From Ciceribacter thiooxidans (lineage in GTDB: Bacteria > Pseudomonadota > Alphaproteobacteria > Rhizobiales > Rhizobiaceae), in contig NZ_CP059896.1 of NCBI RefSeq assembly GCF_014126615.1, positions 3,172,501-3,236,500 on the forward strand: 64,000 nucleotides of DNA. Reading direction: 5' to 3'. The notes under the pieces are model-generated. The model had not been told where the DNA came from. It did not search any database and was given only the letters and a program-made list of their open reading frames with translations. A program made the translations under genes and the position numbers. Numbering within the stretch: the stretch's first letter is position 1; the number at the start of each line of letters is the position of its first letter. Positions 1 to 64,000 of the stretch are shown here, one piece after another.

Positions 1-668
1 GCGAGGCAGTCGTCCCCGACATTGTCGTCCGTCCGGCATCTGATGGCGGCTGGGCGGTGGAACTCAACCCTGATGTCCTTCCACGAGTTCTCGTCAACCA
101 GAGCTACTATACCCGGGTGACAAAAGGCCGCGACACGAACAACGCAGATCAGGCCTTCCTTGCCGAGTGCCTGCAGAATGCCAGCTGGCTTACCCGCAGC
201 CTCGACCAACGCGCCCGCACCATTCTCAAGGTCGCCAGCGAGATCGTCCGTCAGCAGGATGCGTTTCTGCGCCACGGGGTCGATCATCTCCGTCCGCTCA
301 ACCTGCGTACGGTGGCGGATGCGATCAAGATGCATGAATCCACGGTCAGCCGCGTCACCTCCAACAAGTACATGCTGACCCCGCGCGGCCTTTTCGAGCT
401 GAAATACTTCTTCACCGTTTCCATAGCTTCGGCCGAGGGCGGCGACAGTCATTCGGCAGAAGCGGTACGGAACAGGATCCGCACACTGATCACGCAGGAG
501 AGCCCGGAAGCGATCCTCTCGGATGACGACATCGTCAGTGCGCTGAAGGATGGCGGCATCGACCTTGCGCGGCGTACGGTGGCCAAGTACCGGGAGGCGA
601 TGAACATTCCCTCGTCGGTACAACGGAGGCGCGAGAAACGCGCAATGGCGAAGGTGTCCACAGGCTGA
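1..668 (+). CDS. rpoN: RNA polymerase sigma-54 factor, C-terminal part (5' end outside window)
   Basis: The frame is open from the first base, so the gene begins upstream of the window. The visible ~220 residues hold the end of the core-binding region and the DNA-binding part. A helix-turn-helix-like stretch (KMHESTVSRVTSNKYM) and the RpoN box ARRTVAKYRE near the end recognise -24/-12 promoters. Sigma-54 directs nitrogen, dicarboxylate and other activator-dependent genes. The downstream order hpf then ptsN is the usual neighbourhood of rpoN in proteobacteria. Confidence 0.95.
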   Translation, partial: EAVVPDIVVRPASDGGWAVELNPDVLPRVLVNQSYYTRVTKGRDTNNADQAFLAECLQNASWLTRSLDQRARTILKVASEIVRQQDAFLRHGVDHLRPLNLRTVADAIKMHESTVSRVTSNKYMLTPRGLFELKYFFTVSIASAEGGDSHSAEAVRNRIRTLITQESPEAILSDDDIVSALKDGGIDLARRTVAKYREAMNIPSSVQRRREKRAMAKVSTG

Positions 669-709
669 GCGCACCGTCTGCCGTTTGTTAAGAATCGGTT
701 AGCAGGCCG

Positions 710-738
710 TTGACTCTCGTCCAAAGCTTGTCTAGAAG
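710..738 (+). promoter_or_regulatory. Possible sigma-70-type promoter for hpf
   Basis: TTGACT at 710-715 and TAGAAG at 733-738 are separated by 17 bases, the ideal spacing. They lie in the 224-base gap between rpoN and hpf, about 155 bases before the hpf start. The -10 match is only fair, so this is a suggestion from spacing and sequence. Confidence 0.3.
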
Positions 739-892
739 CCCGCCCCGACTGGCAAAGGAGACGACCCCGAGTTATCCCCAACCTCCGTCCAGCGACAGCC
801 CGAGCGGGCGACATTGCTGTGTGAAGAGCTTGGATGCAGACGGCGGTTGACGTAAACTGATACCCGCAAATCACAATAAGAAGGGAAACTCC

Positions 893-1477
893 ATGAGTGT
901 GCGCGTATCCGGCAAACATATGGAAATCGGTGAAGCCTTCCGGCAACGGATTGAAGAACGGATCACGGAGACGGTAACCAAATATTTCGACGGCGGGTAT
1001 TCCGGCCAGATCACGGTAACGAAATCGGCGGCCGCAGCCGCACCTTTCGTCGCCGACTGCCTGCTCCACCTCGACTCCGGCGTCAACCTGCACGCCACCG
1101 GCTCCGCAAATGACCCGCTGATTTCCTTCGACATTGCCACCGACCGCATTGACAAGCGGCTGCGCCGATACAAGCGGAAGCTCAAGGATCGCCATCCGAA
1201 CAACGGTGCCGGCACGCCCGTCGAGGTCGCCTATACCGTGATGGATGCCGTATCCGACGAGCATGAGGAGCTTCCCGAGGATTACGCACCCACGATCGTG
1301 GCGGAAAGCACAAAGCAACTGCGGACCATGTCGGTTGCGAGTGCAGTCATGGCCCTCGACATGACGGACGAACCTGTACTCTTGTTCCGCAACCCCGGCA
1401 GCGACCAGATCAACATCGTCTACCGTCGCAACGACGGTAATATCGGATGGATCGACTCCGCCAACATCAAAGGCTGA
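893..1477 (+). CDS. hpf: Ribosome hibernation promoting factor, long form
   Basis: The 194-residue protein starts after a clear ribosome site (AGAAGGGAAA). Residues 1 to about 110 are the RaiA/HPF domain that sits in the decoding centre of idle 30S subunits, and a linker leads to the C-terminal dimerisation domain (about 130-190, ending near NIGWIDSANIKG). The long form is known to make 100S ribosome dimers in stationary phase. Its place between rpoN and ptsN matches other proteobacteria. Confidence 0.93.
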   Translation: MSVRVSGKHMEIGEAFRQRIEERITETVTKYFDGGYSGQITVTKSAAAAAPFVADCLLHLDSGVNLHATGSANDPLISFDIATDRIDKRLRRYKRKLKDRHPNNGAGTPVEVAYTVMDAVSDEHEELPEDYAPTIVAESTKQLRTMSVASAVMALDMTDEPVLLFRNPGSDQINIVYRRNDGNIGWIDSANIKG

Positions 1478-1545
1478 GCCAAACCGGAAACGGCGGTCCA
1501 CGCCGTTTCCTTCCCCTTTGATTCGGCGGCATGAAGGATTTTGAA

Positions 1546-2007
1546 ATGGCCTTGGCAGATTTGCTGCAACAAGACGCAGTCGTTCCCGCCCTGAGGGTAA
1601 ACTCAAAGAAGCAGCTGCTTCAGGAGCTCGCCGCGAAAGCCTCAAAACTCACGAACATCCCCGAACGGGAAATCTTCGACGTCATCCTGCAGCGGGAACG
1701 CCTCGGCTCCACCGGTGTCGGTAACGGCATCGCGATCCCGCATGGAAAGCTGAACAGCATCAAGAACATCACCGGCGTTTTCGCGCGGCTGGAGACGCCT
1801 GTCGACTTCGAAGCGCTTGATGACCAGCCTGTCGACCTCGTGTTCCTGTTGCTGGCCCCGGAAGGCGCAGGTGCGGACCATTTGAAGGCGCTCTCGAGGA
1901 TCGCGCGCGTCCTGCGCGACCAGGACCTGGTCGCTAAGCTCCGCGCGACCGAATCCGCCTCTGCAATTTACGCTTTCCTGAACGAGGAACAGGCGAACGC
2001 AGCCTGA
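1546..2007 (+). CDS. ptsN: PTS IIA-like nitrogen regulatory protein
   Basis: This 153-residue EIIA-Ntr has the phosphorylated histidine in GIAIPHGK (His66 from the chosen start). It takes phosphate from NPr in the nitrogen PTS and acts by protein contacts on potassium, nitrogen and carbon control. I chose the ATG at 1546 because AAGGAT precedes it and family members begin with MALADLL-like sequence. An in-frame ATG at 1531 would add five residues. It follows hpf by 68 bases. Confidence 0.93.
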   Translation: MALADLLQQDAVVPALRVNSKKQLLQELAAKASKLTNIPEREIFDVILQRERLGSTGVGNGIAIPHGKLNSIKNITGVFARLETPVDFEALDDQPVDLVFLLLAPEGAGADHLKALSRIARVLRDQDLVAKLRATESASAIYAFLNEEQANAA

Positions 2008-2024
2008 CGTCCACCCACAAAAAA

Positions 2025-2055
2025 GGGCGCCGCGCTTCCGCTGACGCCCATCTTT
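2025..2055. terminator. Bidirectional terminator between ptsN and grpE
   Basis: GGGCG at 2025-2029 pairs with CGCCC at 2045-2049. An A-run precedes it and ATCTTTT follows, so it could stop both convergent genes. The stem is short. Confidence 0.4.
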
Positions 2056-2076
2056 TCGGCAAAGATAGAAGAAGAA

Positions 2077-2706
2077 TCAGGCGTCCTTTTCGCCAGCCGA
2101 TGCGGCATTGGCCTCCGGCTGGGCTTCCGTCTTCTGCCCACCCTTCGCAACGCCGACCATGGCCGGGCGAAGAACGCGATCGCCGATCGTAAAGCCCGCC
2201 TGCACCACCTGTACCACCGTGTTGTTCGGAACCTCGGCGTTGGGAATTTCAAACATGGCCTGGTGGAAGTTCGGATCGAACTTCTGGCCCTGCGGCTCGA
2301 TCTTGCGGACACCGTGCCGTTCGAGCGTCGAGAGCATGCCGCGTTCCGTCATCTCCACACCTTCGATGAGCGCAGCCAGGCCGGCGTCGGCGGACGCGCG
2401 TGCTTCCTCCGAGACGGCCTCCAGAGCCCTGCGCAGGTTGTCCGAAACCGCCAGCATGTCCCGGGCGAAACCCGTCACCGCATAGGACTTGGCATCCTTC
2501 ACGTCACGCTCGGTGCGGCGACGCAAGTTGTCCATCTCGGCCGCAAGACGCAGGAAGCGATCACGCAATTCTGCATTCTCTGCCTTCAGTGTCTCGAGAG
2601 GATCGACTTCCGCCTTCGTTGCTTCGGCTTCCCCGTTCCGCTGCTCGTCGATCTGGCTTTCAGCGACGGTGGCGTCAGGTCCGTTTTTCTTGGTTTCGTC
2701 GGTCAT
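2077..2706 (-). CDS. grpE: Nucleotide exchange factor GrpE
   Basis: A 209-residue co-chaperone of DnaK. An acidic disordered N-terminus leads to a long coiled coil (about residues 38-85, with [23 protein letters not shown]) and a C-terminal beta domain with the family signature [20 protein letters not shown]. It releases ADP from DnaK in the cytosol. GGAG lies before the start. hrcA lies upstream on the same strand, as in many alphaproteobacteria, which suggests joint heat-shock transcription. Confidence 0.95.
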
Positions 2707-2822
2707 GACGTTCTCCGATTGAATGTCGTTTGGAATTCGTGCCCGATATCAGGGTTTGAGGTCGAAAAATCAAGGCTCCGGTGCGATATCGCCACCGAAC
2801 CGTGATTGTCTCATAAGCGAGC

Positions 2823-3905
2823 CTAACGATTGGAGCGCGAGAGCCGTGCCATCAGCTGCGCGGTGTAGTCGACCATGGGAACGATGCGGGAGTAGTTGAG
2901 GCGCGTCGGGCCAATGACGCCGACGGCGCCGACGATCCGCTCGTCGCTGTCGCGGTAAGGCGCCACGATCAGCGAGGAGCCGGACAGCGAGAAAAGCTTG
3001 TTTTCCGAGCCGATGAATATCCGGACGCCGGGGCCGCTCTCCGCGAGATTAAGGATTTCGATCAGACTTTCCTTGCGTTCCAGATCATCGAAAAGGAGAC
3101 GCAGCCGGTCGATATCCTCGGCGCCCGCGACCCCTTCGAGCAAATTGGCCCGGCCGCGGACGATAAGCCGTGTCGGCTTTTCGGCCTCCGCCCCACCGGA
3201 CCAAACCGCAAGACCACGCTCGACCAGGTCCTGGGAAAGTGCATCGAGCTCACCGGCGACCTGTTCCTTCAACGTGACGAGCTGGCCTCGCAGTTCGGGG
3301 AGCGTCTGACCGGCAAGATTGGCATTGATGAAGTTGGCTGCTTCGGTCAGTTGCGATGCCGTCACGCCGGCCGGCAGATCAATGATGCGATTTTCGACCT
3401 GATTGTGTTCGCCGACCAGCACCGCCAGCGCCTTCGTGGGCTCCAGCCGGATGAATTCGACGTGCCTCAGGATCTGGTCACTCTTGGCGGCGATCACCAG
3501 TCCCGCCCCGCGGGACAAGCCCGAAAGCATGCGACTCGCGTCGGTCAGCAAGTTTTCCAGCGGCTGATCCGCATCCTGCGGGCGGATCTGCCGTTCAATG
3601 CTCTTGCGTTCACTCTCCGACAGATTGCCGACCTGCATGAATGCGTCGACGAAGAAACGCAGGCCTTGTTGTGTCGGCATCCGGCCGGCGCTGATATGCG
3701 GCGCGTATATGAGCCCGAGATCCTCGAGATCGCTCATGACGTTGCGCACGGAAGCGGGAGACAGAGACATAGGTAGGAGACGCGACAGGTTGCGCGAACC
3801 GAGCGGTTCTCCCGATTCGAGATAGCTTTCGACGATGCGCCGGAAAATCTCACGCGAACGGTCGTCCAGCGCGGAAGATATCTCTTTGACCGGAGTATTC
3901 GCCAT
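2823..3905 (-). CDS. hrcA: Heat-inducible transcription repressor HrcA
   Basis: A 360-residue repressor with an N-terminal winged helix (SGEPLGSRNLSRLL and SPASVRNVMSDLEDLGLI) and the HrcA ligand/dimer domain ending LMARLSRSN. HrcA binds CIRCE elements and represses groESL-type operons. I used the ATG at 3905 (MANTPVKEI), which fits family length, over the upstream in-frame start at 4040. No obvious CIRCE repeat was found in the 117 bases between hrcA and grpE, nor upstream of hrcA. It is divergent from rph. Confidence 0.93.
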   Translation of the reverse strand: MANTPVKEISSALDDRSREIFRRIVESYLESGEPLGSRNLSRLLPMSLSPASVRNVMSDLEDLGLIYAPHISAGRMPTQQGLRFFVDAFMQVGNLSESERKSIERQIRPQDADQPLENLLTDASRMLSGLSRGAGLVIAAKSDQILRHVEFIRLEPTKALAVLVGEHNQVENRIIDLPAGVTASQLTEAANFINANLAGQTLPELRGQLVTLKEQVAGELDALSQDLVERGLAVWSGGAEAEKPTRLIVRGRANLLEGVAGAEDIDRLRLLFDDLERKESLIEILNLAESGPGVRIFIGSENKLFSLSGSSLIVAPYRDSDERIVGAVGVIGPTRLNYSRIVPMVDYTAQLMARLSRSNR

Positions 3906-4076
3906 GACGGTTACGATGCAAACCCTGTTCGAACAATGCTCTAGGCGAATATAGTCACTTGCAGGCCGATCACAAACGGGAAAATCCCTACCCTGCGAGA
4001 GGCGAAAGGCCGGTTTTTCTTTGCAAATCGCGACGCTCAACCGTAGAAGGCCATAGAAAGTTTCAAGGAGAAGCCA

Positions 4077-4793
4077 ATGCGGCCGTCAGGCAGAAAAACC
4101 GACCAGATGCGCAAGATTTCGTTCGAGCGCAATTTCTCGAAGCATGCGGAAGGTTCCTGTCTCGTGAAGTTCGGGGACACTCACGTGCTCTGCACGGCGA
4201 GCCTCGAGGACAAGACGCCGCCGTGGCTGCGCAACAGCGGCAAGGGCTGGGTCACGGCCGAATACGGCATGCTGCCGCGGGCCACCGGAGAGCGCATGAA
4301 GCGGGAGGCCGCCGCCGGCAAGCAGGGCGGACGAACCCAGGAAATCCAGCGCTTGATCGGCCGCTCGCTTCGCGCCGTCGTTGACCTGGAAGCGCTTGGT
4401 GAACGCCAGATCACCATCGACTGTGACGTCATCCAGGCGGACGGCGGCACCCGCACCGCCTCCATCACCGGCGGCTGGATCGCGCTGCACGACTGCCTGA
4501 AATGGATGGAAGCACGCAACATGGTCAAGGTCGACAGGGTGCTCAAGGACCATGTCGCAGCGATCTCCTGTGGTGTCTTCGCAACGCAGCCGGTCATCGA
4601 CCTCGATTATCTCGAAGACTCGGCTGCCGAAACCGACGCCAATTTCGTCATGACCGGAAGCGGCGCGATCGTGGAAATTCAGGGCACGGCGGAAGGCACC
4701 CCCTTCACCGAGGACGAGTTCCTGACGCTGATGCGGCTTGCGCGCGACGGCATCGGGGAACTGGTGACCCTGCAGAAGCAGGCGATCCTCTGA
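4077..4793 (+). CDS. rph: Ribonuclease PH
   Basis: A 238-residue 3'-5' phosphorolytic exoribonuclease that trims tRNA 3' ends. The family signature is present: [12 protein letters not shown] at the start, [20 protein letters not shown] in the phosphate-binding region, and the [12 protein letters not shown] block. AAGGAG precedes the start by eight bases. It heads a same-strand run with the VOC gene, rdgB and hemW. The rph-rdgB-hemW linkage is common in Rhizobiales. Confidence 0.96.
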
Positions 4794-4821
4794 TTGCTGC
4801 CGCAAGGCACGGGAGCAGACT

Positions 4822-5238
4822 ATGTCCACCGAGCTCGAAGGTATTCTGGAAACGGCGCTCTACGTCTCCGACCTCGAGGCGGCCGAGGATTTCTACGGCC
4901 GCGTGCTCGGGCTGGACGTCGTGATCCGGCAAGAAGGACGGCACGTCTTTTTTCGGTGCGGCGCAGGCATCCTGCTGATCTTCGATCCTTCGGCGACTGC
5001 GCATCCAGCGCCGGCCGATGCCCTTCCCGTACCGCCGCACGGCGCGACCGGTCCGGGGCACGCTTGCTTCCGGGTCCCGCGTGAGAAGATGGATACCGTC
5101 ATTGCCCGGCTCCGGGCGGGTGGCGTAGCGATCGAGGCCGACTTCCACTGGCCGAACGGCGCCCGGTCGATCTATTTCCGCGATCCGGCCGGCAACAGCC
5201 TGGAATGTGCGGAGCCTCGTCTCTGGAATCTCGAATAG
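4822..5238 (+). CDS. VOC/glyoxalase superfamily protein
   Basis: A 138-residue protein with two beta-alpha-beta-beta-beta halves. The first begins [22 protein letters not shown] and the second [21 protein letters not shown], and it ends with [14 protein letters not shown]. Metal-ligand positions typical of glyoxalases (His, Glu) are partly present, but the substrate cannot be read from sequence. Members act as dioxygenases, resistance proteins or lactoylglutathione lyases. It lies between rph and rdgB with short gaps, so it is probably co-transcribed. Confidence 0.8.
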
Positions 5239-5248
5239 GACCAGCCGC

Positions 5249-5893
5249 ATGCGCAAACTCGACACCAAAACCATCGTCGTTGCCAGTCACAACGCCGGCA
5301 AGATCGCCGAGATTGCCGATCTCATCGGCCCACTCGGGTTCTCCGCGAAATCGGCGGCCGACCTCAAGTTCGAAGAGCCGGATGAGACCGGGACCACCTT
5401 CGAGGAAAACGCAGCCATCAAGGCGCTCGCTTCGGCTAAGGCCTCCGGTATGCCGGCCCTTTCCGACGATTCCGGTCTGGTGATCGACGCCCTCGACGGG
5501 GCTCCCGGCGTCTACACGGCGAACTGGGCGGAACGCGAAGACGGCACTCGCGATTTCCAGATGGCGATGGAGAAGGTCGAAAAGGCGCTGCAGGACCGCG
5601 ACGCAACCGTACCGGAAAGGCGGACGGCTCGTTTCGTCAGCGTGCTCTGCCTCGCCTGGCCCGACGGCCACACTGAGACGTTCCGCGGCGAGGTCGAAGG
5701 GACCGTCGTCTGGCCGCCGCGCGGCACATCCGGTTTCGGCTACGATCCGGTCTTCCAGCCGGTCGGGCACGACAGGACTTTCGGCGAGATGACGGCACAG
5801 GAAAAACACGGCTGGAAGCCCGGACAGGCAAATGCTCTGTCCCATCGCGCCCGCGCCTTCAAGCTCTTCGTCGAAACCTGCCTGGAGGCCTGA
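5249..5893 (+). CDS. rdgB: dITP/XTP pyrophosphatase (RdgB/HAM1)
   Basis: A 214-residue nucleotide-pool cleaner that hydrolyses dITP, XTP and ITP to monophosphates. Diagnostic motifs are ASHNAGK near the N-terminus (substrate phosphate), FEENAAIKA, the [11 protein letters not shown] metal-binding block, and [21 protein letters not shown] used the start at 5249 (MRKLDTKT), as in relatives. Gaps to its neighbours are under 12 bases, so it is likely in one operon with hemW. Confidence 0.95.
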
Positions 5894-5900
5894 CGCCGGT

Positions 5901-7082
5901 ATGTCGGACGCCACACCGTTCCTTCTTCCCGATACGGGTGAACCCGGCTTCGGTGTCTATGTCCACTGGCCGTTCTGCGCGGCGAAGTGCCCTTACTGCG
6001 ACTTCAACAGCCATGTACGCCACCAGCCCGTGGACCAGCCGCGCTTCGTCGCGGCCTTCCTGCGGGAAATGGAGACCATGCGCCGTCTCAGCGGCCCGAA
6101 GACCGTCACCAGCATCTTCCTCGGCGGCGGCACACCGTCCCTCATGGAGCCGGAGACCGTTTCGGCAATCCTCGAGGGGATCGCTCGTCATTGGCATGTG
6201 CCCGATGGTATCGAGATCACAATGGAGGCGAATCCTTCGAGCGTGGAGGCGACGCGGTTCCGCGGTTATCGGGCGGCCGGCGTCAACCGCGTCTCTCTCG
6301 GCGTCCAGGCGTTCAACGACACGGATCTGAGATTTCTCGGACGGCTGCACGATGTGGCCGACGCGCTAAAGGCGATCAAGCTCGCCCGCGAGATTTTCCC
6401 GCGGATGTCCTTCGACCTGATCTACGCCCGTCCCGGCCAGACCGTCGAGGCCTGGGAACCGGAGTTGCGGCAAGCGATCTCCTATGCCGTCGACCATCTG
6501 TCCCTCTACCAGCTGACGATCGAGGAAGGCACACCCTTCTTCGGCCTGCACAAGGCCGGCAAACTCATAGTGCCGGACGGCGATCTTTCCGCCGATCTCT
6601 ATGAGGCGACGCAGGAAATAACGGCCGATGCGGGCCTGCCGGCGTACGAAGTCTCGAACCACGCCCGGCCGGGCGCGGAAAGCCGCCACAACCTCACCTA
6701 CTGGCGCTACGGCGACTATGCGGGGATCGGTCCCGGCGCCCATGGCCGCCTGTCGCGTGGACGAGAGAAACTCGCGACAGCAACCGAGCGCAACCCCGAA
6801 GGCTGGCTTGCAGCCGTCGAGCGCGACGGCCACGGAATGGTAGATCAGGAGGTCCTCGGTACTGACGAGCAGGCCGACGAACTGCTGCTGATGGGGCTTC
6901 GCCTTCGGGAAGGCGTCGACCTCGCCCGCTGGCAGCAGCTTTCGGGCCGCGACCCGGACCCGGCGCGCGAACAGATTTTACTGGAACATGGCTTCATCGA
7001 ACGGCTCGGCAATTCGAGGCTACGTTGCACCCCGAAAGGGATGCTCATTCTTGATGCGGTCGTTGCCGATCTCGCCTGCTGA
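5901..7082 (+). CDS. hemW: Radical SAM heme chaperone HemW
   Basis: A 393-residue protein with the radical SAM cluster motif CAAKCPYC (Cys26, Cys30, Cys33) and the GGGTPS SAM-binding block. It ends with a HemN-type C-terminal domain. It lacks the N-terminal extension of true coproporphyrinogen dehydrogenase HemN, which fits HemW, a heme-trafficking protein for respiratory enzymes. The start at 5901 (MSDATPFLL) is eight bases after rdgB. The usual annotation hemN-like is a known misnomer. Confidence 0.9.
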   Translation: MSDATPFLLPDTGEPGFGVYVHWPFCAAKCPYCDFNSHVRHQPVDQPRFVAAFLREMETMRRLSGPKTVTSIFLGGGTPSLMEPETVSAILEGIARHWHVPDGIEITMEANPSSVEATRFRGYRAAGVNRVSLGVQAFNDTDLRFLGRLHDVADALKAIKLAREIFPRMSFDLIYARPGQTVEAWEPELRQAISYAVDHLSLYQLTIEEGTPFFGLHKAGKLIVPDGDLSADLYEATQEITADAGLPAYEVSNHARPGAESRHNLTYWRYGDYAGIGPGAHGRLSRGREKLATATERNPEGWLAAVERDGHGMVDQEVLGTDEQADELLLMGLRLREGVDLARWQQLSGRDPDPAREQILLEHGFIERLGNSRLRCTPKGMLILDAVVADLAC

Positions 7083-7091
7083 ATTGAAACT

Positions 7092-8015
7092 TCAAACTCG
7101 CGGAGCGCGGGTCGCCAGCCGACGCCAGAACCTGCCGTCGATTGCGAGAAGGCCGAGCCCGATCGCCAGCATTCCGACGAAATGCCGCGGGGCGAGGCGC
7201 TCGCCGAGCACCAGCGCACTCAGGAGGATCGCGCTCGGCGGGATGAGGATTGTGACCAGCATGATATTCGTCGCGCCTGCCGTCGCAAGGATCCGGAAGA
7301 AGAGAATGTAGGCGAGCGCCGTCGAGAGAACGGCAAGGCCCAACAGCGCGATCCAGGTCTCTGGTCCCGGGAGCGGCAGGGCGAAGGGGCGATCAACGAA
7401 GAGCGCCATCGGCAACAGCAGCAGGGACGAGGCCGTGACCTGGCCGGCCGCGGGCAGGAGTGGCGGCAATCCCATGCGGCGGAAGCGGCGGCCGTAAACG
7501 CTGGCAAAGGCGTAACTCAGGGCGGCACCGAGAACTGCGAGCTCACCCCAGGCATCACCACCGACCTGTCCGAGCACCGACGGCCCGATCATAATCACCA
7601 CGCCGGCGAGCCCGATCAATAGTCCCGCCACGCGGTTTGCCGTCAGCTTCTCGTCTTCGGTCAACACATGCGCAACGACGACCCCGAAGAGCGGCGTCGT
7701 CGCGTTGAGGATCGCCGCGAGCCCGCTTGCGATGTGGGTCTGCCCCCAGACGATCAGCGTGAAGGGAATGGCGTTGTTCAAAAGCCCCATGCCGAAAAAG
7801 GAAAGCCAGACTTCGCGGCTCTTCGGGACGGCCATCCCCGACAGCCGGATAATGATCCAGAGCGTGATCGCTGCCAGCAACACCCGAGCCGTGACGATGG
7901 TGAGCGGCGGCCAGACCTTGACCAGAATGCCGTTGAAGAGAAAGGATCCGCCCCAGAGCAGGGAGAGCCCGAGAAGCATCAGCCATTCCGCCGCCGCCAT
8001 TTCTCTATGCGCCAT
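7092..8015 (-). CDS. EamA/DMT-family transporter
   Basis: A 307-residue inner-membrane protein with about ten hydrophobic helices in two EamA repeats (LLGLSLLWGGSFLFNGILVK and GELAVLGAALSYAFASVYGRR). Members export amino acids, metabolites or drugs; the substrate is not readable. The start at 8015 follows GGAGAG, better than the in-frame start at 8066. It converges with hemW, with nine bases between the stops. Confidence 0.85.
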   Translation of the reverse strand: MAHREMAAAEWLMLLGLSLLWGGSFLFNGILVKVWPPLTIVTARVLLAAITLWIIIRLSGMAVPKSREVWLSFFGMGLLNNAIPFTLIVWGQTHIASGLAAILNATTPLFGVVVAHVLTEDEKLTANRVAGLLIGLAGVVIMIGPSVLGQVGGDAWGELAVLGAALSYAFASVYGRRFRRMGLPPLLPAAGQVTASSLLLLPMALFVDRPFALPLPGPETWIALLGLAVLSTALAYILFFRILATAGATNIMLVTILIPPSAILLSALVLGERLAPRHFVGMLAIGLGLLAIDGRFWRRLATRAPRV

Positions 8016-8142
8016 AGCAATCTCTCCTTTTCCGAAAAGATCGCAAATTCCGGCGAAGCCCACCACCCGATTTCAGCCGCTGGCGAAACACGAATCCGGC
8101 GAGCAGGAAACAAGGCACGAAAGGCTCAGCCTCGACGCCGGT

Positions 8143-8733
8143 TCATGCCGGCCTTGCGACGACGTGAAGCCATTCCGTCGGCACGCCGTCGTAGCCGCCG
8201 CCTTCCGCGCTTTCGATAACCGGTTCGGCAAACCCTTGCGCCTTGTATTGTCGCGTGAGCCACTCCGGCGTCGGCCGGTTGTAATAACGGCCGAACTGGT
8301 CGTAGCCTTCGCCCTGCCCTGCCTTGAAGCTTGCATAGAATAGTCCCGCCGGACGCAGGGCACGGCGGATCTTTCCAAGTACCGGCGGCAGCTCCGCCAA
8401 CGGCACGTGCAAGAGACAGGCATTAGCCCAGACGCCGTCATAGAGACCGGTCTCATCGAGTTCGGAGAAGCGCATCACCCGCACCGGACGGCGAAGCCGT
8501 ATTTCGGCCTGCTGCGCCATACCCGCCGAACCGTCGGTCGGCACAACGTCGAACCCTCGCGCCAGCATCACGGCGCTGTCGTCACCGGCACCACAGCCGA
8601 GCTCAAGAATACGCGCGCCAGATACCAGTCCGCCCAGAAACGCATCAAGCCTGATATGCGGTACAGATCGCGAACGCCCTGCATAGGCATCTGCATTCGC
8701 TTCGTAGAAGTCTAGCGACGGATCATCGTGCAT
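8143..8733 (-). CDS. Class I SAM-dependent methyltransferase
   Basis: About 197 residues. The SAM-binding motif ILELGCGAGDDS is followed by VVPTDGSAGMAQQAE (acidic loop) and LYDGVWANACLLHVP (motif with acceptor-site residues). The C-terminal half resembles tellurite-resistance or ubiquinone-type methyltransferases, but the substrate is unknown. It stands alone, about 60 bases upstream of the dnaA stop in the coding order of the minus strand. Confidence 0.8.
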   Translation of the reverse strand: MHDDPSLDFYEANADAYAGRSRSVPHIRLDAFLGGLVSGARILELGCGAGDDSAVMLARGFDVVPTDGSAGMAQQAEIRLRRPVRVMRFSELDETGLYDGVWANACLLHVPLAELPPVLGKIRRALRPAGLFYASFKAGQGEGYDQFGRYYNRPTPEWLTRQYKAQGFAEPVIESAEGGGYDGVPTEWLHVVARPA

Positions 8734-8790
8734 CATACCACCGATCGTCGGTCCATAAAGCAAAAGGCCGGCGTTTCCGCCGGCCCTGCA

Positions 8791-10347
8791 TCATGCGTTG
8801 TTCTCGCTGATCAACCGCTTGAGAAGCTCGATCTCGTGACTGAGCTTGGTGTCTGCGCCGATCAATTCCTCGATTTTCCGGACCGCATGCAGCACCGTGG
8901 TGTGATCACGTCCGCCGAAGCGACGGCCGATCTCGGGGAATGAGCGCGGCGTCAGCGTCTTCGACAGATACATGGCGATCTGCCGGGGCTTGACGATCAT
9001 CCGCGTACGGCGGTTCGAGACCAGTTCCTGGCGCGAGACGTTGTAATGGCGGGCGACTACCCGCTGGATGTCCTCGATGCGAACGCGCTTCTGCTCTCCG
9101 GCTCCGACGAGATGGGCGAGCAGTTCGTCCACGCGGTCGACCGACAGGTTCGGCTCGAACGAACGGCGGAAGATGAGCTGATTGAAGGCGCCTTCGAGAT
9201 CACGGCCGCTGCTTGCGACGCTGCGCGCCACATGAGCGAGGATTTCCACCGGAATGTCGAGCGAACCATCGTCCTTCTGCGCAGCGTCGAGCCGCTTCTT
9301 GAGCATGGAGAAGCGCATCTCGAAATCGGGCGCTTCCATTTCGATCGCAACGCCGCCCTGCAGGCGCGAGCGGACCCGCGGGTCGAGCGACTCCAGTTCC
9401 CAAGGTGCACGATCGGCTGCCACGACGACCTGCTTGGCGCTATCGAGCAAGGTGTTGAGGAGATGGCAGAACTCATGCTGGATCATCTTGCCCTGCAGGA
9501 ACTGCATATCGTCGATAATCAGCAGGTCGATGTTGCGCAGCGAGTCCTTCAGCGTCAACGCATCGTTGTCGCGGATGGCAGTCGCGAAGCGCCACATGAA
9601 GTATTCCGCCGTCAGATAAACGACGCGCGGCGCACGGGGGCTCTGGATCGCGGCATTGGCAACGGCCTGCAGCAGATGGGTCTTGCCGAGACCGACCGAG
9701 GAATGAATAAAGAGGGGATTGAAGCGAACGGCACCGGCGCCGGCTTCAGCAATGGTCTTGGCCGCTGCGAGCGCGACACGGTTCGAAGCGCCTTCGATGA
9801 AGCCGTCGAAGGTAAAACGAGAGTCCAGCGGCGAACCGAACAACGGCCCGGGCTGCGCCGAGCGGTGCGCAGCACCCTGATGCGCCGCAACCTGCCCGAT
9901 TTGCTGGGGTGCGGAAGGCTTACGAACGGTCGACGACGGCACGGCTTCGGAAACCGGCTTGTGCCGTTCGTCCGACACCGGCGGGCGCACGCTGCGGCTT
10001 GCACTGCGCACCACGATCTCCACCTTGAGAATACCCGCATCTTCCTGCTGAATGATGTTGGTGATCAGGTCCAGATAGCGGTTGTTGATCCAGGACTTGA
10101 GAAAGGTCGTCGGAACCGACAGACGCAGAACGCTCTTTGAAGAGGAATGTAGTTTCAGGCGACCGAACCAGCTCGCGTAGACATCCGGCCCGACCTGAGC
10201 CTTCAGCCTGGCGCTGAAGCGCTCGAACAACACATCATGCGCTGCCACAGACGAGTCCTCCGCCGCTTCAGAACGAACAATACCCGTCGTTTCCTGTGCA
10301 CGGTCCCCGTCAACCGCTGCACCGGCCGTCAGTGAATTAATTTGCAT
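8791..10347 (-). CDS. dnaA: Chromosomal replication initiator DnaA
   Basis: A 518-residue initiator. Domain I begins near residue 38 ([18 protein letters not shown]), a variable linker (about 120-180) follows, then the AAA+ domain with Walker A SVGLGKTH (about 217-224) and Walker [10 protein letters not shown]. The C-terminal DNA-binding signature [15 protein letters not shown] reads DnaA boxes. The first ~37 residues before domain I look like an extension, and a shorter start is possible. It follows rpsT, with a long gap that holds the GANTC cluster. Confidence 0.96.
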
Positions 10348-11128
10348 TTTGCCGCCTTCCAAAAATTACCTTTGCTGGACAGTGCAATTTTCCCGCCCAG
10401 CTGCCTTTGACTGCCCGTGGTGCCTCTCGCAAGAAAGCAGCACGCCTCACGAAAAACGAGGCCGGATCCCATGCCAAGCGGATCAGGCGCCCTGTCGTGA
10501 CGGCCCAAGGCCAGTCCCCCTTTTCATTCCTCAATTCGCCGATCGCCCACCCTCGAAACGGACATTCGGCCGCGCCTTCGCCTACCCCCTACTACTTTCG
10601 CCAGCCCCTGAAACTGTGCGCAAACTCACCCCGTCACAATCCGAGCGGATTGCGATGAAAGGCTAAACACTGGATGAAAAAACGGGATCAGAACCATCCC
10701 GCTACGAAAGCCACCAGGACATTTCAACACCTGACCAGCAGTTGCAGATCGTCCCCGAGGTCAACTCCGTGTCTCTCGTTGGGAGCCATTTAGGCAGGAT
10801 CAAAAGCCAAGATCAACAGTGAATTTTACCCAAAATTAAGTTCGAACCATTGACTCCCGACTCGATTTTTGCCCGCCACAATTAGGGGAAAAAGAATCGC
10901 TGTTGAATCAAGGGGATTCAAAAACGACGGTCCGCGACCACCCCCCGCGACAAAAAAAATAAAAATTCGCTTGACTCGAAACTGGTGTCGCCTGCCGTTA
11001 AGTGAAGAGGAAGCGCTCCATGGCACCTCCGCTACTTCATTGTTTTTGAATGTTTTTTCTTGTCACCGTAGTGACATGCGGTTGTCAATATGACGGACCG
11101 GTGACAACGATATGAAAGAAAACACGAA
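10348..11128. other. Long non-coding stretch upstream of dnaA
   Basis: About 780 bases between dnaA and the rpsT terminator, with no credible gene. The part at 10,800-11,080 is A/T-rich for this genome and contains the GANTC cluster listed separately. I saw no run of DnaA boxes (TTATCCACA-like), so I do not call it an origin. It most likely carries the dnaA promoter and a long 5' leader. Confidence 0.6.
10852..10977. promoter_or_regulatory. Cluster of six GANTC methylation sites upstream of dnaA
   Basis: GANTC occurs at 10852, 10859, 10894, 10905, 10915 and 10973, six sites in 126 bases against about one per 256 expected by chance. GANTC is the target of the cell-cycle methylase CcrM in alphaproteobacteria, and methylation-sensitive dnaA transcription is established in Caulobacter. 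By inference this is the cell-cycle-controlled dnaA promoter region. Confidence 0.6.
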
Positions 11129-11152
11129 AAGCCCGGCTGGGCAGCCGAGCTT
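11129..11152 (-). terminator. Intrinsic terminator of rpsT
   Basis: Two ten-base arms (11129-11138 and 11143-11152) pair around GGGC with a single G-U wobble. On the minus strand the hairpin is followed by TTTTC. It lies 30 bases after the rpsT stop. Confidence 0.75.
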
Positions 11153-11181
11153 GACGAAAAGTGGCGATTTTGTGTCTTAAA

Positions 11182-11448
11182 TTAGACGGCCAGTGCCTTA
11201 ACACGCAGGGCAAGACGCGAAATCTTGCGCGATGCGGTATTGGCATGGAGGACACCCTTGGTCGCCGCACGATGCAGCTCGGGCTGGGCGGCCTTGAGAG
11301 CTTCACGCGCTACCGCGACATCGCCGGTAGCGATGGCCTCTTCGACCTTACGAATGAAACCACGAACCCGCGAACGGCGAGCCTTGTTGACTGCAGTACG
11401 GCGAGCGATCTTGCGGGTCGCCTTCTTCGCCGAAGTGGTATTGGCCAT
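11182..11448 (-). CDS. rpsT: 30S ribosomal protein S20
   Basis: An 88-residue, very basic protein beginning [17 protein letters not shown] and ending [11 protein letters not shown], the standard S20 pattern and length. It binds 16S rRNA in the small subunit body. GAGAGG lies before the ATG at 11448; the upstream in-frame start at 11493 is not needed. It has its own hairpin terminator. Confidence 0.97.
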
Positions 11449-11644
11449 GGATGCCTCTCTTCGAATTCTAACCAAACTCCGCCATCGCCGCATCGGGTCC
11501 TTGCGACCTACGCTTTCAGCAATTCGGGAGCAATCGCGGAAAAGCCAGAAGCTTTCCTAACTGTGGGCGGGCATATAGCGGGAAAGCGGAGCGGCGTCAA
11601 CGCGCAATTTCGCCAAGACCACCCGGAACCGCCCGCTTTTGCCC

Positions 11645-12418
11645 TCAACGGTTCCTGAACGCCGCCTTGCGCTTTTCCGCGAAGGCCGCCATGCCCTCCT
11701 TCTGATCTTCCGTCGCGAAAAGAGAATGGAAAAGACGCCGTTCGAAACGCAGGCCCTCGGCCAGCGTCAGCTCGAAGGCGCGATTGACGCTTTCCTTCGC
11801 CATCAGCACGGCAGGCGCGGAAAAGGCCGCGATCTTTTCAGCTGCGGCGATTGCTTCGTCCAGCAACCGTTCCGGCTCGACGACGCGCGCCACGAGCCCC
11901 GAGCGTTCGGCCTCGGCAGCATCCATCATGCGGCCCGTCAGGCAGAGATCCATGGCCTTCGCCTTGCCGACCGCCCGGGTCAGACGCTGCGAACCGCCCA
12001 TGCCGGGTATGACGCCGAGCGTGATCTCGGGCTGGCCGAACTTCGCAGTAGACGACGCGATGATGAAGTCGCACATCATCGCAAGCTCGCAACCACCACC
12101 GAGCGCGAAGCCGGAGACTGCAGCGATCATCGGCTTGCGAAAGCCCGCAACATCTTCCCACCCGCTGATGAAATCGCCGAGATAGGCGTCGACAAAGTCG
12201 AGAGACTGCATTTCCTTGATGTCGGCGCCGGCCGCGAAGGCCTTCTCCGAGCCGGTGAGAACGACCGCCCCGATGTCGCCGTTCTTCTGGAGGCCGGCAA
12301 GTAGATCGCGCAACTCGGCCATCACAGTCGAATTGAGCGCATTGAGCGCCTGCGGCCGGTTGAGCGTGACGATCGCCACGCGACCGCGAACCTCCACGAG
12401 CAGCGTCTCATAAGTCAT
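11645..12418 (-). CDS. Enoyl-CoA hydratase
   Basis: A 257-residue crotonase. [11 protein letters not shown] begins the fold, AAGADIKEM forms the first oxyanion-hole strand, and the catalytic glutamates lie in [20 protein letters not shown] and in the [19 protein letters not shown] block. It hydrates short trans-2-enoyl-CoA in fatty acid beta-oxidation. It is probably co-transcribed with mutM, 17 bases upstream, an association usual in Rhizobiaceae. Confidence 0.92.
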
Positions 12419-12435
12419 TCAAATCTCTCCCTTGG

Positions 12436-13326
12436 TCATTTCTGGCAACGGCTGCAATAGAATGTCGAGCGGCCGGACTGCACGATGCGCGCCACGGTAC
12501 CGTTGCATTCGGGGTTCGCGCAAGCATGACCTTCGCGGTCATAGACACGGAAGGTATGCTGAAAATAGCCTAGAGTGCCGTCCGTGCGGATATGATCGCG
12601 CAGCGAAGAGCCGCCTGCGGCGATCGCGTCGGCGATGACGGTGCGGATCGCCTCCACGAGCCGGACGAGCTCCTTCTTCGGCTTGCCGGTCGGCGTTACC
12701 ATCGTCCCCGCCGGCTTCCTCGGCGAAAGCCCGGCGCGCCAGAGCGCCTCACAGACATAGATGTTGCCGAGGCCGGCGATATTGCTCTGGTCGAGCAGCG
12801 CCGCCTTGAGCGGCTGGCTGCGCCCGGCAAAACGGACCGCAAGACCTTCTGCGTCGAGAGTGTTGCCGACCGGCTCGGGTCCGAGCTGACGAAACGCCGG
12901 ATAGTTGTCGAGATCGACGCGCGGCAAGATGTCCATGAAGCCGAAACGCCGCGGGTCATTATATATGACGCGTATGGCACCTTCCGCTCCTTCGAGATGA
13001 AACACGACATGGTCGTGTTTCTCGTCCTTGGAACGGGTGTGGTGAAAGGCACCCGGCAGTTCGCTCTCACTCTCCTGCTCGACCCTGAAAGAGCCGGACA
13101 TACCGAGGTGGGCGACAACTGTTTCGCCGCTGTCGAGGTCGATCAGCAGGTATTTCGCCCGGCGACCAAGACCTACGATCCGCGTTCCCGAAACTCGCTC
13201 GGCAAAGCCCGGAGGAAACGGAAAGCGAAGATCGGCCCGGCGCAATTCCAGGCGCCCGATGCGCGCGCCCTCCATTGCTGGCGCGAGCCCTCTTCTGACC
13301 GTCTCTACCTCTGGCAATTCCGGCAT
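12436..13326 (-). CDS. mutM: Formamidopyrimidine-DNA glycosylase
   Basis: A 296-residue bifunctional glycosylase/AP lyase that removes 8-oxoguanine. After Met removal the catalytic Pro and Glu are in PELPEVET. The helix-two-turn-helix includes [16 protein letters not shown], and the zinc finger is at the C-terminus (CANPEC then CSRC). The start at 13326 is fixed because Pro must follow Met. It is divergent from ubiE. Confidence 0.96.
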
Positions 13327-13473
13327 TGCTGGCCCATCTTTCTGTTTCAACCACGCTTCTTGTGGTCTATAGACCAGCGCGAAGGTGTCGCAGCCGGTAC
13401 CGGCGAGACAGATAGCGTGCCTTGGACGATTTCGCTATGGTCACCCGGCCATAAAGGACAATGGAGCGAGCAC

Positions 13474-14250
13474 ATGGCTGAAACCCGCACGACCGCCGAA
13501 GGCGGCATGGCGACATCGTATGGCTTCCGCGATGTGCAGGAGGGCGAAAAGCAGGGCCTCGTCAACGACGTCTTCCACAAGGTCGCCAAGCGCTACGACA
13601 TCATGAACGACGTCATGTCCGCAGGCCTCCACCGGGTCTGGAAGAACGCCATGGTGGCAGCGCTCAACCCGCGGAAGGATCCGGGCTACAAGGTGCTGGA
13701 TGTCGCCGGCGGCACCGGAGACATCGCCTTCCGCATCATAGAGGCCTCCGACCGTCTCGCGCATGCAACCGTGCTCGACATCAACGGGTCGATGCTCGCC
13801 GTCGGCGCCGAACGCGCCGCAAAGAAGGAGCTCTCGGACAATGTCACCTTTGTTGAGGCGAACGCCGAAGAACTGCCCTTCGAAGACAACAGTTTCGACG
13901 CCTATACCATCGCTTTCGGCATCCGGAACGTGCCGCATATCGACGTCGCGCTGAAAGAAGCCCACCGCGTGCTGAAACGCGGCGGGCGTCTGCTCGTGTT
14001 GGAGTTCTCCGCAGTCGACATGCCGCTGCTCGACCGGTTCTATGACGAATGGTCGTTCAAAGCGATCCCGCATTTCGGGCGGATGATCACGGGTGACGCC
14101 GAGCCCTACCAGTATCTGGTGGAATCGATCCGCAAGTTCCCCAACCAGCGCGATTTCGCCGCAATGATCTCGAAGGCCGGCTTCTCGCGCGTCACCTTCA
14201 CCAACTACACCGGTGGCATCGCCGCACTGCACTCCGGCTGGAAGCTCTGA
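13474..14250 (+). CDS. ubiE: Demethylmenaquinone/2-octaprenyl-methoxy-benzoquinol C-methyltransferase
   Basis: A 258-residue SAM methyltransferase for ubiquinone. Signatures are [17 protein letters not shown], the SAM motif [25 protein letters not shown] and [20 protein letters not shown]. The frame is open far upstream, but only this start at MAETRT fits the family and does not overlap mutM. ubiB follows after 62 bases, the usual ubiE-ubiB pair. Confidence 0.96.
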
Positions 14251-14312
14251 CCGATGAGGGCATTGTCCATGAAGTCCCTCCTCGAGAGAGCCATCGAGGC
14301 TGAAAACGCACG

Positions 14313-15887
14313 ATGAGCACGATCGGCGCATATTTCCGCCTTGCACGGGTCGGCTGGGTTCTGGTGCGCGAGGGCGTGATCTCCGCGCTGCCCTCCGAGG
14401 GTCTGCCGCCGATGGTCGTCTTCGCCCAGTCGGCCGCGGGGCTCTTTGCCCGCAAGCGCGCGATGCGTGAACGGCGCTCGGATCGCCTATCGAAGGCGGT
14501 GGCCCGCCTCGGCCCGTCCTACGTGAAGATCGGCCAGTTCCTCGCGACCCGTCCTGACGTCGTCGGCGCCGAGATCGCGGAAGACCTTTCCGGCCTCCAG
14601 GACCGCATGGAGTTCTTCCCGACCGAAGCTGCCAAGCTCTCCATCCGCGAGTCGCTCGGCCGTCCCGTCGGCGAACTCTACACCTCCTTCGACGAACCGA
14701 TCGCTGCGGCCTCGATTGCCCAGGTCCACCGCGGTGAGGTCGAAACTGGACAGGGCCGCAGGAAAGTCGCGATCAAGGTGATCCGACCGGGCGTCCGCCG
14801 GCGCTTCGCAGCCGACCTCGAGGCGATGTATATCGTCTCGCGCCTGCAGGAGCGCTTCCTTCCGCATATGCGACGGTTGAAACCGGTGGAAGTGACGCGC
14901 ACGCTCGAGCAGACGACCAAGGTCGAGATGGACCTACGGCTGGAGGCCGCTGCCCTGTCCGAGCTCGCCGAAAATACGAAGAGCGATCCGGGTTTTCGAG
15001 TCCCTGCCGTCGACTGGGAACGAACGGGGCGTGACGTCGTCACGATGGAATGGATTGACGGCATCAAGATGTCGGACGTCGAGGCACTCAGGGCTGCGGG
15101 CTATGATCTCAACGCGCTGGCCGACACGCTGATCCAATCCTTCCTGCGCCATACGCTGCGCGACGGCTTCTTCCACGCCGACATGCACCCCGGTAACCTC
15201 TTCGTCGACGAAAGCGGCATGATCGTCGCCGTCGACCTGGGGATCGCCGGTCGGCTCGGCAAGAAAGAACGACGTTTTCTGGCGGAGATCCTTTACGGCT
15301 TCATCACCCGCGACTACCTGCGAGTCGCGGAGGTGCACTTTGAGGCCGGCTATGTTCCCTCCCACCACAACGTCGCGAGTTTCGCCCAAGCGATCCGTGC
15401 CATCGGAGAGCCGATCCACGGTCAGCCGGCCGAGACAATTTCGATGGGACGGCTGCTGACGCTGCTCTTCGAGGTGACCGAACTCTTCGACATGGCGACC
15501 CGTCCCGAACTTGTGATGCTGCAGAAGACGATGGTGGTGGTCGAGGGTGTGGCGCGTATGCTCAATCCGCAGTTCAACATGTGGAAGGCATCCGAGCCGG
15601 TCGTCTCCAGCTGGATTCGCGACAATCTCGGCCCGAAGAGGATCGTCACCGACCTGAAGGACGGATTGCACGCGGCCGTTCGGCTCGCCGAAGCGATCCC
15701 CGAGATCGCGGTGAAGACCGAGAAATTCCATGCCGAACTGATGACGATGAGCGAGAACGGCCTGCGCCTCGACCGGGAGACCACGGATGCGATCGGGCGC
15801 TCCGAGGCGCGCCATGGCCGGCTTGGCCGACTGGCGCTCTGGGTCATCGCCGCCTCACTCGTCTACATCGCCGTTCAGGTCAGCTGA
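14313..15887 (+). CDS. ubiB: ABC1-family atypical kinase UbiB
   Basis: A 524-residue protein needed for ubiquinone synthesis. The family-specific KxGQ motif is in PSYVKIGQFLATRPD, the ATP lysine in VAIKVIRPG, and the catalytic loop is FFHADMHPGNLFVDE with the metal-binding VAVDLGIAG. Hydrophobic residues at the end (LALWVIAASLVYIAVQV) form a membrane anchor. It lies between ubiE and coaBC in one direction. Confidence 0.95.
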   Translation: MSTIGAYFRLARVGWVLVREGVISALPSEGLPPMVVFAQSAAGLFARKRAMRERRSDRLSKAVARLGPSYVKIGQFLATRPDVVGAEIAEDLSGLQDRMEFFPTEAAKLSIRESLGRPVGELYTSFDEPIAAASIAQVHRGEVETGQGRRKVAIKVIRPGVRRRFAADLEAMYIVSRLQERFLPHMRRLKPVEVTRTLEQTTKVEMDLRLEAAALSELAENTKSDPGFRVPAVDWERTGRDVVTMEWIDGIKMSDVEALRAAGYDLNALADTLIQSFLRHTLRDGFFHADMHPGNLFVDESGMIVAVDLGIAGRLGKKERRFLAEILYGFITRDYLRVAEVHFEAGYVPSHHNVASFAQAIRAIGEPIHGQPAETISMGRLLTLLFEVTELFDMATRPELVMLQKTMVVVEGVARMLNPQFNMWKASEPVVSSWIRDNLGPKRIVTDLKDGLHAAVRLAEAIPEIAVKTEKFHAELMTMSENGLRLDRETTDAIGRSEARHGRLGRLALWVIAASLVYIAVQVS

Positions 15888-15985
15888 TCCGACGCCATGA
15901 TCAGCGGCAGGCGGGTGCACGAAAATCGATTTCGATTTGCCGAGCCTTGCGCTAGGTTCGCGCAAACCAGCGACCGGACCATCAG

Positions 15986-17206
15986 ATGAGCTTATCCGCT
16001 AAACGCATCCTGCTTGTCATTTCCGGCGGCATCGCCGCCTACAAGAGCCTCGACCTCATCCGGCGACTGCGCGAGCGGGGCGCGACGGTCCGGCCGATCA
16101 TGACGCGCGCAGCGCAGGAATTCGTCACCCCGCTCGCGGTCGGCGCACTCTCCGCCAGCCACGTCTACACCGATCTCTTCTCCCGGGAAGACGAGCAGGA
16201 TGTCGGCCATATCCGTCTTTCGCGGGAGTGCGACCTCATCGTCGTGGCCCCCGCCACCGCCGATCTGATGGCGAAGGTGGCAAACGGCCTTGCCGACGAC
16301 CTTGCCTCTGCGGTGTTACTTGCGCGCTCGCGCCCCGTGCTGATGGCTCCGGCCATGAATCCCATGATGTGGGCGAATCCGGCGACACGCCGTAACGTTA
16401 CGCTCCTGAAGGAGGATGGCGTAACTTTCGTCGGTCCTACGGAAGGCGAAATGGCGGAGGCCGGCGAACGGGGGCTCGGTCGCATGGCCGAGCCGCTCGA
16501 TATCGTTGCGGCAGTGGAAGCCCTTCTGGACACCGGCCCGAAACCGCTTGCCGGCCGAACGGCCATCGTGACGTCGGGGCCGACGCATGAACCGATCGAC
16601 CCGGTGCGTTACATCGCCAACCGCTCTTCGGGGCGACAAGGCCACGCGATTGCTGCCGCGCTCGCAAAGCTCGGAGCAGACGTCACCCTCGTTTCCGGAC
16701 CCGTCGCCATCCCGGATCCCGCCGGCGTCGCGACTCTTCATGTGGAGCGGGCGGAGGAGATGCGGGATGCCGTCATCTCCCGTCTGCCGACCGATATCGC
16801 GGTCATGGTGGCCGCCGTTGCCGACTGGCGCGTGGCAGCATCCGCCGGTCAGAAGATCAAGAAGAGGCCGGGCGAAGCTCCTGCTCCGCTGCAGCTCACC
16901 GAGAACCCCGATATTCTCAAAACTGTAGGACACCACGAGAAGCGACCGGCGATCGTGGTCGGCTTCGCGGCGGAAACCCAGGACATCGAGCGGAACGGTC
17001 GCACTAAACTTAAAAAGAAGGGCGCCGACCTGATCGTGGCCAACGACGTCTCTCCGGAAACCGGAATCATGGGCGGCACGCGCAATCGGGTGAAACTGAT
17101 CAGTACGACCGGCGTCGAGGAGTGGCCGGAGCTCGACAAGGATGCCGTTGCCGAGCGTCTGGCAAACTGGATCGCCGAGCGCCTGAACCAGGGAGCAGTC
17201 CGATGA
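15986..17206 (+). CDS. coaBC: Bifunctional phosphopantothenoylcysteine decarboxylase/synthetase
   Basis: A 406-residue coenzyme A enzyme. The N-terminal flavoprotein domain CoaC (about 1-185) starts RILLVISGGIAAYKSLDLIR and has the substrate region MAPAMNPMMW. The C-terminal CoaB domain carries TSGPTHEPIDPVRYIANRSS and the KKKGADLIVAND block. It converts 4'-phosphopantothenate to 4'-phosphopantetheine with CTP. Its TGA overlaps the next start (ATGA). Confidence 0.96.
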   Translation: MSLSAKRILLVISGGIAAYKSLDLIRRLRERGATVRPIMTRAAQEFVTPLAVGALSASHVYTDLFSREDEQDVGHIRLSRECDLIVVAPATADLMAKVANGLADDLASAVLLARSRPVLMAPAMNPMMWANPATRRNVTLLKEDGVTFVGPTEGEMAEAGERGLGRMAEPLDIVAAVEALLDTGPKPLAGRTAIVTSGPTHEPIDPVRYIANRSSGRQGHAIAAALAKLGADVTLVSGPVAIPDPAGVATLHVERAEEMRDAVISRLPTDIAVMVAAVADWRVAASAGQKIKKRPGEAPAPLQLTENPDILKTVGHHEKRPAIVVGFAAETQDIERNGRTKLKKKGADLIVANDVSPETGIMGGTRNRVKLISTTGVEEWPELDKDAVAERLANWIAERLNQGAVR

Positions 17207-17556
17207 CCCTCTTCGAACGCGCAGACTTCGACGCCTTCGTCACCGGATTGGCTGGCGTGACCCTCGTGGACCAATGGGAGTCCCGCGTTGCCAAGGTCGG
17301 AGACAAGGTATTCGCGGTCCTCAATGACGATGGCGCCAAGATCGCGTTCAAGGTCAGCGAGGAGAGTTTCGAAATCCTGACCGCCCTCGATGGCGTCGGT
17401 CAGGCACCTTATTTCGCCAAGCGCAAATGGGTCGCCGTCGCGCCGGTCGCGCCGCTGTCGGACGATGAACTGCGCCACTACTTAAGGCGCTCCTACGATC
17501 TGATCGCTGCCGGTCTCACGAAGAAGCTCCGGACAGAACTCGGCATTCCGGTCTAA
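17203..17556 (+). CDS. MmcQ/YjbR family DNA-binding-like protein
   Basis: A 117-residue protein with the CyaY-like YjbR fold. Features are WESRVAKVGDKVFAVL, KVSEESFEIL, the Ala-Pro-Tyr-Phe-Ala-Lys segment with KWVAV, and a C-terminal helix pair LRHYLRRSYDLIAAGL. The biochemical role of the family is unsettled. Its ATG overlaps the coaBC stop by four bases, so the two are translationally coupled. Confidence 0.8.
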   Translation: MTLFERADFDAFVTGLAGVTLVDQWESRVAKVGDKVFAVLNDDGAKIAFKVSEESFEILTALDGVGQAPYFAKRKWVAVAPVAPLSDDELRHYLRRSYDLIAAGLTKKLRTELGIPV

Positions 17557-17591
17557 AGACGAGCGTGGTCAGCTCGCCATCGCCGGCTTCA

Positions 17592-18380
17592 TCACAGCCG
17601 CGCCATCCACCGACGGCTGGAAGCGGGTGACCTCGATCCCCTTTCCGAAAGTGTCACTGCACTGCCGGCCGGAATCTCCATCCAGGCGTCGGTGTCGTCG
17701 TTGAGCGGCTCTGAAACGAGGCAGTACCCGCCCTCCCCCATCGGTGCGGCGAACAGGGTCGGCGCGTAGGCGTCGGTCGCATAGCGCACTGCGTAAAGCG
17801 TGTGCCCATCGGAAAAGGCCGCAGTAAACCGCACCTTTACGCTGCCGGTCAGATTGATGCTCAGTTGTTCGACAAAGCCTATTGCCTCGGCCATGGCGGC
17901 GAGAGGTCGCTCGCGCATGCCGAACTGCAGGGCGAGCAGGAACAGGAGTTCGGAGTCGGTCGTGCCGACGCGCGCATTGAAGTGTTCGTCGTCCAGCATC
18001 GATTCCATCGACCGACGCAAACGGTCGAAGTGGTCAATCTGGCCGTTGTGCATGAAGGACCAGGTGTCGCAGACGAAGGGATGGCAATTGTCCCGACGTG
18101 TGGAACCATGCGTCGCCGCACGAACATGCGCCAGAAAGAGCCGTGAACGGATCTGCCGTGCCATGCTCTTGAGATTGCAGTCCGACCAGGCCGGCAGAAC
18201 ATCGCGGAAGCGTCCGGGCTCCGGACGATCCCCATACCAGGCAATGCCGAAACCGTCTGCATTGGTCGCCGTCTTCGCGCGGGTCGCGCAGTGGGACTGC
18301 TCGATTAGGGAATGCGCAGGAGAGGTGACGAGCTCTTCAAGATAGATCGGTTGACCGCGATAGGCTGCCCAGCGACACAT
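17592..18380 (-). CDS. Class II glutamine amidotransferase
   Basis: A 262-residue Ntn hydrolase. The nucleophile is Cys2 (MCRWAAYRG), followed by NADGFGIAWYG, the FLAHVRAATHGS loop and the CHPFVCDTWSFMHNGQIDHF substrate-binding block. It resembles stand-alone YafJ/EgtC-type enzymes that hydrolyse gamma-glutamyl amides. No ergothioneine genes are adjacent, so the substrate is open. It converges with the yjbR-like gene. Confidence 0.85.
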   Translation of the reverse strand: MCRWAAYRGQPIYLEELVTSPAHSLIEQSHCATRAKTATNADGFGIAWYGDRPEPGRFRDVLPAWSDCNLKSMARQIRSRLFLAHVRAATHGSTRRDNCHPFVCDTWSFMHNGQIDHFDRLRRSMESMLDDEHFNARVGTTDSELLFLLALQFGMRERPLAAMAEAIGFVEQLSINLTGSVKVRFTAAFSDGHTLYAVRYATDAYAPTLFAAPMGEGGYCLVSEPLNDDTDAWMEIPAGSAVTLSERGSRSPASSRRWMARL

Positions 18381-18621
18381 GCTGCAATAGACTCCGGATG
18401 CGTTCCGCCAATGGCGGCAAGGAATTAACTATTTTTGCCTGAATTGGATAACGAAAGCTAAATAGCCCATTCGCGGCCGAATTTTGACTGGCCGGCGCGA
18501 TCACATTTTGCGCCGGAGGATTGCGTTCTGTGAACAGTGCGTTCCGGGGAACGGCCTTCGCCACCCGTCGTATTTCCCTATATTGGGGGCAACTGAAATT
18601 CCGCTCGGAAGGAGCAATCCA

Positions 18622-19533
18622 ATGTCCATTCGACCTGTGAAACATGAAAGTCGCGCCACCCCTACAATGGAAGGGGCCGGCGTCAAACTGCATCGCGTCT
18701 TCGGCTTCGGCGATCCGTCGATGACCGATCCCTTCCTGATGATGGATGATTTCCGCAACGACAATCCGTCGGATTACATCCGCGGCTTTCCGTGGCACCC
18801 CCATCGCGGCATCGAGACCATCACCTACGTGCTTGCGGGCACCGTCGAGCACGGTGACAGCCTCGGCAATCAGGGCCTGCTCGGTGCCGGTGACGTACAG
18901 TGGATGACGGCGGGAAGCGGCATCATGCACCAGGAGATGCCGAAAGGTGATTTCGCTGGCAGGATGCACGGTTTCCAACTCTGGGCGAACCTGCCGTCGT
19001 CGCTGAAGATGACGGCACCGCGCTACCAGGACATCAAGAGCGCGGACATTCCCGTGATCGTCGACGATGATGGCACCGCAGTCCGCGTCATCACCGGAGA
19101 CTTCTGGGGCAAGATGGGTCCGGTCGACGGTATTGCCGCCGAGCCCGTCTATCTCGACATCTCGGTTCCGCCGGGCAAGCGGAAGAGCTTCCCGGTCGAT
19201 ACCTATCGGTCCGCATTCGCCTACATCTTCGCCGGCTCCGGTACCTTCCGCGATGCCTCCAAGCCTTTCGGCGTAAAGGTAGAGAAAGAGTACCAGGGCC
19301 AGGAACTCAACATCCGGGATCTTTCCGGCAACCGCACGCTCGTTGTGTTCGATACCGGCGACGAGGTCACGGTACAGGCCGGCGAGGAGGGTATCCGGTT
19401 CCTGCTCGTCACCGGCAAGCCGATCCGGGAGCCGGTCGCCTGGCACGGACCGATCGTCATGAACACCCGCGAGGAACTGATGCAGGCGATGCGTGACCTG
19501 CAGAACGGCACCTTCATCAAGGCCGATCACTAG
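18622..19533 (+). CDS. Pirin family protein
   Basis: A 303-residue double cupin. The N-terminal cupin has the metal ligands in HPHRGIETITYV, EHGD and MHQEMPK; the C-terminal cupin begins YLDISVPPGKRKSF. Bacterial pirins bind iron and some act as quercetinases or regulators. The start at 18622 follows AAGGAG. The upstream in-frame start at 18484 has no ribosome site. Confidence 0.9.
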   Translation: MSIRPVKHESRATPTMEGAGVKLHRVFGFGDPSMTDPFLMMDDFRNDNPSDYIRGFPWHPHRGIETITYVLAGTVEHGDSLGNQGLLGAGDVQWMTAGSGIMHQEMPKGDFAGRMHGFQLWANLPSSLKMTAPRYQDIKSADIPVIVDDDGTAVRVITGDFWGKMGPVDGIAAEPVYLDISVPPGKRKSFPVDTYRSAFAYIFAGSGTFRDASKPFGVKVEKEYQGQELNIRDLSGNRTLVVFDTGDEVTVQAGEEGIRFLLVTGKPIREPVAWHGPIVMNTREELMQAMRDLQNGTFIKADH

Positions 19534-19643
19534 GTGCAGCAATGGACGGCGCCGGGCTCCACGTCCGGCGCCGTCGGATACCGCGTTCGACACTGCGGCG
19601 ATCCGCCCTAGGTTCCATGGAAGAACCCGAAGGAGGCGCGCCG

Positions 19644-20048
19644 ATGCATATAGACGGGCAATGTCATTGCGGCTACGTCCGCTACGAGGCTGACATCGAC
19701 CCCACCCAGGTCTCGATCTGCCACTGCACCGACTGCCAATCGCTGACAGCCAGTGCCTACCGTGTCACGGTCGCCGCGACCCGCGACCGTTTCACCCTTC
19801 GCGGCAACGCGCCGAAAGCCTACACAAAGATCGGCGACAGTGGTGCGGTCAGTGTGCAATACTTCTGCCCGAAATGCGGCTCGCCGATCTATCGCGCCAG
19901 CGGCGATGCAAGCGATGCCCGGATCGGCATTCGCATCGGCACGATCCGCCAGCGCCGGAAGCTGATGCCGAGCCGACAGTTCTGGCTGCGTTCTGCGTTG
20001 CCGTTTGTCCATGACATCCGTGCCCTGCCCGGAAAGGACGGCGACTGA
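19644..20048 (+). CDS. GFA family zinc protein
   Basis: A 134-residue protein with a glutathione-dependent formaldehyde-activating (GFA) domain. Zinc ligands are CHC (residues near 7-9), CHCTDC and CPKCGSP. Named after S-hydroxymethylglutathione synthase, most members have untested functions. AAGGAGG precedes the ATG at 19644. It is followed 37 bases later by a flavin reductase-like gene on the same strand. Confidence 0.87.
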   Translation: MHIDGQCHCGYVRYEADIDPTQVSICHCTDCQSLTASAYRVTVAATRDRFTLRGNAPKAYTKIGDSGAVSVQYFCPKCGSPIYRASGDASDARIGIRIGTIRQRRKLMPSRQFWLRSALPFVHDIRALPGKDGD

Positions 20049-20085
20049 ATGCAAGGGACAAACTCGCTGACAGGAGAAGACCGCA

Positions 20086-20616
20086 ATGAAGGAGTTTCCG
20101 CTTGCCAAGGTCTACCAACTCATCGAGCCCGGCCCGGTCGTCCTCCTGACGACCTCGGAAAACGAACACCCGAACGTCATGGCCATGTCCTGGCACATGA
20201 TGGTGGAATTTACTCCGCCGATGATCGCGTGCATTGTTAGCGGGGCGGACCACAGCTTTCACGCGCTCCAGCAAACCGGCGAATGCGTCATCGCCATCCC
20301 GACGGTCGAGCTTGCCGAGAAGGTGGTCGCAGTCGGGAATTGCTCCGGCCGGGATACCGACAAGTTCGCGACGATCGGCCTGACGCCGCTGCCCGCCGAG
20401 GAAGTGCGTGCGCCTCTCATCGGCGATTGCTTCGCGAATCTCGAATGCCGCGTGGTCGATCAGGGTTTCGTGCCACGCTACAATCTCTTCGTGCTGGAGG
20501 TGGTGAAGGCCTGGTATGATCCCGCCCAAGCGGCACCGCGAACCATTCATCATCGCGGCTACGGCACATTCGCCATCGACGGCGAGGAGATCACGCTCGA
20601 CTCGCAGATGCCCTGA
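20086..20616 (+). CDS. Flavin reductase-like FMN-binding protein
   Basis: A 176-residue split-barrel protein. PVVLLTTSENEHPNVMAMSW and NLFVLEVVKAW match the flavin reductase-like family, which binds FMN and reduces it with NAD(P)H or acts as an oxidoreductase partner. AGGAGA lies before the start. The partner enzyme is not evident; the upstream GFA gene may be co-transcribed. Confidence 0.85.
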   Translation: MKEFPLAKVYQLIEPGPVVLLTTSENEHPNVMAMSWHMMVEFTPPMIACIVSGADHSFHALQQTGECVIAIPTVELAEKVVAVGNCSGRDTDKFATIGLTPLPAEEVRAPLIGDCFANLECRVVDQGFVPRYNLFVLEVVKAWYDPAQAAPRTIHHRGYGTFAIDGEEITLDSQMP

Positions 20617-20628
20617 CAGTCTGGCCTG

Positions 20629-21486
20629 TTACGCTGCGCCTTCGCTTTTCCAGAGCGCATGAAAGTGGTGCACAGGCCCATGCCCGGAACCCACGCTCAA
20701 GGCATCCGCGGCATCGATCGCTCCCGCGACATAGGTCTTGGCCACCACGACGGCTTTCTCCGGCGATGCTCCCTTGGCAAGCCCGGCAGCGATCGCGCTC
20801 GACAGCGTGCAGCCGGTGCCATGCGTGTTGCGGGTCGCAACGCGCGGTGCCTCGAACCAGGTGAGGCCCGCCGCAGAGGCGAGCACATCCGGGCTGTCGT
20901 TTCCGGGAAGATGCCCGCCCTTGACCAACGCCATGTTCGCGCCAAGCCCCACGAGTCGCAGCGCCTGACCGGCCATCTCGTCGCGATCGCGGGCCTCGGG
21001 CTCACCGAGAAGAGCTGCCGCCTCCGGCAGGTTCGGCGTGACGACTGTGGCGAGCGACAGGAGCCGTGTTTTCAGGACCATCACCGCGTCATCCGTCAGT
21101 AGTGGCGCGCCACCCTTGGCGATCATCACTGGATCGAGAACGACAGGCACATCGGCATGACGCGCGAGCACGTCGGCGACGGCTCCTGCAATCGCCGCAT
21201 TGGCGATCATGCCGATTTTCACGGCGCCCGCCCTTATGTCGGCGAAGACGGCCCGGATCTGCTCGGCAACGAAATCCGGCGGCACGACGTGTATGCCGGT
21301 CACGCCTCGCGTGTTCTGTGCCGTGAGGGCGGTTGCCACCGCCATACCGTACACGCCCAGTGCCGAAAACGTCTTGAGATCGGCCTGGATGCCGGCACCG
21401 CCTGAGGGATCGGAACCGGCAATGGAAAGGGCGTTGGCGATCACCGGTGCCCGCGGTGTATTGTCTGCGTTCTGAAGATCACTCAT
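20629..21486 (-). CDS. thiD: Hydroxymethylpyrimidine/phosphomethylpyrimidine kinase
   Basis: A 285-residue ribokinase-fold enzyme that phosphorylates HMP and HMP-P for thiamine. Motifs are [19 protein letters not shown] at the N-terminus, [15 protein letters not shown], and the catalytic block [20 protein letters not shown]. Two ATGs are adjacent; the second (21486) is six bases from the Shine-Dalgarno, so I prefer it to 21489. It lies directly behind a TPP riboswitch and is the only thiamine gene in the window. Confidence 0.95.
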
Positions 21487-21492
21487 CATCAG

Positions 21493-21510
21493 CCTTTCCC
21501 TACGGAAAGG
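21493..21510 (-). promoter_or_regulatory. thiD: Hairpin sequestering the thiD Shine-Dalgarno
   Basis: On the minus strand CCTTTCC and GGAAAGG pair around a short GTAG loop, and GGAAAGG is the thiD ribosome site. This is the likely expression platform of the TPP riboswitch, acting on translation. No U-rich terminator is seen between aptamer and start. Confidence 0.6.
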
Positions 21511-21550
21511 TCGCGGGACTGGGTACCAGCGGCCCTCAACCCGAAACGAC

Positions 21551-21622
21551 TCCCTCCGCCAGCATGATCTGGTTCAGGTTCAAAGGGTTCTTCTCAGCCC
21601 GACCTTCCGGTGGACGCCCCCG
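21551..21622 (-). ncRNA. TPP (THI-box) riboswitch
   Basis: On the minus strand the conserved blocks appear in order: a G-rich 5' arm, GGGCTGAGA, ACCCTTTGAACCTGA, ACCAGATCATGCTGG and the closing GGAGGGA. These match the THI-box consensus, including the pyrimidine- and pyrophosphate-sensing loops. It sits about 65 bases before thiD and should lower ThiD synthesis when thiamine pyrophosphate is high. Confidence 0.93.
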
Positions 21623-21753
21623 TCTCACCATCCTGTCGCACAGATCGCCGCGGCTGTCACGCAGGCTGTCGCAGGACGGTTGCCGGTGGAAGACGAAGCT
21701 GGCACTCTGCATGATGCTGACAGAGTCCACCTAGGCAGCACATCGGAGCCGTC

Positions 21754-22560
21754 GTGCGCATGAGTAAGGGCCGATTCCACATTACGAACACTGCGCTCTT
21801 CGGCGTGACCGCAGTGACTGCCGACACGCGACACAGCTTTCCGCGCCACACCCACGACGCCTTCGGGGTCGGGATCATTCGCCGGGGTGCACAGAAGTCC
21901 CTGAGTGGGCGTGGTGTGGTGGAGGCGGGTCCGGGCGACATCATCACCGTCAATCCCGGAGAAGTGCACGACGGTACGCCGATCGGTGATCACGGTCGTT
22001 TCTGGCAGATGCTCTACCTCCTGCCCGAGACGATAGCGGCCGCGGCGCTGGAGATCACCGAGGGCGGCAGGGGGACGTTCGAGTTCGAACATCCGGTCAT
22101 CCAAGACGTCCGTCTCGCGGGGCGCTTTCGACAGTTCTTCGCCGCCGTGACGGCAGACGACGGGGCGCTCCTTGAGAGCGAGGCAGGACTTCTGGCGCTC
22201 ATCGCCTCCGTGTTGCAGCCGAGCGCGACGGCGGCCGCGACGAGAAGTGCCGGTATCCGGCGCGCTGCGAAACGGCTCGATGACGACCCTGCACGTCCGA
22301 CCACCCTCACCGATCTTGCGCAGGAAGCCGGCCTCAGCAAGTTTCAGCTGCTGCGGGCATTCGTACGGCAGACCGGTTTCACGCCGCACGCCTACCAGAT
22401 CCAGAGGCGGATCGACTTGGCTCGGCGCATGATCGACGCGGGCTCTCCACTTGCGGAGGCGGCAGCGACAAGCGGCTTCGCCGATCAGAGTCACATGACT
22501 CGCGCCTTCGTCCAGCGATACGGGGTCACGCCCGGCGCCTATGCCGCGGCCGTCCACTGA
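21754..22560 (+). CDS. AraC family transcriptional regulator
   Basis: A 268-residue regulator. The N-terminal AraC-type cupin has FPRHTHDAFGVGII and PGEVHDG; the C-terminal two helix-turn-helix motifs run from about residue 175 (TTLTDLAQEAGLSKFQLLRAF) to AATSGFADQSHMTRAFVQRYG. GTG at 21754 or ATG at 21760 could be the start. The LysE exporter 83 bases downstream is the probable target, a common regulator-exporter pair. Confidence 0.88.
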   Translation: MRMSKGRFHITNTALFGVTAVTADTRHSFPRHTHDAFGVGIIRRGAQKSLSGRGVVEAGPGDIITVNPGEVHDGTPIGDHGRFWQMLYLLPETIAAAALEITEGGRGTFEFEHPVIQDVRLAGRFRQFFAAVTADDGALLESEAGLLALIASVLQPSATAAATRSAGIRRAAKRLDDDPARPTTLTDLAQEAGLSKFQLLRAFVRQTGFTPHAYQIQRRIDLARRMIDAGSPLAEAAATSGFADQSHMTRAFVQRYGVTPGAYAAAVH

Positions 22561-22642
22561 GAGCCAGCTGCAATTCCGTTCAAGACCCGCCGCCGCTTTC
22601 CGGTGTCTGCTTCGCTCTCCAGCCCAAAAGAGGAGAGCCGCT

Positions 22643-23254
22643 ATGACCCCAGAATACCTCCTGACGTCGCTGATTATCATCCTTCTGCCCGGCACCGGTG
22701 TCATCTACACGATCGCCTATGCTCTCGGCGCCGGCTGGCGGGCAAGCGTGATCGCCGCCTTCGGCTGCACGCTCGGCATCATCCCCCATGTTGCGGCGAG
22801 CGTAACCGGCCTTGCGGCACTCCTTCACGCGAGCGCCCTCGCGTTCCAGGCCGTCAAGTATCTCGGCGTCGCCTATCTGCTCTTCATGGCATGGGGCATA
22901 TGGCGGGACGAGGGTGTGCTTCAGGTCACCTCGACCCGTGCAGCCTCCGGCGCAGGCAAGATCATTACCGACGGCCTGCTCCTCAACATCCTCAATCCGA
23001 AGCTGTCACTTTTCTTTCTCGCCTTCCTGCCACAGTTCGTCCCCGCGAACGCACCGAACGCATCCCTGCACATGCTGGTGCTGGCCAGCGTCTTCATGGG
23101 ACTGACCTTCGTGGTCTTCATGGGCTACGGAGTCTTCGCCGCGGCCACGCGGCGCCACGTCATCAGTCGGCCTCGGCTGCAGCTGTGGCTGCGCCGATCG
23201 TTTTCCGGTGCTTTCGCGGTCCTCGGGTTACGTCTGGCGCTCGCCGACCGATAG
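22643..23254 (+). CDS. LysE family amino-acid exporter
   Basis: A 203-residue, six-helix inner-membrane protein. The LysE/RhtB signature LLPGTGVIYTIAYALGAGWRAS and the mid-protein LLNILNPKLSLFFLAFLPQF (the NPK motif) are clear. Members export amino acids or homoserine lactones. I used the ATG at 22643, where a RhtB-type N-terminus (MTPEYLLTSLIII) begins. It follows the AraC gene. Confidence 0.87.
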   Translation: MTPEYLLTSLIIILLPGTGVIYTIAYALGAGWRASVIAAFGCTLGIIPHVAASVTGLAALLHASALAFQAVKYLGVAYLLFMAWGIWRDEGVLQVTSTRAASGAGKIITDGLLLNILNPKLSLFFLAFLPQFVPANAPNASLHMLVLASVFMGLTFVVFMGYGVFAAATRRHVISRPRLQLWLRRSFSGAFAVLGLRLALADR

Positions 23255-23259
23255 GAAAC

Positions 23260-24843
23260 TCACGCCGCCTTGGCGACGTGATATTCCTTGATGGCGACCA
23301 TCTTGATGGCAGGATATCGCTCAGCCTCGTAGCGAAGCGAAAAAGCGTCCTGCGCCATGAACACCGGATCGCCGTCGAGGTCGCGGCACATATTGCCCCG
23401 CTGCTGGGTCATGAACTTTTCGAGTTCGCCCGGCTGATCGGCCGAAATCCAGCGGCAAACGGAGAAACGCGGCATGTCGAAGGAAACCGGCAGGCCGTAT
23501 TCCGCCGAAAGTCGCTCCTTGAGGACGTCGAGCTGCAGCGCGCCGACGACGCCGACGATCGCCGGCGAGCCGTCTTCCGGCTGGAAGAGCTGCACAACAC
23601 CCTCTTCCGCCATCTGCTGGAGAGCCTCCTTCAGCTTCTTCGCCTTCATCGCGTCCTCGAGCCGTACGCGGCGGAGGATTTCCGGCGAGAAGTTCGGCAC
23701 GCCCTGGAAGACCAGAGATTCCCCTTCGGTCAGCGTGTCGCCGATCCGTAGCGTGCCGTGGTTCGGAATGCCGACGACATCGCCTGCATAGGCGGTGTCG
23801 GCGAGCTGCCGCTGGGAGGCGAAGAAGAACTGGGGCGCGGTGAGACCCATCTGCTTGCCGGTGCGCGACAGCCGCGCCTTCATCCCGCGCTCAAGCTTGC
23901 CCGAGCAGATGCGGGCAAAGGCGATGCGGTCGCGATGGTTCGGATCCATGTTGGCCTGAATCTTGAAGACGAAGGCCGTCATCCGATCTTCGGCGGCGTG
24001 TACCGTACGGATGTCAGCCACCTGGTCGCGCGGCGGCGGTGCGAACGCGCCGAGCGCGTTGATGAGATCGCGCACACCGAAATTGCGCAGCGCCGAGCCG
24101 AAGAAGACCGGCGTCAGGTGGCCTTCGAGAAAGGCCTTGCGGTCGAACGGCCGGCAGGCCTCCTGGGCAAGCGCGAGCTCTTCGATGAAGGTCTGACGTT
24201 CGTTTTCCGGCAGGTGCTCGGCAATGCTCTGCGGACCGTTGACCTTCAAGGGCTCGACCTGGGTGTCGGAACCGCGGAAGGTATTGTCCGCCAGATTGTA
24301 GGAGCCGCAGAAGGTCTTCGAGCGGCCGACCGGCCAGGTGACCGGTGCGGTGTCGAGAGCGAGCTTCTCCTCCACCTCATCGAGGATTTCGAAGGGATCG
24401 CGGCTTTCACGGTCCATCTTGTTGACGAACGTGATGATCGGAATGTCGCGCATGCGGCAGACTTCGAAGAGCTTCAGCGTTCGCGGCTCGATACCCTTGG
24501 CGGCATCGATCACCATCACCGCGGCGTCCACTGCCGTCAGCGTGCGATACGTGTCGTCGGCGAAGTCTTCGTGACCGGGTGTATCGAGGATGTTGAAGAC
24601 CTTGCCGTCGTATTCAAAGGTCATCACCGAGGTGACGACCGAGATGCCGCGCTCGCGCTCGATCTTCATCCAGTCGGAACGCGTCTGGATGCGGTCCTTC
24701 TTCGCCTTCACCTCGCCAGCGAGCTGGATCGCCCCGCCGAACAGCAGCAGCTTTTCGGTGAGCGTTGTCTTACCCGCGTCCGGGTGCGCAATAATCGCGA
24801 AGGTGCGGCGGCGGGATACCGCCTCTGCAAGTGTTTCAGCCAT
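23260..24843 (-). CDS. prfC: Peptide chain release factor 3
   Basis: A 527-residue translational GTPase that recycles RF1/RF2. G1 is AHPDAGKTTLTEKLL, G3 is DTPGHEDF, and G4 is NKMD. RF3-specific sequence includes RERGISVVTSVMTFEYDG and the C-terminal ALQLDVLKERLSAEYG. It is close to E. coli RF3 (529 residues) in length. It is convergent with the LysE gene and divergent from dut. Confidence 0.96.
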   Translation of the reverse strand: MAETLAEAVSRRRTFAIIAHPDAGKTTLTEKLLLFGGAIQLAGEVKAKKDRIQTRSDWMKIERERGISVVTSVMTFEYDGKVFNILDTPGHEDFADDTYRTLTAVDAAVMVIDAAKGIEPRTLKLFEVCRMRDIPIITFVNKMDRESRDPFEILDEVEEKLALDTAPVTWPVGRSKTFCGSYNLADNTFRGSDTQVEPLKVNGPQSIAEHLPENERQTFIEELALAQEACRPFDRKAFLEGHLTPVFFGSALRNFGVRDLINALGAFAPPPRDQVADIRTVHAAEDRMTAFVFKIQANMDPNHRDRIAFARICSGKLERGMKARLSRTGKQMGLTAPQFFFASQRQLADTAYAGDVVGIPNHGTLRIGDTLTEGESLVFQGVPNFSPEILRRVRLEDAMKAKKLKEALQQMAEEGVVQLFQPEDGSPAIVGVVGALQLDVLKERLSAEYGLPVSFDMPRFSVCRWISADQPGELEKFMTQQRGNMCRDLDGDPVFMAQDAFSLRYEAERYPAIKMVAIKEYHVAKAA

Positions 24844-24934
24844 GAATGTGAATCCTGTGAATTGCCGCGTATCTAGCGATTAAAGGCCGGCATTGCAATT
24901 GACCTCGGGAGATCGCGCGCAAAGTAATGGAGGC

Positions 24935-25405
24935 ATGAACATCCACAACGACATTCGGCCGATCCTCAAGCTTCTCCGCCTAGTCCACGGAGAGGGCATT
25001 CCACTGCCCTGCTACGAGACGGCGGGGGCCGCCGGCATGGACTTGCGCGCGGCCGTGACCGAGGGCGCGCCTATGACGCTCGTGCCCGGCCAGCGGGCGC
25101 TGGTGCCGACCGGCTTCATCATGGAAATCCCCGAAGGCTTCGAGGCGCAGATACGTCCACGGTCGGGGCTTGCCTTCAAGCACGGCGTCACTTGCCTCAA
25201 CACGCCGGGTACCATCGATAGCGACTATCGCGGTGAGGTGAAGGTGCTTCTCGTCAATCTCGGCGACGAGGCTTTCGAGATCGCCCGTGGCATGCGAATC
25301 GCCCAGATGGTGATTGCACCGGTCACTCAGGCGCTCGTCACCGAAGTCGCGGAGACCTCCACGACCACGCGCGGTGCAGGCGGTTTCGGCTCGACCGGCG
25401 TCTAG
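24935..25405 (+). CDS. dut: Deoxyuridine 5'-triphosphate nucleotidohydrolase
   Basis: A 156-residue trimeric dUTPase. The five motifs are present: [43 protein letters not shown] and the P-loop-like GAGGFGSTG tail. It hydrolyses dUTP to dUMP, supplying thymidylate synthesis and keeping uracil out of DNA. AATGGAGG precedes the ATG at 24935. Its end overlaps the convergent Lrp-type gene by four bases. Confidence 0.96.
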
Positions 25406-25860
25406 ACGACCGGCGGCAGACGGCGCTTGACGGTCGTGGACTTGATCATGGCCGTGTTCGTCTGGGCACGTTCCGCGATCCGGTCAAGTATACGATCGAG
25501 ATCGGTCATGCTGCGCAGGGCCATGCGGCAGATGAAGCAGTCGTCACCCGTCACCTTGTCGGCTTCGGTGATTTCCGGCGTCTCCTGGATCAGCTTTTCG
25601 ACCACGTGCAGCATGCCCGGCAGCGGCCGGACACGGACAATCGCCTGCAGGGGGTAGCCGAGCGCTTCCAGTTCCACATCCGCGCCGTACCCGATCAGCA
25701 CGCCACGCTCTTCGAGCCGTCGCAGCCGTTCCGAGCAAGCTGGCGAGGAAAGCCCTGCGCGAGCAGCTAGCTCCTTGAGCGGAAGACGCGCATCTCCGAC
25801 AAGCGCTTCAACAATCTTCCGGTCGACGAGATCGAGAGGCTGAATAAAATTCACGTTCAT
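25402..25860 (-). CDS. Lrp/AsnC family transcriptional regulator
   Basis: A 152-residue feast/famine regulator. The helix-turn-helix is at about 15-55 ([28 protein letters not shown] and following), and the ligand-binding RAM domain follows, with [11 protein letters not shown]. The start at 25860 gives the usual family length. It is divergent from an EamA exporter 107 bases away, which it probably controls in response to an amino acid. Confidence 0.9.
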
Positions 25861-25915
25861 GGGGTATTCACCTAACTTTGTTCCGAGTTTCAGGTAATTC
25901 ACCTCATTCTGGTGA
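25861..25915. promoter_or_regulatory. Repeated ATTCACC motifs between lrp-type gene and EamA exporter
   Basis: ATTCACCT occurs twice (about 25867 and 25897), followed by the inverted form GGTGAA (about 25912); GGTAATTCACC is a near palindrome. The position in a divergent Lrp-exporter gap suggests operator sites for the regulator. This is inference from arrangement. Confidence 0.4.
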
Positions 25916-25967
25916 AGCAATTATGCCGCTTCCTTTGCTAGGCTGCAACCATCCCAAGGAGGTTGCC

Positions 25968-26873
25968 ATGTCACCCATAATCAAGAGCGGAATTCTCGAT
26001 ATGACCGTCGCCATGGTGCTGTCCGGCACGATCGGCTGGTTTGTCCTGCAGTCCGGGCAATCGCCCGCAAACGTCGTCTTCCTGAGATGCCTGATCGGCG
26101 CCCCGGTTCTGGCATTGCTCGCATATCGCGCCGGCGTCCTCGCCGTTGTTCGCGGACGCACTCTGTTTCTGGCGATGATCGGTGGTGTCGCACTCGTTCT
26201 CAACTGGCTCGCCCTCTTCTCCGCCTATCCGCTCGCATCCATCTCGGCAGCGACGATCATCTACAACGTTCAGCCATTCATGCTTGTCGGTCTCGGCGTG
26301 CTCTTCCTCGGCGAAAAGGTCTCCACCAACAAGCTCGTCTGGCTGGGGCTTGCCTTTGCCGGTATGCTGGCGATGACCCTTTCGGGACCGGCGACGGAAG
26401 AGAACGCGCAGGGCAGCTATCTGCTGGGCATCCTGCTCGCGGTCGCCGCGGCCTTCTGCTACGCCGTGGCGGCCTTCGTAACGAAATCGCTCAAGGGCAC
26501 CTCCCCCTATCTGATCGCACTGATCCAGGTCGGCACAGGCGTGGTCCTGCTGGCACCACTTGCCGACTGGCACGACCTTCCCACCGCACCGCAAAACTGG
26601 GCGATGGTGGCAGCCCTCGGCATCGTTCACACCGGGATCATGTATGCGTTCCTCTATTCGGCAATCCAGAAGCTGCCGGTGGTGCTGACCGGCACGCTGT
26701 CCTTCCTCTATCCCGTCGTGGCGGTGATCGTGGACATGTATGCCTTCGGACATGTACTGACGCCCGTGCAAGCGCTCGGCGGGGCAGCAATCCTCTTCGC
26801 GGCCATCGCGACCACGCTTAATCTGGCGCCGAAAGCGCTTCTCCTGCCGAAGAGAAAGGCGCCGCAACGATGA
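25968..26873 (+). CDS. EamA/DMT-family transporter
   Basis: A 301-residue protein with ten hydrophobic segments in two EamA halves (LVLNWLALFSAYPLASISAA in the first, AVAAAFCYAVAAFVTKSL opening the second). A strong ribosome site AAGGAGG lies before the ATG at 25968. It is probably an amino-acid or metabolite exporter under the divergent Lrp-type regulator. The stop overlaps the next ATG (ATGA). Confidence 0.87.
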   Translation: MSPIIKSGILDMTVAMVLSGTIGWFVLQSGQSPANVVFLRCLIGAPVLALLAYRAGVLAVVRGRTLFLAMIGGVALVLNWLALFSAYPLASISAATIIYNVQPFMLVGLGVLFLGEKVSTNKLVWLGLAFAGMLAMTLSGPATEENAQGSYLLGILLAVAAAFCYAVAAFVTKSLKGTSPYLIALIQVGTGVVLLAPLADWHDLPTAPQNWAMVAALGIVHTGIMYAFLYSAIQKLPVVLTGTLSFLYPVVAVIVDMYAFGHVLTPVQALGGAAILFAAIATTLNLAPKALLLPKRKAPQR

Positions 26874-27172
26874 TAACCTGCTATCTCCGCTACGTGATCG
26901 ATCCGTACAAGGCGAAGGAATTCGAGCACTACGCGCGGCTCTGGATACCACTGGTGAACCGGCTCGGCGGCACGCACCACGGCTACTTCCTGCCACACGA
27001 GGGCGCAAACAACATCGCGCTGGCGCTGTTCAGCTTTCCGTCGCTGGCCGACTACGAGAGGTACCGACAGAAGATGGCCGACGACGCGGAATGCCAGTCG
27101 GCTTTCGCCTATGCGGAGGAGACCCGTTGCATCCTCAGTTATGAGCGGAGCTTCATGCGGCCGATATTCTGA
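26870..27172 (+). CDS. NIPSNAP family protein
   Basis: A 100-residue ferredoxin-like (dimeric alpha-beta barrel) protein. CYLRYVIDPYKAKEFEHYAR and GYFLPHEGANNIALALFSF match the NIPSNAP family, whose bacterial role is unknown. It is translationally coupled to the upstream EamA exporter by a four-base overlap, suggesting a shared function. Confidence 0.8.
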   Translation: MITCYLRYVIDPYKAKEFEHYARLWIPLVNRLGGTHHGYFLPHEGANNIALALFSFPSLADYERYRQKMADDAECQSAFAYAEETRCILSYERSFMRPIF

Positions 27173-27175
27173 CCT

Positions 27176-27808
27176 TCAGCGTTGGGCTTCCATTGCCATC
27201 CGCACTGCAAGCCCCGCGAGAACCGTTCCCATCAGCCACCGCTGCACGACCACCCACAAGGGCCTCCCGGCGAGAAAGAGCGCGATTGCGCCTGCGCTGA
27301 CCGCGATCATGGCATTGACGGTGACACTGATCGTGATCTGGGTGAAACCGAGAACCACCGACTGAACAAACACGCTGCCGGCGGACGGATCGATGAACTG
27401 CGGCAGCAGCGACAGGTACAACACCGCAACTTTCGGGTTGAGCAGGCTCGTGACGAAACCCATCGTGAACAGGCGCCGGGGCGAGTCCTTCGGCAGTTCG
27501 CGGACCTGGAAGGGCGAGCGCCCGCCCGGTCGCAATGCCTGCCACGCCAGCCAGGCGAGATAGGCGGCCCCAGCAAGCCGCAGTGCATCATAAGCATAAG
27601 GTACCGCAAGCACCAGTACGGTGATGCCGAGGGCAGCCGACAGCATATAGACGACGAAGCCGAGGGCCACGCCACCAAGCGAGACCAGGCCCGCCGCGGA
27701 TCCCTGGCAGATCGACCGCGACACGAGGTAGATCATGTTCGGCCCTGGGGTCAGCACCATTCCGAGGCAGATGAGGCCGAAGGCGAGAAGCGAGGCGGTG
27801 GACGGCAT
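27176..27808 (-). CDS. LysE family transporter
   Basis: A 210-residue, six-helix RhtB-type exporter. LTPGPNMIYLVSRSICQG carries the signature Pro-Gly-Pro-Asn, and TSLLNPKVAVLYLSLLPQFID holds the NPK motif. The start at 27808 (MPSTASLL) places the first helix correctly; the longer in-frame start at 27886 is unlikely. It is divergent from another LysE gene and convergent with the NIPSNAP gene. Confidence 0.88.
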   Translation of the reverse strand: MPSTASLLAFGLICLGMVLTPGPNMIYLVSRSICQGSAAGLVSLGGVALGFVVYMLSAALGITVLVLAVPYAYDALRLAGAAYLAWLAWQALRPGGRSPFQVRELPKDSPRRLFTMGFVTSLLNPKVAVLYLSLLPQFIDPSAGSVFVQSVVLGFTQITISVTVNAMIAVSAGAIALFLAGRPLWVVVQRWLMGTVLAGLAVRMAMEAQR

Positions 27809-27947
27809 GACGGGTCTCTTGATTGAAGGGCTCCAGAAGTGGAAAGCAGAAGGCAACGGGACCGGCAACAACGATCGTGTCACCATTGCAAGTTTGGCGT
27901 CTCTGGGTTAGCCGTCACGCATTCGTCCATCGATCGCGGACCCCGTC

Positions 27948-28565
27948 ATGACCTTTACTACGCTGCTTGCCTATGCCGGTGCACTTTTCATCGCTGCAGC
28001 CATTCCCGGTCCCGGGATGACGGCGATCGTGGCGCGAGCCCTCGGCTCAGGTTTCCGACCAACCTTCTTCATGGGGCTGGGACTGATCCTCGGCGATCTC
28101 TGCTACCTGACCGCGGTTGTCCTCGGGCTCTCCTATCTCGCCCAGACGTTCGTGACACCCTTCCTCGTCATCAAATATGCCGGCGCCGTCTATCTCGGCT
28201 ACATTGCCTACAAGCTCTGGACGGCCGGCCTGCTGCCGCAGGAAGTTCAGGCGCGCAAGGGCGGCGGCCTTGGCTCTTCCTTCCTCTCCGGCCTCTTCGT
28301 CACGCTCGGCAATCCGAAGACCATGCTTTTCTACGTCGCCCTTGTGCCGACGCTGATCCCGCTCGAGGCGATTGGGCCGACGGACTATGCCGCGCTCGCC
28401 GGAATCACCTTCGTTGTTCTGATAGCCGTGCTCATCCCCTACATCGTGCTCGCTGCTCGGGCGCGAACGCTGCTCAAGCAGCCTTCTGCGCTCAAACTCC
28501 TGAACCGCATGGCCGGCAGCATTCTGGCGAGCACCGCCGCCTATATCGCCGTTCGAGCCGCCTGA
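27948..28565 (+). CDS. LysE family transporter
   Basis: A 205-residue RhtB-type exporter, related to its divergent neighbour but clearly different. IPGPGMTAIVARALGSGFRP is the N-terminal signature and LFVTLGNPKTMLFYVALVP the central NPK motif. The substrate is unknown. This is the third LysE-family gene within 6 kb. Confidence 0.88.
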   Translation: MTFTTLLAYAGALFIAAAIPGPGMTAIVARALGSGFRPTFFMGLGLILGDLCYLTAVVLGLSYLAQTFVTPFLVIKYAGAVYLGYIAYKLWTAGLLPQEVQARKGGGLGSSFLSGLFVTLGNPKTMLFYVALVPTLIPLEAIGPTDYAALAGITFVVLIAVLIPYIVLAARARTLLKQPSALKLLNRMAGSILASTAAYIAVRAA

Positions 28566-28584
28566 AATAAATATTTGGGACCTC

Positions 28585-28605
28585 CGCCCGACAGGCGTGT
28601 TTTTT
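28585..28605 (+). terminator. Weak terminator after the LysE gene
   Basis: CGCC and GGCG pair around CGACA and are followed by TG and six T residues. The stem is short, but the U-tract and position, 20 bases after the stop, fit. Confidence 0.35.
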
Positions 28606-28701
28606 CTCCCCGGACGGCCTGCCGTAGGTAAAGGGTTCTAGCCGGGTACGGACTTTGATCCTATTGTGCGCTCACAACGACCAGTCTTGAGGGAGAGCAC
28701 T

Positions 28702-29670
28702 ATGTCCGACACGAAGAAACCCGGCCGCGGCCGTGTTTACAGCTCCATTCTCGAAACCATCGGCGACACGCCGATCGTCCGGCTCGACAAGCTGGCGAAG
28801 GAAAAGGGCGTAAAGGCGAACCTGCTCGCCAAGCTCGAATTCTTTAATCCCCTCGCCTCGGTCAAGGATCGCATCGGTCTCGCCATGATCGAGTCGCTCG
28901 AACAACAGGGCAAGATCACTCCCGGCAAGACGGTGCTGGTCGAACCCACCTCCGGTAACACCGGCATTGCGCTTGCCTTTGCAGCCGCCGCCAAAGGTTA
29001 CCGGCTGATCCTCACCATGCCGGAAACCATGTCGATCGAGCGCCGCAAGATGCTGGCACTGCTCGGTGCCGAACTGGTGCTGACCGAGGGACCGAAAGGC
29101 ATGAAGGGGGCAATCGCCAAGGCAGAGGAACTCGTTTCCGAGCTGCCCGACGCCGTCATCCCGCAGCAGTTCGAAAATCCGGCCAATCCTGAGATTCACC
29201 GCAAGACGACAGCCGAGGAGGTCTGGAACGACACCGCCGGTGCCGTCGACATCTTCGTCTCGGGCATCGGGACGGGCGGCACCATTACCGGCGTCGGCCA
29301 GGTGCTGAAGGCCCGCAAGCCGTCGGTGAAAGTCGTTGCGGTCGAGCCTACCGACAGCCCAGTGCTTTCCGGCGGAAATCCCGGGCCCCACAAGATCCAG
29401 GGAATCGGTGCGGGCTTCGCCCCGAAAGTCCTCGACACGACGGTCTACGACGAGGTCGTCACCGTCACGAACGATGAGGCATTCGAGAACGCACGGCTGA
29501 CCGCTCGCCTCGAAGGCGTTCCGGTCGGCATCTCCTCCGGCGCGGCGCTCGCGGCAGCAATCAAGATCGGCCAACGCGAGGAAAACGCCGGAAAGACGAT
29601 CGTCGTCGTGATCCCCTCCTTTGCTGAGCGCTATCTCTCGACGGCACTGTTCGAGGGGCTCGGAGGCTGA
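28702..29670 (+). CDS. cysK: Cysteine synthase A
   Basis: A 322-residue PLP enzyme, O-acetylserine sulfhydrylase. The PLP lysine is in NPLASVKDR, the substrate loop is [12 protein letters not shown], the phosphate loop [12 protein letters not shown], and the C-terminal SSGAALAAA follows. AGGGAG precedes the ATG at 28702. It converges with the 3' part of comM. Confidence 0.95.
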
Positions 29671-29739
29671 GGGAAGCGCTGTCACCAGTCATCTGCCACC
29701 GATCTCGGTCTCCCTTCGTGCGGCCGAGATTTTGACTGT

Positions 29740-30630
29740 CTACGCCACCGCCGACAACCGCTCGGAAGGTATGCGATAGGAGATTGCCTCGGCGACGTGG
29801 ATTCGGCCCAGCCGATCGGCACCGTCGAGATCAGCGAGCGTGCGAGCGACCTTCAGAACCCGATGATAACCGCGAGCCGAGAAGCGGAACTTCTCGGCCG
29901 CGTCACGCAGGAGTTGCAACCCGGAAGGGTCCGGCTCGGCGAGGACTTCGATCAAGGCCGTGGAACAGCCGGCATTCGTTGCGACTCCTGGTATTCCGGC
30001 TGCTGCGAAACGCTCTCGCTGCCAGTCCCGTGCCCGTCGGACGCGTCGGGCGACCTCGACACTCGGCTCGGCTGCCATCGGACGGATGAGATCGGTTGCA
30101 GCAACCGCCGGAACGTCGATCCGGATATCGATCCGGTCCATTAGCGGACCTGAAATGCGCCCCTGATACTCGGTGAGGCAGCGCGGCCCCCTTGCGCAGG
30201 TGTGTCCGGGCTCACCCGCCAGTCCGCAGCGGCAGGGATTCATGGCTGCAATCAGCTGGAAATCGGCGGGATAGGTGACCCTATGGTTGGCGCGGGCGAT
30301 CACACACTCGCCCGTTTCGAGCGGCTGCCGTAGCGCATCGAGCACTTGCGGTGCAAACTCCGGCAGTTCATCGAGAAAAAGAACGCCCTTGTGGGCGAGC
30401 GAGGCCTCGCCCGGCTTTGCCCGCAACCCGCCGCCGACGAGGGCCGCCATCGTCGCGGAATGGTGGGGCGTGCGAAACGGTCGGCGGTCCGAGAGCTTGC
30501 CGCCGGACAATTGCCCGGCGATCGAGTGGATCATCGAGACTTCGAGAAGCTCGGGCGCCGAGAGTGCGGGCAGGATCGACGGCAGACGCGAGGCGAGCAT
30601 GGACTTTCCGGAACCGGGAGGACCGACCAT
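29740..30630 (-). pseudogene. comM: comM/yifB, 3' fragment (ATPase domain) cut off by the island
   Basis: This part encodes the C-terminal ~296 residues of the Mg-chelatase-like AAA+ protein. It begins exactly at the Walker A sequence MVGPPGSGKSM, with Walker B GVLFLDELPEF, the CRCG...C cysteine group and the C-terminal lid ending IPSERLSAVA. The 5' part lies 18.3 kb away at 48.9-49.6 kb. ComM is a helicase-like protein that helps integrate DNA taken up by transformation. An ATG remains at 30630, but no ribosome site is visible, so expression is doubtful. Excision should restore the gene. Confidence 0.93.
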
Positions 30631-30649
30631 CAGGAGATTATGCTACATT
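30629..30649. other. attL junction of the island
   Basis: ATCA at 30629-30632 is the only block shared in register with the right junction. It is followed by an element arm ending TGCTACATT (30641-30649), the inverse of AATGTAGCA at the right end. Left of the core the comM frame is intact. Confidence 0.75.
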
Positions 30650-30652
30650 ATT

Positions 30653-30672
30653 CCGATATTGTGTGATATCGG
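30653..30672. repeat. Inverted repeat before the integrase gene
   Basis: CCGATAT and ATATCGG face each other across TGTGTG, ending ten bases before the integrase ATG. It may be an integrase or repressor operator, or an outer part of attP. Confidence 0.5.
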
Positions 30673-30681
30673 GTTCAGATC

Positions 30682-32325
30682 ATGACGAAAGCATATTCCT
30701 ACATCCGCTTCTCGACCCCGGAACAAGCGCAAGGGGATTCATTGCGCCGCCAGACTGCCAAGGCAGAAGCCTGGGCGCAGCAGCACAACCTTGTCCTCGA
30801 CAACTCCCTTCGGGATCTAGGGGTTAGTGCGTTCCATGGGACAAACAGAACGACCGGAGCGCTCAAGTCTTTCCTGGAAATGGTCGAGGACGGTAGGATA
30901 CAACGCGGCTCTTACCTGATCGTTGAAAGCCTGGATCGCCTGTCCCGTGAAACGGTAATCGATGCCGCAACACGGCTCTTCGCTCTCATCCAAGCGGGCA
31001 TCATCGTTGTGACGTTAAGCGACGGTCAGGAGTATTCATCCGAACGGCTGCGTCAGGACTGGACTCCTCTCATCATCTCCCTTGCCGTCATGGCTCGTGC
31101 TCATGACGAGAGCCGCATCAAGTCCGAGCGCGTCGGCGAAGCATGGCAACAAAAGAAGGAGAAGGCCCGGAAGGAAGGAAAGCCTCTCACGCCGAGATGC
31201 CCGGAATGGCTTGAGGTGCGCGACGGCACATTCGTAGAGCGCCCCGAAAGGGTCGCCATCGTCAGACGGGTATTTCAAGAGACGATCGATGGGTTCGGAC
31301 GACGGGAAGTGGTGCGCCGGCTGAACTCGGAAGGCGTTCCGACGTTTCGCGGCGGCAAGGGATGGCACACGTCCAGCATCGCCAAGATCATCCAGAGCCG
31401 CGCCGTTCTCGGAGAGTACCAGCCTCACACTGGCACCCATCGCAACCGCAACCGGAAGCCGGATGGAGACCCTATCCCGAACTATTACCCGCCTATCATC
31501 GACAACGGCATCTTCTTACGCGCACAGGGTGCCACGCAGGGACGACGGCAGAATGCAGCCGGGCGTAAGGGCATGTCCGGTTCCCATCTGTTCCAAGGAC
31601 TTGCTCAGTGCGCTCATTGCGCTGGCCCGATGCACATCATCAACAAGGGCAAGCCTCCGAAAGGCGGCATCTATCTTGCCTGCTCTACCAACATCCGCAA
31701 CGCAGGTTGCGATAACAACCGTCGTTGGCGGATCGACATGCTCGAACCGCTCCTGCTCGCGGCGATCGACATGCTAGATCAGACTGCCTTCTCCGGTCAG
31801 GACAATGACCTCAAACAACTCCGGGCACAGACCGAGGCACTTAGAACCCAGATTGCCGATTTCGAAAAGCGTCAACGCACCCTCATAGAGCTGGTTGAAT
31901 TTGGCGACGAAACAGCGACCGCCCGCTCACTGGAACTCGCCAAGCATATAAAGCGGAGCCGGAAGGAACTGAAAGCTGCGGAGGATCAAATTGCGAAGAA
32001 CGCCGCAGAACCGGACCTCGCCGCCCGTGTGGCAGCGGCAGCGACTATTTCCCGGCAACTTAACGAGACCCCCGATATCGAAGAGCGCCGCGAACTCCGG
32101 ACTCGCCTGCGGGAGATCATACGCGGCATTGTCGAGCGAATCGAGTGCCATCAGAGATTCGGCGCTACCGCCGTTTTCATTCCAAGAGACGAGTTCCACA
32201 TCAACAACAGGCGAAGCGAATACAACTTCACTTTTATGACGCGGGAGGGCATCCCCCGAATACTCCTGGACCAGAATGTTCCGGACGACATCATCGACGA
32301 GTGGGTTGGACCATGGCCATTCTGA
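30682..32325 (+). CDS. Large serine recombinase (integrase)
   Basis: A 547-residue site-specific recombinase. The N-terminal catalytic domain begins MTKAYSYIRFSTPEQAQGDS, with nucleophile Ser11 and LDRLSRE. The recombinase domain follows (about 165-290, GFGRREVVRRLNSEGVPT). A zinc ribbon (CAHC about residue 310, then C and C near 335-345) leads into a long coiled coil rich in Glu/Lys/Arg (about 370-450). The gene abuts attL, the usual place for an integrase, and it should catalyse unidirectional attP x attB joining in comM. Excision would need a directionality factor, which I could not identify. Confidence 0.93.
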   Translation: MTKAYSYIRFSTPEQAQGDSLRRQTAKAEAWAQQHNLVLDNSLRDLGVSAFHGTNRTTGALKSFLEMVEDGRIQRGSYLIVESLDRLSRETVIDAATRLFALIQAGIIVVTLSDGQEYSSERLRQDWTPLIISLAVMARAHDESRIKSERVGEAWQQKKEKARKEGKPLTPRCPEWLEVRDGTFVERPERVAIVRRVFQETIDGFGRREVVRRLNSEGVPTFRGGKGWHTSSIAKIIQSRAVLGEYQPHTGTHRNRNRKPDGDPIPNYYPPIIDNGIFLRAQGATQGRRQNAAGRKGMSGSHLFQGLAQCAHCAGPMHIINKGKPPKGGIYLACSTNIRNAGCDNNRRWRIDMLEPLLLAAIDMLDQTAFSGQDNDLKQLRAQTEALRTQIADFEKRQRTLIELVEFGDETATARSLELAKHIKRSRKELKAAEDQIAKNAAEPDLAARVAAAATISRQLNETPDIEERRELRTRLREIIRGIVERIECHQRFGATAVFIPRDEFHINNRRSEYNFTFMTREGIPRILLDQNVPDDIIDEWVGPWPF

Positions 32326-32511
32326 ATGCCTCGCCGGGGGCAGTCGATCCCAGTCCCCGCCGTTCCGACGGCGCTAATGCTGGACTTCCTGCGGCTGCCC
32401 TCTATCCGGTCACCGGCATGCGCGAATTCCCGCCGTCCCGCTGTCAGCGGCGCTATGCTGACGGCTCCGATATGCTCTTCTCTGTTGTCCGGCACGGGTA
32501 GCCTCGCTCTC

Positions 32512-32600
32512 TTCCACGACGATTTTTTCCTGCCCTTCGGGGCGGGCCACGTGTCCCGCCCCGATCCGCAACGCGGACCGGGGAAAAAATAGTCGTGGAA
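32512..32600. repeat. 89-base cruciform with nested stems after the integrase
   Basis: Outer 19-base arms (32512-32530 and 32582-32600) pair with one mismatch. Inside are GGGGCGGG/CCCGCCCC (32539-32562) and TCCGC/GCGGA (32565-32577). The gap 32,326-32,842 holds no credible gene; further small hairpins lie at 32,360-32,460. The fold could be a terminator complex, a single-strand origin or a transfer-related site. Confidence 0.6.
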
Positions 32601-32842
32601 CCTTCTCGCTCAGTGACAGCAGAAGGGGCGGCTGTTCTTGACCTTCGGTCACCGCCATGCCCCGTTTGGGCAAGGCGGGCGAAAGCCTATGCCGCCCCTC
32701 CCGCCGTCAACCCCTACCTAGCCGCCGTTAAGACTTCGATCGCCATCCGATCGATGACCCCGGAAATCATTTCCGGAAGCCTGGGCTCGACTCCCGAAAT
32801 CCGCTATAAATCTAATGTTGTCAACAAGTTAGGAGAATTTCG

Positions 32843-33082
32843 GTGAAGACGAAAAAGACCCTGATCCGAGGCCTCGCGATTGACGTTCTAGTCGTCGAGA
32901 CGACGCAGACGGATGCTGCGGACACGCTCTTCTATCGCGCCGAAATCTATGTTCGAGAGAAGCGGTCTGGCACCGAGAAGCTTGTCCGCCGGACACGTAT
33001 CCCCGGCACCGCGAAAGAACTGGCTCAGGTCGTCCAGCAGCGTGGCGTTCGTGCTCTGGAAACTTTTTCGCGGACTGCCTGA
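32843..33082 (+). CDS. Hypothetical protein, 79 residues
   Basis: A GTG start follows AGGAGAA at good spacing, and the frame is free of stops for 79 codons with normal codon use. The protein is basic at the start (MKTKKTLIRG) and alternates beta-like segments (DVLVVETTQTD, FYRAEIYVREK) before a C-terminal helix (TAKELAQVVQQRGVRALE). I do not recognise a family. It is the first of three small genes on this strand after the integrase. Confidence 0.6.
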   Translation: MKTKKTLIRGLAIDVLVVETTQTDAADTLFYRAEIYVREKRSGTEKLVRRTRIPGTAKELAQVVQQRGVRALETFSRTA

Positions 33083-33093
33083 AATATTTTTCC

Positions 33094-33166
33094 AAGGACT
33101 CGCCAAGGACTCATTTTGCCCTCGCGAGGATTCGATGCCCTTCGAGTCCTTTCCGGCAAGGATTCA
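33094..33166. repeat. Five AAGGAYTC-type repeats (GANTC cluster)
   Basis: GANTC occurs at 33097, 33108, 33129, 33144 and 33161, each inside an (A)AGGAYTC unit. Four units are direct and the one at 33144 is inverted. They lie in the 200-base gap before the 81-residue gene, which is otherwise empty. They look like iterons or operators, and could be CcrM-methylated. Confidence 0.5.
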
Positions 33167-33285
33167 AGACCGTTGCGAAGTCAGACCGGACACGCCTCAA
33201 GGATATGAAATTCCTCGATTATTCCGAAGAAATTCGCCACGCTCTCCAGCGCCGTGAATGATCGACAGACAGAAAAGGAGACCTC

Positions 33286-33531
33286 ATGTCACATACTACA
33301 AACTGCCTCATCGCCCACCACATCGTTGCCGAGTTCAAAGTGCTCAAAGAGACCTACGATCGTTACCTCGACCGGATGGATGAGCTCGTATGCTTGCTTG
33401 ATGAGGATAGTGAGATTCGCAAAATGGCTGGCTTTCTTGCCGATGGTACCGACGACGTGACGCAGTACGTCCTCAACGGCAAGCACGTTGTCAGTGGCAT
33501 CGAGGCAATGCTGAAGAAGGAGGAGGCGTGA
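33286..33531 (+). CDS. Hypothetical protein, 81 residues
   Basis: Starts after AAAAGGAGA at good spacing. The protein is mostly helical: IVAEFKVLKETYDRYLDRMDEL then an acidic segment and DGTDDVTQYVLNGKHVVSGIEAML. No known domain is recognised. Its TGA overlaps the next ATG (TGATG), so it is coupled to the following gene. Confidence 0.65.
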   Translation: MSHTTNCLIAHHIVAEFKVLKETYDRYLDRMDELVCLLDEDSEIRKMAGFLADGTDDVTQYVLNGKHVVSGIEAMLKKEEA

Positions 33532-33815
33532 TGCAGGCTCCTCGACTTCTGGGCTGGGAGCGCGACGACACCGTTGCCGACGATACTCACAGCACATGGA
33601 CGAACCTCCTCATCGTCGGTGACGGCGAGGAGGACACTTACGACATGTTGGTGCTCGGCGAGCCGGGGCGTACCGGACCGACGCACTACAGCGTCACAGG
33701 CACCCGCGACAGGACCGGCGTGACCTTTGCAGAGGGGCACGCGTCATCTTGGGACGAGGCCTGCCGCCTCAGCATTATCCAAGCCCGGCGGGCATCAATC
33801 AGGCCTGTTGAGTAG
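33531..33815 (+). CDS. Hypothetical protein, 94 residues
   Basis: Coupled to the upstream gene through TGATG. Short beta-rich segments (NLLIVGDGEEDTYDMLVLGE, HYSVTGTRDRTGVTFAEG) precede a helix rich in Ala and Arg (SWDEACRLSIIQARRAS). I do not recognise a family. The pair may be a small two-gene module of the element backbone. Confidence 0.6.
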   Translation: MQAPRLLGWERDDTVADDTHSTWTNLLIVGDGEEDTYDMLVLGEPGRTGPTHYSVTGTRDRTGVTFAEGHASSWDEACRLSIIQARRASIRPVE

Positions 33816-33950
33816 CGAAAGGCGACCGCCAGATACATTCTCGATTCCGAGTGGGTACAGACACCACGCAGAGCGCCGGAAGCGCTGTATGCACCCTTAA
33901 AATCGATCAGAAAGTGGACAATGGGGTCGAAAGGCCCTGTTTCCATATTA

Positions 33951-34373
33951 TCACGTCACGACGATGGTCACGACCGCCGTCACCGCCGTGCCGATCGAAT
34001 CCGTCGCCGACACCCAGACTTCGTAGCTTCCCGCCACCAGCGCCCGCCCGTCGATCCGGCCCGTCTTGACATCGAAGGATACGCCAAGAGGCAGCCTGCC
34101 GGAATATGAGTACGACAGGCTGCCAGATGCCCCTGAGACCACCGGACGCAGATCGAGCGCCGCGCCTGCCGCCACGGATGCCTGACCAGTCATCGACAAC
34201 GCAAAGCCCGCCGAAGTCTCCGGCGGCAGCGGTGTCGTCGGCTCTTCCGGGGGAACCGCGACGGGGACGGCGATCGCACCCGTCGTTGACGACCGCAGCA
34301 CATACGTGCCGGCTGACGCGTCGACGTTCCAGAGAGCCGCGAACGCGGCAAGAATGATAACAGCCGTCCTCAT
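33951..34373 (-). CDS. Putative secreted Ig-like protein, 140 residues
   Basis: A signal peptide (MRTAVIILAAFAALWNVDASA, cleaved near Ala21) is followed by a Pro/Thr-rich linker and a putative Ig-like (cadherin/He_PIG type) repeat with LSYSYSGRLPLGVSFDVKTGRI and GSYEVWVSATDSIG. This points to an exported surface or adhesion protein. The ATG overlaps the upstream stop (ATGA) and GGAGGG precedes it. It is the last gene of a five-gene operon read leftward from 35859. Confidence 0.7.
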   Translation of the reverse strand: MRTAVIILAAFAALWNVDASAGTYVLRSSTTGAIAVPVAVPPEEPTTPLPPETSAGFALSMTGQASVAAGAALDLRPVVSGASGSLSYSYSGRLPLGVSFDVKTGRIDGRALVAGSYEVWVSATDSIGTAVTAVVTIVVT

Positions 34374-34804
34374 ACGTCGCCCTCCTCGAGTTCGCACGCC
34401 GGATAGCGCGAGAGAGTCTCGCTGTCGCACGGCGGGCAGACCTCCGGCAGACCGACGAGCCCGTTCACCCCGGCGCAGGCCTCCAGTGTCTGGATTGACA
34501 GCGGATTCCAAATCTGTTCGCCGCCGCGCCGGACGCGCCACGTGCCCGGCGGCACAGATTTCAGGAAGCCGGACTCCACGAGCCCGCCGAGGACTGCACT
34601 GTCATCGCCGAGAGACGACACCCGCCCGCCATCCGTCTCGTAGAGATCGAGCGCCGCCGCTATCTGCTGCTGTTGCCCCACGACCGCGACAAGCTCGGAT
34701 CGGAGCCGTGCTCGCTCGTAGACCGCGCCGCCATACCAGACCCCAGCGACTGACAGCACGCCGAGGATGATGCCCGCGATCACGCCGATGACCAAATTAT
34801 ACAT
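34370..34804 (-). CDS. Membrane-anchored pilin-like protein, 144 residues
   Basis: One N-terminal hydrophobic helix (LVIGVIAGIILGVLSVAGVWYGG) leads to a helical QQQQIAAALDLYETDGGRVSS stretch and a small globular end with three to four cysteines (CAGV, CPPCD, CELEEGDV). The helix, the DLYETDGGR segment and LVESGFLKSVPPGTW resemble type IV pilin or pseudopilin subunits, but a normal prepilin cleavage site is not clear. Coupled to both neighbours in the operon. Confidence 0.65.
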   Translation of the reverse strand: MYNLVIGVIAGIILGVLSVAGVWYGGAVYERARLRSELVAVVGQQQQIAAALDLYETDGGRVSSLGDDSAVLGGLVESGFLKSVPPGTWRVRRGGEQIWNPLSIQTLEACAGVNGLVGLPEVCPPCDSETLSRYPACELEEGDV

Positions 34805-34806
34805 GT

Positions 34807-35061
34807 CTACTCCTCCTCCTCGAAAACGTCGTCGTCATCGTCGCCCCAGCCGGACCAGTCGAAACCCGCTAGATCGCGATCAGCGATCAGGTCCGCCGCC
34901 TCCAAGACCAAGGACGCGCAGCCGTCCGTGTCCGGGTGGTCGCTCTCAAGCTCGCGAGCAAGCTCCCGATCGATCTCCATGACTCTCTCCCGCGCGGATG
35001 CGGGCAGGCCCACCCGATTGAGGAAGCCGGCGAGGCTTGGACTGGTGATTTCGTCGGTCAT
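34807..35061 (-). CDS. Small acidic hypothetical protein, 84 residues
   Basis: Helical N-terminus (SLAGFLNRVGLPASARERVMEI) and a very acidic C-terminus (WGDDDDDVFEEEE). The start overlaps the upstream stop (ATGA), and the next gene begins two bases after its stop. Acidic tails of this kind occur in antirestriction or DNA-mimic proteins, but the sequence is too short to claim this. Confidence 0.6.
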   Translation of the reverse strand: MTDEITSPSLAGFLNRVGLPASARERVMEIDRELARELESDHPDTDGCASLVLEAADLIADRDLAGFDWSGWGDDDDDVFEEEE

Positions 35062-35654
35062 GGGTTCGGTCCTTTCTTGTCGTCTGGATCATCATCAGGG
35101 GCTTCCGGTTCTGGTGGTTCGACCTGCTGCCGCTCCGCCTCCCACATCTGCGCAGCCGCCAGCATGGACCCTATAACCTCATCGTCAGACGCACCGGGCC
35201 GAGCGGCCATCCGGAGTCGCCACAGGTCGCCCGATTCGATGGAGTCGCGCAGCCACTCGACCACAGCGGGCGGAACCCGAGCTTCCAGAAGCTCGCGGGC
35301 CTGATCAGACTTGCGTGGACGCGACAGGTCCTTCACGAGCCGCCTGAAGGACGGCGGCGGGCGCATGCGAGCGCTGGCACAGCTCATCGGCTCCAGGCCG
35401 CGCTCCATCATATACGCGGTTGGACCGCGATCCTCGTCGATCGACGAGGTAGGCTGTCGGGCGGGACGGAAGGGAAGCGAGAAAGCCGGCATCGGTATGG
35501 GTGGCATCATCGCGAGCGCTCCCGACAGCAGAGCAAGCAGTTGGAGCAAGACCTTGCCTGCCAGATCGCCGCCCCGGCGTTGCCGCTGGCGTTCGGCGAG
35601 ATCGCGGCGAAGCCGATCGGCGCATGTCCGGCGACGGCGTTGCTTCTCATTCAT
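35058..35654 (-). CDS. Hypothetical membrane protein, 198 residues
   Basis: A basic N-terminus (MNEKQRRRRTCADRLRRDL) precedes one hydrophobic segment (VLLQLLALLSGALAMMPPI), then a soluble helical part (PPSFRRLVKDLSRPR and DLWRLRMAARPGASDDEVIGS) and a Pro/Asp-rich tail. The ATG at 35654 overlaps the stop of the upstream 70-residue gene; the longer in-frame start at 35786 would overlap it fully. No family recognised. Confidence 0.6.
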   Translation of the reverse strand: MNEKQRRRRTCADRLRRDLAERQRQRRGGDLAGKVLLQLLALLSGALAMMPPIPMPAFSLPFRPARQPTSSIDEDRGPTAYMMERGLEPMSCASARMRPPPSFRRLVKDLSRPRKSDQARELLEARVPPAVVEWLRDSIESGDLWRLRMAARPGASDDEVIGSMLAAAQMWEAERQQVEPPEPEAPDDDPDDKKGPNP

Positions 35655-35859
35655 CAGCGGCCTCGACAGCCCCCGGGCGAACTTTCTCGCGCCACCGCTT
35701 CGACATCGCCAGAAGTTCCCGCGTGCGATGCCATTCCCGCGCAGCCTGGGCGATCTGATCCGCAGACCAGCATTCCTCGCAGGCATCTCTCAGTACGCCT
35801 TCCGCCATCCAGACGGCACTCTGATAGATGTATTCAATACGCTCATTGACTGCCGACAC
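35647..35859 (-). CDS. Hypothetical protein, 70 residues (first gene of the operon)
   Basis: The GTG start follows GGAGG at nine bases. The protein is helical (NERIEYIYQSAVWMAEGVLRD, then SADQIAQAAREWHRTRELLA) with two close cysteines (ACEEC). It heads a tightly coupled five-gene minus-strand operon to 33951. I recognise no domain. Confidence 0.6.
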   Translation of the reverse strand: MSAVNERIEYIYQSAVWMAEGVLRDACEECWSADQIAQAAREWHRTRELLAMSKRWREKVRPGAVEAADE

Positions 35860-35950
35860 GCCCGATCCTCCGTTGCCGATGCACCCTTACAGGATGTGGG
35901 CAGGCCGGGACCGGCGCAAATTCGGCGCGGGCGCCACTACTCCGAGATCA

Positions 35951-36056
35951 AGGATTCGACGTCGAATCCTGACGTGTCCGAACCCATCCGGCATCGCCGA
36001 ACGCGCTGTACGGCCTCCGCAGGCGCTCGATTTTTGGGCAAATCGCGATTTTTGGG
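35951..36056. promoter_or_regulatory. 20-base perfect palindrome and direct repeats between the operon and flagellin
   Basis: AGGATTCGAC and its inverse GTCGAATCCT meet at 35960/35961 as a perfect 20-base palindrome that contains two GANTC sites. CGATTTTTGGG is repeated directly at 36028 and 36046. The 407-base gap 35,860-36,266 between divergent genes holds no credible gene and should contain both promoters. Confidence 0.5.
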
Positions 36057-36266
36057 AGGATTCTGGCTTCCGGAACGAGGAAGGGAGGCCGAAGCCGCGA
36101 ATGACGAAATAACAATCGCCAGCCCCTCACGGACTTCAACAGGGTAGTTTCCCCCTGTCGATGCGCCATCTTCGTTAACCTGTTTTAACCATGTTCGGGT
36201 TGCGGGGTTGCCGCTCTCCGGCTCATGACGATGCCCTTTCTTTCTTTCGATTTTCAGCGGCAAGTC

Positions 36267-37667
36267 ATGACGAGTATAAAGACGAATCTTTCCGCCATGT
36301 CGGCGCTCCAGACCCTGCGGATGATCTCCAGCGGACTGCAGAAGACACAGAACGAGGTTTCCACCGGCCTCCGTGTGGCGACAGCATCGGACAATGCCGC
36401 CTATTGGTCGATCTCCACCACCATGCGTTCGGACAACATGGCGCTGGCCGCAGTGGCTGACGCGATCGGTCTCGGAGCAGCCAAGGTCGATGTTGCTTAT
36501 GCTGGAATGAGCGCCGTCATCGACGTGCTCGCCGAGTTCAAAGCCAAGCTCGTGGCCGCGACCGAGGATGGAGTCGACAGGGCGAAAATCCAGACCGAGC
36601 TGGAGCAGATCAAGGAGCAGGTCGTCGGCATCTCGAAGTCCGCGAGCTTCAGTGGTCAGAACTGGCTGGACACCGACATAGCAGACATCAAGGACAGCGC
36701 GCTCAACAGGTCCTCGGTGGTATCTTCGTTCGTGCGGGATGATGCCGGCAGCGTTGCCGTCACGACGATGGACGTTGATCTCTCGAAGATCGCCTTATTC
36801 AACACCACCGGGTACGGCCTACTGCAGACGGATGTTCCTGTCGTGGCAACGCCTCCTTCTGATCCGACATCCACCCCCGCCAGCTATCACATCCAGGAAT
36901 ACTTCTATTTCGACGGACCAATCACGCTGTCATCATCTGACAGCATAAGTTTCGATCTCGTGGTCCATCCGGGTGGCTCTGCACCGGATGCCATCTTGCC
37001 GACGACGATCACCCAGTCGGATGTCAACGCGGCACTCGGAATTTCGACAGGCACGATATCAGGCGGTGACGAGATGAGGGCGGTTCTCAACCATGTTTGG
37101 AGCGGGAATGGCGTTGGCGTTAGTGCGGGAGCGTACGGACAAACGCAGCCTGATGGCAGTACGCTTTGGCACACGTTCGTCATTCATGCCAGCCAGGTCA
37201 CCGACCAGCCTGATTCGGATATCGAGATAACGAACCTCACTTCGACGCTTCCGGGCGGCGCGGCGGGCGGGTTGGACAGTGCTTCCTGGTACACGGCGAG
37301 AAGTGCTTTTCCGGGCGGCTCGACAGGTGGGACTCCAGGCACCGACGTAGAGTTGCGGATGAATTTTCTCGATATCGACGTGACGAACGGCGTTGGCGAC
37401 CAGCTTGCCGCAATCGAGGTAATGCTGAGCCGAACGACCTCTGCTGCGGCCACCCTCGGTTCACTGAAAATGCGCATCGACATGCAGGCGGACTTCACCC
37501 AGACGATGATGGCCAGCATCGACAAGGGCATCGGCCGTCTTGTCGATGCTGACATGAATGAGGCATCGACCCGATTAAAGGCAATCCAGACGCAGCAGCA
37601 GCTCGCCATTCAGAGCCTTCAAATTGCCAACTCCGCGCCGCAGAACCTTCTCAACCTGTTCAGGTGA
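36267..37667 (+). CDS. Flagellin (complex rhizobial type)
   Basis: A 466-residue filament protein. The N-terminal D0/D1 region MTSIKTNLSAMSALQTLRMI and ASDNAAYWSISTTMRSDN is typical of rhizobial complex flagellins, and the C-terminal D1/D0 region ends QSLQIANSAPQNLLNLF. The central ~250 residues (about 145-390, rich in Thr, Ser, Gly, Pro) are the variable surface part. The chosen start gives the usual MTS N-terminus; the in-frame ATG at 36225 would add 14 residues. It has no flagellar neighbours and sits inside a mobile element with a LuxR regulator and a Hin-like recombinase, so it is an accessory flagellin. Confidence 0.9.
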   Translation: MTSIKTNLSAMSALQTLRMISSGLQKTQNEVSTGLRVATASDNAAYWSISTTMRSDNMALAAVADAIGLGAAKVDVAYAGMSAVIDVLAEFKAKLVAATEDGVDRAKIQTELEQIKEQVVGISKSASFSGQNWLDTDIADIKDSALNRSSVVSSFVRDDAGSVAVTTMDVDLSKIALFNTTGYGLLQTDVPVVATPPSDPTSTPASYHIQEYFYFDGPITLSSSDSISFDLVVHPGGSAPDAILPTTITQSDVNAALGISTGTISGGDEMRAVLNHVWSGNGVGVSAGAYGQTQPDGSTLWHTFVIHASQVTDQPDSDIEITNLTSTLPGGAAGGLDSASWYTARSAFPGGSTGGTPGTDVELRMNFLDIDVTNGVGDQLAAIEVMLSRTTSAAATLGSLKMRIDMQADFTQTMMASIDKGIGRLVDADMNEASTRLKAIQTQQQLAIQSLQIANSAPQNLLNLFR

Positions 37668-37688
37668 TTGCGCCAGATACGCCAGCCA

Positions 37689-38378
37689 TCAATCAAGGGG
37701 CGTTCTGACCTTCCCTTCGTGTGCCTGACGCTCAACCTGCGTGGCAACGAGTTTTGCCACCAGATGCACCAGGTTCTTCGCCTCAAATCGGCTCTTCAAC
37801 TTATCTATCCGATGCTCGATCGTCCTTGGCGACAAATGAAGGATTTCAGCAATTTCCTTCGTGGTCTGCCCTTCGATAAGGAGCTGGATGATGTTGTCAT
37901 CCGTGATGTCGGTCTTCGCTTCCCGCATCGGAGAGATGAAGAAGCGCCCTTCGACCAGACTGATGCACCAGCCCGGCTTCCCACCGCATTTCTGCGGTAT
38001 GATAAGGCGCTCGTAACCGATGCGGACACCGAGGAGCTTCGTCCTCACGAGGTCAAGCGCGGGGCGCTTCACCTCCAGAGTCCGCAAATAGGCGGAGATG
38101 ATCGCATCATCAATGAAGCGGCGATCGAGATCGCGCAGCGCGGCATCGGGAAATTGCTGCTTCATCTGGTTCAGCAGGTAGCTCCTGAATCCAAAGTCCT
38201 TCACCCGCCGAAATCGCCAGTCATAAGGATCATCGGCTACCGTCGTAACGACGGAGAGCGCCATTTTGATATTCAGCCGCCCGATCACTATCGAATAGAG
38301 GTCTTCTGGGGCAGTCGTTGCATCAGACTGCAACCATATATCGATAAGCTCTTGTGAGATCGCGTTGAATGCACTCAT
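37689..38378 (-). CDS. LuxR-type regulator with PAS-like N-terminal domain
   Basis: A 229-residue protein. The N-terminal half (SQELIDIWLQSDATTAPEDL to about residue 150) resembles the alphaproteobacterial PAS-type fold. The C-terminal LuxR helix-turn-helix is at about 160-205 (TDDNIIQLLIEGQTTKEIAEIL then LSPRTIEHRIDKLKSRFEAK). It converges with the flagellin gene, 21 bases between stops, and the invertase gene lies just upstream. A role in flagellin control is inference from position; VisN/VisR, LuxR-type proteins, control rhizobial flagella. Confidence 0.8.
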   Translation of the reverse strand: MSAFNAISQELIDIWLQSDATTAPEDLYSIVIGRLNIKMALSVVTTVADDPYDWRFRRVKDFGFRSYLLNQMKQQFPDAALRDLDRRFIDDAIISAYLRTLEVKRPALDLVRTKLLGVRIGYERLIIPQKCGGKPGWCISLVEGRFFISPMREAKTDITDDNIIQLLIEGQTTKEIAEILHLSPRTIEHRIDKLKSRFEAKNLVHLVAKLVATQVERQAHEGKVRTPLD

Positions 38379-38412
38379 CTGTCTATGTCTGAAAAGAATG
38401 CCCCGAAAATCG

Positions 38413-38994
38413 TCACGCGGTGTAACCCGGAATGCCGCCGCAGACCTTTGTGATACCGCGCTTCAAGGTGCGCGGGTGGACATGGAGCCGGGAGGCCACG
38501 TCCTCCCAAGGCTCGCCGCCGCCGATTTCTTTGTATGCCGCAAGGCATTGTTCATCGGTTAAAGAACGCTTCCGGCCATGTTGCTGGCCGCGTGCGCGCG
38601 CAGCGGCTATGCCCGCGACCGTTCGCTCTCGGATGATCGACCGCTCGAATTCGGCCATTGCCGCCAGAACATGGAAGACCATCCGGCCACCGGCCGATTC
38701 CGTATCGATGTTTTCCATCACCGAACGGAACCCGATCTGCCTCTTCTGGAGCCTGGTGATGATCTGGACGAGATGGCCGACCGAACGCCCCAGGCGATCC
38801 AGCCTCCAGACCACCAGCACGTCGCCTCTGCGCAGTGTTCTCAATACGCCGGAAAGGCCGCATCGCTTGCTCTGGCCTCCAGAAACGCCGTGGTCCTCGA
38901 ATATCCGATCGCAGCCCGCCGCTTGGAGAGCATCCCTCTGTAGTCCGAGATGCTGATCGATCGTTGAAACTCGCGCATATCCAATCCTTGCCAC
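38413..38994 (-). CDS. Hin-like serine recombinase (DNA invertase/resolvase)
   Basis: A 193-residue small serine recombinase. IGYARVSTIDQ carries the nucleophile Ser10, GDVLVVWRLDRLGRSV the active-site helix, and NIDTESAGGRMVFHVLAAMAEFER the dimer interface; a C-terminal Hin-type helix-turn-helix follows (EPWEDVASRLHVHPRTLKRGI). Overall it matches the Hin/Pin invertase branch in length and motif order. I chose the GTG at 38994, preceded by AAGGA; the longer in-frame start at 39090 has no ribosome site. A hix-like site lies ~155 bases upstream. Confidence 0.88.
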   Translation of the reverse strand: MARIGYARVSTIDQHLGLQRDALQAAGCDRIFEDHGVSGGQSKRCGLSGVLRTLRRGDVLVVWRLDRLGRSVGHLVQIITRLQKRQIGFRSVMENIDTESAGGRMVFHVLAAMAEFERSIIRERTVAGIAAARARGQQHGRKRSLTDEQCLAAYKEIGGGEPWEDVASRLHVHPRTLKRGITKVCGGIPGYTA

Positions 38995-39146
38995 CCACGA
39001 ATCCTTCCCTGCGATTCGCATTTCTGAACGCTTGCTTGACAGAAAGGAAGGTTTTCGCAGGCCAGACATTCGGAAACGCGACGCTTCCATTCTCGTAACG
39101 ATGGCAAAGGGTTACGCAAGCGACAAACAGGCATCATTCGCCGTGA

Positions 39147-39164
39147 CAAAAACCTTGGTTTTCA
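39147..39164. other. hix-like recombination site
   Basis: CAAAAACCTTGGTTTTCA reads TGAAAACCAAGGTTTTTG on the other strand. As I recall it, that 18-base block is identical to the centre of Salmonella hixL, with the AA/TT core dinucleotide flanked by GGTTTT half-sites. It lies just upstream of the Hin-like gene, as hixL does. A second full site was not found by eye; the best partial half-site, in opposite core orientation, is GGAAGGTTTTCGC at 39046-39058. Confidence 0.6.
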
Positions 39165-39178
39165 TCCGCTGAGAACGC

Positions 39179-39340
39179 CGCCAGCTCACGACTGCCAGAG
39201 TGACAGCACGCGGGATCGCGGCGATATTGCACGAAGGACAGTCCAACGAACATCGGATCGGCAAGCTGAAGGCCCGCTTCAAGGCAAGGGACATCCCGCA
39301 CCTCGTCGCACTGATGATTTCAGCCGGCATCGCCGGGGGA
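39179..39340 (+). pseudogene. Remnant of a LuxR-type helix-turn-helix domain
   Basis: The plus strand encodes ARVTARGIAAILH then NEHRIGKLKARF and HLVALMISAG. This aligns with TTKEIAEILH, IEHRIDKLKSRF and HLVAKLVATQ of the LuxR gene at 37.7-38.4 kb. The part before it is missing and the recognition helix is degenerate. It starts right after the hix-like site and points opposite to the intact luxR gene. DNA identity between the two is low, so it is an old copy or a separate relative. Confidence 0.6.
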
Positions 39341-39379
39341 TGGGGTGGGACGGGTGACCCGCCCCGCATCCCATTCGCT

Positions 39380-39715
39380 TCAATTCGTTTCGGGCATCCT
39401 GTCGCGGTAATCCTCGCACCACGAAAAACTCCGATACCTGGTCCATCTGTCGAGAATCGAGGCATTGAAATAATCGGGGCAGAGGAGCTGATAATTCTGG
39501 TCGTAGCCTTCCCGACGTATCCTGGCGACACGATCCTCCTCCCGCTGCAAACGGGAGCTATGAGCCGACCATGACCCCCAGACCACCGGAACAGCCGTTG
39601 TCGCGACCTTGTACGAGGCCATAATCAGCGTTGCCCCGATGGGCAGGACAAACACGCTCATCAATGCGATGATGAGCCAACGCCGGAGCGCACTCTCTTC
39701 AGACATGATCTTCAT
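39380..39715 (-). CDS. Small membrane protein, 111 residues
   Basis: One N-terminal transmembrane helix (WLIIALMSVFVLPIGATLIMA) with a soluble C-terminal part containing two cysteines (LLCPDYF, SWCEDYRD). No family recognised. It lies six bases after the upstream gene's stop, so it is co-transcribed with the two-helix membrane protein. Confidence 0.6.
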   Translation of the reverse strand: MKIMSEESALRRWLIIALMSVFVLPIGATLIMASYKVATTAVPVVWGSWSAHSSRLQREEDRVARIRREGYDQNYQLLCPDYFNASILDRWTRYRSFSWCEDYRDRMPETN

Positions 39716-39721
39716 CCCGCG

Positions 39722-40306
39722 TCACACCGTCCTGAGTTGGCGACCGTCGAATTTCGCGCCGATTCTCGCTCGCTCCAGCTCCTTGTGAAGAGCGATGGAA
39801 TCCTTCCTGATGCGGTTAGGCCCGCTCAGATGGTTCATGACAAGGAAGGCTATGGGCGCGATCAGGGCCAGCCAGAGAACATTCCCGATACCAATGGTGT
39901 AACGGGCCGGGATAAGGAACATGAGCAGGCCGAGAATATAGGCACCAGGAACCGCCTTCACCATCATCGCGGTATGCGCGATCCTGTTCGCCGTTTGAAA
40001 GAGCGTGAAACAATTGAGGCCACGAGCTTCGCTTTCGCTGGCGATCAAATGGAACACCGATTTTTTCCATGAACGAATTCGTCTGAAATAGAGTGTGCAA
40101 GTGTTCCCGATCTCGATTTCCGGATCGATCTTTTCATTGGTCGTGACGCGCTCGAATTTGAGCAATTCGCCCTTCTCGTCCTCAATAACCAGATAGGCAT
40201 AGTGCCATAGGTCATCGAGTACATTGCGGTCGAGGAACGTTCTGCCGTTGACTTCTCTGACAGTGCCAGTGACCTTGATGATATTCGGATTGTCTTGAAT
40301 GGACAT
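39722..40306 (-). CDS. Membrane protein with soluble N-terminal domain, 194 residues
   Basis: The ATG at 40306 follows a G-rich ribosome site (AGGGGG). The N-terminal ~95 residues are beta-rich and soluble (IIKVTGTVREVNGRTFLDRNVLDD). Two transmembrane helices follow (AVPGAYILGLLMFLIPARYTIG and NVLWLALIAPIAFLVMNHL), then a short basic tail. I do not recognise the family. Its promoter is probably in 40,307-40,443. Confidence 0.6.
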   Translation of the reverse strand: MSIQDNPNIIKVTGTVREVNGRTFLDRNVLDDLWHYAYLVIEDEKGELLKFERVTTNEKIDPEIEIGNTCTLYFRRIRSWKKSVFHLIASESEARGLNCFTLFQTANRIAHTAMMVKAVPGAYILGLLMFLIPARYTIGIGNVLWLALIAPIAFLVMNHLSGPNRIRKDSIALHKELERARIGAKFDGRQLRTV

Positions 40307-40443
40307 ATTATAACCCCCTGTTATGCGGGGAGACGCTGGCATATCGCGATTAACGCGAATGCCAATCAGACAGGGGGAAATCCCCCTCAATTGCTGCGGC
40401 AGGCGCTCCAGGTTCTTACCCGAGCGGCGTAGCCCTCAACAGA

Positions 40444-40467
40444 AAAGGGAGGCCGAAGCCTCCCTTT
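40444..40467 (-). terminator. Intrinsic terminator with UUCG tetraloop (copy 1)
   Basis: AAAGGGAGGC and GCCTCCCTTT pair around CGAA, which is the stable UUCG loop on the minus strand, followed by a T-run. It ends the 142-residue gene at 40591. A 22-base identical copy lies at 41051. Confidence 0.8.
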
Positions 40468-40590
40468 CCTTCGAACCATCAAGGCCGGAAAACCGTCACC
40501 CCGCTTCGCGGCTGGCGATCGTCGACTATCGACACAGCCACGGTTTTGTTTTGTTCGTAGTTCAATGGTGATGCCAATTCCCACCGGCAG

Positions 40591-41019
40591 TCAAGCGACG
40601 GACTTCATGGCATCCATACCCATTACGATTCCAGATCGATCCTTGTTGTCGATCCACCAACCTGCCCGACCTTGGGCGACCAAGGCAGCAAGTCCTCGGC
40701 TGACCATTGCGTCAAACGCCTCCAGGTTTCCAGCCAAGACCTTGGGCCGCAAGTCCTCGAAATAACCGATGACCTCGCCGATTTTATCAACCCGGATTTG
40801 CCGGGCCCATGCGATTTGCTTTTCCGATCCAGAGAGCGCGGGCAGGTCATTTTCAACTTCCGCCGCCTCGACCGCCTTGAGCTTATCCGATTTCACGCAA
40901 TCGGGGCAAAGGCCGTTTTCGGCGGCCCATGAAACATAGCGTTGCCGATCCGCGATCTTGCCTATTAACTGCCTTTCGGCAGCATGTCCGCATGAATAGG
41001 AGACGCTGTATTTCGCCAC
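40591..41019 (-). CDS. Hypothetical zinc-ribbon-like protein, 142 residues
   Basis: SVSYSCGHAAE and LCPDCVKSDK give a CxH...CxxC zinc-binding pattern in the first 45 residues. A helical part follows (LSGSEKQIAWARQIRVDKIGEV) and a C-terminal MVSRGLAALVAQGRAGWWID segment. Proteins with GSEKQIAWA occur on mobile elements, but their function is not established to my knowledge. GTG start. Flanked by two near-identical terminators. Confidence 0.65.
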   Translation of the reverse strand: MAKYSVSYSCGHAAERQLIGKIADRQRYVSWAAENGLCPDCVKSDKLKAVEAAEVENDLPALSGSEKQIAWARQIRVDKIGEVIGYFEDLRPKVLAGNLEAFDAMVSRGLAALVAQGRAGWWIDNKDRSGIVMGMDAMKSVA

Positions 41020-41050
41020 GTGATTGCCTCGAATGTCGTTGGAAGAGATG

Positions 41051-41072
41051 AAAAGGGAGGCCGAAGCCTCCC
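41051..41072 (-). terminator. Intrinsic terminator with UUCG tetraloop (copy 2)
   Basis: GGGAGGC and GCCTCCC pair around CGAA, followed on the minus strand by TTTT. The 22 bases equal copy 1 at 40444. It would stop transcription coming from the relaxase operon before the zinc-ribbon gene. Confidence 0.75.
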
Positions 41073-41081
41073 GATCCGAAA

Positions 41082-41263
41082 CTCTGCGTTTGCAGAGAAC
41101 ATTCCACCGAGAAGCGTGCTTCTCTATGTAGAACGGTACATCCCTGCCGGGGCAGGGAAAGCCCTCCCTTACAGGGAGGAAGACCGCTTATGCAGCGGAA
41201 AACGAGTGTTTGCAGGGAAAACCTTGCACGTACTCATATACTTCAGAGCCGTCTACACGACGG
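41082..41263. repeat. Comb of short perfect hairpins
   Basis: Seven perfect small hairpins follow one another: CTCTGC/GCAGAG (41082-41097), GAGAAGC/GCTTCTC (41109-41124), ATGTA/TACAT (41126-41141), TCCCTGCC/GGCAGGGA (41141-41158), CCTCCCT/AGGGAGG (41163-41179), CCGCT/AGCGG (41184-41198) and CCGTC/GACGG (41249-41263). With the terminator at 41051 there are eight in about 210 bases. The 41,073-41,585 gap has no credible gene. A structured RNA or single-stranded DNA site such as oriT is possible. Confidence 0.55.
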
Positions 41264-41315
41264 TTCACTTCCGTTTTAATCCAACACTTCCATGAGCAAG
41301 CTCAAGGAAGGGCAG

Positions 41316-41404
41316 AATCCCACAGGGGGAACGATTACCGCAGGGGGTTGTCACCCCGGAGGGTGGCATTGTCTCTCCTAATCCCACAAGGGGATCGATA
41401 ACCG
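41316..41404. repeat. Imperfect 25-base direct repeats with ~32-base period
   Basis: The units at 41316-41340 and 41380-41404 match at 22 of 25 positions (AATCCCACA...CGAT.ACCG). A degenerate third unit sits midway near 41348. It looks iteron-like and may bind the relaxase or Rep protein. Confidence 0.5.
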
Positions 41405-41550
41405 TGCCAGCGTTTCGGGATGAGGAATTTCAGGTCCTACCTGACGATCCTGCCGGAACCGCTGACAAGAAAAACCATGACGCCAATCGGCGGGGCTGGC
41501 AAGAGGAAACCCGCACTTTCCTGCAAAAAAGTTGACGCTTAACATTCTGT

Positions 41551-41578
41551 AATTGTTGACAATTTCAGAGTCCTGAAA
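41551..41578. repeat. Two adjoining palindromes at the relaxase 3' end
   Basis: AATTGT-TG-ACAATT (41551-41564) and TTTCAG-AGTC-CTGAAA (41563-41578) overlap by two bases and lie just past the relaxase stop. They could be part of its transcript end or a protein-binding site. Confidence 0.4.
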
Positions 41579-41585
41579 CGACACA

Positions 41586-42848
41586 CTATGGCCGTCGAAG
41601 AGCGGGCGTCGAAATACCGGGCGTGCGCTCCGGCTCCGGCGGACGCAACGCGGCAAGCTCACGTCTGGCCGTCGCCAGTTCGCGACCGGTCTCCGCAAGG
41701 TTCTCCCGCAAGTTCTTCGCCCGTTCTTCAGCTTCGCGCCATCCAGCATTGGCGGCGCTCGCACGGTCAGCGGCATCGTCGGCGGTCCGCCGGAGCGCTT
41801 CCATCTCGGATTCGACGGCAGCGCGGATGCGGGCCGCAACCCTCGACTTCTGGAATCCATCCCATATGCCTCGCAGGACACCAGGAAGATGCTGGAGCCT
41901 TGCCGCCTCCTGACGGACGCGCGCCATCATCGACCTTGCCTTGCGTTGCTCGGCAACGGCCTTGTCCTGCGCCGCCTTGGCGGCCTCCGTCGCGGCCTTC
42001 GCGGCGGCAAGCTGGCGATCCGCTTCCGCCTTCGCCCTAGCGGCTTCCTCACGGATCGCGGCGGCATCTTCCTTTGTGCTGGCGATTATGGATTCACCGC
42101 GCGCCTTCACGGCCTTGGCGCGCTCGATTGTCGTCTTCAGGGCTTTGGCTTGCGTCTGCTCCGCCTGCCATTCCGCTCGCGTCAGACGACGGCGTTGCGG
42201 ACCAAGGCGGGTCAAGCCGCAGGGGATGGCGACGGTCTCGTGATACGAATCCTGCCACTCTCGCATGGCCTGCTTGTACGCTTGATCGCCGCGCTTGTTC
42301 AGGGCCTTCGAGTCCTCGCCTTCTGCGGGACCGGCCGCCATCACAGCGGCCTTGGCCGTCTGCCCCGGATGCAGGGACGCGGCCCGCATGGCCGGATCGT
42401 CCGGCAGGACATAGGCGTGGATATGGAAGTGCGACTCGTCTTCGTGCCGGATCACGGAGACGAGCTTGTCGCCGTACTGTGAACGAAGCCACGCGATTGT
42501 TCGCCTTTCCCAGTCCTCTGCTTCACGGCGCTTTTCCGGATCGGCGCGAACCTCTTCCATCAAATGCGGATGCGAAGCCACGACCGTCATGAGCGTGTGC
42601 TGAGTTTTCTGAACCTTTCGAGGCTTGCCGCCCTTCGGCGTTGTCGTCGCGGCATCGGCGGTGGCATCGTGCAATCGCTCCAATTCGTCGATCGTCGAGC
42701 CATAGACGACGATCGGAGACGCAGGATTCGAGACGTGAAAGGACGCGTCAGGATCACGCCGAGCCTCGTTAAAAACATAGCTGGTGGAGCGGCCCTTTCC
42801 ATCGCCCTTGCGGCTGTACGCCGTCATGTGGATGAACTGGAAAGCCAT
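41586..42848 (-). CDS. MOBV-type relaxase (Pre/Mob family)
   Basis: A 420-residue plasmid-type mobilisation protein. The N-terminal HUH relaxase part has the three-histidine motif HEDESHFHIHAYVLP, the segment QDSYHETVAIPCGLTRLGPQ typical of this family, and KTQHTLMTVVASHPH. From about residue 230 a very long Ala/Glu/Arg coiled coil runs to the end. It nicks oriT and pilots the strand in transfer using another element's secretion system. It is the last gene of a four-gene minus operon. Confidence 0.87.
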   Translation of the reverse strand: MAFQFIHMTAYSRKGDGKGRSTSYVFNEARRDPDASFHVSNPASPIVVYGSTIDELERLHDATADAATTTPKGGKPRKVQKTQHTLMTVVASHPHLMEEVRADPEKRREAEDWERRTIAWLRSQYGDKLVSVIRHEDESHFHIHAYVLPDDPAMRAASLHPGQTAKAAVMAAGPAEGEDSKALNKRGDQAYKQAMREWQDSYHETVAIPCGLTRLGPQRRRLTRAEWQAEQTQAKALKTTIERAKAVKARGESIIASTKEDAAAIREEAARAKAEADRQLAAAKAATEAAKAAQDKAVAEQRKARSMMARVRQEAARLQHLPGVLRGIWDGFQKSRVAARIRAAVESEMEALRRTADDAADRASAANAGWREAEERAKNLRENLAETGRELATARRELAALRPPEPERTPGISTPALRRP

Positions 42849-42857
42849 GAAGCGGAC

Positions 42858-43175
42858 TCAGTGCACCGTCTGATCGAGCGATTTCACCGCCGCTTTGCTT
42901 GCGTCCACGTCTACAGCGTAGACGTGAGGGAGATACGAATAGCGAACGCCTTTAAACTGCTCGAATCCTATCGCGACAAGAAAAAGCATGGCTTGGACAG
43001 TGCGGCTCTTGAACTCTTGTCCGTCGTCACGTCCGAGCACGACGCGCTGCTCGTCATCAGCCGACCGGAGCCAAGCGACGATCTTCCCAGGTTCAGTCTC
43101 GATGAGCAGTGATGCAGCGTTTCCGGATTCGAGCTCCACGGCGGTAAAATACGTGCGACGAGGGGGAATCCGCAT
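42858..43175 (-). CDS. Hypothetical protein next to relaxase, 105 residues
   Basis: A mixed alpha/beta protein (MRIPPRRTYFTAVELESG, IVAWLRSADDEQRVVLG, LPHVYAVDVDASKAAVKSL). Its ATG overlaps the upstream stop (TGATG), and the relaxase starts ten bases after its stop. By place it could be a relaxosome accessory factor. No known domain recognised. Confidence 0.6.
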   Translation of the reverse strand: MRIPPRRTYFTAVELESGNAASLLIETEPGKIVAWLRSADDEQRVVLGRDDGQEFKSRTVQAMLFLVAIGFEQFKGVRYSYLPHVYAVDVDASKAAVKSLDQTVH

Positions 43176-43432
43176 CACCGATCTTCCCCCCACTCGAAAC
43201 TGATACCATGCGTGAAGCTCGCGACGAGCTGCACGCGGTCAAGGAACTCGCGGGCGTTCATATGGGCGAAACCACCGTTCAGCGCGGTTCGTTCTTGCGA
43301 GAAGCTGGCGTATCGCTCGGCGCTCTCCCAGATGACGGCGTACCAGCTTGTCGGCAACCGGATGACCTTGAGCAGCGCCGGGGCAGCCGAGCCGTGGTTG
43401 GTGACGACGATAGGCAGATCGTATTCCTGCAT
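43175..43432 (-). CDS. Small paralogous protein B of the mob operon, 85 residues
   Basis: The protein starts MQEYDLPIVVTNHG and has LLKVIRLPTSWYAVIWE and REFLDRVQLVASF. The upstream 104-residue gene has the same pattern (KEFNLPIEF, LKALRVPMGWQACLW, ARFLRMIQVFF), so they are tandem paralogs. Function unknown; coupling to the relaxase operon suggests a shared role. Confidence 0.65.
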   Translation of the reverse strand: MQEYDLPIVVTNHGSAAPALLKVIRLPTSWYAVIWESAERYASFSQERTALNGGFAHMNAREFLDRVQLVASFTHGISFEWGEDR

Positions 43433-43444
43433 GTGACCGGCCTC

Positions 43445-43759
43445 TCACTGCAACGAAGTTTCGATGTCGTTCATGTCGAACATCGTTTCGTTGAGATACC
43501 GGAGATGAATGCCCTGACGCTCGAAGAACACCTGAATCATCCGGAGGAAGCGGGCATCAGACATTTCGCGAAGGTCCTGATGATCCGTAACCAGCCCGCA
43601 GGCATCCGGTCCGCCCCAGAGGCAAGCCTGCCACCCCATGGGCACCCGGAGTGCCTTGAGCCTGCCTGATCTCGCTTCGCTTCTTCGTCTCGGATCATTC
43701 GTGTCGATGAACTCGATTGGAAGGTTGAATTCCTTCATGTGTGTCGCCGCGTAGCTCAT
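43445..43759 (-). CDS. Small paralogous protein A of the mob operon, 104 residues
   Basis: AGGAGGA precedes the ATG at 43759; a second in-frame ATG at 43738 (MKEFNLPI) aligns better with paralog B. It begins the minus operon to the relaxase. The middle and end share LPI, LK.LRVP..W.A..W and FL..IQV with paralog B. No known family recognised. Confidence 0.62.
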   Translation of the reverse strand: MSYAATHMKEFNLPIEFIDTNDPRRRSEARSGRLKALRVPMGWQACLWGGPDACGLVTDHQDLREMSDARFLRMIQVFFERQGIHLRYLNETMFDMNDIETSLQ

Positions 43760-44181
43760 TGACTGATCCTCCTGTGCTGCTCGGTTCAGGAAAATTGTCA
43801 GTGCCGGCGGAGCCTGAAACAATAGTTATTAGTGACCGACTAATGCCTCTTCCGTTGGTCGAAGCGTCGGCCCTTCGGGGAGGCTTCCGCCGGACTCTCC
43901 CGAGGGGCCACTTCATGGAGACCTTGGCGGGGCCTTGTCGCCGTCTGGATGGACGACGAGGCAGTTGATGACTGCCGCTCGGTGACTTCACCACTGGACG
44001 TGGCTCGGGGCGTTGCCCTCGGCGATGCCGGGATACCCGACATCTTTCCGCTACGCGGCTTCGTCCAGCGTGACACGCCCTGGACGCTCCGTTGTGCGGT
44101 GAGCGGCGTAGTTTCGGTATGGCCGGGGCGGGCGGCTACCTTTTTATCTATACACCTATTTTCACCGTCAAAAAGTTGCAA
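43760..44181. other. Gap between rep gene and mob operon
   Basis: About 420 bases with no credible gene. An imperfect hairpin (GGCCCTTCGGG against CCCGAGGGGCC, about 43869-43910) lies in the middle. It should contain the mob operon promoter and, as upstream DNA of a MOBV relaxase, is one candidate for oriT. Confidence 0.4.
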
Positions 44182-45540
44182 TCACTGCGATCGCACAACT
44201 TCATTCCATCGAGCCGTCGCCGTGCGGATGGAAACACCCGCAGCAGCGGCGAGCGCCGACCGCGTTACGGTCTCGCCGGATGCAACAAGCCGCTGGTGGG
44301 CTTCTCGCAGCCGCTGGAGCGTGTTCGCGCCCTTGGCTTTGCCTGAATGCCGTCCGCCCGCCGCCTGTCGCTCAGTGACCGTCTTCAGGCCATCCACGAC
44401 ATCGAGCAGCTTGCCACGGTTCACGGACTTGCCTTCGAGCTTCACCGGGTCGAAGTTCGCGACCAGATAGTCGGCGACCTTCGCCGTCACGTAGCTGACG
44501 GTCTTGTCGTCATGCCCGCTCTTGTCGGCATAGTCTGCAAGTGCCTCATGGAGATGATCGGCCAGAGTGGCACGGCTGCCGCGCATCCGGGCATCCGCTC
44601 CGAAATGCCATTCGGCCAGGAGCCGCTGGCCTTCCGTGCGCAGCGCGTCGAAGATCGCGTTCGATGCCGTCAGGCCGAGCCCGGATTGCGCCGCCGCCGC
44701 CCTCCGGACGAGAACCGCCCGCCCGGCGCTGGTGTCCACGTAGTCGGTGTATTCCGACAGGGTTGGCCAGATGCCGTCGTTCGGTGTCATCGTGTGCCAG
44801 AAGGGCGATGTCGGACATTTCATGCGCCCGGTCATCGTCGGAGCGGCAGGGTCCGCGCCGAGATCGAGCAGCGCCGCAGCCAGCCCGCGCGCCACGGCAT
44901 CGAACAGTTGAATTGGCTTGCGCCGGCATCGCTTGTCGTCGCTCCGCCAGACCGCCGATCCCGGAGGAAGCAGCCACACGAAATGCGGGCGGGAGTAGCG
45001 GCCATCATCCAGCAGGTCGCCGACGATGATGTGCGGCAAACACGGGACTCGGCCATCACGTACCTGTTCCGTGAGGGCCGCAAGGCATGCGGCAGGACTC
45101 AGGAATATGCCGTCGCAGTCCACGCGCAGCGCCGCCATGAACTCCCTGTTCAGCTCGATATAGGGGAAGTCGAGCGTCAGAATCTTTTGCGGGCACTGGT
45201 TCTCCAGATGGGCCTTATCCCACGAGGCCCGCGCGCGGCTGCCTTTCGGAACGAGCGTCACAAAATACTTCAGGACCGGATTGTCTTCCGATCGTAGTCC
45301 CATTTCGTGAACGCCTTTCCGCCACCGGCCGCCGATCTGGCGTTCACCAAACTGGTGATATCCCTGCGCCAGGCGCTGTTGTACAAGCAGGCGCTGTTCG
45401 GCTGCCTGCCGTGCGAAGATCGCCTGATCCCAGTCCGATATCCTGCTGTCGCGCCGATCGCGTTCTTCCGCTTTCCGGATACGCTCCCGGCGGGCAAGTC
45501 TCTGGGCCTCGGCATAACGTGTTTCGAACCCGTCCATGCC
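44182..45540 (-). CDS. Replication initiation protein with primase (AEP-like) domain
   Basis: About 452 residues from the ATG at 45540. ALRVDCDGIFLS gives the hhDxD metal motif and YSRPHFVWLLP the sxH motif of archaeo-eukaryotic-type primases; GADPAAPTMTGRMKCP fits the RepA/Replicase family of ColE2-like plasmids. A C-terminal winged-helix end (VTRSALAAAAGVSIRTATARWNE) would bind the origin. A longer GTG start at 45627 is possible, but a hairpin covers it. It would let the excised circle replicate. Confidence 0.78.
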   Translation of the reverse strand, partial: GMDGFETRYAEAQRLARRERIRKAEERDRRDSRISDWDQAIFARQAAEQRLLVQQRLAQGYHQFGERQIGGRWRKGVHEMGLRSEDNPVLKYFVTLVPKGSRARASWDKAHLENQCPQKILTLDFPYIELNREFMAALRVDCDGIFLSPAACLAALTEQVRDGRVPCLPHIIVGDLLDDGRYSRPHFVWLLPPGSAVWRSDDKRCRRKPIQLFDAVARGLAAALLDLGADPAAPTMTGRMKCPTSPFWHTMTPNDGIWPTLSEYTDYVDTSAGRAVLVRRAAAAQSGLGLTASNAIFDALRTEGQRLLAEWHFGADARMRGSRATLADHLHEALADYADKSGHDDKTVSYVTAKVADYLVANFDPVKLEGKSVNRGKLLDVVDGLKTVTERQAAGGRHSGKAKGANTLQRLREAHQRLVASGETVTRSALAAAAGVSIRTATARWNEVVRSQ

Positions 45541-45597
45541 GTTCGAGAGGTTCGGCCCAAATTGTTGACACTGGAGGGTATGAAAGTCTTGTGAAGT

Positions 45598-45634
45598 GGC
45601 TGGGATATGTCCCAGCCTCCGGCTCACCGAGCCG
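45598..45634. repeat. Two adjacent hairpins upstream of rep
   Basis: GGCTGGGA-TATG-TCCCAGCC (45598-45617) and CGGCTC-ACC-GAGCCG (45620-45634) are both perfect. They lie 58-94 bases before the rep ATG, within its likely leader, and could regulate Rep translation or mark an origin. Confidence 0.5.
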
Positions 45635-45686
45635 TTTCAGGGTGCTTTACAAACTTTTCGCCGTCGTTCATCATTTTCGAACAATC

Positions 45687-45737
45687 CATGAAAAAGCCGC
45701 CGAGGGTACCAGCCCAGTGACAGCGGCTTTTTTCATG
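45687..45737. terminator. Terminator-like hairpin between rep and the plus-strand gene
   Basis: A 14-base arm CATGAAAAAGCCGC (45687-45700) pairs with GCGGCTTTTTTCATG (45723-45737) with one extra T. It carries A- and T-runs on both strands. It lies upstream of both divergent genes, so attenuation or an origin structure is also possible. Confidence 0.55.
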
Positions 45738-45844
45738 CTCGATCGTCGGCGCGATCCGGTCAACCGGGCACCGAGATCGTTCCGCATACGAAACGACAAA
45801 GTCAGCCCCCACCGGAGCAGCAGCCATCGCAACAGCAACGCCAG

Positions 45845-45909
45845 ATTTCGTGAGTCACGAAATCTCATTGCATCTTGCGTGCTCCGTCCTACAATTCGTG
45901 AGTCACGAA
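45845..45909. promoter_or_regulatory. Two identical palindromic operators
   Basis: TTCGTGA-G-TCACGAA occurs twice, centred on 45854 and 45902, 48 bases apart. The first copy extends to 19 palindromic bases. The second ends 12 bases before the start of the next gene, so a bound protein would block it. They are probably autoregulator sites or replication-control sites. Confidence 0.6.
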
Positions 45910-45921
45910 AGGGAGTGGACG

Positions 45922-46323
45922 ATGGTTGGGCGGAAGCGGATCGGTGAGCAGGCGATGACAGCGGCGGAGCGGCAGCGGCGGAAACGGCACCTTGAAGAAG
46001 CACGTGCGCAGCGAGCCCAGCAAGCGCGGGAGGCACTGGCAGAAGCCAGCGACACCCTGACGGGATTGTGGAACAGGCTGAACGGCAGGGAGAAGTTCCG
46101 CGAAATCCACGCGGTAATCGGCCGAGCGGGCGATCTGTGTCGCCGCGCCAAGTTTCTTCTGGAGCCCGTCTATCACCTACCTGTATCTACGGATGAGCCG
46201 CGCCGCTTGATCTGCGGCAGCAGCGACTACGTGCACGTTGCCAACAGCCTAACTTTCACTCTCATACATGAAGAGCGTCGGTGCCCCGAGTGCGCGAGGC
46301 GCCGCCACGAGTTCTATCCGTGA
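45922..46323 (+). CDS. Hypothetical basic protein with helical N-terminus, 133 residues
   Basis: GGGAG precedes the ATG at 45922. Basic N-terminal sequence (MVGRKRIGEQAMTAAERQRRKR) and a long Ala/Arg/Glu helix are followed by a globular end with CECARR-like cysteines (RRLICGSS, CPECARRRHEF). AERQRRKR-type segments occur in small plasmid DNA-binding proteins. Twin palindromes directly upstream suggest it may regulate itself. The in-frame start at 45850 would include an operator. Confidence 0.62.
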   Translation: MVGRKRIGEQAMTAAERQRRKRHLEEARAQRAQQAREALAEASDTLTGLWNRLNGREKFREIHAVIGRAGDLCRRAKFLLEPVYHLPVSTDEPRRLICGSSDYVHVANSLTFTLIHEERRCPECARRRHEFYP

Positions 46324-46395
46324 TCTGGTAGCCCCCTTGCACCCCATCACCCTCCGCGCGATATGGTGCGAGACCTCATCACATTGGGAGTATAC

Positions 46396-46827
46396 GTGAC
46401 CTCTTCCCAAACGTCCGAGCAGCGCAGCAGGAATATGTCGCGTATCCGAAGCAAGGACACCGCGCCAGAACTGAAAGTTCGCCGGCTGGTGCATTCGCTC
46501 GGCTACCGCTACCGCCTTCACCGCAAGGATTTGCCCGGTAAACCTGATCTGGTCTTCGGCCCCCGGAAGAAGATCGTCGAGGTTAGAGGCTGCTACTGGC
46601 ATGCCCACCTGAGATACGAGCCCGGGTGCCCCGAGGCTCGTTCTCCATCCAAATCGAATACAGGATATTGGGGCCCCAAGATGGATCGCAATGTGGAACG
46701 CGATACGGCCAATCTGGCCAAACTCCATGCCCTTGGATGGGATGTTCTGATCCTGTGGGAATGCGAGCTACGGGATATGGAATCCGTCGAAGATCGGATT
46801 CGCGACTTTCTAGGGGCACGGACATAA
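46396..46827 (+). CDS. vsr: Very short patch repair endonuclease (Vsr)
   Basis: About 143 residues. The T:G mismatch nicking enzyme motifs are present: DTAPELKVRRLVHSLGYRYR, LHRKDLPGKPDLVF (catalytic Asp), VEVRGCYWHAH (metal/zinc histidine; the first His of the usual HGCFWH is Arg here), and GWDVLILWECEL. It protects against C-to-T mutation caused by deamination at sites of the adjacent cytosine methylase. The GTG at 46396 is preceded by GGGAG; an ATG at 46363 is the alternative start. Confidence 0.9.
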   Translation: MTSSQTSEQRSRNMSRIRSKDTAPELKVRRLVHSLGYRYRLHRKDLPGKPDLVFGPRKKIVEVRGCYWHAHLRYEPGCPEARSPSKSNTGYWGPKMDRNVERDTANLAKLHALGWDVLILWECELRDMESVEDRIRDFLGART

Positions 46828-46966
46828 ATCTGTGGGTTCTTCGTTCGTTCCCCAGGGTAAGTTTCGGTAAACCATCTATCAATACCTTGACCGAAGAAGC
46901 CGTTGCGCTGATTCCGTTGGCGTGCTATCGCGGCGATGTTCTTATTTTGTTCCTGCGGGAGGCCCC

Positions 46967-47932
46967 ATGACACTCTCCTCTCTTGAAATGTGCGCTGGCG
47001 CTGGTGGTCAGGCCAGAGGCCTTGAATTGGCCGGCTTTGATCACGCCGGAGTTGTCGAGCTCGATCGTGACTGCTGCAATACATTGCGACTCAACAGGCC
47101 GAATTGGACTGTTCATGAGGAAGACCTGTCGCTCTTCGAAGGCGGCGGATACAAGGGCATCGATCTACTGGCCGGAGGCTTGCCATGCCCTCCGTTCTCC
47201 ATTGCAGGCAAGCAGCTCGGCGACAAGGATGAGAGGAACCTGTTCCCTGCCGCGATCCGGCTGGTCGATGAGACAAAGCCTCGGGCCATCATGATCGAGA
47301 ACGTCCGAGGCTTCCTCGGTGCGGTATTCGAAGACTATCGTGGATTCATCCGGGCAGAGCTCAAGAAGCTCGGATACGAGGCTCACTGGCGCCTCTTCAA
47401 TGCCTCGGACTACGGCGTGCCGCAGCTTCGGCCGCGCGTGATCATCGTTGCCCTCCGTGATGACATCAAAGACCGCTTTGAATGGCCCACGCCTTCCACA
47501 GCCGATGCGCCCACGGTTGGCGAGACACTGGTCGACCTGATGGCCGCCAACGGCTGGAAGGGAGCAAAAGCGTGGGCGAAGCGAGCGAACGACGTAGCGC
47601 CGACGCTCGTGGGTGGCAGCAAGAAGCACGGCGGCCCAGACCTTGGCCCGACGCGTGCCAAACGCGCATGGGCGACACTTGGGGTCAATGGCAAGGGACT
47701 TGCTGACGAGGCTCCTGATCGCGACTTTGTCGGCATGCCCAAGCTCACGGTGAGGATGGCGGCGAGAATTCAAGGATTCGACGACCAGTGGCAGTTCGCT
47801 GGACGCAAAACGGCATCATACAGGCAAGTCGGTAATGCCTTCCCGCCTCCGGTGGCAAAGGCCGTCGCGGAAAGGCTGCATGCGGCGATTACGAGCCGCG
47901 CCATATATCCCACTTCGGCACTGTCGGCCTGA
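46967..47932 (+). CDS. DNA (cytosine-5-)-methyltransferase
   Basis: A 321-residue C5 methylase. Motif I is EMCAGAGGQARGLELAG, motif IV LLAGGLPCPPFS with catalytic Cys74, motif VI IENVRG, motif VIII QLRPRVIIVAL, and motif X YRQVGNAFPPPVAKAVAERL. GGGAGG precedes the ATG at 46967. It lies between Vsr and a NaeI-like endonuclease, 42 bases before the latter, making a complete type II system. If the specificity equals NaeI the target is GCCGGC; this is inference. Confidence 0.93.
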   Translation: MTLSSLEMCAGAGGQARGLELAGFDHAGVVELDRDCCNTLRLNRPNWTVHEEDLSLFEGGGYKGIDLLAGGLPCPPFSIAGKQLGDKDERNLFPAAIRLVDETKPRAIMIENVRGFLGAVFEDYRGFIRAELKKLGYEAHWRLFNASDYGVPQLRPRVIIVALRDDIKDRFEWPTPSTADAPTVGETLVDLMAANGWKGAKAWAKRANDVAPTLVGGSKKHGGPDLGPTRAKRAWATLGVNGKGLADEAPDRDFVGMPKLTVRMAARIQGFDDQWQFAGRKTASYRQVGNAFPPPVAKAVAERLHAAITSRAIYPTSALSA

Positions 47933-47974
47933 CGGATTAACCAATCAATAACCATGCCCTGAAATCATCGGGGC

Positions 47975-48847
47975 ATGTCACAAGCCCCTCTTGATTCGTC
48001 ACATCCGGACTATGCGGAACTCGCTCCGCTTGTTGCCGCCATCCTAGAGCACGGCGGAGGATATGATGCCTTCGCCGAGAAGGTGCCCGTGCTAATCCGG
48101 CAGGCCTTCGACGAAGTCATAGACGCTCCCAGAACCAACAGGTTCACCCTCGCTGAGATCGAGAAGACCGAGAAGACATATCTCGGCACCAAGGTTGAGA
48201 TCCTGCTTCGCAACTATCTCAAGATACCGAAGGGAAAGATTCTCGACATGCTGATCCATGGCGTCGAGGTTGACATAAAAAACACAGTCGGCCGGAACTG
48301 GATGGTTCCAACGGAGAGCCTGAACCGTCCAGCGTTCTTGATCAGAGCCAACGAAAAGACGGCATTGTGCGACGTTGGCATGGTTATCTTCCGGCCTGAC
48401 TACCTGACCATCAGCGCGAACAAGGATGCCAAGAAACAGCTTGCAGCAGCACACCATTCCGACATCTGGTGGATTCTTCAATCTCATCCGTACCCGCCGA
48501 ATTTCTGGGAAGTGCTCTCAGTGACAGAGAGGGATGCGATCATGTCGGCCGGCGGCGGCAAGAACCGGATCGCTGCATTGTTCGAAAAGATACAGCGTCA
48601 GCCGATATCACGGCTCCAAGTCCAGGCGCTCGCGCAGCAGCACGATTACATGAAGCGTATCCGGAGGAACGGCGGCGCGCGTGATGTGCTTGCGCCGAAG
48701 GGGATCGCCCTCCTCTGGGGGCAAGGTGACCGCTCCACGATCGAAGCGCTCAAGCTAGCGCCAGTGACTGCGGACGAGTTCATATCTGTTACACCAGAGA
48801 CGGTCGAAGAAGAAGTCCTGCTACGGAAGGCCGGCCACATTGATTGA
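47975..48847 (+). CDS. NaeI-like type II restriction endonuclease
   Basis: A 290-residue protein. The active-site residues have the same spacing as those of NaeI as I recall them (Glu70, Asp86, Asp95, Lys97): here Glu75 in GTKVEILL, Asp91 in KILDMLIHG, and Asp100 and Lys102 in VEVDIKNT. The C-terminal part should be the second DNA-binding (topoisomerase-like) domain of this two-site enzyme. It is downstream of the methylase in the same direction. It is the last gene before the right junction. Confidence 0.82.
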   Translation: MSQAPLDSSHPDYAELAPLVAAILEHGGGYDAFAEKVPVLIRQAFDEVIDAPRTNRFTLAEIEKTEKTYLGTKVEILLRNYLKIPKGKILDMLIHGVEVDIKNTVGRNWMVPTESLNRPAFLIRANEKTALCDVGMVIFRPDYLTISANKDAKKQLAAAHHSDIWWILQSHPYPPNFWEVLSVTERDAIMSAGGGKNRIAALFEKIQRQPISRLQVQALAQQHDYMKRIRRNGGARDVLAPKGIALLWGQGDRSTIEALKLAPVTADEFISVTPETVEEEVLLRKAGHID

Positions 48848-48863
48848 GCATGGGCACCCTCAA

Positions 48864-49577
48864 TCAATTACGAGCTGCTAGCCGGCCCCAGGTTCCCGAG
48901 CCTCCCGGGATACTGTTTTTAATGTAGCACAATATCAACAGGTTATGGCCGCCGGCGGCCGCCACTTCGAGTGCACGCTTCGCACTCTCTTGCCCGCGAA
49001 TGTCGGAGAGATCGGGCAAATTGGCCGAAAGCGCGCGAACCGCGGGCTCCGGCCGGGAGAGGACCTGGGTTCCACGAAAATGATTGGCGAGCGCGATCAG
49101 GCTGCGCGGCGCCAGAATATCGATCTCCGCCCCGGCCCAGGCCGCCTCGGGTCCGCTGTCGGCCGGGCAGATCAGACCCTTGCCAAGCGCATTGGCGCCG
49201 ATCGCCGCAGGCAAGGCGCCGGCAATCGGGGCAATCGTTCCGTCGAGATTGAGTTCGCCGATGACCACGTAGTCGGAAAGCGCGTCACCGGGTATCGCGC
49301 CCAGGGCCGCCATCAGGCCGAGCGCGATGGGAAGGTCGAAATGCGAGCCTTCCTTCGGCAGATCCGCCGGTGCGAGATTAACGGTGACCCGCTTGGGCGG
49401 CAAGGCAAGCCCCGAGGCATGTAAGGCGGCCTGCACCCGCTCGCGGCTTTCGGCGACCGCCTTGTCGGGCAGGCCGACGATCTGCATACCGATCTTGCCC
49501 GGCGCGACCATCACCTGAACGTCGACTGGTACCCCTTCGATGCCCTGAAACGCAACCGTACTGACACGCGCAACCAT
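48864..49577 (-). pseudogene. comM: comM/yifB, 5' fragment
   Basis: The start MVARVSTVAFQGIEGVPVDV and KRVTVNLAPADLPKEGSHFDLPIAL are the ComM N-terminal Lon-like domain. About 213 native residues run to AAAGGHNLL, then 24 foreign codons from the element end the frame at 48864. The Walker A ATPase is left on the other side of the island. I used the ATG at 49577, as in family members. It follows gshB on the same strand, 200 bases away. ComM activity is expected to be lost while the island is integrated. Confidence 0.93.
48921..48937. other. attR junction of the island
   Basis: AATGTAGCA at 48921-48929 is the inverse of the left-end TGCTACATT, and the shared core ATCA is at 48934-48937. To the right the comM frame continues without loss. 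The outer flanks joined through ATCA read His-Asn-Leu-Leu-Met-Val-Gly-Pro. Confidence 0.75.
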
Positions 49578-49777
49578 CGCCCGCCCCCTCGATCTGCCCC
49601 CTGGCATGGCGGAAAATACATCTTTCGCGCGCTGCCGATCGAACAGTGACACGGATTTCGGGCAATGACAAGAACATTTGCGGAACAAAATCACGCAATA
49701 TTCCCGCACAGGTTTTAGCTCGGTTGTATCCGAGAACAGATGTCGTACGCCGCGGGCCGTAACCGTGCCCGGCAGTC

Positions 49778-50725
49778 TCAGGCGCGCTTTCTCTCGATTG
49801 CATCCCAAAGCAGGGCGGCAATGTCCGCGCCGCCAAAGCGCTTCACTTCACGGAGGCCAGTCGGCGACGTGACGTTGATTTCCGTCATGTAATCGCCGAT
49901 CACGTCGATGCCGACCAGCAGAAAGCCGCGCTCTCTCAGCGCCGGACCGATCCTCGCACAGATCTCGCGCTCGCGCGCCGTCAGTTCCGTCGCCTCGGCG
50001 CGCCCGCCGACATGCATGTTGGAACGGCTGTCGGTCTCGGCCGGCACACGGTTGATTGCGCCCACCGGGTCCCCGTCGACGAGGATGATGCGCTTGTCGC
50101 CCTTGCGGACATCCGGCAGGTAAGCCTGCGCGATGAAGGGCTCGCGGAAGACCTGGTGGAACATTTCCAGCAGCGAGGAGAAGTTGCGGTCGTCGCGGGT
50201 GGTATGGAAGACGCCGGCGCCACCGTTGCCGTAAAGCGGCTTCAGGATGATATCGCCCATTTCCTCGCGAAAGCGCGCGATCTCGTCGTTGTCGCGGGTA
50301 ATCAGGGTCGGCGGCATCAGGTCGGCAAACTCGGTGACGAAGATCTTTTCCGGCGAATTGCGTACCCAGGCCGGATCGTTGACGACGAGCGTCTTGGGGT
50401 GGATGCGCTCCAGCAGGTGCGTCGAGGTGATGTAGGCCATGTCGAAGGGCGGATCCTGGCGCAGCAGCACCACGTCCATGGTCGACAGATCGACACGCTC
50501 CGGCTCGCCCAGGGTGAAGTGGTCGCCCTTGACGTCACGCAGTTCCATCGGCTCGACGGTCGCAAAAACCCGCCCGTCCCGCATGGTCAGCCGGTCAGGC
50601 GTGTAATGGAACAGGCGATATCCGCGCGCTTGTGCCTCCAGGCTCATCGCGAAGGTCGAGTCGCCCGCAATTCCGATGCCGGAAACATGGTCCATCTGGA
50701 CCGCGATATTGGTGATCTTCGCCAT
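49778..50725 (-). CDS. gshB: Glutathione synthetase
   Basis: A 315-residue ATP-grasp enzyme that joins gamma-glutamylcysteine and glycine. Signatures are [18 protein letters not shown], the ATP-binding [33 protein letters not shown], and the metal-binding [15 protein letters not shown]. Length matches E. coli GshB (316). Upstream of comM in direction, downstream of a cupin gene. Confidence 0.96.
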
Positions 50726-50813
50726 TGCCTGCCCCTTGTTGAAAGCAGGTCAGATGTAGGCCGCCGCCGCTGCGATGGCAACGTCGCGGCGTCCTAATTT
50801 TCTGAACCTCGGT

Positions 50814-51314
50814 TCAGCCGAAGAAACCCCGTCCGGACGGCGAACGCAGCGCATTGCGGATCCTGTAAAGCGTCGCGAGCGGTTCCGGAAACGGCTTGCG
50901 CAGGAAAGCGATCTTGCGGACGTAATTGTCGACCCGCCAGGTGGCCCAGGTGCCGCCGCGGAAATAGGCGATGTCGCCGGCCCTCAGCACCCTTTCGCTG
51001 CCGTCTTCCGCCGTGACGTGGACCTCGCCCTCCTGGATGACGACGGTCTCGTCCCAGCCGAAGTACCAGCGGAACTCGCCGGCGGTGCAGTCCCAGACGG
51101 CCGTCGAGCTCGCCTCATCCGTACTCGTCGAATGATCGCCGACGCGGGCCATCGGGGTCCCCCGGATGATCCAATCCGGATTGATCGGCGCGGGCTTCAG
51201 CACCAGCATGCCGCTGTTTGCGGCAACCACCGGCGCACGTTCTCCGAGATGCCGTTCCTTCGGCAGTGTCGCGAGTGCGCCTGCCATGCTGACGAGAAGA
51301 AGCTTCAAAGCCAT
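50814..51314 (-). CDS. Cupin domain protein (EutQ-like)
   Basis: A 166-residue single cupin of the cupin_3 type: EFRWYFGWDETVVIQEGEVHV, ERVLRAGDIAYFRGG and ATWRVDNYVRKIAFL. Family members often lack enzymatic metal sites and have unknown roles. The start at 51314 (MALKLLLVS) follows GAGGGAG and gives a hydrophobic N-terminus that may be a signal or anchor. Confidence 0.8.
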   Translation of the reverse strand: MALKLLLVSMAGALATLPKERHLGERAPVVAANSGMLVLKPAPINPDWIIRGTPMARVGDHSTSTDEASSTAVWDCTAGEFRWYFGWDETVVIQEGEVHVTAEDGSERVLRAGDIAYFRGGTWATWRVDNYVRKIAFLRKPFPEPLATLYRIRNALRSPSGRGFFG

Positions 51315-51470
51315 AGGCTCTCCCTCAAAAACTTGGTCACATGAGGAAGTAGCAGGCAGACGTGAGAGCACGGTTAGCGCGACCGTTCAAATTTTCTGCA
51401 ACCGTCGACTTTCACCGTATAACGCCGCAGCAACGGATGCGAACAGCATATCTCCGCCCGGCGCGGCGCC

Positions 51471-52568
51471 TCAGGCCGACGTGCCTCGTAGCGCCGATGC
51501 AGGCATGTCGGCCACGGGAACGATCCGCTTGCCGGTCTCGCGGGAGAAGAAATACAGCTGCTTCAGAGGCGCCGCCAACGCCATCGTCGGCGTTATCTCC
51601 GTGTCCAGTCCGAGGGAGACCGTCAGTTGCTGCCCGGAGACGTGGCCGTGAACCAGTCGGTGTGCACCCAGCTCCTCGACATAGTCGACGGCGAAAGGCA
51701 GTGATGGCGCGCTTTTCTCGACGACGGCGAAGTCCTCGGGACGCACGCCAAGGGTGACAGGCCCGGAAACCGCGGTCGGCTGCTCCATCGCGATTTCGGT
51801 CTCGCCGATCCGCAGACGATCATGATCGAGCACTGCGTCCAACAGGTTCATCGCAGGCGATCCGATAAAGCTCGCCACGAAGGTGGAGGCAGGGTTGTGG
51901 TAGACCTCCAGTGGTGTGCCGATCTGCTCGATGCGGCCGGCGTTCAGCACCACCAGACGATCCGCGAGCGTCATCGCCTCCAGCTGGTCATGCGTGACGT
52001 AGATCGATGTCGTACCGAGCCGACGCTGCAATTGCTTGATCTCGCCACGCATGGACACGCGCAGCTTGGCGTCGAGATTGGACAACGGCTCGTCGAAGAG
52101 GAAGGCCGCCGGCTTGCGGACGATCGCGCGCCCCATCGCAACGCGCTGGCGCTGGCCGCCGGAGAGCGCCTTCGGCTTGCGGTCGAGATAGGGATCGAGC
52201 TGCAGCATCCGGGCGGCTTCGGCGACGCGGGCATTGATCTCCGCCTTGGGCGTGCCGCGGTTTTTCAGCCCATAGGCGAGATTGTCGTAGACGCTCATAT
52301 GCGGATAGAGCGCATAATTCTGGAAAACCATGGCGATGTCTCGATCCGCAGGCTCCACGCGATTCACAATCCGGTCACCGATGCTGACGGTGCCGCTCGA
52401 AATGGTTTCGAGCCCCGCCACCATGCGCAGAAGGGTGGACTTGCCGCAGCCGGAGGGCCCTACGAGCACGATGAACTCGCCGTCCGCGATAGAGATCGAA
52501 ATATCCGTTACGGCATGCACACCGCCGGCATACACCTTTCCAACCTTGTCGATGTCGATTGAAGCCAT
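51471..52568 (-). CDS. ugpC: sn-Glycerol-3-phosphate ABC transporter ATP-binding protein
   Basis: A 365-residue MalK-type ATPase. Walker A is [10 protein letters not shown], the ABC signature [16 protein letters not shown], Walker [14 protein letters not shown], with a C-terminal TOBE/regulatory domain ([14 protein letters not shown]). It starts at 52568, two bases after the ugpE stop, and ends the ugpB-A-E-C operon. It energises G3P uptake and probably glycerophosphodiester uptake. Confidence 0.9.
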
Positions 52569-52570
52569 CT

Positions 52571-53419
52571 TCACTTCTCCGTTTCCACAAGGCCTTTTAC
52601 AAAGAGCCGCTGCATAAGAATGACGACCAGTACCGGCGGCAGCATGGCAAGCACGACGGTGGCCATGACCAGGTTCCATTGGGGCTCGGCATCGGCAACT
52701 TCTGACATACGTTTGATGCCCATGACGATGGTGTAATAGCCGGGGTCGGTCGTGACCAGGAGCGGCCAGAGGTACTGGTTCCACCCGTAGATAAAGAGAA
52801 TGACGAAGAGCGCGGCTATGTTGGTCCGGGACAGCGGCAAAAGCACGTCACGAAGAAACTTGAGCGGTCCGGCACCATCGATCCGCGCCGCCTCCAGCAA
52901 CTCATCCGGAACCGTGAGGAAGAACTGACGGAACAGGAAAGTCGCCGTCGCGGAAGCAATCAGCGGGATCGACAAACCGGCATACGAGTCGAGCATCCCG
53001 AGACTGGCAACAACCTGAAAGGTCGGCACGATGCGCACCTCGACCGGCAGCATCAGCGTAACGAAGATGATCCAGAAGCAGAACTGGCGCAGCGGAAAGC
53101 GGAAGTAGACGATCGCAAATGCCGAAAGGAAGGAAATCACGATCTTTCCCACGGCAATCGACAAGGCCATGATCAGGCTGTTGACCAACATCGGCGTGAG
53201 CGGCGGCATCCCGAAGGATCCAAGACCGGACGTCAGCATCTGCCTGTAGTTCTCCAAGCCATGCCCGCCCGGCGTGAGTGGAATCAAGCCGGAGAGAAAA
53301 TCGTTCGGACCGTGTGTGGAGGCGATGAAGGCGATGTAGACCGGCAGGGCGACGGCTGCCACGCCTATAATCAGCACGAGATGTGCCAGTATCTTGAGCC
53401 CGGGCCTGTTCTCAACCAT
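52571..53419 (-). CDS. ugpE: sn-Glycerol-3-phosphate ABC transporter permease UgpE
   Basis: A 282-residue MalG-type permease with six transmembrane helices and the cytoplasmic EAA loop [24 protein letters not shown] that docks the ATPase. [20 protein letters not shown] precedes it. It is 11 bases after ugpA and immediately before ugpC in the operon. Confidence 0.9.
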
Positions 53420-53430
53420 CCGCTGCCTCC

Positions 53431-54315
53431 TCAGTACTGTACGCGCCGCTCGACAAAGCGGAACTGAATGAAGGTAAGAAAGATGACGATGCCCATCAGG
53501 ATGACTGATTGGGCGGCGGATGACCCCATATTGAGGCCGATGAAACCGTCGTTGAAAACCTTGTAGACGAGGATATTCGTCGCCTGCGCCGGACCTCCCT
53601 TGGTGGTGGCATGGATGACGGCGAAGGTATCGAACATCGTATAGACGATGTTGACGACAACCAGGAAGAACGTGGTGGGCGAGAGCAGCGGAAAAACGAC
53701 GGTAAAGAAGCGCTTCGCCGGCCCGGCCCCATCAATGGCGGCCGCCTCCCGCAGTGACTGAGGAATGGCTTGCAGGCCCGCCAGGAAGAAAAGGAAGTTG
53801 TAGGAGATCTGCTTCCAGCTCGCGGCCATGATGACGAGAATCATCGCGTCCAGGCCGGAAAGCCTGTGATTCCAATTGTAGCCGACCTCCCGCAACATGT
53901 AGGGCGCAATGCCGATGGTCGGATTGAACATGAACCACCACAGGATGCCAGCGACTGCAGGGGCAACCGCGTAGGGCCATACAAGTAGCGTCGTGTAAAC
54001 GTTGCGGCTGCGGATGCAGCTATCGGCAGCGAGTGCGAGGATCAGCGCCAGGACGATCGAGAAAATCGCGACGCCGACAGAAAAAACCAGCGTAACCTGC
54101 AGCGAATTCAGGTAGCTCGGATCGGCAAATAGTGCCGCGTAGTTCTTAAGGCCGACAAAGGCCGTGCTGAGGCCAAACGGATCCTCCCGCAGGAACGACT
54201 GGCGAACGGCCTGGGCGGCCGGCCAGATGAAGAAGATCAACGTAACGGCGAGTTGGGGCAACAGGAGCCCATAGGGCAGTATCTTGTTGCCGAATATCGT
54301 GCGCTTGGTCTGCAT
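53431..54315 (-). CDS. ugpA: sn-Glycerol-3-phosphate ABC transporter permease UgpA
   Basis: A 294-residue MalF-type permease with six transmembrane helices. The EAA loop is [24 protein letters not shown]. The N-terminus [20 protein letters not shown] and [23 protein letters not shown] match UgpA. It is partnered with UgpE and follows ugpB by 99 bases. Confidence 0.9.
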
Positions 54316-54414
54316 GGCGGCATCCGACGGATGGGGCTTTCAGGGGCCACGGAGGGCCTGCCGGGTCACCGACCCGGCAGGCCCTCCGACGAGCTCGGAT
54401 TTGCTTCGGGAACT

Positions 54415-55734
54415 TTACTGGTTGGCCGCCGCAAAGTCGCTTATGAGCTTGTTCCCGCGCTCCACCACTGCGTCGAGCGCTCCTTGAGCGTCCTTCTTGC
54501 CGGACAACAGCGCCTCGAACTCCTCATCGATGATCGTTCGAATCTGCACGTAGTTGCCGAAGCGAAGGCCCTTTGAGTTCTCCGTCGGCGGATTCAATGT
54601 CATCTGCTTGATCGCAACGTCGGAACCCGGGTTCTTCTCATAGTAACCCTGCTGCTGACCGAGGTCGTAGGCGGCTTGAGTGATTGGCAGATAACCCGAG
54701 AACTGGTGCCAATTGGCCTGAACCTCCGGCGAGGACAGGTAATGGAAGAAGTCGGCCGCACCCTTGTATTCAGCGTCGTCGTGTCCCTGCAGGACCCAGA
54801 GGGTTGCCCCACCGATGATGGAGTTTTGCGGCGCACCGTCAACGTCAGAATAGTAAGGCAGCATTCCGAAGCCGACTTCAAAATCCTTTGCGTTGTTCAT
54901 GACGGCGGCGCGAGCGGCCGACGAATTCATATACATTGCGCATTCCTGCGCGTAGAATTTCGGCGGAGCGTCATCACCGCCGACAGGGCCGCCATACTGG
55001 AAGACGCCTTCGTCCTGCCATTTCTTCAAATTCGACCAGTGCTTGACCTGGACCGGGCCGTTGACGGTAAGCTTGGGATCGATACCGCCGAAACCGTTCT
55101 CCAGCGTGCCGATCGGTTGATTGTGCCAAGCGGAAAAGTTCTCGAGCTGTACCCAGGAAATCCAGCCCGACGTAAAGCCGCACTTGGCAGCGCCCGATTC
55201 CATGATCTTCTTGGAATAGGCTTCCACATCCTGCCAAGTCTTCGGCGGCGTTTCAGGGTCGAGCCCCGCCTTCTTGAAGACGTTCTTGTTGTAATAGAGA
55301 ATCGGTGTCGATGAATTGAACGGCATCGAAAGCATATTGCCGTCCGTGTCCGTGTAATAGCCGACGACGGCCGAGAGAAAGCCCTTCGGATCGAATTCGG
55401 TTCCGGTATCCGCCATCAACTTGTAGACGGGGTAGACGGCGCCCTTGGCGGCCATCATCGTGCCCGTGCCGACTTCGAACACCTGGACGATGTCCGGCTG
55501 TTGCTTGGCACGGAAAGCGGCGATCGCCGCCGTCATGGTTTCGGTGTAGTTGCCCTTGTAGGTCGGCACGACCTCATACGCGTCCTGCGATTTGTTGTAG
55601 TTGGCAACGATCTCTTCGAGTTTCTTGCCGAGTTCACCGCTCATGGCGTGCCACCAGGTGATCTGGGTCTTGGCAAAGGATGTAGAGGCCGACAGGCTAA
55701 GTGCCAGCGCGGCAAAAGCAACTTTCTTTATCAT
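54415..55734 (-). CDS. ugpB: sn-Glycerol-3-phosphate-binding periplasmic protein
   Basis: A 439-residue solute-binding protein. A signal peptide (MIKKVAFAALALSLSASTSFA) is followed by QITWWHAMSGELGKKLEEIV, YKGNYTETMTAAIAAFRAK and the UgpB pattern with ISWVQLENFSAWHNQPIGT. It binds G3P in the periplasm for UgpAE. It is the first gene of the operon, behind a tandem Pho box, so expression should rise on phosphate starvation as known in Sinorhizobium. Confidence 0.93.
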   Translation of the reverse strand: MIKKVAFAALALSLSASTSFAKTQITWWHAMSGELGKKLEEIVANYNKSQDAYEVVPTYKGNYTETMTAAIAAFRAKQQPDIVQVFEVGTGTMMAAKGAVYPVYKLMADTGTEFDPKGFLSAVVGYYTDTDGNMLSMPFNSSTPILYYNKNVFKKAGLDPETPPKTWQDVEAYSKKIMESGAAKCGFTSGWISWVQLENFSAWHNQPIGTLENGFGGIDPKLTVNGPVQVKHWSNLKKWQDEGVFQYGGPVGGDDAPPKFYAQECAMYMNSSAARAAVMNNAKDFEVGFGMLPYYSDVDGAPQNSIIGGATLWVLQGHDDAEYKGAADFFHYLSSPEVQANWHQFSGYLPITQAAYDLGQQQGYYEKNPGSDVAIKQMTLNPPTENSKGLRFGNYVQIRTIIDEEFEALLSGKKDAQGALDAVVERGNKLISDFAAANQ

Positions 55735-55867
55735 GGGTTCCTCTCCTCCTCAGAAGAGTTGAGACTTTAGAGACATCGAATAGGCCGTCAAGGCAGAAAT
55801 TTTCGCTTCGACGTTCGTTCGGCGATCGGAGTGTTTCGGTTCGCTTTCGCTTCTCTAATGAGGTGGG

Positions 55868-55907
55868 ATGAACGGTAAGTGACGGTTCGATGACGGCGAA
55901 GTGACCG
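55868..55907 (-). promoter_or_regulatory. Tandem PhoB box upstream of ugpB
   Basis: On the minus strand four seven-base half-sites follow each other with exact four-base spacers: CGGTCAC, CCGTCAT, CCGTCAC and CGTTCAT. The rhizobial Pho box is two CTGTCAT units with a four-base spacer, so this is effectively two boxes in series. It lies ~134 bases before ugpB. More GTCAC elements continue toward 55940. Confidence 0.85.
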
Positions 55908-55953
55908 TTCAACAACACTTTTGTGACAGTTCCGTCACTTCCGCGTAGCGTGT

Positions 55954-56337
55954 CTAGAACGCATTTTGAAAGTGCCTCGGCAGCCGCCAAGGCAAAACGG
56001 CAATGATGTCATAGCGGCAGGAGAGGCTGGAAAAATCCGGTTGCCGCGAGAGCCAGACGTCGCTCGCCGCGTGAATGCGCTTCTGGGTGTGAAAGCTTAC
56101 GGCGTCGACCGCGCTACGTTCCAGTCGCCGGGCCTTGACCTCCACGAACACGGCAAGCGTGCCCCTACGTGCGATGATGTCGATCTCTCCGGCGCGGGTG
56201 CGGTAGCGCAGGGCGACAATGCGGTACCCTTTCAGAAGGAGAAAAAGCGCGGCAACGTACTCGGACAAACGCCCGCGTCGTTCTGCCCTGAGGCGCCGGC
56301 CGTCGGGTTTTCTCTCCTGCGGCCGGCCGTTGCTCAT
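55954..56337 (-). CDS. YraN/UPF0102 family endonuclease-like protein
   Basis: A 127-residue protein with an Holliday-resolvase-like nuclease fold. The core is AEYVAALFLLLKGYRIVALRYRTRAGEIDIIARRG then VFVEVKAR, giving the E...GEID...VEVK catalytic pattern. Its role is not established. The start overlaps the rsmI stop (ATGA), a common gene pair. Confidence 0.9.
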   Translation of the reverse strand: MSNGRPQERKPDGRRLRAERRGRLSEYVAALFLLLKGYRIVALRYRTRAGEIDIIARRGTLAVFVEVKARRLERSAVDAVSFHTQKRIHAASDVWLSRQPDFSSLSCRYDIIAVLPWRLPRHFQNAF

Positions 56338-57245
56338 CCCTCGTCCTTGAGTTCGAGGATTCGCTGGTAGAGATCTTTGCGGGGCAGACCCGTCTGCCTT
56401 GCCGCCTCGGTTGCGACCTTGCCGGCGGGGAGGTCGGCAGCAAGGCGCTTCAGGAGCGTGTCGACGTCGTCCTGGGCCGGCGCCTCGGGGGGAGCAGGCG
56501 GACCGATCACCAGCACGATTTCGCCCTTCACAGCGCGATCATCGTAGTGATCCGCGAGCTCGGCAAGGGTACCTCGCCGGAATTCCTCGAAGGTCTTGGT
56601 CAGTTCGCGGCACACGCAAGCTTGCCTGCCGACACCGAGCACATCCGCAGCGGCGGCCAGCGTGTCGCCGATGCGATGTGGCGACTCGAAGAACAAAAGA
56701 GTGCCGGGAACCTCCCGCACCTCCTCCAGCCGATCCCGTCGCGCCTTGTCCTTCGTGGGCAGAAACCCTGCGAAAAAGAAGGCGTCGTTCGGCAGGCCGG
56801 AGCCGACGAGGGCCGCGAGCGGCGCCGAAGGTCCGGGGATCGGCACCACGCGGCAGCCAGCATCGATCGCTATGCGTCCCAGACGATAGCCCGGATCGGA
56901 GACCAGCGGCGTGCCGGCATCGGAGACCAGCGCCACGGATTTTCCTTCCGCCAAGGCGGCGAGCAATTTCGGGCCCGCCACCTCTGCATTGTGTTCATGG
57001 TAGGCGGTCGGCCGGTTGTGGATACCGTAGCGATCCAGCAGAACGCGGGTCACGCGCGTATCCTCGCAGGCGAGCACGTCAGCCCCGGCAAGCACCTCAA
57101 GCGCCCGCAGCGTAATGTCGCCGAGGTTGCCGATCGGCGTCGCGACGAGATAGAGCGCAGGCTCGAGCGGCCGGGCGGAGATCACGGCATCATAGAGGCG
57201 ATAGGTCTTCGGGGAAGCCGCGGCGTCCTTCCGGATGTCTGTCAC
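56334..57245 (-). CDS. rsmI: 16S rRNA 2'-O-methyltransferase RsmI
   Basis: About 303 residues. LYLVATPIGNLGDITLRALEVL and ACEDTRVTRVLLDRYGI open the family pattern; DAGTPLVSDPGYRL and IPGPSAPLAALVGSGLPNDAF complete the SAM site. It methylates C1402 of 16S rRNA. The GTG at 57245 is preceded by AAAGGA and fits well; the in-frame start at 57383 or 57290 would add residues without family support. Confidence 0.93.
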   Translation of the reverse strand: MTDIRKDAAASPKTYRLYDAVISARPLEPALYLVATPIGNLGDITLRALEVLAGADVLACEDTRVTRVLLDRYGIHNRPTAYHEHNAEVAGPKLLAALAEGKSVALVSDAGTPLVSDPGYRLGRIAIDAGCRVVPIPGPSAPLAALVGSGLPNDAFFFAGFLPTKDKARRDRLEEVREVPGTLLFFESPHRIGDTLAAAADVLGVGRQACVCRELTKTFEEFRRGTLAELADHYDDRAVKGEIVLVIGPPAPPEAPAQDDVDTLLKRLAADLPAGKVATEAARQTGLPRKDLYQRILELKDEG

Positions 57246-57467
57246 GATGGGCGTCCTTTCAGGGATGACAGGGCCTTTATGGTTCAGCATCGACCTTTGA
57301 ACAAGATACAATGCCCATTCGCTCTGCCCGCGCGTGATGGCTCTTGCAATCGACCGCCTTTTGCTGCCATTTTGCGCGTCCACATTCTCCCGCCGACGAA
57401 CAGCGCGGCGTCATATTGCGGCCATCCCAGCTCCCCGGATGGCGACAGGTCGAAAGCGGTAAAGTCC

Positions 57468-58586
57468 ATGCGTATCACTCTTGAACGGTCCAACCTTCTC
57501 AAATCGCTGAACCATGTTCACCGCGTGGTCGAACGTCGCAACACGATCCCGATCCTGTCGAACGTGTTGCTGCGTGCGGAAGGCGCCAGCCTCGACATGA
57601 AAGCGACCGACCTGGACCTCGAGATCACCGAGGCGACGCCCGCCATGGTCGAGCAGGCCGGCGCAACGACCGTACCAGCCCACCTTCTTTACGAGATCGT
57701 CCGCAAGCTGCCGGACGGCGCCGAAGTCCTGCTGGCAACGACGCCGGACGGCGTCTCGATGACGGTCGCCTCCGGCCGTTCCAAGTTTTCGCTGCAGTGC
57801 CTGCCGGAGTCCGATTTCCCCGATCTCACCGCCGGCACCTTCACCCATGCCTTCAAGCTGAAGGCCTCCGATCTCAAGATGTTGATTGATCGCACCCAAT
57901 TTGCGATCTCGACGGAGGAGACTCGATACTACCTGAACGGCATCTTCCTGCACACGATCGAGAGTGCAGGTGCGTTGAAGCTTCGCGCCGTTGCGACTGA
58001 CGGGCACCGGCTGGCTCGCGCCGATGTCGAGGCCCCGTCCGGTTCGGAGGGAATGCCGGGGATCATCATCCCGCGCAAGACGGTCGGCGAACTGCAGAAG
58101 CTGGTCGACAATCCGGATCTTGTCGTTACCATCGAAGTGTCGGACGCGAAAATCCGCTTCACCATCGGCTCCATTGTCATGACCTCGAAGCTGATCGACG
58201 GCACCTTCCCGGACTATCAGAGAGTCATTCCGACAGCGAACGACAAGGAAATGCGTGTCGATTGCCAAACCTTCGCCCAGGCAGTCGACCGCGTGTCGAC
58301 CATTTCGTCCGAACGTGGGCGTGCCGTGAAACTAGCGCTCTCCGACGGTCATCTGATGCTGACCGTCAACAATCCCGACTCCGGCAGCGCGACGGAAGAG
58401 GTGGCCGTCGGCTACGAGAACGATTCGATGGAAATCGGCTTCAATGCCAAGTACCTGCTGGACATTACCGCACAGCTTTCCGGTGACGATGCGATCTTCA
58501 TGCTCGCGGATGCCGGCTCGCCGACTCTCATTCGCGACACTGCCGGCGACGACGCGCTCTACGTGCTGATGCCGATGCGGGTGTGA
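57468..58586 (+). CDS. dnaN: DNA polymerase III beta subunit (sliding clamp)
   Basis: A 372-residue clamp of three similar domains. The start MRITLERSNLLKSLNHVHRV, ATDGHRLARADVE in the middle, and the C-terminal DDALYVLMPMRV (the closing PMR) are diagnostic. It is far from dnaA here, 47 kb away, as usual in Rhizobiaceae. Frame is open far upstream, but only this start fits the clamp. Confidence 0.96.
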   Translation: MRITLERSNLLKSLNHVHRVVERRNTIPILSNVLLRAEGASLDMKATDLDLEITEATPAMVEQAGATTVPAHLLYEIVRKLPDGAEVLLATTPDGVSMTVASGRSKFSLQCLPESDFPDLTAGTFTHAFKLKASDLKMLIDRTQFAISTEETRYYLNGIFLHTIESAGALKLRAVATDGHRLARADVEAPSGSEGMPGIIIPRKTVGELQKLVDNPDLVVTIEVSDAKIRFTIGSIVMTSKLIDGTFPDYQRVIPTANDKEMRVDCQTFAQAVDRVSTISSERGRAVKLALSDGHLMLTVNNPDSGSATEEVAVGYENDSMEIGFNAKYLLDITAQLSGDDAIFMLADAGSPTLIRDTAGDDALYVLMPMRV

Positions 58587-58725
58587 CGGAGCGGCTCGAT
58601 CGATTCCATTGGATTTCTGCTCTATGTGCGCCATTTAGCCTTGTTTTTGCGACAAAGCGGCGCAACATAGCCCGAGTGTGGCCGCTGCGGTTCTTGCATA
58701 ATCGGTCTCTGGTGAGGGTTAAGAC

Positions 58726-59319
58726 ATGGTACGACGTCTGAAGGAACGGTTCGAAAAGAAGTTCGACGAGGAGATCCGGTTCTTCAAGGGCATGATGCAA
58801 GGGCCGAAGCTGGTCGGCGCGATCGTCCCGACCTCCTCGATCACTGCAAAGAAGATGGCGAGCATCATCAATCCGAATTCCGGGTTGCCGGTCCTGGAAC
58901 TCGGTCCCGGTACGGGGGTCATCACCAAGGCGATCCTCGCCCGTGGCGTACCGGCGGAAAAGCTGGTCTCCGTCGAATACTCCGAAGACTTTTGCAGTCA
59001 TCTCACGATGACCTATCCGGGCGTGAACTTCATCCACGGCGATGCCTTCGATCTCGACCGCACACTCGGCGCGCTCGCGGGCCAGAAGTTCGATTCCGTC
59101 ATCTCCGCCGTTCCGCTCTTGAACTTTCCAATGCAGGACCGGATCCGGCTGCTGGAGAGCCTCCTCGACCGCCTGCCGCCCGGCCGTCCGGTTGTGCAGA
59201 TCTCTTACGGCCCGGTGTCGCCCATTATTGCGAAGCCTCATAGCTACCATATCCAGCACTTCGATTTCGTGGTCCGCAATATTCCGCCGGCACAACTCTG
59301 GATCTATCGCCGGGCCTAA
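58726..59319 (+). CDS. pmtA: Phosphatidylethanolamine N-methyltransferase
   Basis: A 197-residue soluble SAM methyltransferase of the Rhodobacter/Sinorhizobium PmtA type. FDEEIRFFKGMMQGPKLVGA and PTSSITAKKMAS precede the SAM motif VLELGPGTGVITKAIL. It makes phosphatidylcholine by three methylations of PE at the inner membrane. PC is a hallmark lipid of rhizobia and needed for symbiosis. Confidence 0.93.
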   Translation: MVRRLKERFEKKFDEEIRFFKGMMQGPKLVGAIVPTSSITAKKMASIINPNSGLPVLELGPGTGVITKAILARGVPAEKLVSVEYSEDFCSHLTMTYPGVNFIHGDAFDLDRTLGALAGQKFDSVISAVPLLNFPMQDRIRLLESLLDRLPPGRPVVQISYGPVSPIIAKPHSYHIQHFDFVVRNIPPAQLWIYRRA

Positions 59320-59325
59320 CCGGCG

Positions 59326-59916
59326 ATGTTCGCGCTTTACATCACCCATCCGCAGGTCCGGATCGATCCCGACATACCCGTTCCGCAATGGGGACTTTCC
59401 AACGTTGGCGTGAATCGAGCTCGAGCCGCTTCCGCCTTGCCGTGGGTACGCCGACTCAGGCGCATCGTCTCAAGTGCCGAAATCAAGGCCATGGAGACAG
59501 CGGCGATTCTCGCTGAGGCGGCGGGTATCGACTACGAGACCGTCGACGCCATGCATGAGAACGACCGGTCCGCGACAGGATTCCTCTCGCCGTCAGAATT
59601 TGAGAAGGCGGCCGACTGGTTCTTCGCCCATCCTGCCGAGAGCTTCAGGGGATGGGAAAAGGCGATCGACGCCCAACGACGGATCGTCCGCGCCGTGGAA
59701 GCCGTCCTCGCCGGCCATGATCCCGCAAAACCCATCGCCTTTGTTGGCCACGGCGGCGTCGGAACTCTCTTGGGATGCCGTCTTGCCGGCGTTCGCATTT
59801 CCCGCAGCAAGGACCAACCCGGAGGCGGCGGCAATCTGTTCGCCTTCTCCCTTGCAGATCGCCGCGTCACGTGCGACTGGACGCCAATGGAAACTTGGCC
59901 GGGAGTGAACCCTTGA
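59326..59916 (+). CDS. Histidine phosphatase family protein
   Basis: A 196-residue phosphoglycerate-mutase-like fold. The usual N-terminal RHG motif is changed: [16 protein letters not shown] has THP in the place of RHG, so the nucleophile His is present but the following residues are not typical. [19 protein letters not shown] and [14 protein letters not shown] supply the second conserved region. It starts seven bases after pmtA and overlaps pyrF. Confidence 0.78.
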
Positions 59917-60605
59917 CCGCACGGGAACGCCTTATCGTCGGGCTCGACGTACCGACACTGCGTGAAGCCGAAACGATCGTCGACACGCTTTCGGACGACA
60001 TTCTCTTCTACAAGATCGGTTACCAGCTGGCCTTCGCCGGCGGACTCGAGTTCGCCCGCGACCTCGCCGCATCGGGCAAGAAGATCTTTCTCGACATGAA
60101 GCTGCTCGACATCGACAACACGGTCGCTTCGGGCGTCGAGAACATTGCGAAGATGGGGATGTCGATGCTGACGCTCCACGCCTATCCGAAGGCGATGCGT
60201 GCGGCGGTCGAGGCCGCCAAAGGCTCCGGCCTCTGCCTGCTCGGAGTGACCGTGCTGACGTCCATGGACGAAGGCGATCTCATCGAGGCGGGCTACGAAT
60301 ACGATCCGCACACGCTCGTCCTTCGCAGGGCCGAGCAGGCACGTGCAGCGGGCATGGGCGGCATTGTCTGCTCGGCCGAGGAAGCGGCGGCAGTTCGCAA
60401 GATCATCGGTCCCGACATGGCGCTCGTCACACCGGGCATCCGTCCGGCCGGTGCCGAAAAAGGTGACCAGAAGCGGGTCATGACACCCTCCGCCGCGCTC
60501 AAGGCGGGCTCCAGCCACCTCGTCGTCGCCCGTCCGATCGTCAAGGCGCCGGATCCGAAGGAGGCGGCACGCGCCATCCTCGCCGAGATGGCCGAGGTCC
60601 TCTGA
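59913..60605 (+). CDS. pyrF: Orotidine 5'-phosphate decarboxylase
   Basis: A 230-residue TIM barrel. The active-site D-K-D pattern is in [20 protein letters not shown], and the phosphate-binding end is [22 protein letters not shown]. It makes UMP from OMP. The likely start is TTG at 59913, giving [12 protein letters not shown], as in relatives; it overlaps the phosphatase stop (TTGA), so the pair is coupled. Confidence 0.95.
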
Positions 60606-60628
60606 CCTCGGCATCAATTCGGACGCCG

Positions 60629-61702
60629 CTATTTTCGCTCGGTGTCGAGCACCATGGGGGATATGGCGCCTTCGAAGCGGTTTCCGGCGAGAACGTTATC
60701 GATCGCCCGATCACGTGGATCGAGGCTGCTGCCGAAGGGATATCTCGGGTCGATTTTGCAGTACCATTTCCCCACATCGCGGTGATTGAGCCAGATCGCG
60801 GGATAGGCAACGATGCTCGAACGGTACACGAAGCGATTGTCGACGATCTGATTGGACCTGGGCTCCTGATGGCGAATGGTTCCCCCTTCGCCGCAGTTGC
60901 GATAGACGAAAATACCGCCTTTCTCGGCGTTCTTGAACTCATTTCCGGAGATGACGTTTCGCGCTGAACCATCGACCGCGATCACTTCACGGTCGGCTTT
61001 GACGGAGAAGCGATTGTCGGCAATGACGTTTTCGGCCGATTCCGCATCCAGATAGATGACGGTCTTCGCCGATTTTCCGCGTATGGTGGAGTTCGTCAGC
61101 GATGACTTCGTTACCCCCGGGCCGAAATAAAGGGGGATCGTGCCGACTGCCTCAATCGAAACGTTCTTCAGGTCAATGCCGGAGGGGGCGTTTCGCTGCG
61201 CATTCGTGGTGTGGTCCCGATTGAGTGACGATTTTCGAACTTCCTCGGCTTCCCCGTTAGCACCGAGACCCGTCAGGCGTATGTTTCCGATGATCTTGCA
61301 GTTTGTGATCCGGATGTTTCGCGGGACGCTCCAGCCGGAACTACCGGGCAATTTTTGAGATCTTACGAGAACGGTCGGCGCGCTTACGCCGTATTTCATT
61401 TTGGCACTGCCGAGTGTCGCACCGCGACAATCGAGGCTGACACCCGACGCTGCCTCACCGGCAAACACCAGTTTCCGGGTAATCACGTCTTTCGGCCTCA
61501 GTTGAAGATCGCAATCCACCGTGATCCGATCATCCTTGCCGTGGGGCGCGCTTCTCAGCTTTTCGTAGAAGGTCGCATCGCACATCTTCGCCTGCGCGTC
61601 GGACGACCATCCCAAGCTGAAAATCACCGTTGTGGCCGAAATCACAATGAGAGCAGGAAAGGCCGTGCGACCGGACGCTCCCAACCGGGACCATGGCTTC
61701 AA
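60629..61702 (-). CDS. Right-handed parallel beta-helix repeat protein, secreted
   Basis: A 357-residue exported protein. A hydrophobic signal (FPALIVISATTVIFSLGWSSDAQA) is followed by CDATFYEKL and repeated turns of the beta-helix, each with an Asn-rich turn (NIRITNCKIIGNIRL, NVIADNRFSVKAD, NVISGNEFKNAEKGGIFV, NQIVDNRFVYRSS). Such folds occur in polysaccharide lyases, epimerases and adhesins. No catalytic residue set can be assigned. Convergent with pyrF. Confidence 0.78.
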   Translation of the reverse strand: MKPWSRLGASGRTAFPALIVISATTVIFSLGWSSDAQAKMCDATFYEKLRSAPHGKDDRITVDCDLQLRPKDVITRKLVFAGEAASGVSLDCRGATLGSAKMKYGVSAPTVLVRSQKLPGSSGWSVPRNIRITNCKIIGNIRLTGLGANGEAEEVRKSSLNRDHTTNAQRNAPSGIDLKNVSIEAVGTIPLYFGPGVTKSSLTNSTIRGKSAKTVIYLDAESAENVIADNRFSVKADREVIAVDGSARNVISGNEFKNAEKGGIFVYRNCGEGGTIRHQEPRSNQIVDNRFVYRSSIVAYPAIWLNHRDVGKWYCKIDPRYPFGSSLDPRDRAIDNVLAGNRFEGAISPMVLDTERK

Positions 61703-61833
61703 TGTCGTCTCCCTCTGCGGATGTGATCTGATTCAGAAACATACGGGCCCGCACCTTAGCCCGAAATGAACAAACTTGACCCTTCCGGCGAATTCACTCA
61801 AAACCGCCTGGACAGACCAGACAGGAGGACAGG

Positions 61834-62121
61834 ATGGCCAAAGGTTACTGGATTGCCCGCGTCGATATCCGCGATCCGGAGCGTTACAAGGACTATGTCG
61901 CCGCGGCGAAACTGGCCTTCGAGAAGTACGGCGCCACGTTCCTTGCCCGCGGCGGCGCGTTCACCGAGCTCGAGGGGAAGGCCCGCGCACGCAACGTGGT
62001 CATCGAATTCCCCTCCCATCAGGCTGCCGTCGACTGCTACAATTCACCGGAATACCAGATCGCGGCAAAGATCCGCCAGGAAGTCGCGGATGCCGAGATG
62101 GTTGTCGTGGAAGGCGTCTGA
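61834..62121 (+). CDS. DUF1330 family protein
   Basis: A 95-residue ferredoxin-like dimeric protein. KGYWIARVDIRDPERYKDYV and FLARGGAFTELEGKARARNVVIEF are the family pattern, ending in EYQIAAKIRQEVADAEMVVVEG. Function unknown. Preceded by GGAGGAC. The 62,122-62,234 gap separates it from the next gene. Confidence 0.87.
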   Translation: MAKGYWIARVDIRDPERYKDYVAAAKLAFEKYGATFLARGGAFTELEGKARARNVVIEFPSHQAAVDCYNSPEYQIAAKIRQEVADAEMVVVEGV

Positions 62122-62234
62122 AGCACCGATCCACACGGCCCTCTGCGGCGCGATGGCACTTCACGTCGCGAGATGATTCGTCTAATAGACAGCTTCAAGC
62201 CAAACTGCCCACTTCTCTCCGAGGGAGCCTGCCA

Positions 62235-63215
62235 ATGACCCTGTCCAATCTTCCGCCGCTCGTAACCGTGTTTGGTGGATCGGGTTTTGTCGGCCGGCAC
62301 ATCGTGCGCGCACTCGCCCGCCGCGGTTACCGCATCCGTGTCGCGGTCCGCAGACCGGATCTCGCAGGCTTCCTGCTGCCGCTCGGCAATGTCGGTCAGA
62401 TCTCGCTCGTCCAGGCAAACCTGCGCTACCGCGCTTCGGTCGACAAGGCGGCCGAGGGCGCTGACCATATCGTCAACTCCGTGGGCATCCTTTTCGAGAG
62501 CGGACGCAACCGCTTCGACTCCGTCCAGGACTTCGGCGCCCGCGCCGTGGCGGAAGCTGCCCGCAATGCCGGCGCGAGCCTCACCCATGTTTCGGCGATC
62601 GGCGCCGACCTGAACTCGGAATCGCAGTATGCCGTCACCAAAGGCAAGGCGGAGGCCGCGATCCTCTCGATCAAGCCCGACGCCGTGATCATGCGGCCGT
62701 CGATCATCTTCGGACCCGAGGACAGTTTCTTCAACAAGTTCGCCGCCATGGCCCGCAAAGCACCGCTCCTGCCGCTGATCGGCGGCGGCAAGACGAGGTT
62801 CCAGCCGGTGCATGTCGGCGATGTCGCAGAGGCAGTTGCGCGCTCCGTCGATGGCAAGCTCAGCCGAGGCACGATCTACGAACTCGGCGGACGCGAGGTC
62901 CTATCCTTCCGCGAATGCATGGAGGTCATGCTTGCGACGGTCGAACGCCGCCGCGGTTTCCTCAGCCTACCGTTCGGTGTTGCTTCCTTCCTCGCCGGCA
63001 TCCTGTCGCTCGTGCCGTTCATCAAGCCGCCGCTCACCGGCGACCAGGTGAAGCTTCTGAAGAAGGACAACGTCGTTTCTGACACGGCAAAGGCGGAAGG
63101 CCGCACGCTGGAAGGCACGGGGATCACTCCCGTAACGCTGGAATCGATCCTTCCCTCCTACCTCGTACAGTACCGCCCGCACGGGCAGTTCACCGGGGCT
63201 GGCAAGGAAGCGTGA
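62235..63215 (+). CDS. NDUFA9-like complex I assembly/NAD-dependent epimerase family protein
   Basis: A 326-residue atypical short-chain dehydrogenase. The NAD-binding TVFGGSGFVGRHIVRALARRG is followed by HVSAIGADLNSESQYAVTKGKAEAA (the YxxxK-type lysine) and RPSIIFGPEDSFFNKFAAMAR, the pattern of NDUFA9/complex I 39-kDa relatives. A short hydrophobic stretch (VASFLAGILSLVPFI) lies near residue 255. In alphaproteobacteria such proteins are tied to respiratory complex or quinone function. Confidence 0.87.
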   Translation: MTLSNLPPLVTVFGGSGFVGRHIVRALARRGYRIRVAVRRPDLAGFLLPLGNVGQISLVQANLRYRASVDKAAEGADHIVNSVGILFESGRNRFDSVQDFGARAVAEAARNAGASLTHVSAIGADLNSESQYAVTKGKAEAAILSIKPDAVIMRPSIIFGPEDSFFNKFAAMARKAPLLPLIGGGKTRFQPVHVGDVAEAVARSVDGKLSRGTIYELGGREVLSFRECMEVMLATVERRRGFLSLPFGVASFLAGILSLVPFIKPPLTGDQVKLLKKDNVVSDTAKAEGRTLEGTGITPVTLESILPSYLVQYRPHGQFTGAGKEA

Positions 63216-63406
63216 CGCTGCTCCACGACGTGTCCGCCGCTGCTGCGTTGCACAAATGACGCAGTGGCAAATTACCTCTGTTAACCGACGGTTCAGCAAG
63301 ATCTTCTATTGAAGAAACGGCTGGCAATGCGTAGATCGTCCACCGCGTTCGGGCACTTCGCCATTGCGTTGACGGGACGCATACCATCATTCCGAGAGGC
63401 AGATTT

Positions 63407-63565
63407 ATGGGTAAGTCTATCGCACTCTTTTTTGCGTGTGCGGCACTGGTCATCATGGCAGGCTCTTTTATGGCCCCCTCGACTGGCGTAGCGGGCAAAT
63501 CGAACTGCGCACCGGCCTACGGCGTCGACCCCTGCAGCACGGCGTCGATCCCGGCTACCCGTTGA
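63407..63565 (+). CDS. Small secreted peptide, 52 residues
   Basis: An ATG after GAGAGGC begins MGKSIALFFACAALVIMAGS, a clear signal peptide, followed by a short mature part with two cysteines (SNCAPAYGVDPCSTAS). A TTGACG at 63369-63374 may be its -35 element. Too short for many gene finders. Function unknown. Confidence 0.6.
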   Translation: MGKSIALFFACAALVIMAGSFMAPSTGVAGKSNCAPAYGVDPCSTASIPATR

Positions 63566-63580
63566 TCTAGGTTAGATCTC

Positions 63581-63600
63581 GGGCGCCCCGAAGGGCGCCC
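63581..63600. terminator. GC-rich hairpin between the small peptide gene and uppP
   Basis: GGGCGCCC pairs with itself across CGAA (a UUCG loop on the minus strand). It lies 16 bases after the peptide gene and 11 after the uppP stop. There is no T-run, so termination is plausible but unproven. Confidence 0.4.
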
Positions 63601-63610
63601 GGTCTCGGCC

Positions 63611-64000
63611 TCAGAAACCGAGAGCCAGGGCCGCCAGGCCCAGGCCGCCGATGGCAATGCGCCACCAGGCGAAAAGCGCATAGCCTCGCTTCGACACATA
63701 ATTAAGCAGGCTTTTGACCACCAGCAGAGCAGAAATGAAGGCCGCGGCGAATCCGATGGCGATGAGCGCTGTGTCGTCGAAATTCAGCGCGGCGCGGTTC
63801 TTGTAAAGGTCGAGCGTGAAGGCGCCGACCATGGTCGGCATTGCGAGAAAGAAGGAAAACTCCGCCGCTGACCGCTTGTCTGCACCGAGCAGCAGCGCGC
63901 CGACGATCGTTGCGCCCGAACGGGAGACACCCGGAATCATCGCCACACACTGGCAAACGCCGATCTTGAAAGCGAGCGGCAGGGAGTACTGCATCGCATC
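63611..64000 (-). CDS. uppP: Undecaprenyl-diphosphatase, C-terminal part (5' end outside window)
   Basis: The frame runs off the right edge. The visible ~129 residues include the catalytic signature [35 protein letters not shown] and three further transmembrane helices, ending GLAALALGF. It recycles undecaprenyl phosphate for cell-wall synthesis and affects bacitracin resistance. Confidence 0.93.

Follow-up and report, generated by a model that had tools for sequence, protein, structure and literature searches.

An accessory flagellin with a LuxR-type regulator, a predicted LuxR box and an invertase-like recombinase on an apparently mobile island of Ciceribacter thiooxidans

Where a flagellin gene lies near a small, invertase-like serine recombinase, is the flagellin switched by DNA inversion, or is it controlled by other means? 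This question is raised by an island of Ciceribacter thiooxidans, which we analyzed within a window of 64,000 nucleotides (i.e., the whole stretch of DNA under analysis). The known precedent is Salmonella Hin/fljBA, a case of flagellar phase variation (PMC9368917). Our reading, to which we assign a probability of about 0.6, is that the LuxR-family regulator LuxA controls the flagellin through a predicted LuxR box and that the recombinase acts on its own pair of sites (A and B), not on the flagellin. The genes, the split comM gene, the box, the A/B pair, the recurrence of both and the truncation of luxB can be read from the sequence itself.

The island (30634..48936, no strand assigned; ~18.3 kb, with approximate ends) is inserted in comM, which is interrupted at the residues HNLL, ahead of the Walker A motif. 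The C-terminal part of comM is found to the left of the island (29743-30633, minus strand) and the N-terminal part to its right (from ~48937, minus strand), so that the integrated island proposed in an earlier note on this DNA is borne out. It encodes a large serine integrase (30682..32325, plus strand) with Resolvase, Recombinase and Zn_ribbon_recom domains, and a MobV-like relaxase (41586..42848, minus strand) whose scores are below the curated cut-offs (20.3 vs. 25.5 bits for Mob_Pre and 48.3 vs. 100 bits for MobV). The serine integrase, this sub-cut-off relaxase and the split comM together have the attributes of an integrative mobilizable element. Of the 28 loci L032-L059, five (L032, L040, L041, L049, and L054) also have a MobV-like relaxase within the flanking sequence that was retrieved. 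Consistent with the earlier note, no further flagellar gene was identified among the island open reading frames scanned, which included part of the small ones.

The accessory flagellin gene (36267..37667, plus strand; 466 aa) occupies an open reading frame at 36225-37667 of the plus strand, and its start is likely at 36267. It is complete, as previously noted, with a whole frame and both terminal Pfam domains: Flagellin_N (2.2e-31; 109.2 bits, cut-off 26.6) and Flagellin_C (9.6e-16; 58.3 bits, cut-off 23). The protein belongs to the same family as the rhizobial chromosomal flagellins, to which its N-terminus is 49-59% identical, but it differs from them in its own central part, in the LuxR box upstream and in its island location. 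Taken singly, the sequence most identical to it is a host flagellin (55% over 295 columns). That it is a recent copy of a host flagellin is nevertheless rejected on its grouping with two luxA-linked flagellins, for which the support is modest (83/89). The accessory flagellin would join or replace the filament made from the host's own flagellar genes.

Convergent with the flagellin gene is luxA (37689..38378, minus strand), whose product has a C-terminal GerE/LuxR helix-turn-helix (HTH) domain (6.5e-10; 38.9 bits vs. a cut-off of 23.5), as expected of the LuxR-type gene noticed earlier. The predicted model of LuxA consists of a PAS-like part and the HTH. This arrangement of a sensor-like N-terminal part and a LuxR HTH resembles that of TraR, VqmA, and EL222, which are LuxR-type proteins with PAS or autoinducer domains, but the TM-scores are low, the identity is only 9-20% and LuxA reaches no NCBIfam cut-off.

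The flagellin-LuxR module is real and apparently mobile, because a flagellin with a LuxR gene is found in 12 other loci, which sit on plasmids and islands. The proposed horizontal spread of an accessory flagellin together with a LuxR gene is therefore supported. The recombinase is missing from nine of these loci (L048, L049, L050, L054, L055, L058, L066, L067, and L070), and three loci in two genomes (L042, L063, and L064) have flagellin, recombinase and LuxB, so the gene set is conserved elsewhere. In L055, luxR and flagellin share one strand; in L067, only a flagellin fragment adjoins luxR, with the whole flagellin 3.4 kb off. In all eight named genomes (L032-L039), the luxA relative lacks an adjacent flagellin, and thus flagellin control need not be the ancestral task of this regulator. 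In this island, luxA seems to have arrived together with the flagellin.

A predicted LuxR box was identified at 36141..36157 (plus strand); its center is 118 bp ahead of the flagellin start. When the motif was derived exclusively from other loci, the palindromic box ranked 1 of 127968 window positions and scored 20.0 bits, against 15.8 at most for 10 shuffled windows. In leave-one-out scans, an upstream box ranked 1 or 2 in 12 of the 13 LuxR-linked flagellin loci, at 89-129 bp from the start; the boxes of L066 and L054 are weak (12.2 and 13.6 bits, respectively) and no box was found upstream of the short flagellin of L049. The pattern GGKANTTTYMCCC had three matches in the host's own genome, one of which is the flagellin box, and was absent at the chromosomal flagellins; an upstream look-alike of the box (13.1 bits) was found at one of four chromosomal flagellins. 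Among genes outside the motif set, boxes above the 99% null (12.8 bits) were found at the membrane-type gene in 3/3 cases, at a second LuxR-linked gene in 3/4 and at a third in 2/3. In the island, the corresponding second predicted box (40371..40387, minus strand; 14.7 bits, 99% null 12.8) precedes the membrane-type gene by 66 bp. A box precedes luxA genes in 3 of the 9 tested and luxB genes in 0 of 3, and there is none in front of luxA in this window. LuxA likely controls the flagellin through this conserved predicted box; it would bind the palindrome 118 bp upstream and turn the flagellin on or off. The flagellin box is situated outside the region that the earlier note covered and, like the pairing of the hix-like site described below, is an addition to it.

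It is rather improbable that flagellin and luxA are parts of a decaying relic, carried along and hardly expressed. Such decay has befallen luxB, of which this island retains only the C-terminal part (~39182..39340, plus strand; 63% identical to residues 171-219 of L040 LuxB), i.e., the LuxR-domain remnant already noticed, and the flagellin, with 466 aa, is shorter than most luxA-linked relatives (~580-627 aa). The frames of flagellin and luxA are, however, both whole, and the flagellin box is among the top-scoring boxes.

The small serine recombinase (38413..39021, minus strand; start at 38994 or 39021; Resolvase 1.1e-43) had been placed in the Hin/Pin branch. Its assignment to the invertase branch holds by sequence: among its relatives of solved structure, two DNA invertases rank first (156 and 155 bits), followed by gamma-delta resolvase with 97 bits at best, and its PHROG match is a DNA invertase (2.1e-63). 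Its relatives are thus not confined to resolvases and transposons. A search against plasmids matched at least 5000 records. The hix-like site reported earlier is confirmed as site A (39143..39168, minus strand; core AA on this strand), which agrees at 19 of 26 positions with the best-fitting of six hix/gix/cix patterns (window runner-up, 17) and whose central 20 bases have a single occurrence in the window at <=3 mismatches (shuffle mean 0.00, n = 100). It is inverted relative to a partner of 26 bases, site B (39036..39061, minus strand; core TT). The two cores are 107 bp apart, both upstream of the recombinase, with a weak IHF-like element between them (39102..39114, minus strand; 7/9 positions of the consensus used for the scan).

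An invertase-branch protein, a good hix-like site and a flagellin nearby are what a Hin-like system would have, in which the recombinase inverts a segment bearing or driving the flagellin, as the earlier note had envisaged. No inverted crossover sites flank the flagellin gene or its promoter, both sites being on the recombinase side. When <=3 mismatches are allowed over 20 bases, the only copies of A/B in the whole genome are the two sites themselves, with none beyond the flagellin; Hin-like flagellin inversion is rejected for lack of a far site at this threshold. As far as assemblies go, no inverted isomer was found among 19 comparable locus pairs, the A-B segment never being seen inverted, and a search for isomers of the inner segment of L075 recovered only L075 itself. 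Moreover, 9 of the 12 other LuxR-linked flagellin loci have no such recombinase nearby. With neither a third A/B copy nor an isomer, Hin-like inversion of the flagellin is unsupported and we regard it as very improbable. Relative to the Hin/fljBA system (PMC9368917), the invertase-branch recombinase near a flagellin and the hix-like sites are shared; here, however, the sites do not flank the flagellin or its promoter but form a pair 107 bp apart before the recombinase, no isomer is seen, and a LuxR gene and a predicted box are involved.

The recombinase probably has the paired sites before its own gene as its target, not the flagellin, and its role there may be inversion of the 107-bp segment, resolution or autoregulation. 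Known res sites are multi-part. Hin-type systems have an enhancer and a helper protein (Fis in Salmonella). A serious contender, at somewhat below even odds, is that the recombinase serves island housekeeping, with A/B as a res-type site (i.e., crossover, bend and accessory parts) that resolves dimers or tandem mobile DNA and the flagellin as one cargo among several. Like the gamma-delta, Tn3, and Sin resolvases, the recombinase is directly preceded by a multi-part pair of sites with fixed spacing. The A-B distance is 106-109 bp in eight loci, and pairs scoring >=14, a score above all 30 shuffles, stand before near relatives in 20 of the 47 distinct regions examined. The orientation of the inner segment is unchanged in 19/19 comparable pairs, 13 loci share the IHF-like element at an identical offset (no null run), and in the sister island L040 a restriction-modification set fills the slot of luxA and flagellin. 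Unlike these resolvases, however, the recombinase is closer to the invertases, and the cores of A and B match inverted, not direct: in a core-blind scan, 14 of the 19 loci above the 95% null had an inverted-orientation core match, 0 a direct-orientation one and 5 no core match at the best register (the pairs of L042 and L043 were not recovered). In addition, one plasmid keeps two same-orientation copies ~200 kb apart, which argues against resolution. The housekeeping role concerns the recombinase alone and is compatible with LuxA-box control of the flagellin.

Where a relative retains an intact luxB, the A/B pair is located between that gene and the recombinase gene (rec), so that recombinase action would touch the promoter of the regulator. 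Here luxB is broken, and luxA would fill its role behind the A/B pair: luxA follows rec on the same strand after a gap of 34 bp, a spacing from which we guess that they are co-transcribed, and the recombinase would bind A and B ahead of this predicted rec-luxA operon. That A and B are operators of LuxB only is ruled out by similar pairs before luxB-less recombinases (L074, L075, L083, and others). It is conceivable, though we consider it unlikely, that A and B bound an invertible promoter of 107 bp, which sets rec-luxA and, via the LuxR box, gives heritable on/off control of the mobile flagellin, the same switch standing family-wide beside EAL (c-di-GMP) genes and LuxR-flagellin modules. If true, such a switch would represent a class of phase-variation device not yet described.

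LuxA-box control with a recombinase acting on its own sites would mean that the flagellin, which seems to move with mobile DNA, accompanied by its regulator and a predicted operator, could give a cell a second, separately controlled filament protein in a single transfer. The predicted box makes this relationship of flagellin and regulator directly testable. The paired 107-bp sites, being countable, offer a way to address whether the members of a widespread group of rhizobial recombinases serve as resolvases or as very small promoter switches. A literature search returned no description of such a flagellin-LuxR-recombinase module, a statement that holds for that search alone.

Two conserved genes also adjoin rec-luxB. 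One encodes a small protein (39380..39715, minus strand; 76% in L040 and 46% in L042), and the other a protein judged membrane-type by eye (39722..40313, minus strand; 68% in L040 and 38% in L042) that has no family match in Pfam or NCBIfam. A LuxB search of 397 genomes of the order yielded three matches at E 1e-25, own genome included, and within the genus of G011 no genome matched besides G011. A variant site pattern, which does not match the own genome, had one match over 394 genomes, again in G011, and this match is a true B site.

In Ciceribacter thiooxidans (G000; genome of 5.04 Mb in two contigs), the window (G000:C1:3172501-3236500) contains a comM gene that is split by an island. The cut is at the HNLL residues that precede the Walker A motif, with the C-terminal part of comM at 29743-30633 and its N-terminal part from ~48937, both on the minus strand. 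Besides the flagellin module, the ~18.3 kb between the two halves (30634-48936) encode a large serine integrase and a relaxase that is MobV-like but falls short of curated cut-offs. A restriction set of NaeI type (Vsr, C5 methylase and NaeI) is found at the end of the island, and an inverted repeat of ~10 bases lies at its two ends. The host has four flagellin genes of its own (C1:2.893-2.898 Mb), to which the island flagellin is 49-59% identical at the N-terminus.

Relatives of LuxA, whose gene is convergent with the island flagellin gene, were identified at 21 places in 17 of the 297 family genomes, own genome included (E up to 1e-8), and all 20 places besides the window were compared. A flagellin gene was within ~2.5 kb of the LuxR gene at 8 of the 21 (the window, L042, L048, L049, L050, L054, L055 and L058); the two genes share one strand in L055 and are separated by a recombinase gene in L042. 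Flagellin was also present in five of eight plasmid loci (L063, L064, L066, L067 and L070), two of the eight having been picked because their flagellin-LuxR DNA matched; in L067 a flagellin fragment adjoins luxR and the whole gene is 3.4 kb away. No flagellin was found in the eight loci L032-L039. LuxA relatives without flagellin (L044, L045, L036 and L068) were often convergent with another gene family.

The simplest account is that LuxA would control the flagellin via a palindromic box, GGGTA-N4-TACCC or a close variant, which was first spotted by eye and is common to the upstream regions of LuxR-linked flagellins. When the window was left out of motif construction, the motif still scored higher at 36141-36157 (20.0 bits) than at any other window position, compared with at most 15.8 bits across ten shuffled windows. 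In leave-one-out scans the upstream site ranked first or second of its locus for 12 of 13 flagellin loci, and none was found for the flagellin of L049. For stretches of 350 bases the 99% null was 12.8; the null maximum of 22.8 arose in sampling the window, where the box itself may have been among the draws. Among genes outside the motif set, the membrane-type gene beside the recombinase gene scored 14.7 in the window, 14.7 in L040 and 18.9 bits in L042, and LuxA may also control this gene via such a second box. A second LuxR-linked gene scored 20.6, 20.0 and 20.6, and 10.9 in L045, its site in L068 being 292 bp away; a third scored 22.5, 14.2 and 11.3, the 14.2 site lying not ahead of the start codon but at it. 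The box exceeded 20 bits in three of the four flagellin-free loci L044, L045, L036 and L068. It also precedes three of nine luxA genes (20.5, 21.1 and 24.1), and was found neither ahead of the window's luxA nor of three genes for LuxB, the second LuxR-type protein. The four chromosomal flagellins scored 13.1, 3.2, 0.4 and 6.9, and the pattern GGKANTTTYMCCC had three matches in the own genome; one is the window box, and neither of the other two is at a chromosomal flagellin. We infer that LuxA binds the box. Its predicted model (mean pLDDT 79.5, pTM 0.62) combines a PAS-like part with an HTH and resembles TraR, VqmA and EL222 among its matches, with low TM-scores.

Sister islands are found at L040 and L041, two loci of one genome that do not differ in a comparison over 3.6 kb. 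Their gene order matches that of the window for the relaxase (82%), the membrane-type protein (68%), a small protein (76%) and the recombinase (84.5%), together with three backbone genes (66, 59 and 56%). At the slot occupied by luxA and flagellin in the window, L040 carries three genes that look by eye like a restriction set: one for a methyltransferase, one Vsr-like and one more. The window remnant beyond the recombinase gene corresponds to the end of LuxB and shares 63% identity with that of L040. LuxB is rare (23 clusters among ~5.8 billion proteins; E up to 0.001); truncated copies of this LuxR family recur, with further C-terminal fragments at L035:13792-14031 and in protein P0023. Because the window flagellin clusters in a flagellin tree with two luxA-linked flagellins (support 83/89) and not with those of Rhizobium sp. 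CB3171, luxA and flagellin probably arrived in the island together. Flagellin, recombinase and LuxB occur together in three loci, L042, L063 and L064, the latter two on one CB3171 plasmid, pCB3171_1, as copies in the same orientation ~200 kb apart; in L064 (10832-13528) ~2.8 kb, by eye an IS21-type element, lie between the recombinase gene and luxB.

The earlier note had suggested an alternative or switchable flagellin, by analogy with Hin of Salmonella. Among solved relatives of the recombinase, DNA invertases are closer than resolvases. The recombinase would act on two 26-base sites ahead of its own gene, A (39143-39168, core AA) and B (39036-39061, core TT), whose cores are 107 bp apart. 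Since the recombinase gene and luxA are on one strand and separated by 34 bp, the A/B region would precede a recombinase-luxA operon. Recombinase matches were found in 85 of 297 genomes (E up to 1e-35), and upstream regions were scanned in the best 30 loci from these genomes, seven plasmid loci and the luxB loci. Pairs scoring at least 14, above all 30 shuffles, were found in 23 of 50 regions, or 20 of 47 without three duplicate loci; L063/L064 and L083/L084 are near-copies, and the L088 pair is doubtful (spacing 110-116, non-matching cores). In a scan that ignored cores and relative orientation, nineteen distinct loci exceeded the 95% null, and among them the cores matched inverted in 14 and direct in none. 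Of the remaining five, L074, L090, L106 and L085 had an inverse-matching pair at a second-best or tied register, and L079 had none; the pairs of L042 and L043 were missed by this blind scan and read by eye. Core states were AA/TT, TT/AA and GT/AC, with AC/GT in L043. Cores that match inverted and never direct speak for recombination between A and B. The data do not support a Hin-like inversion of the flagellin, and free switching is argued against by the inner A-B segment, whose orientation is constant across all 19 locus pairs with enough similarity for comparison, the pairs not being independent. Recombinase action on A and B could invert the segment, resolve copies or only regulate the gene, and it is unlikely that the sites form a working small switch. 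An IHF-like element, scored as raw, uncalibrated matches to an IHF consensus, recurs at a constant offset across 13 loci (7/9 positions in the window).

Because A/B-type pairs also precede recombinase genes without luxB, the pair belongs to the recombinase. Mapped on a 46-recombinase tree, it required 7 gains or losses vs. 15.5 in shuffles, with L085 scored as lacking it. The host genome encodes a second recombinase of this family (G000:C1:833962-834504), 51% identical. Sites paired ~107 bp apart also lie upstream of rhizobial small serine recombinase genes in L074, L075, L083, L084, L089, L090, L092-L094, L096, L101 and L102, often adjoined by a divergent EAL-domain gene. Among the ten divergent neighbors scanned, four matched no Pfam family and six were EAL-domain proteins; five of these six come from the nine pair-bearing loci scanned (L074, L089, L090, L094 and L096) and the sixth from L103, whose sites are spaced ~141 bp. 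An EAL gene is annotated in L075. A second recombinase gene lies near the first in L074, L075, L090, L094, L096 and L101; its product shares 46-53% identity with the window recombinase.
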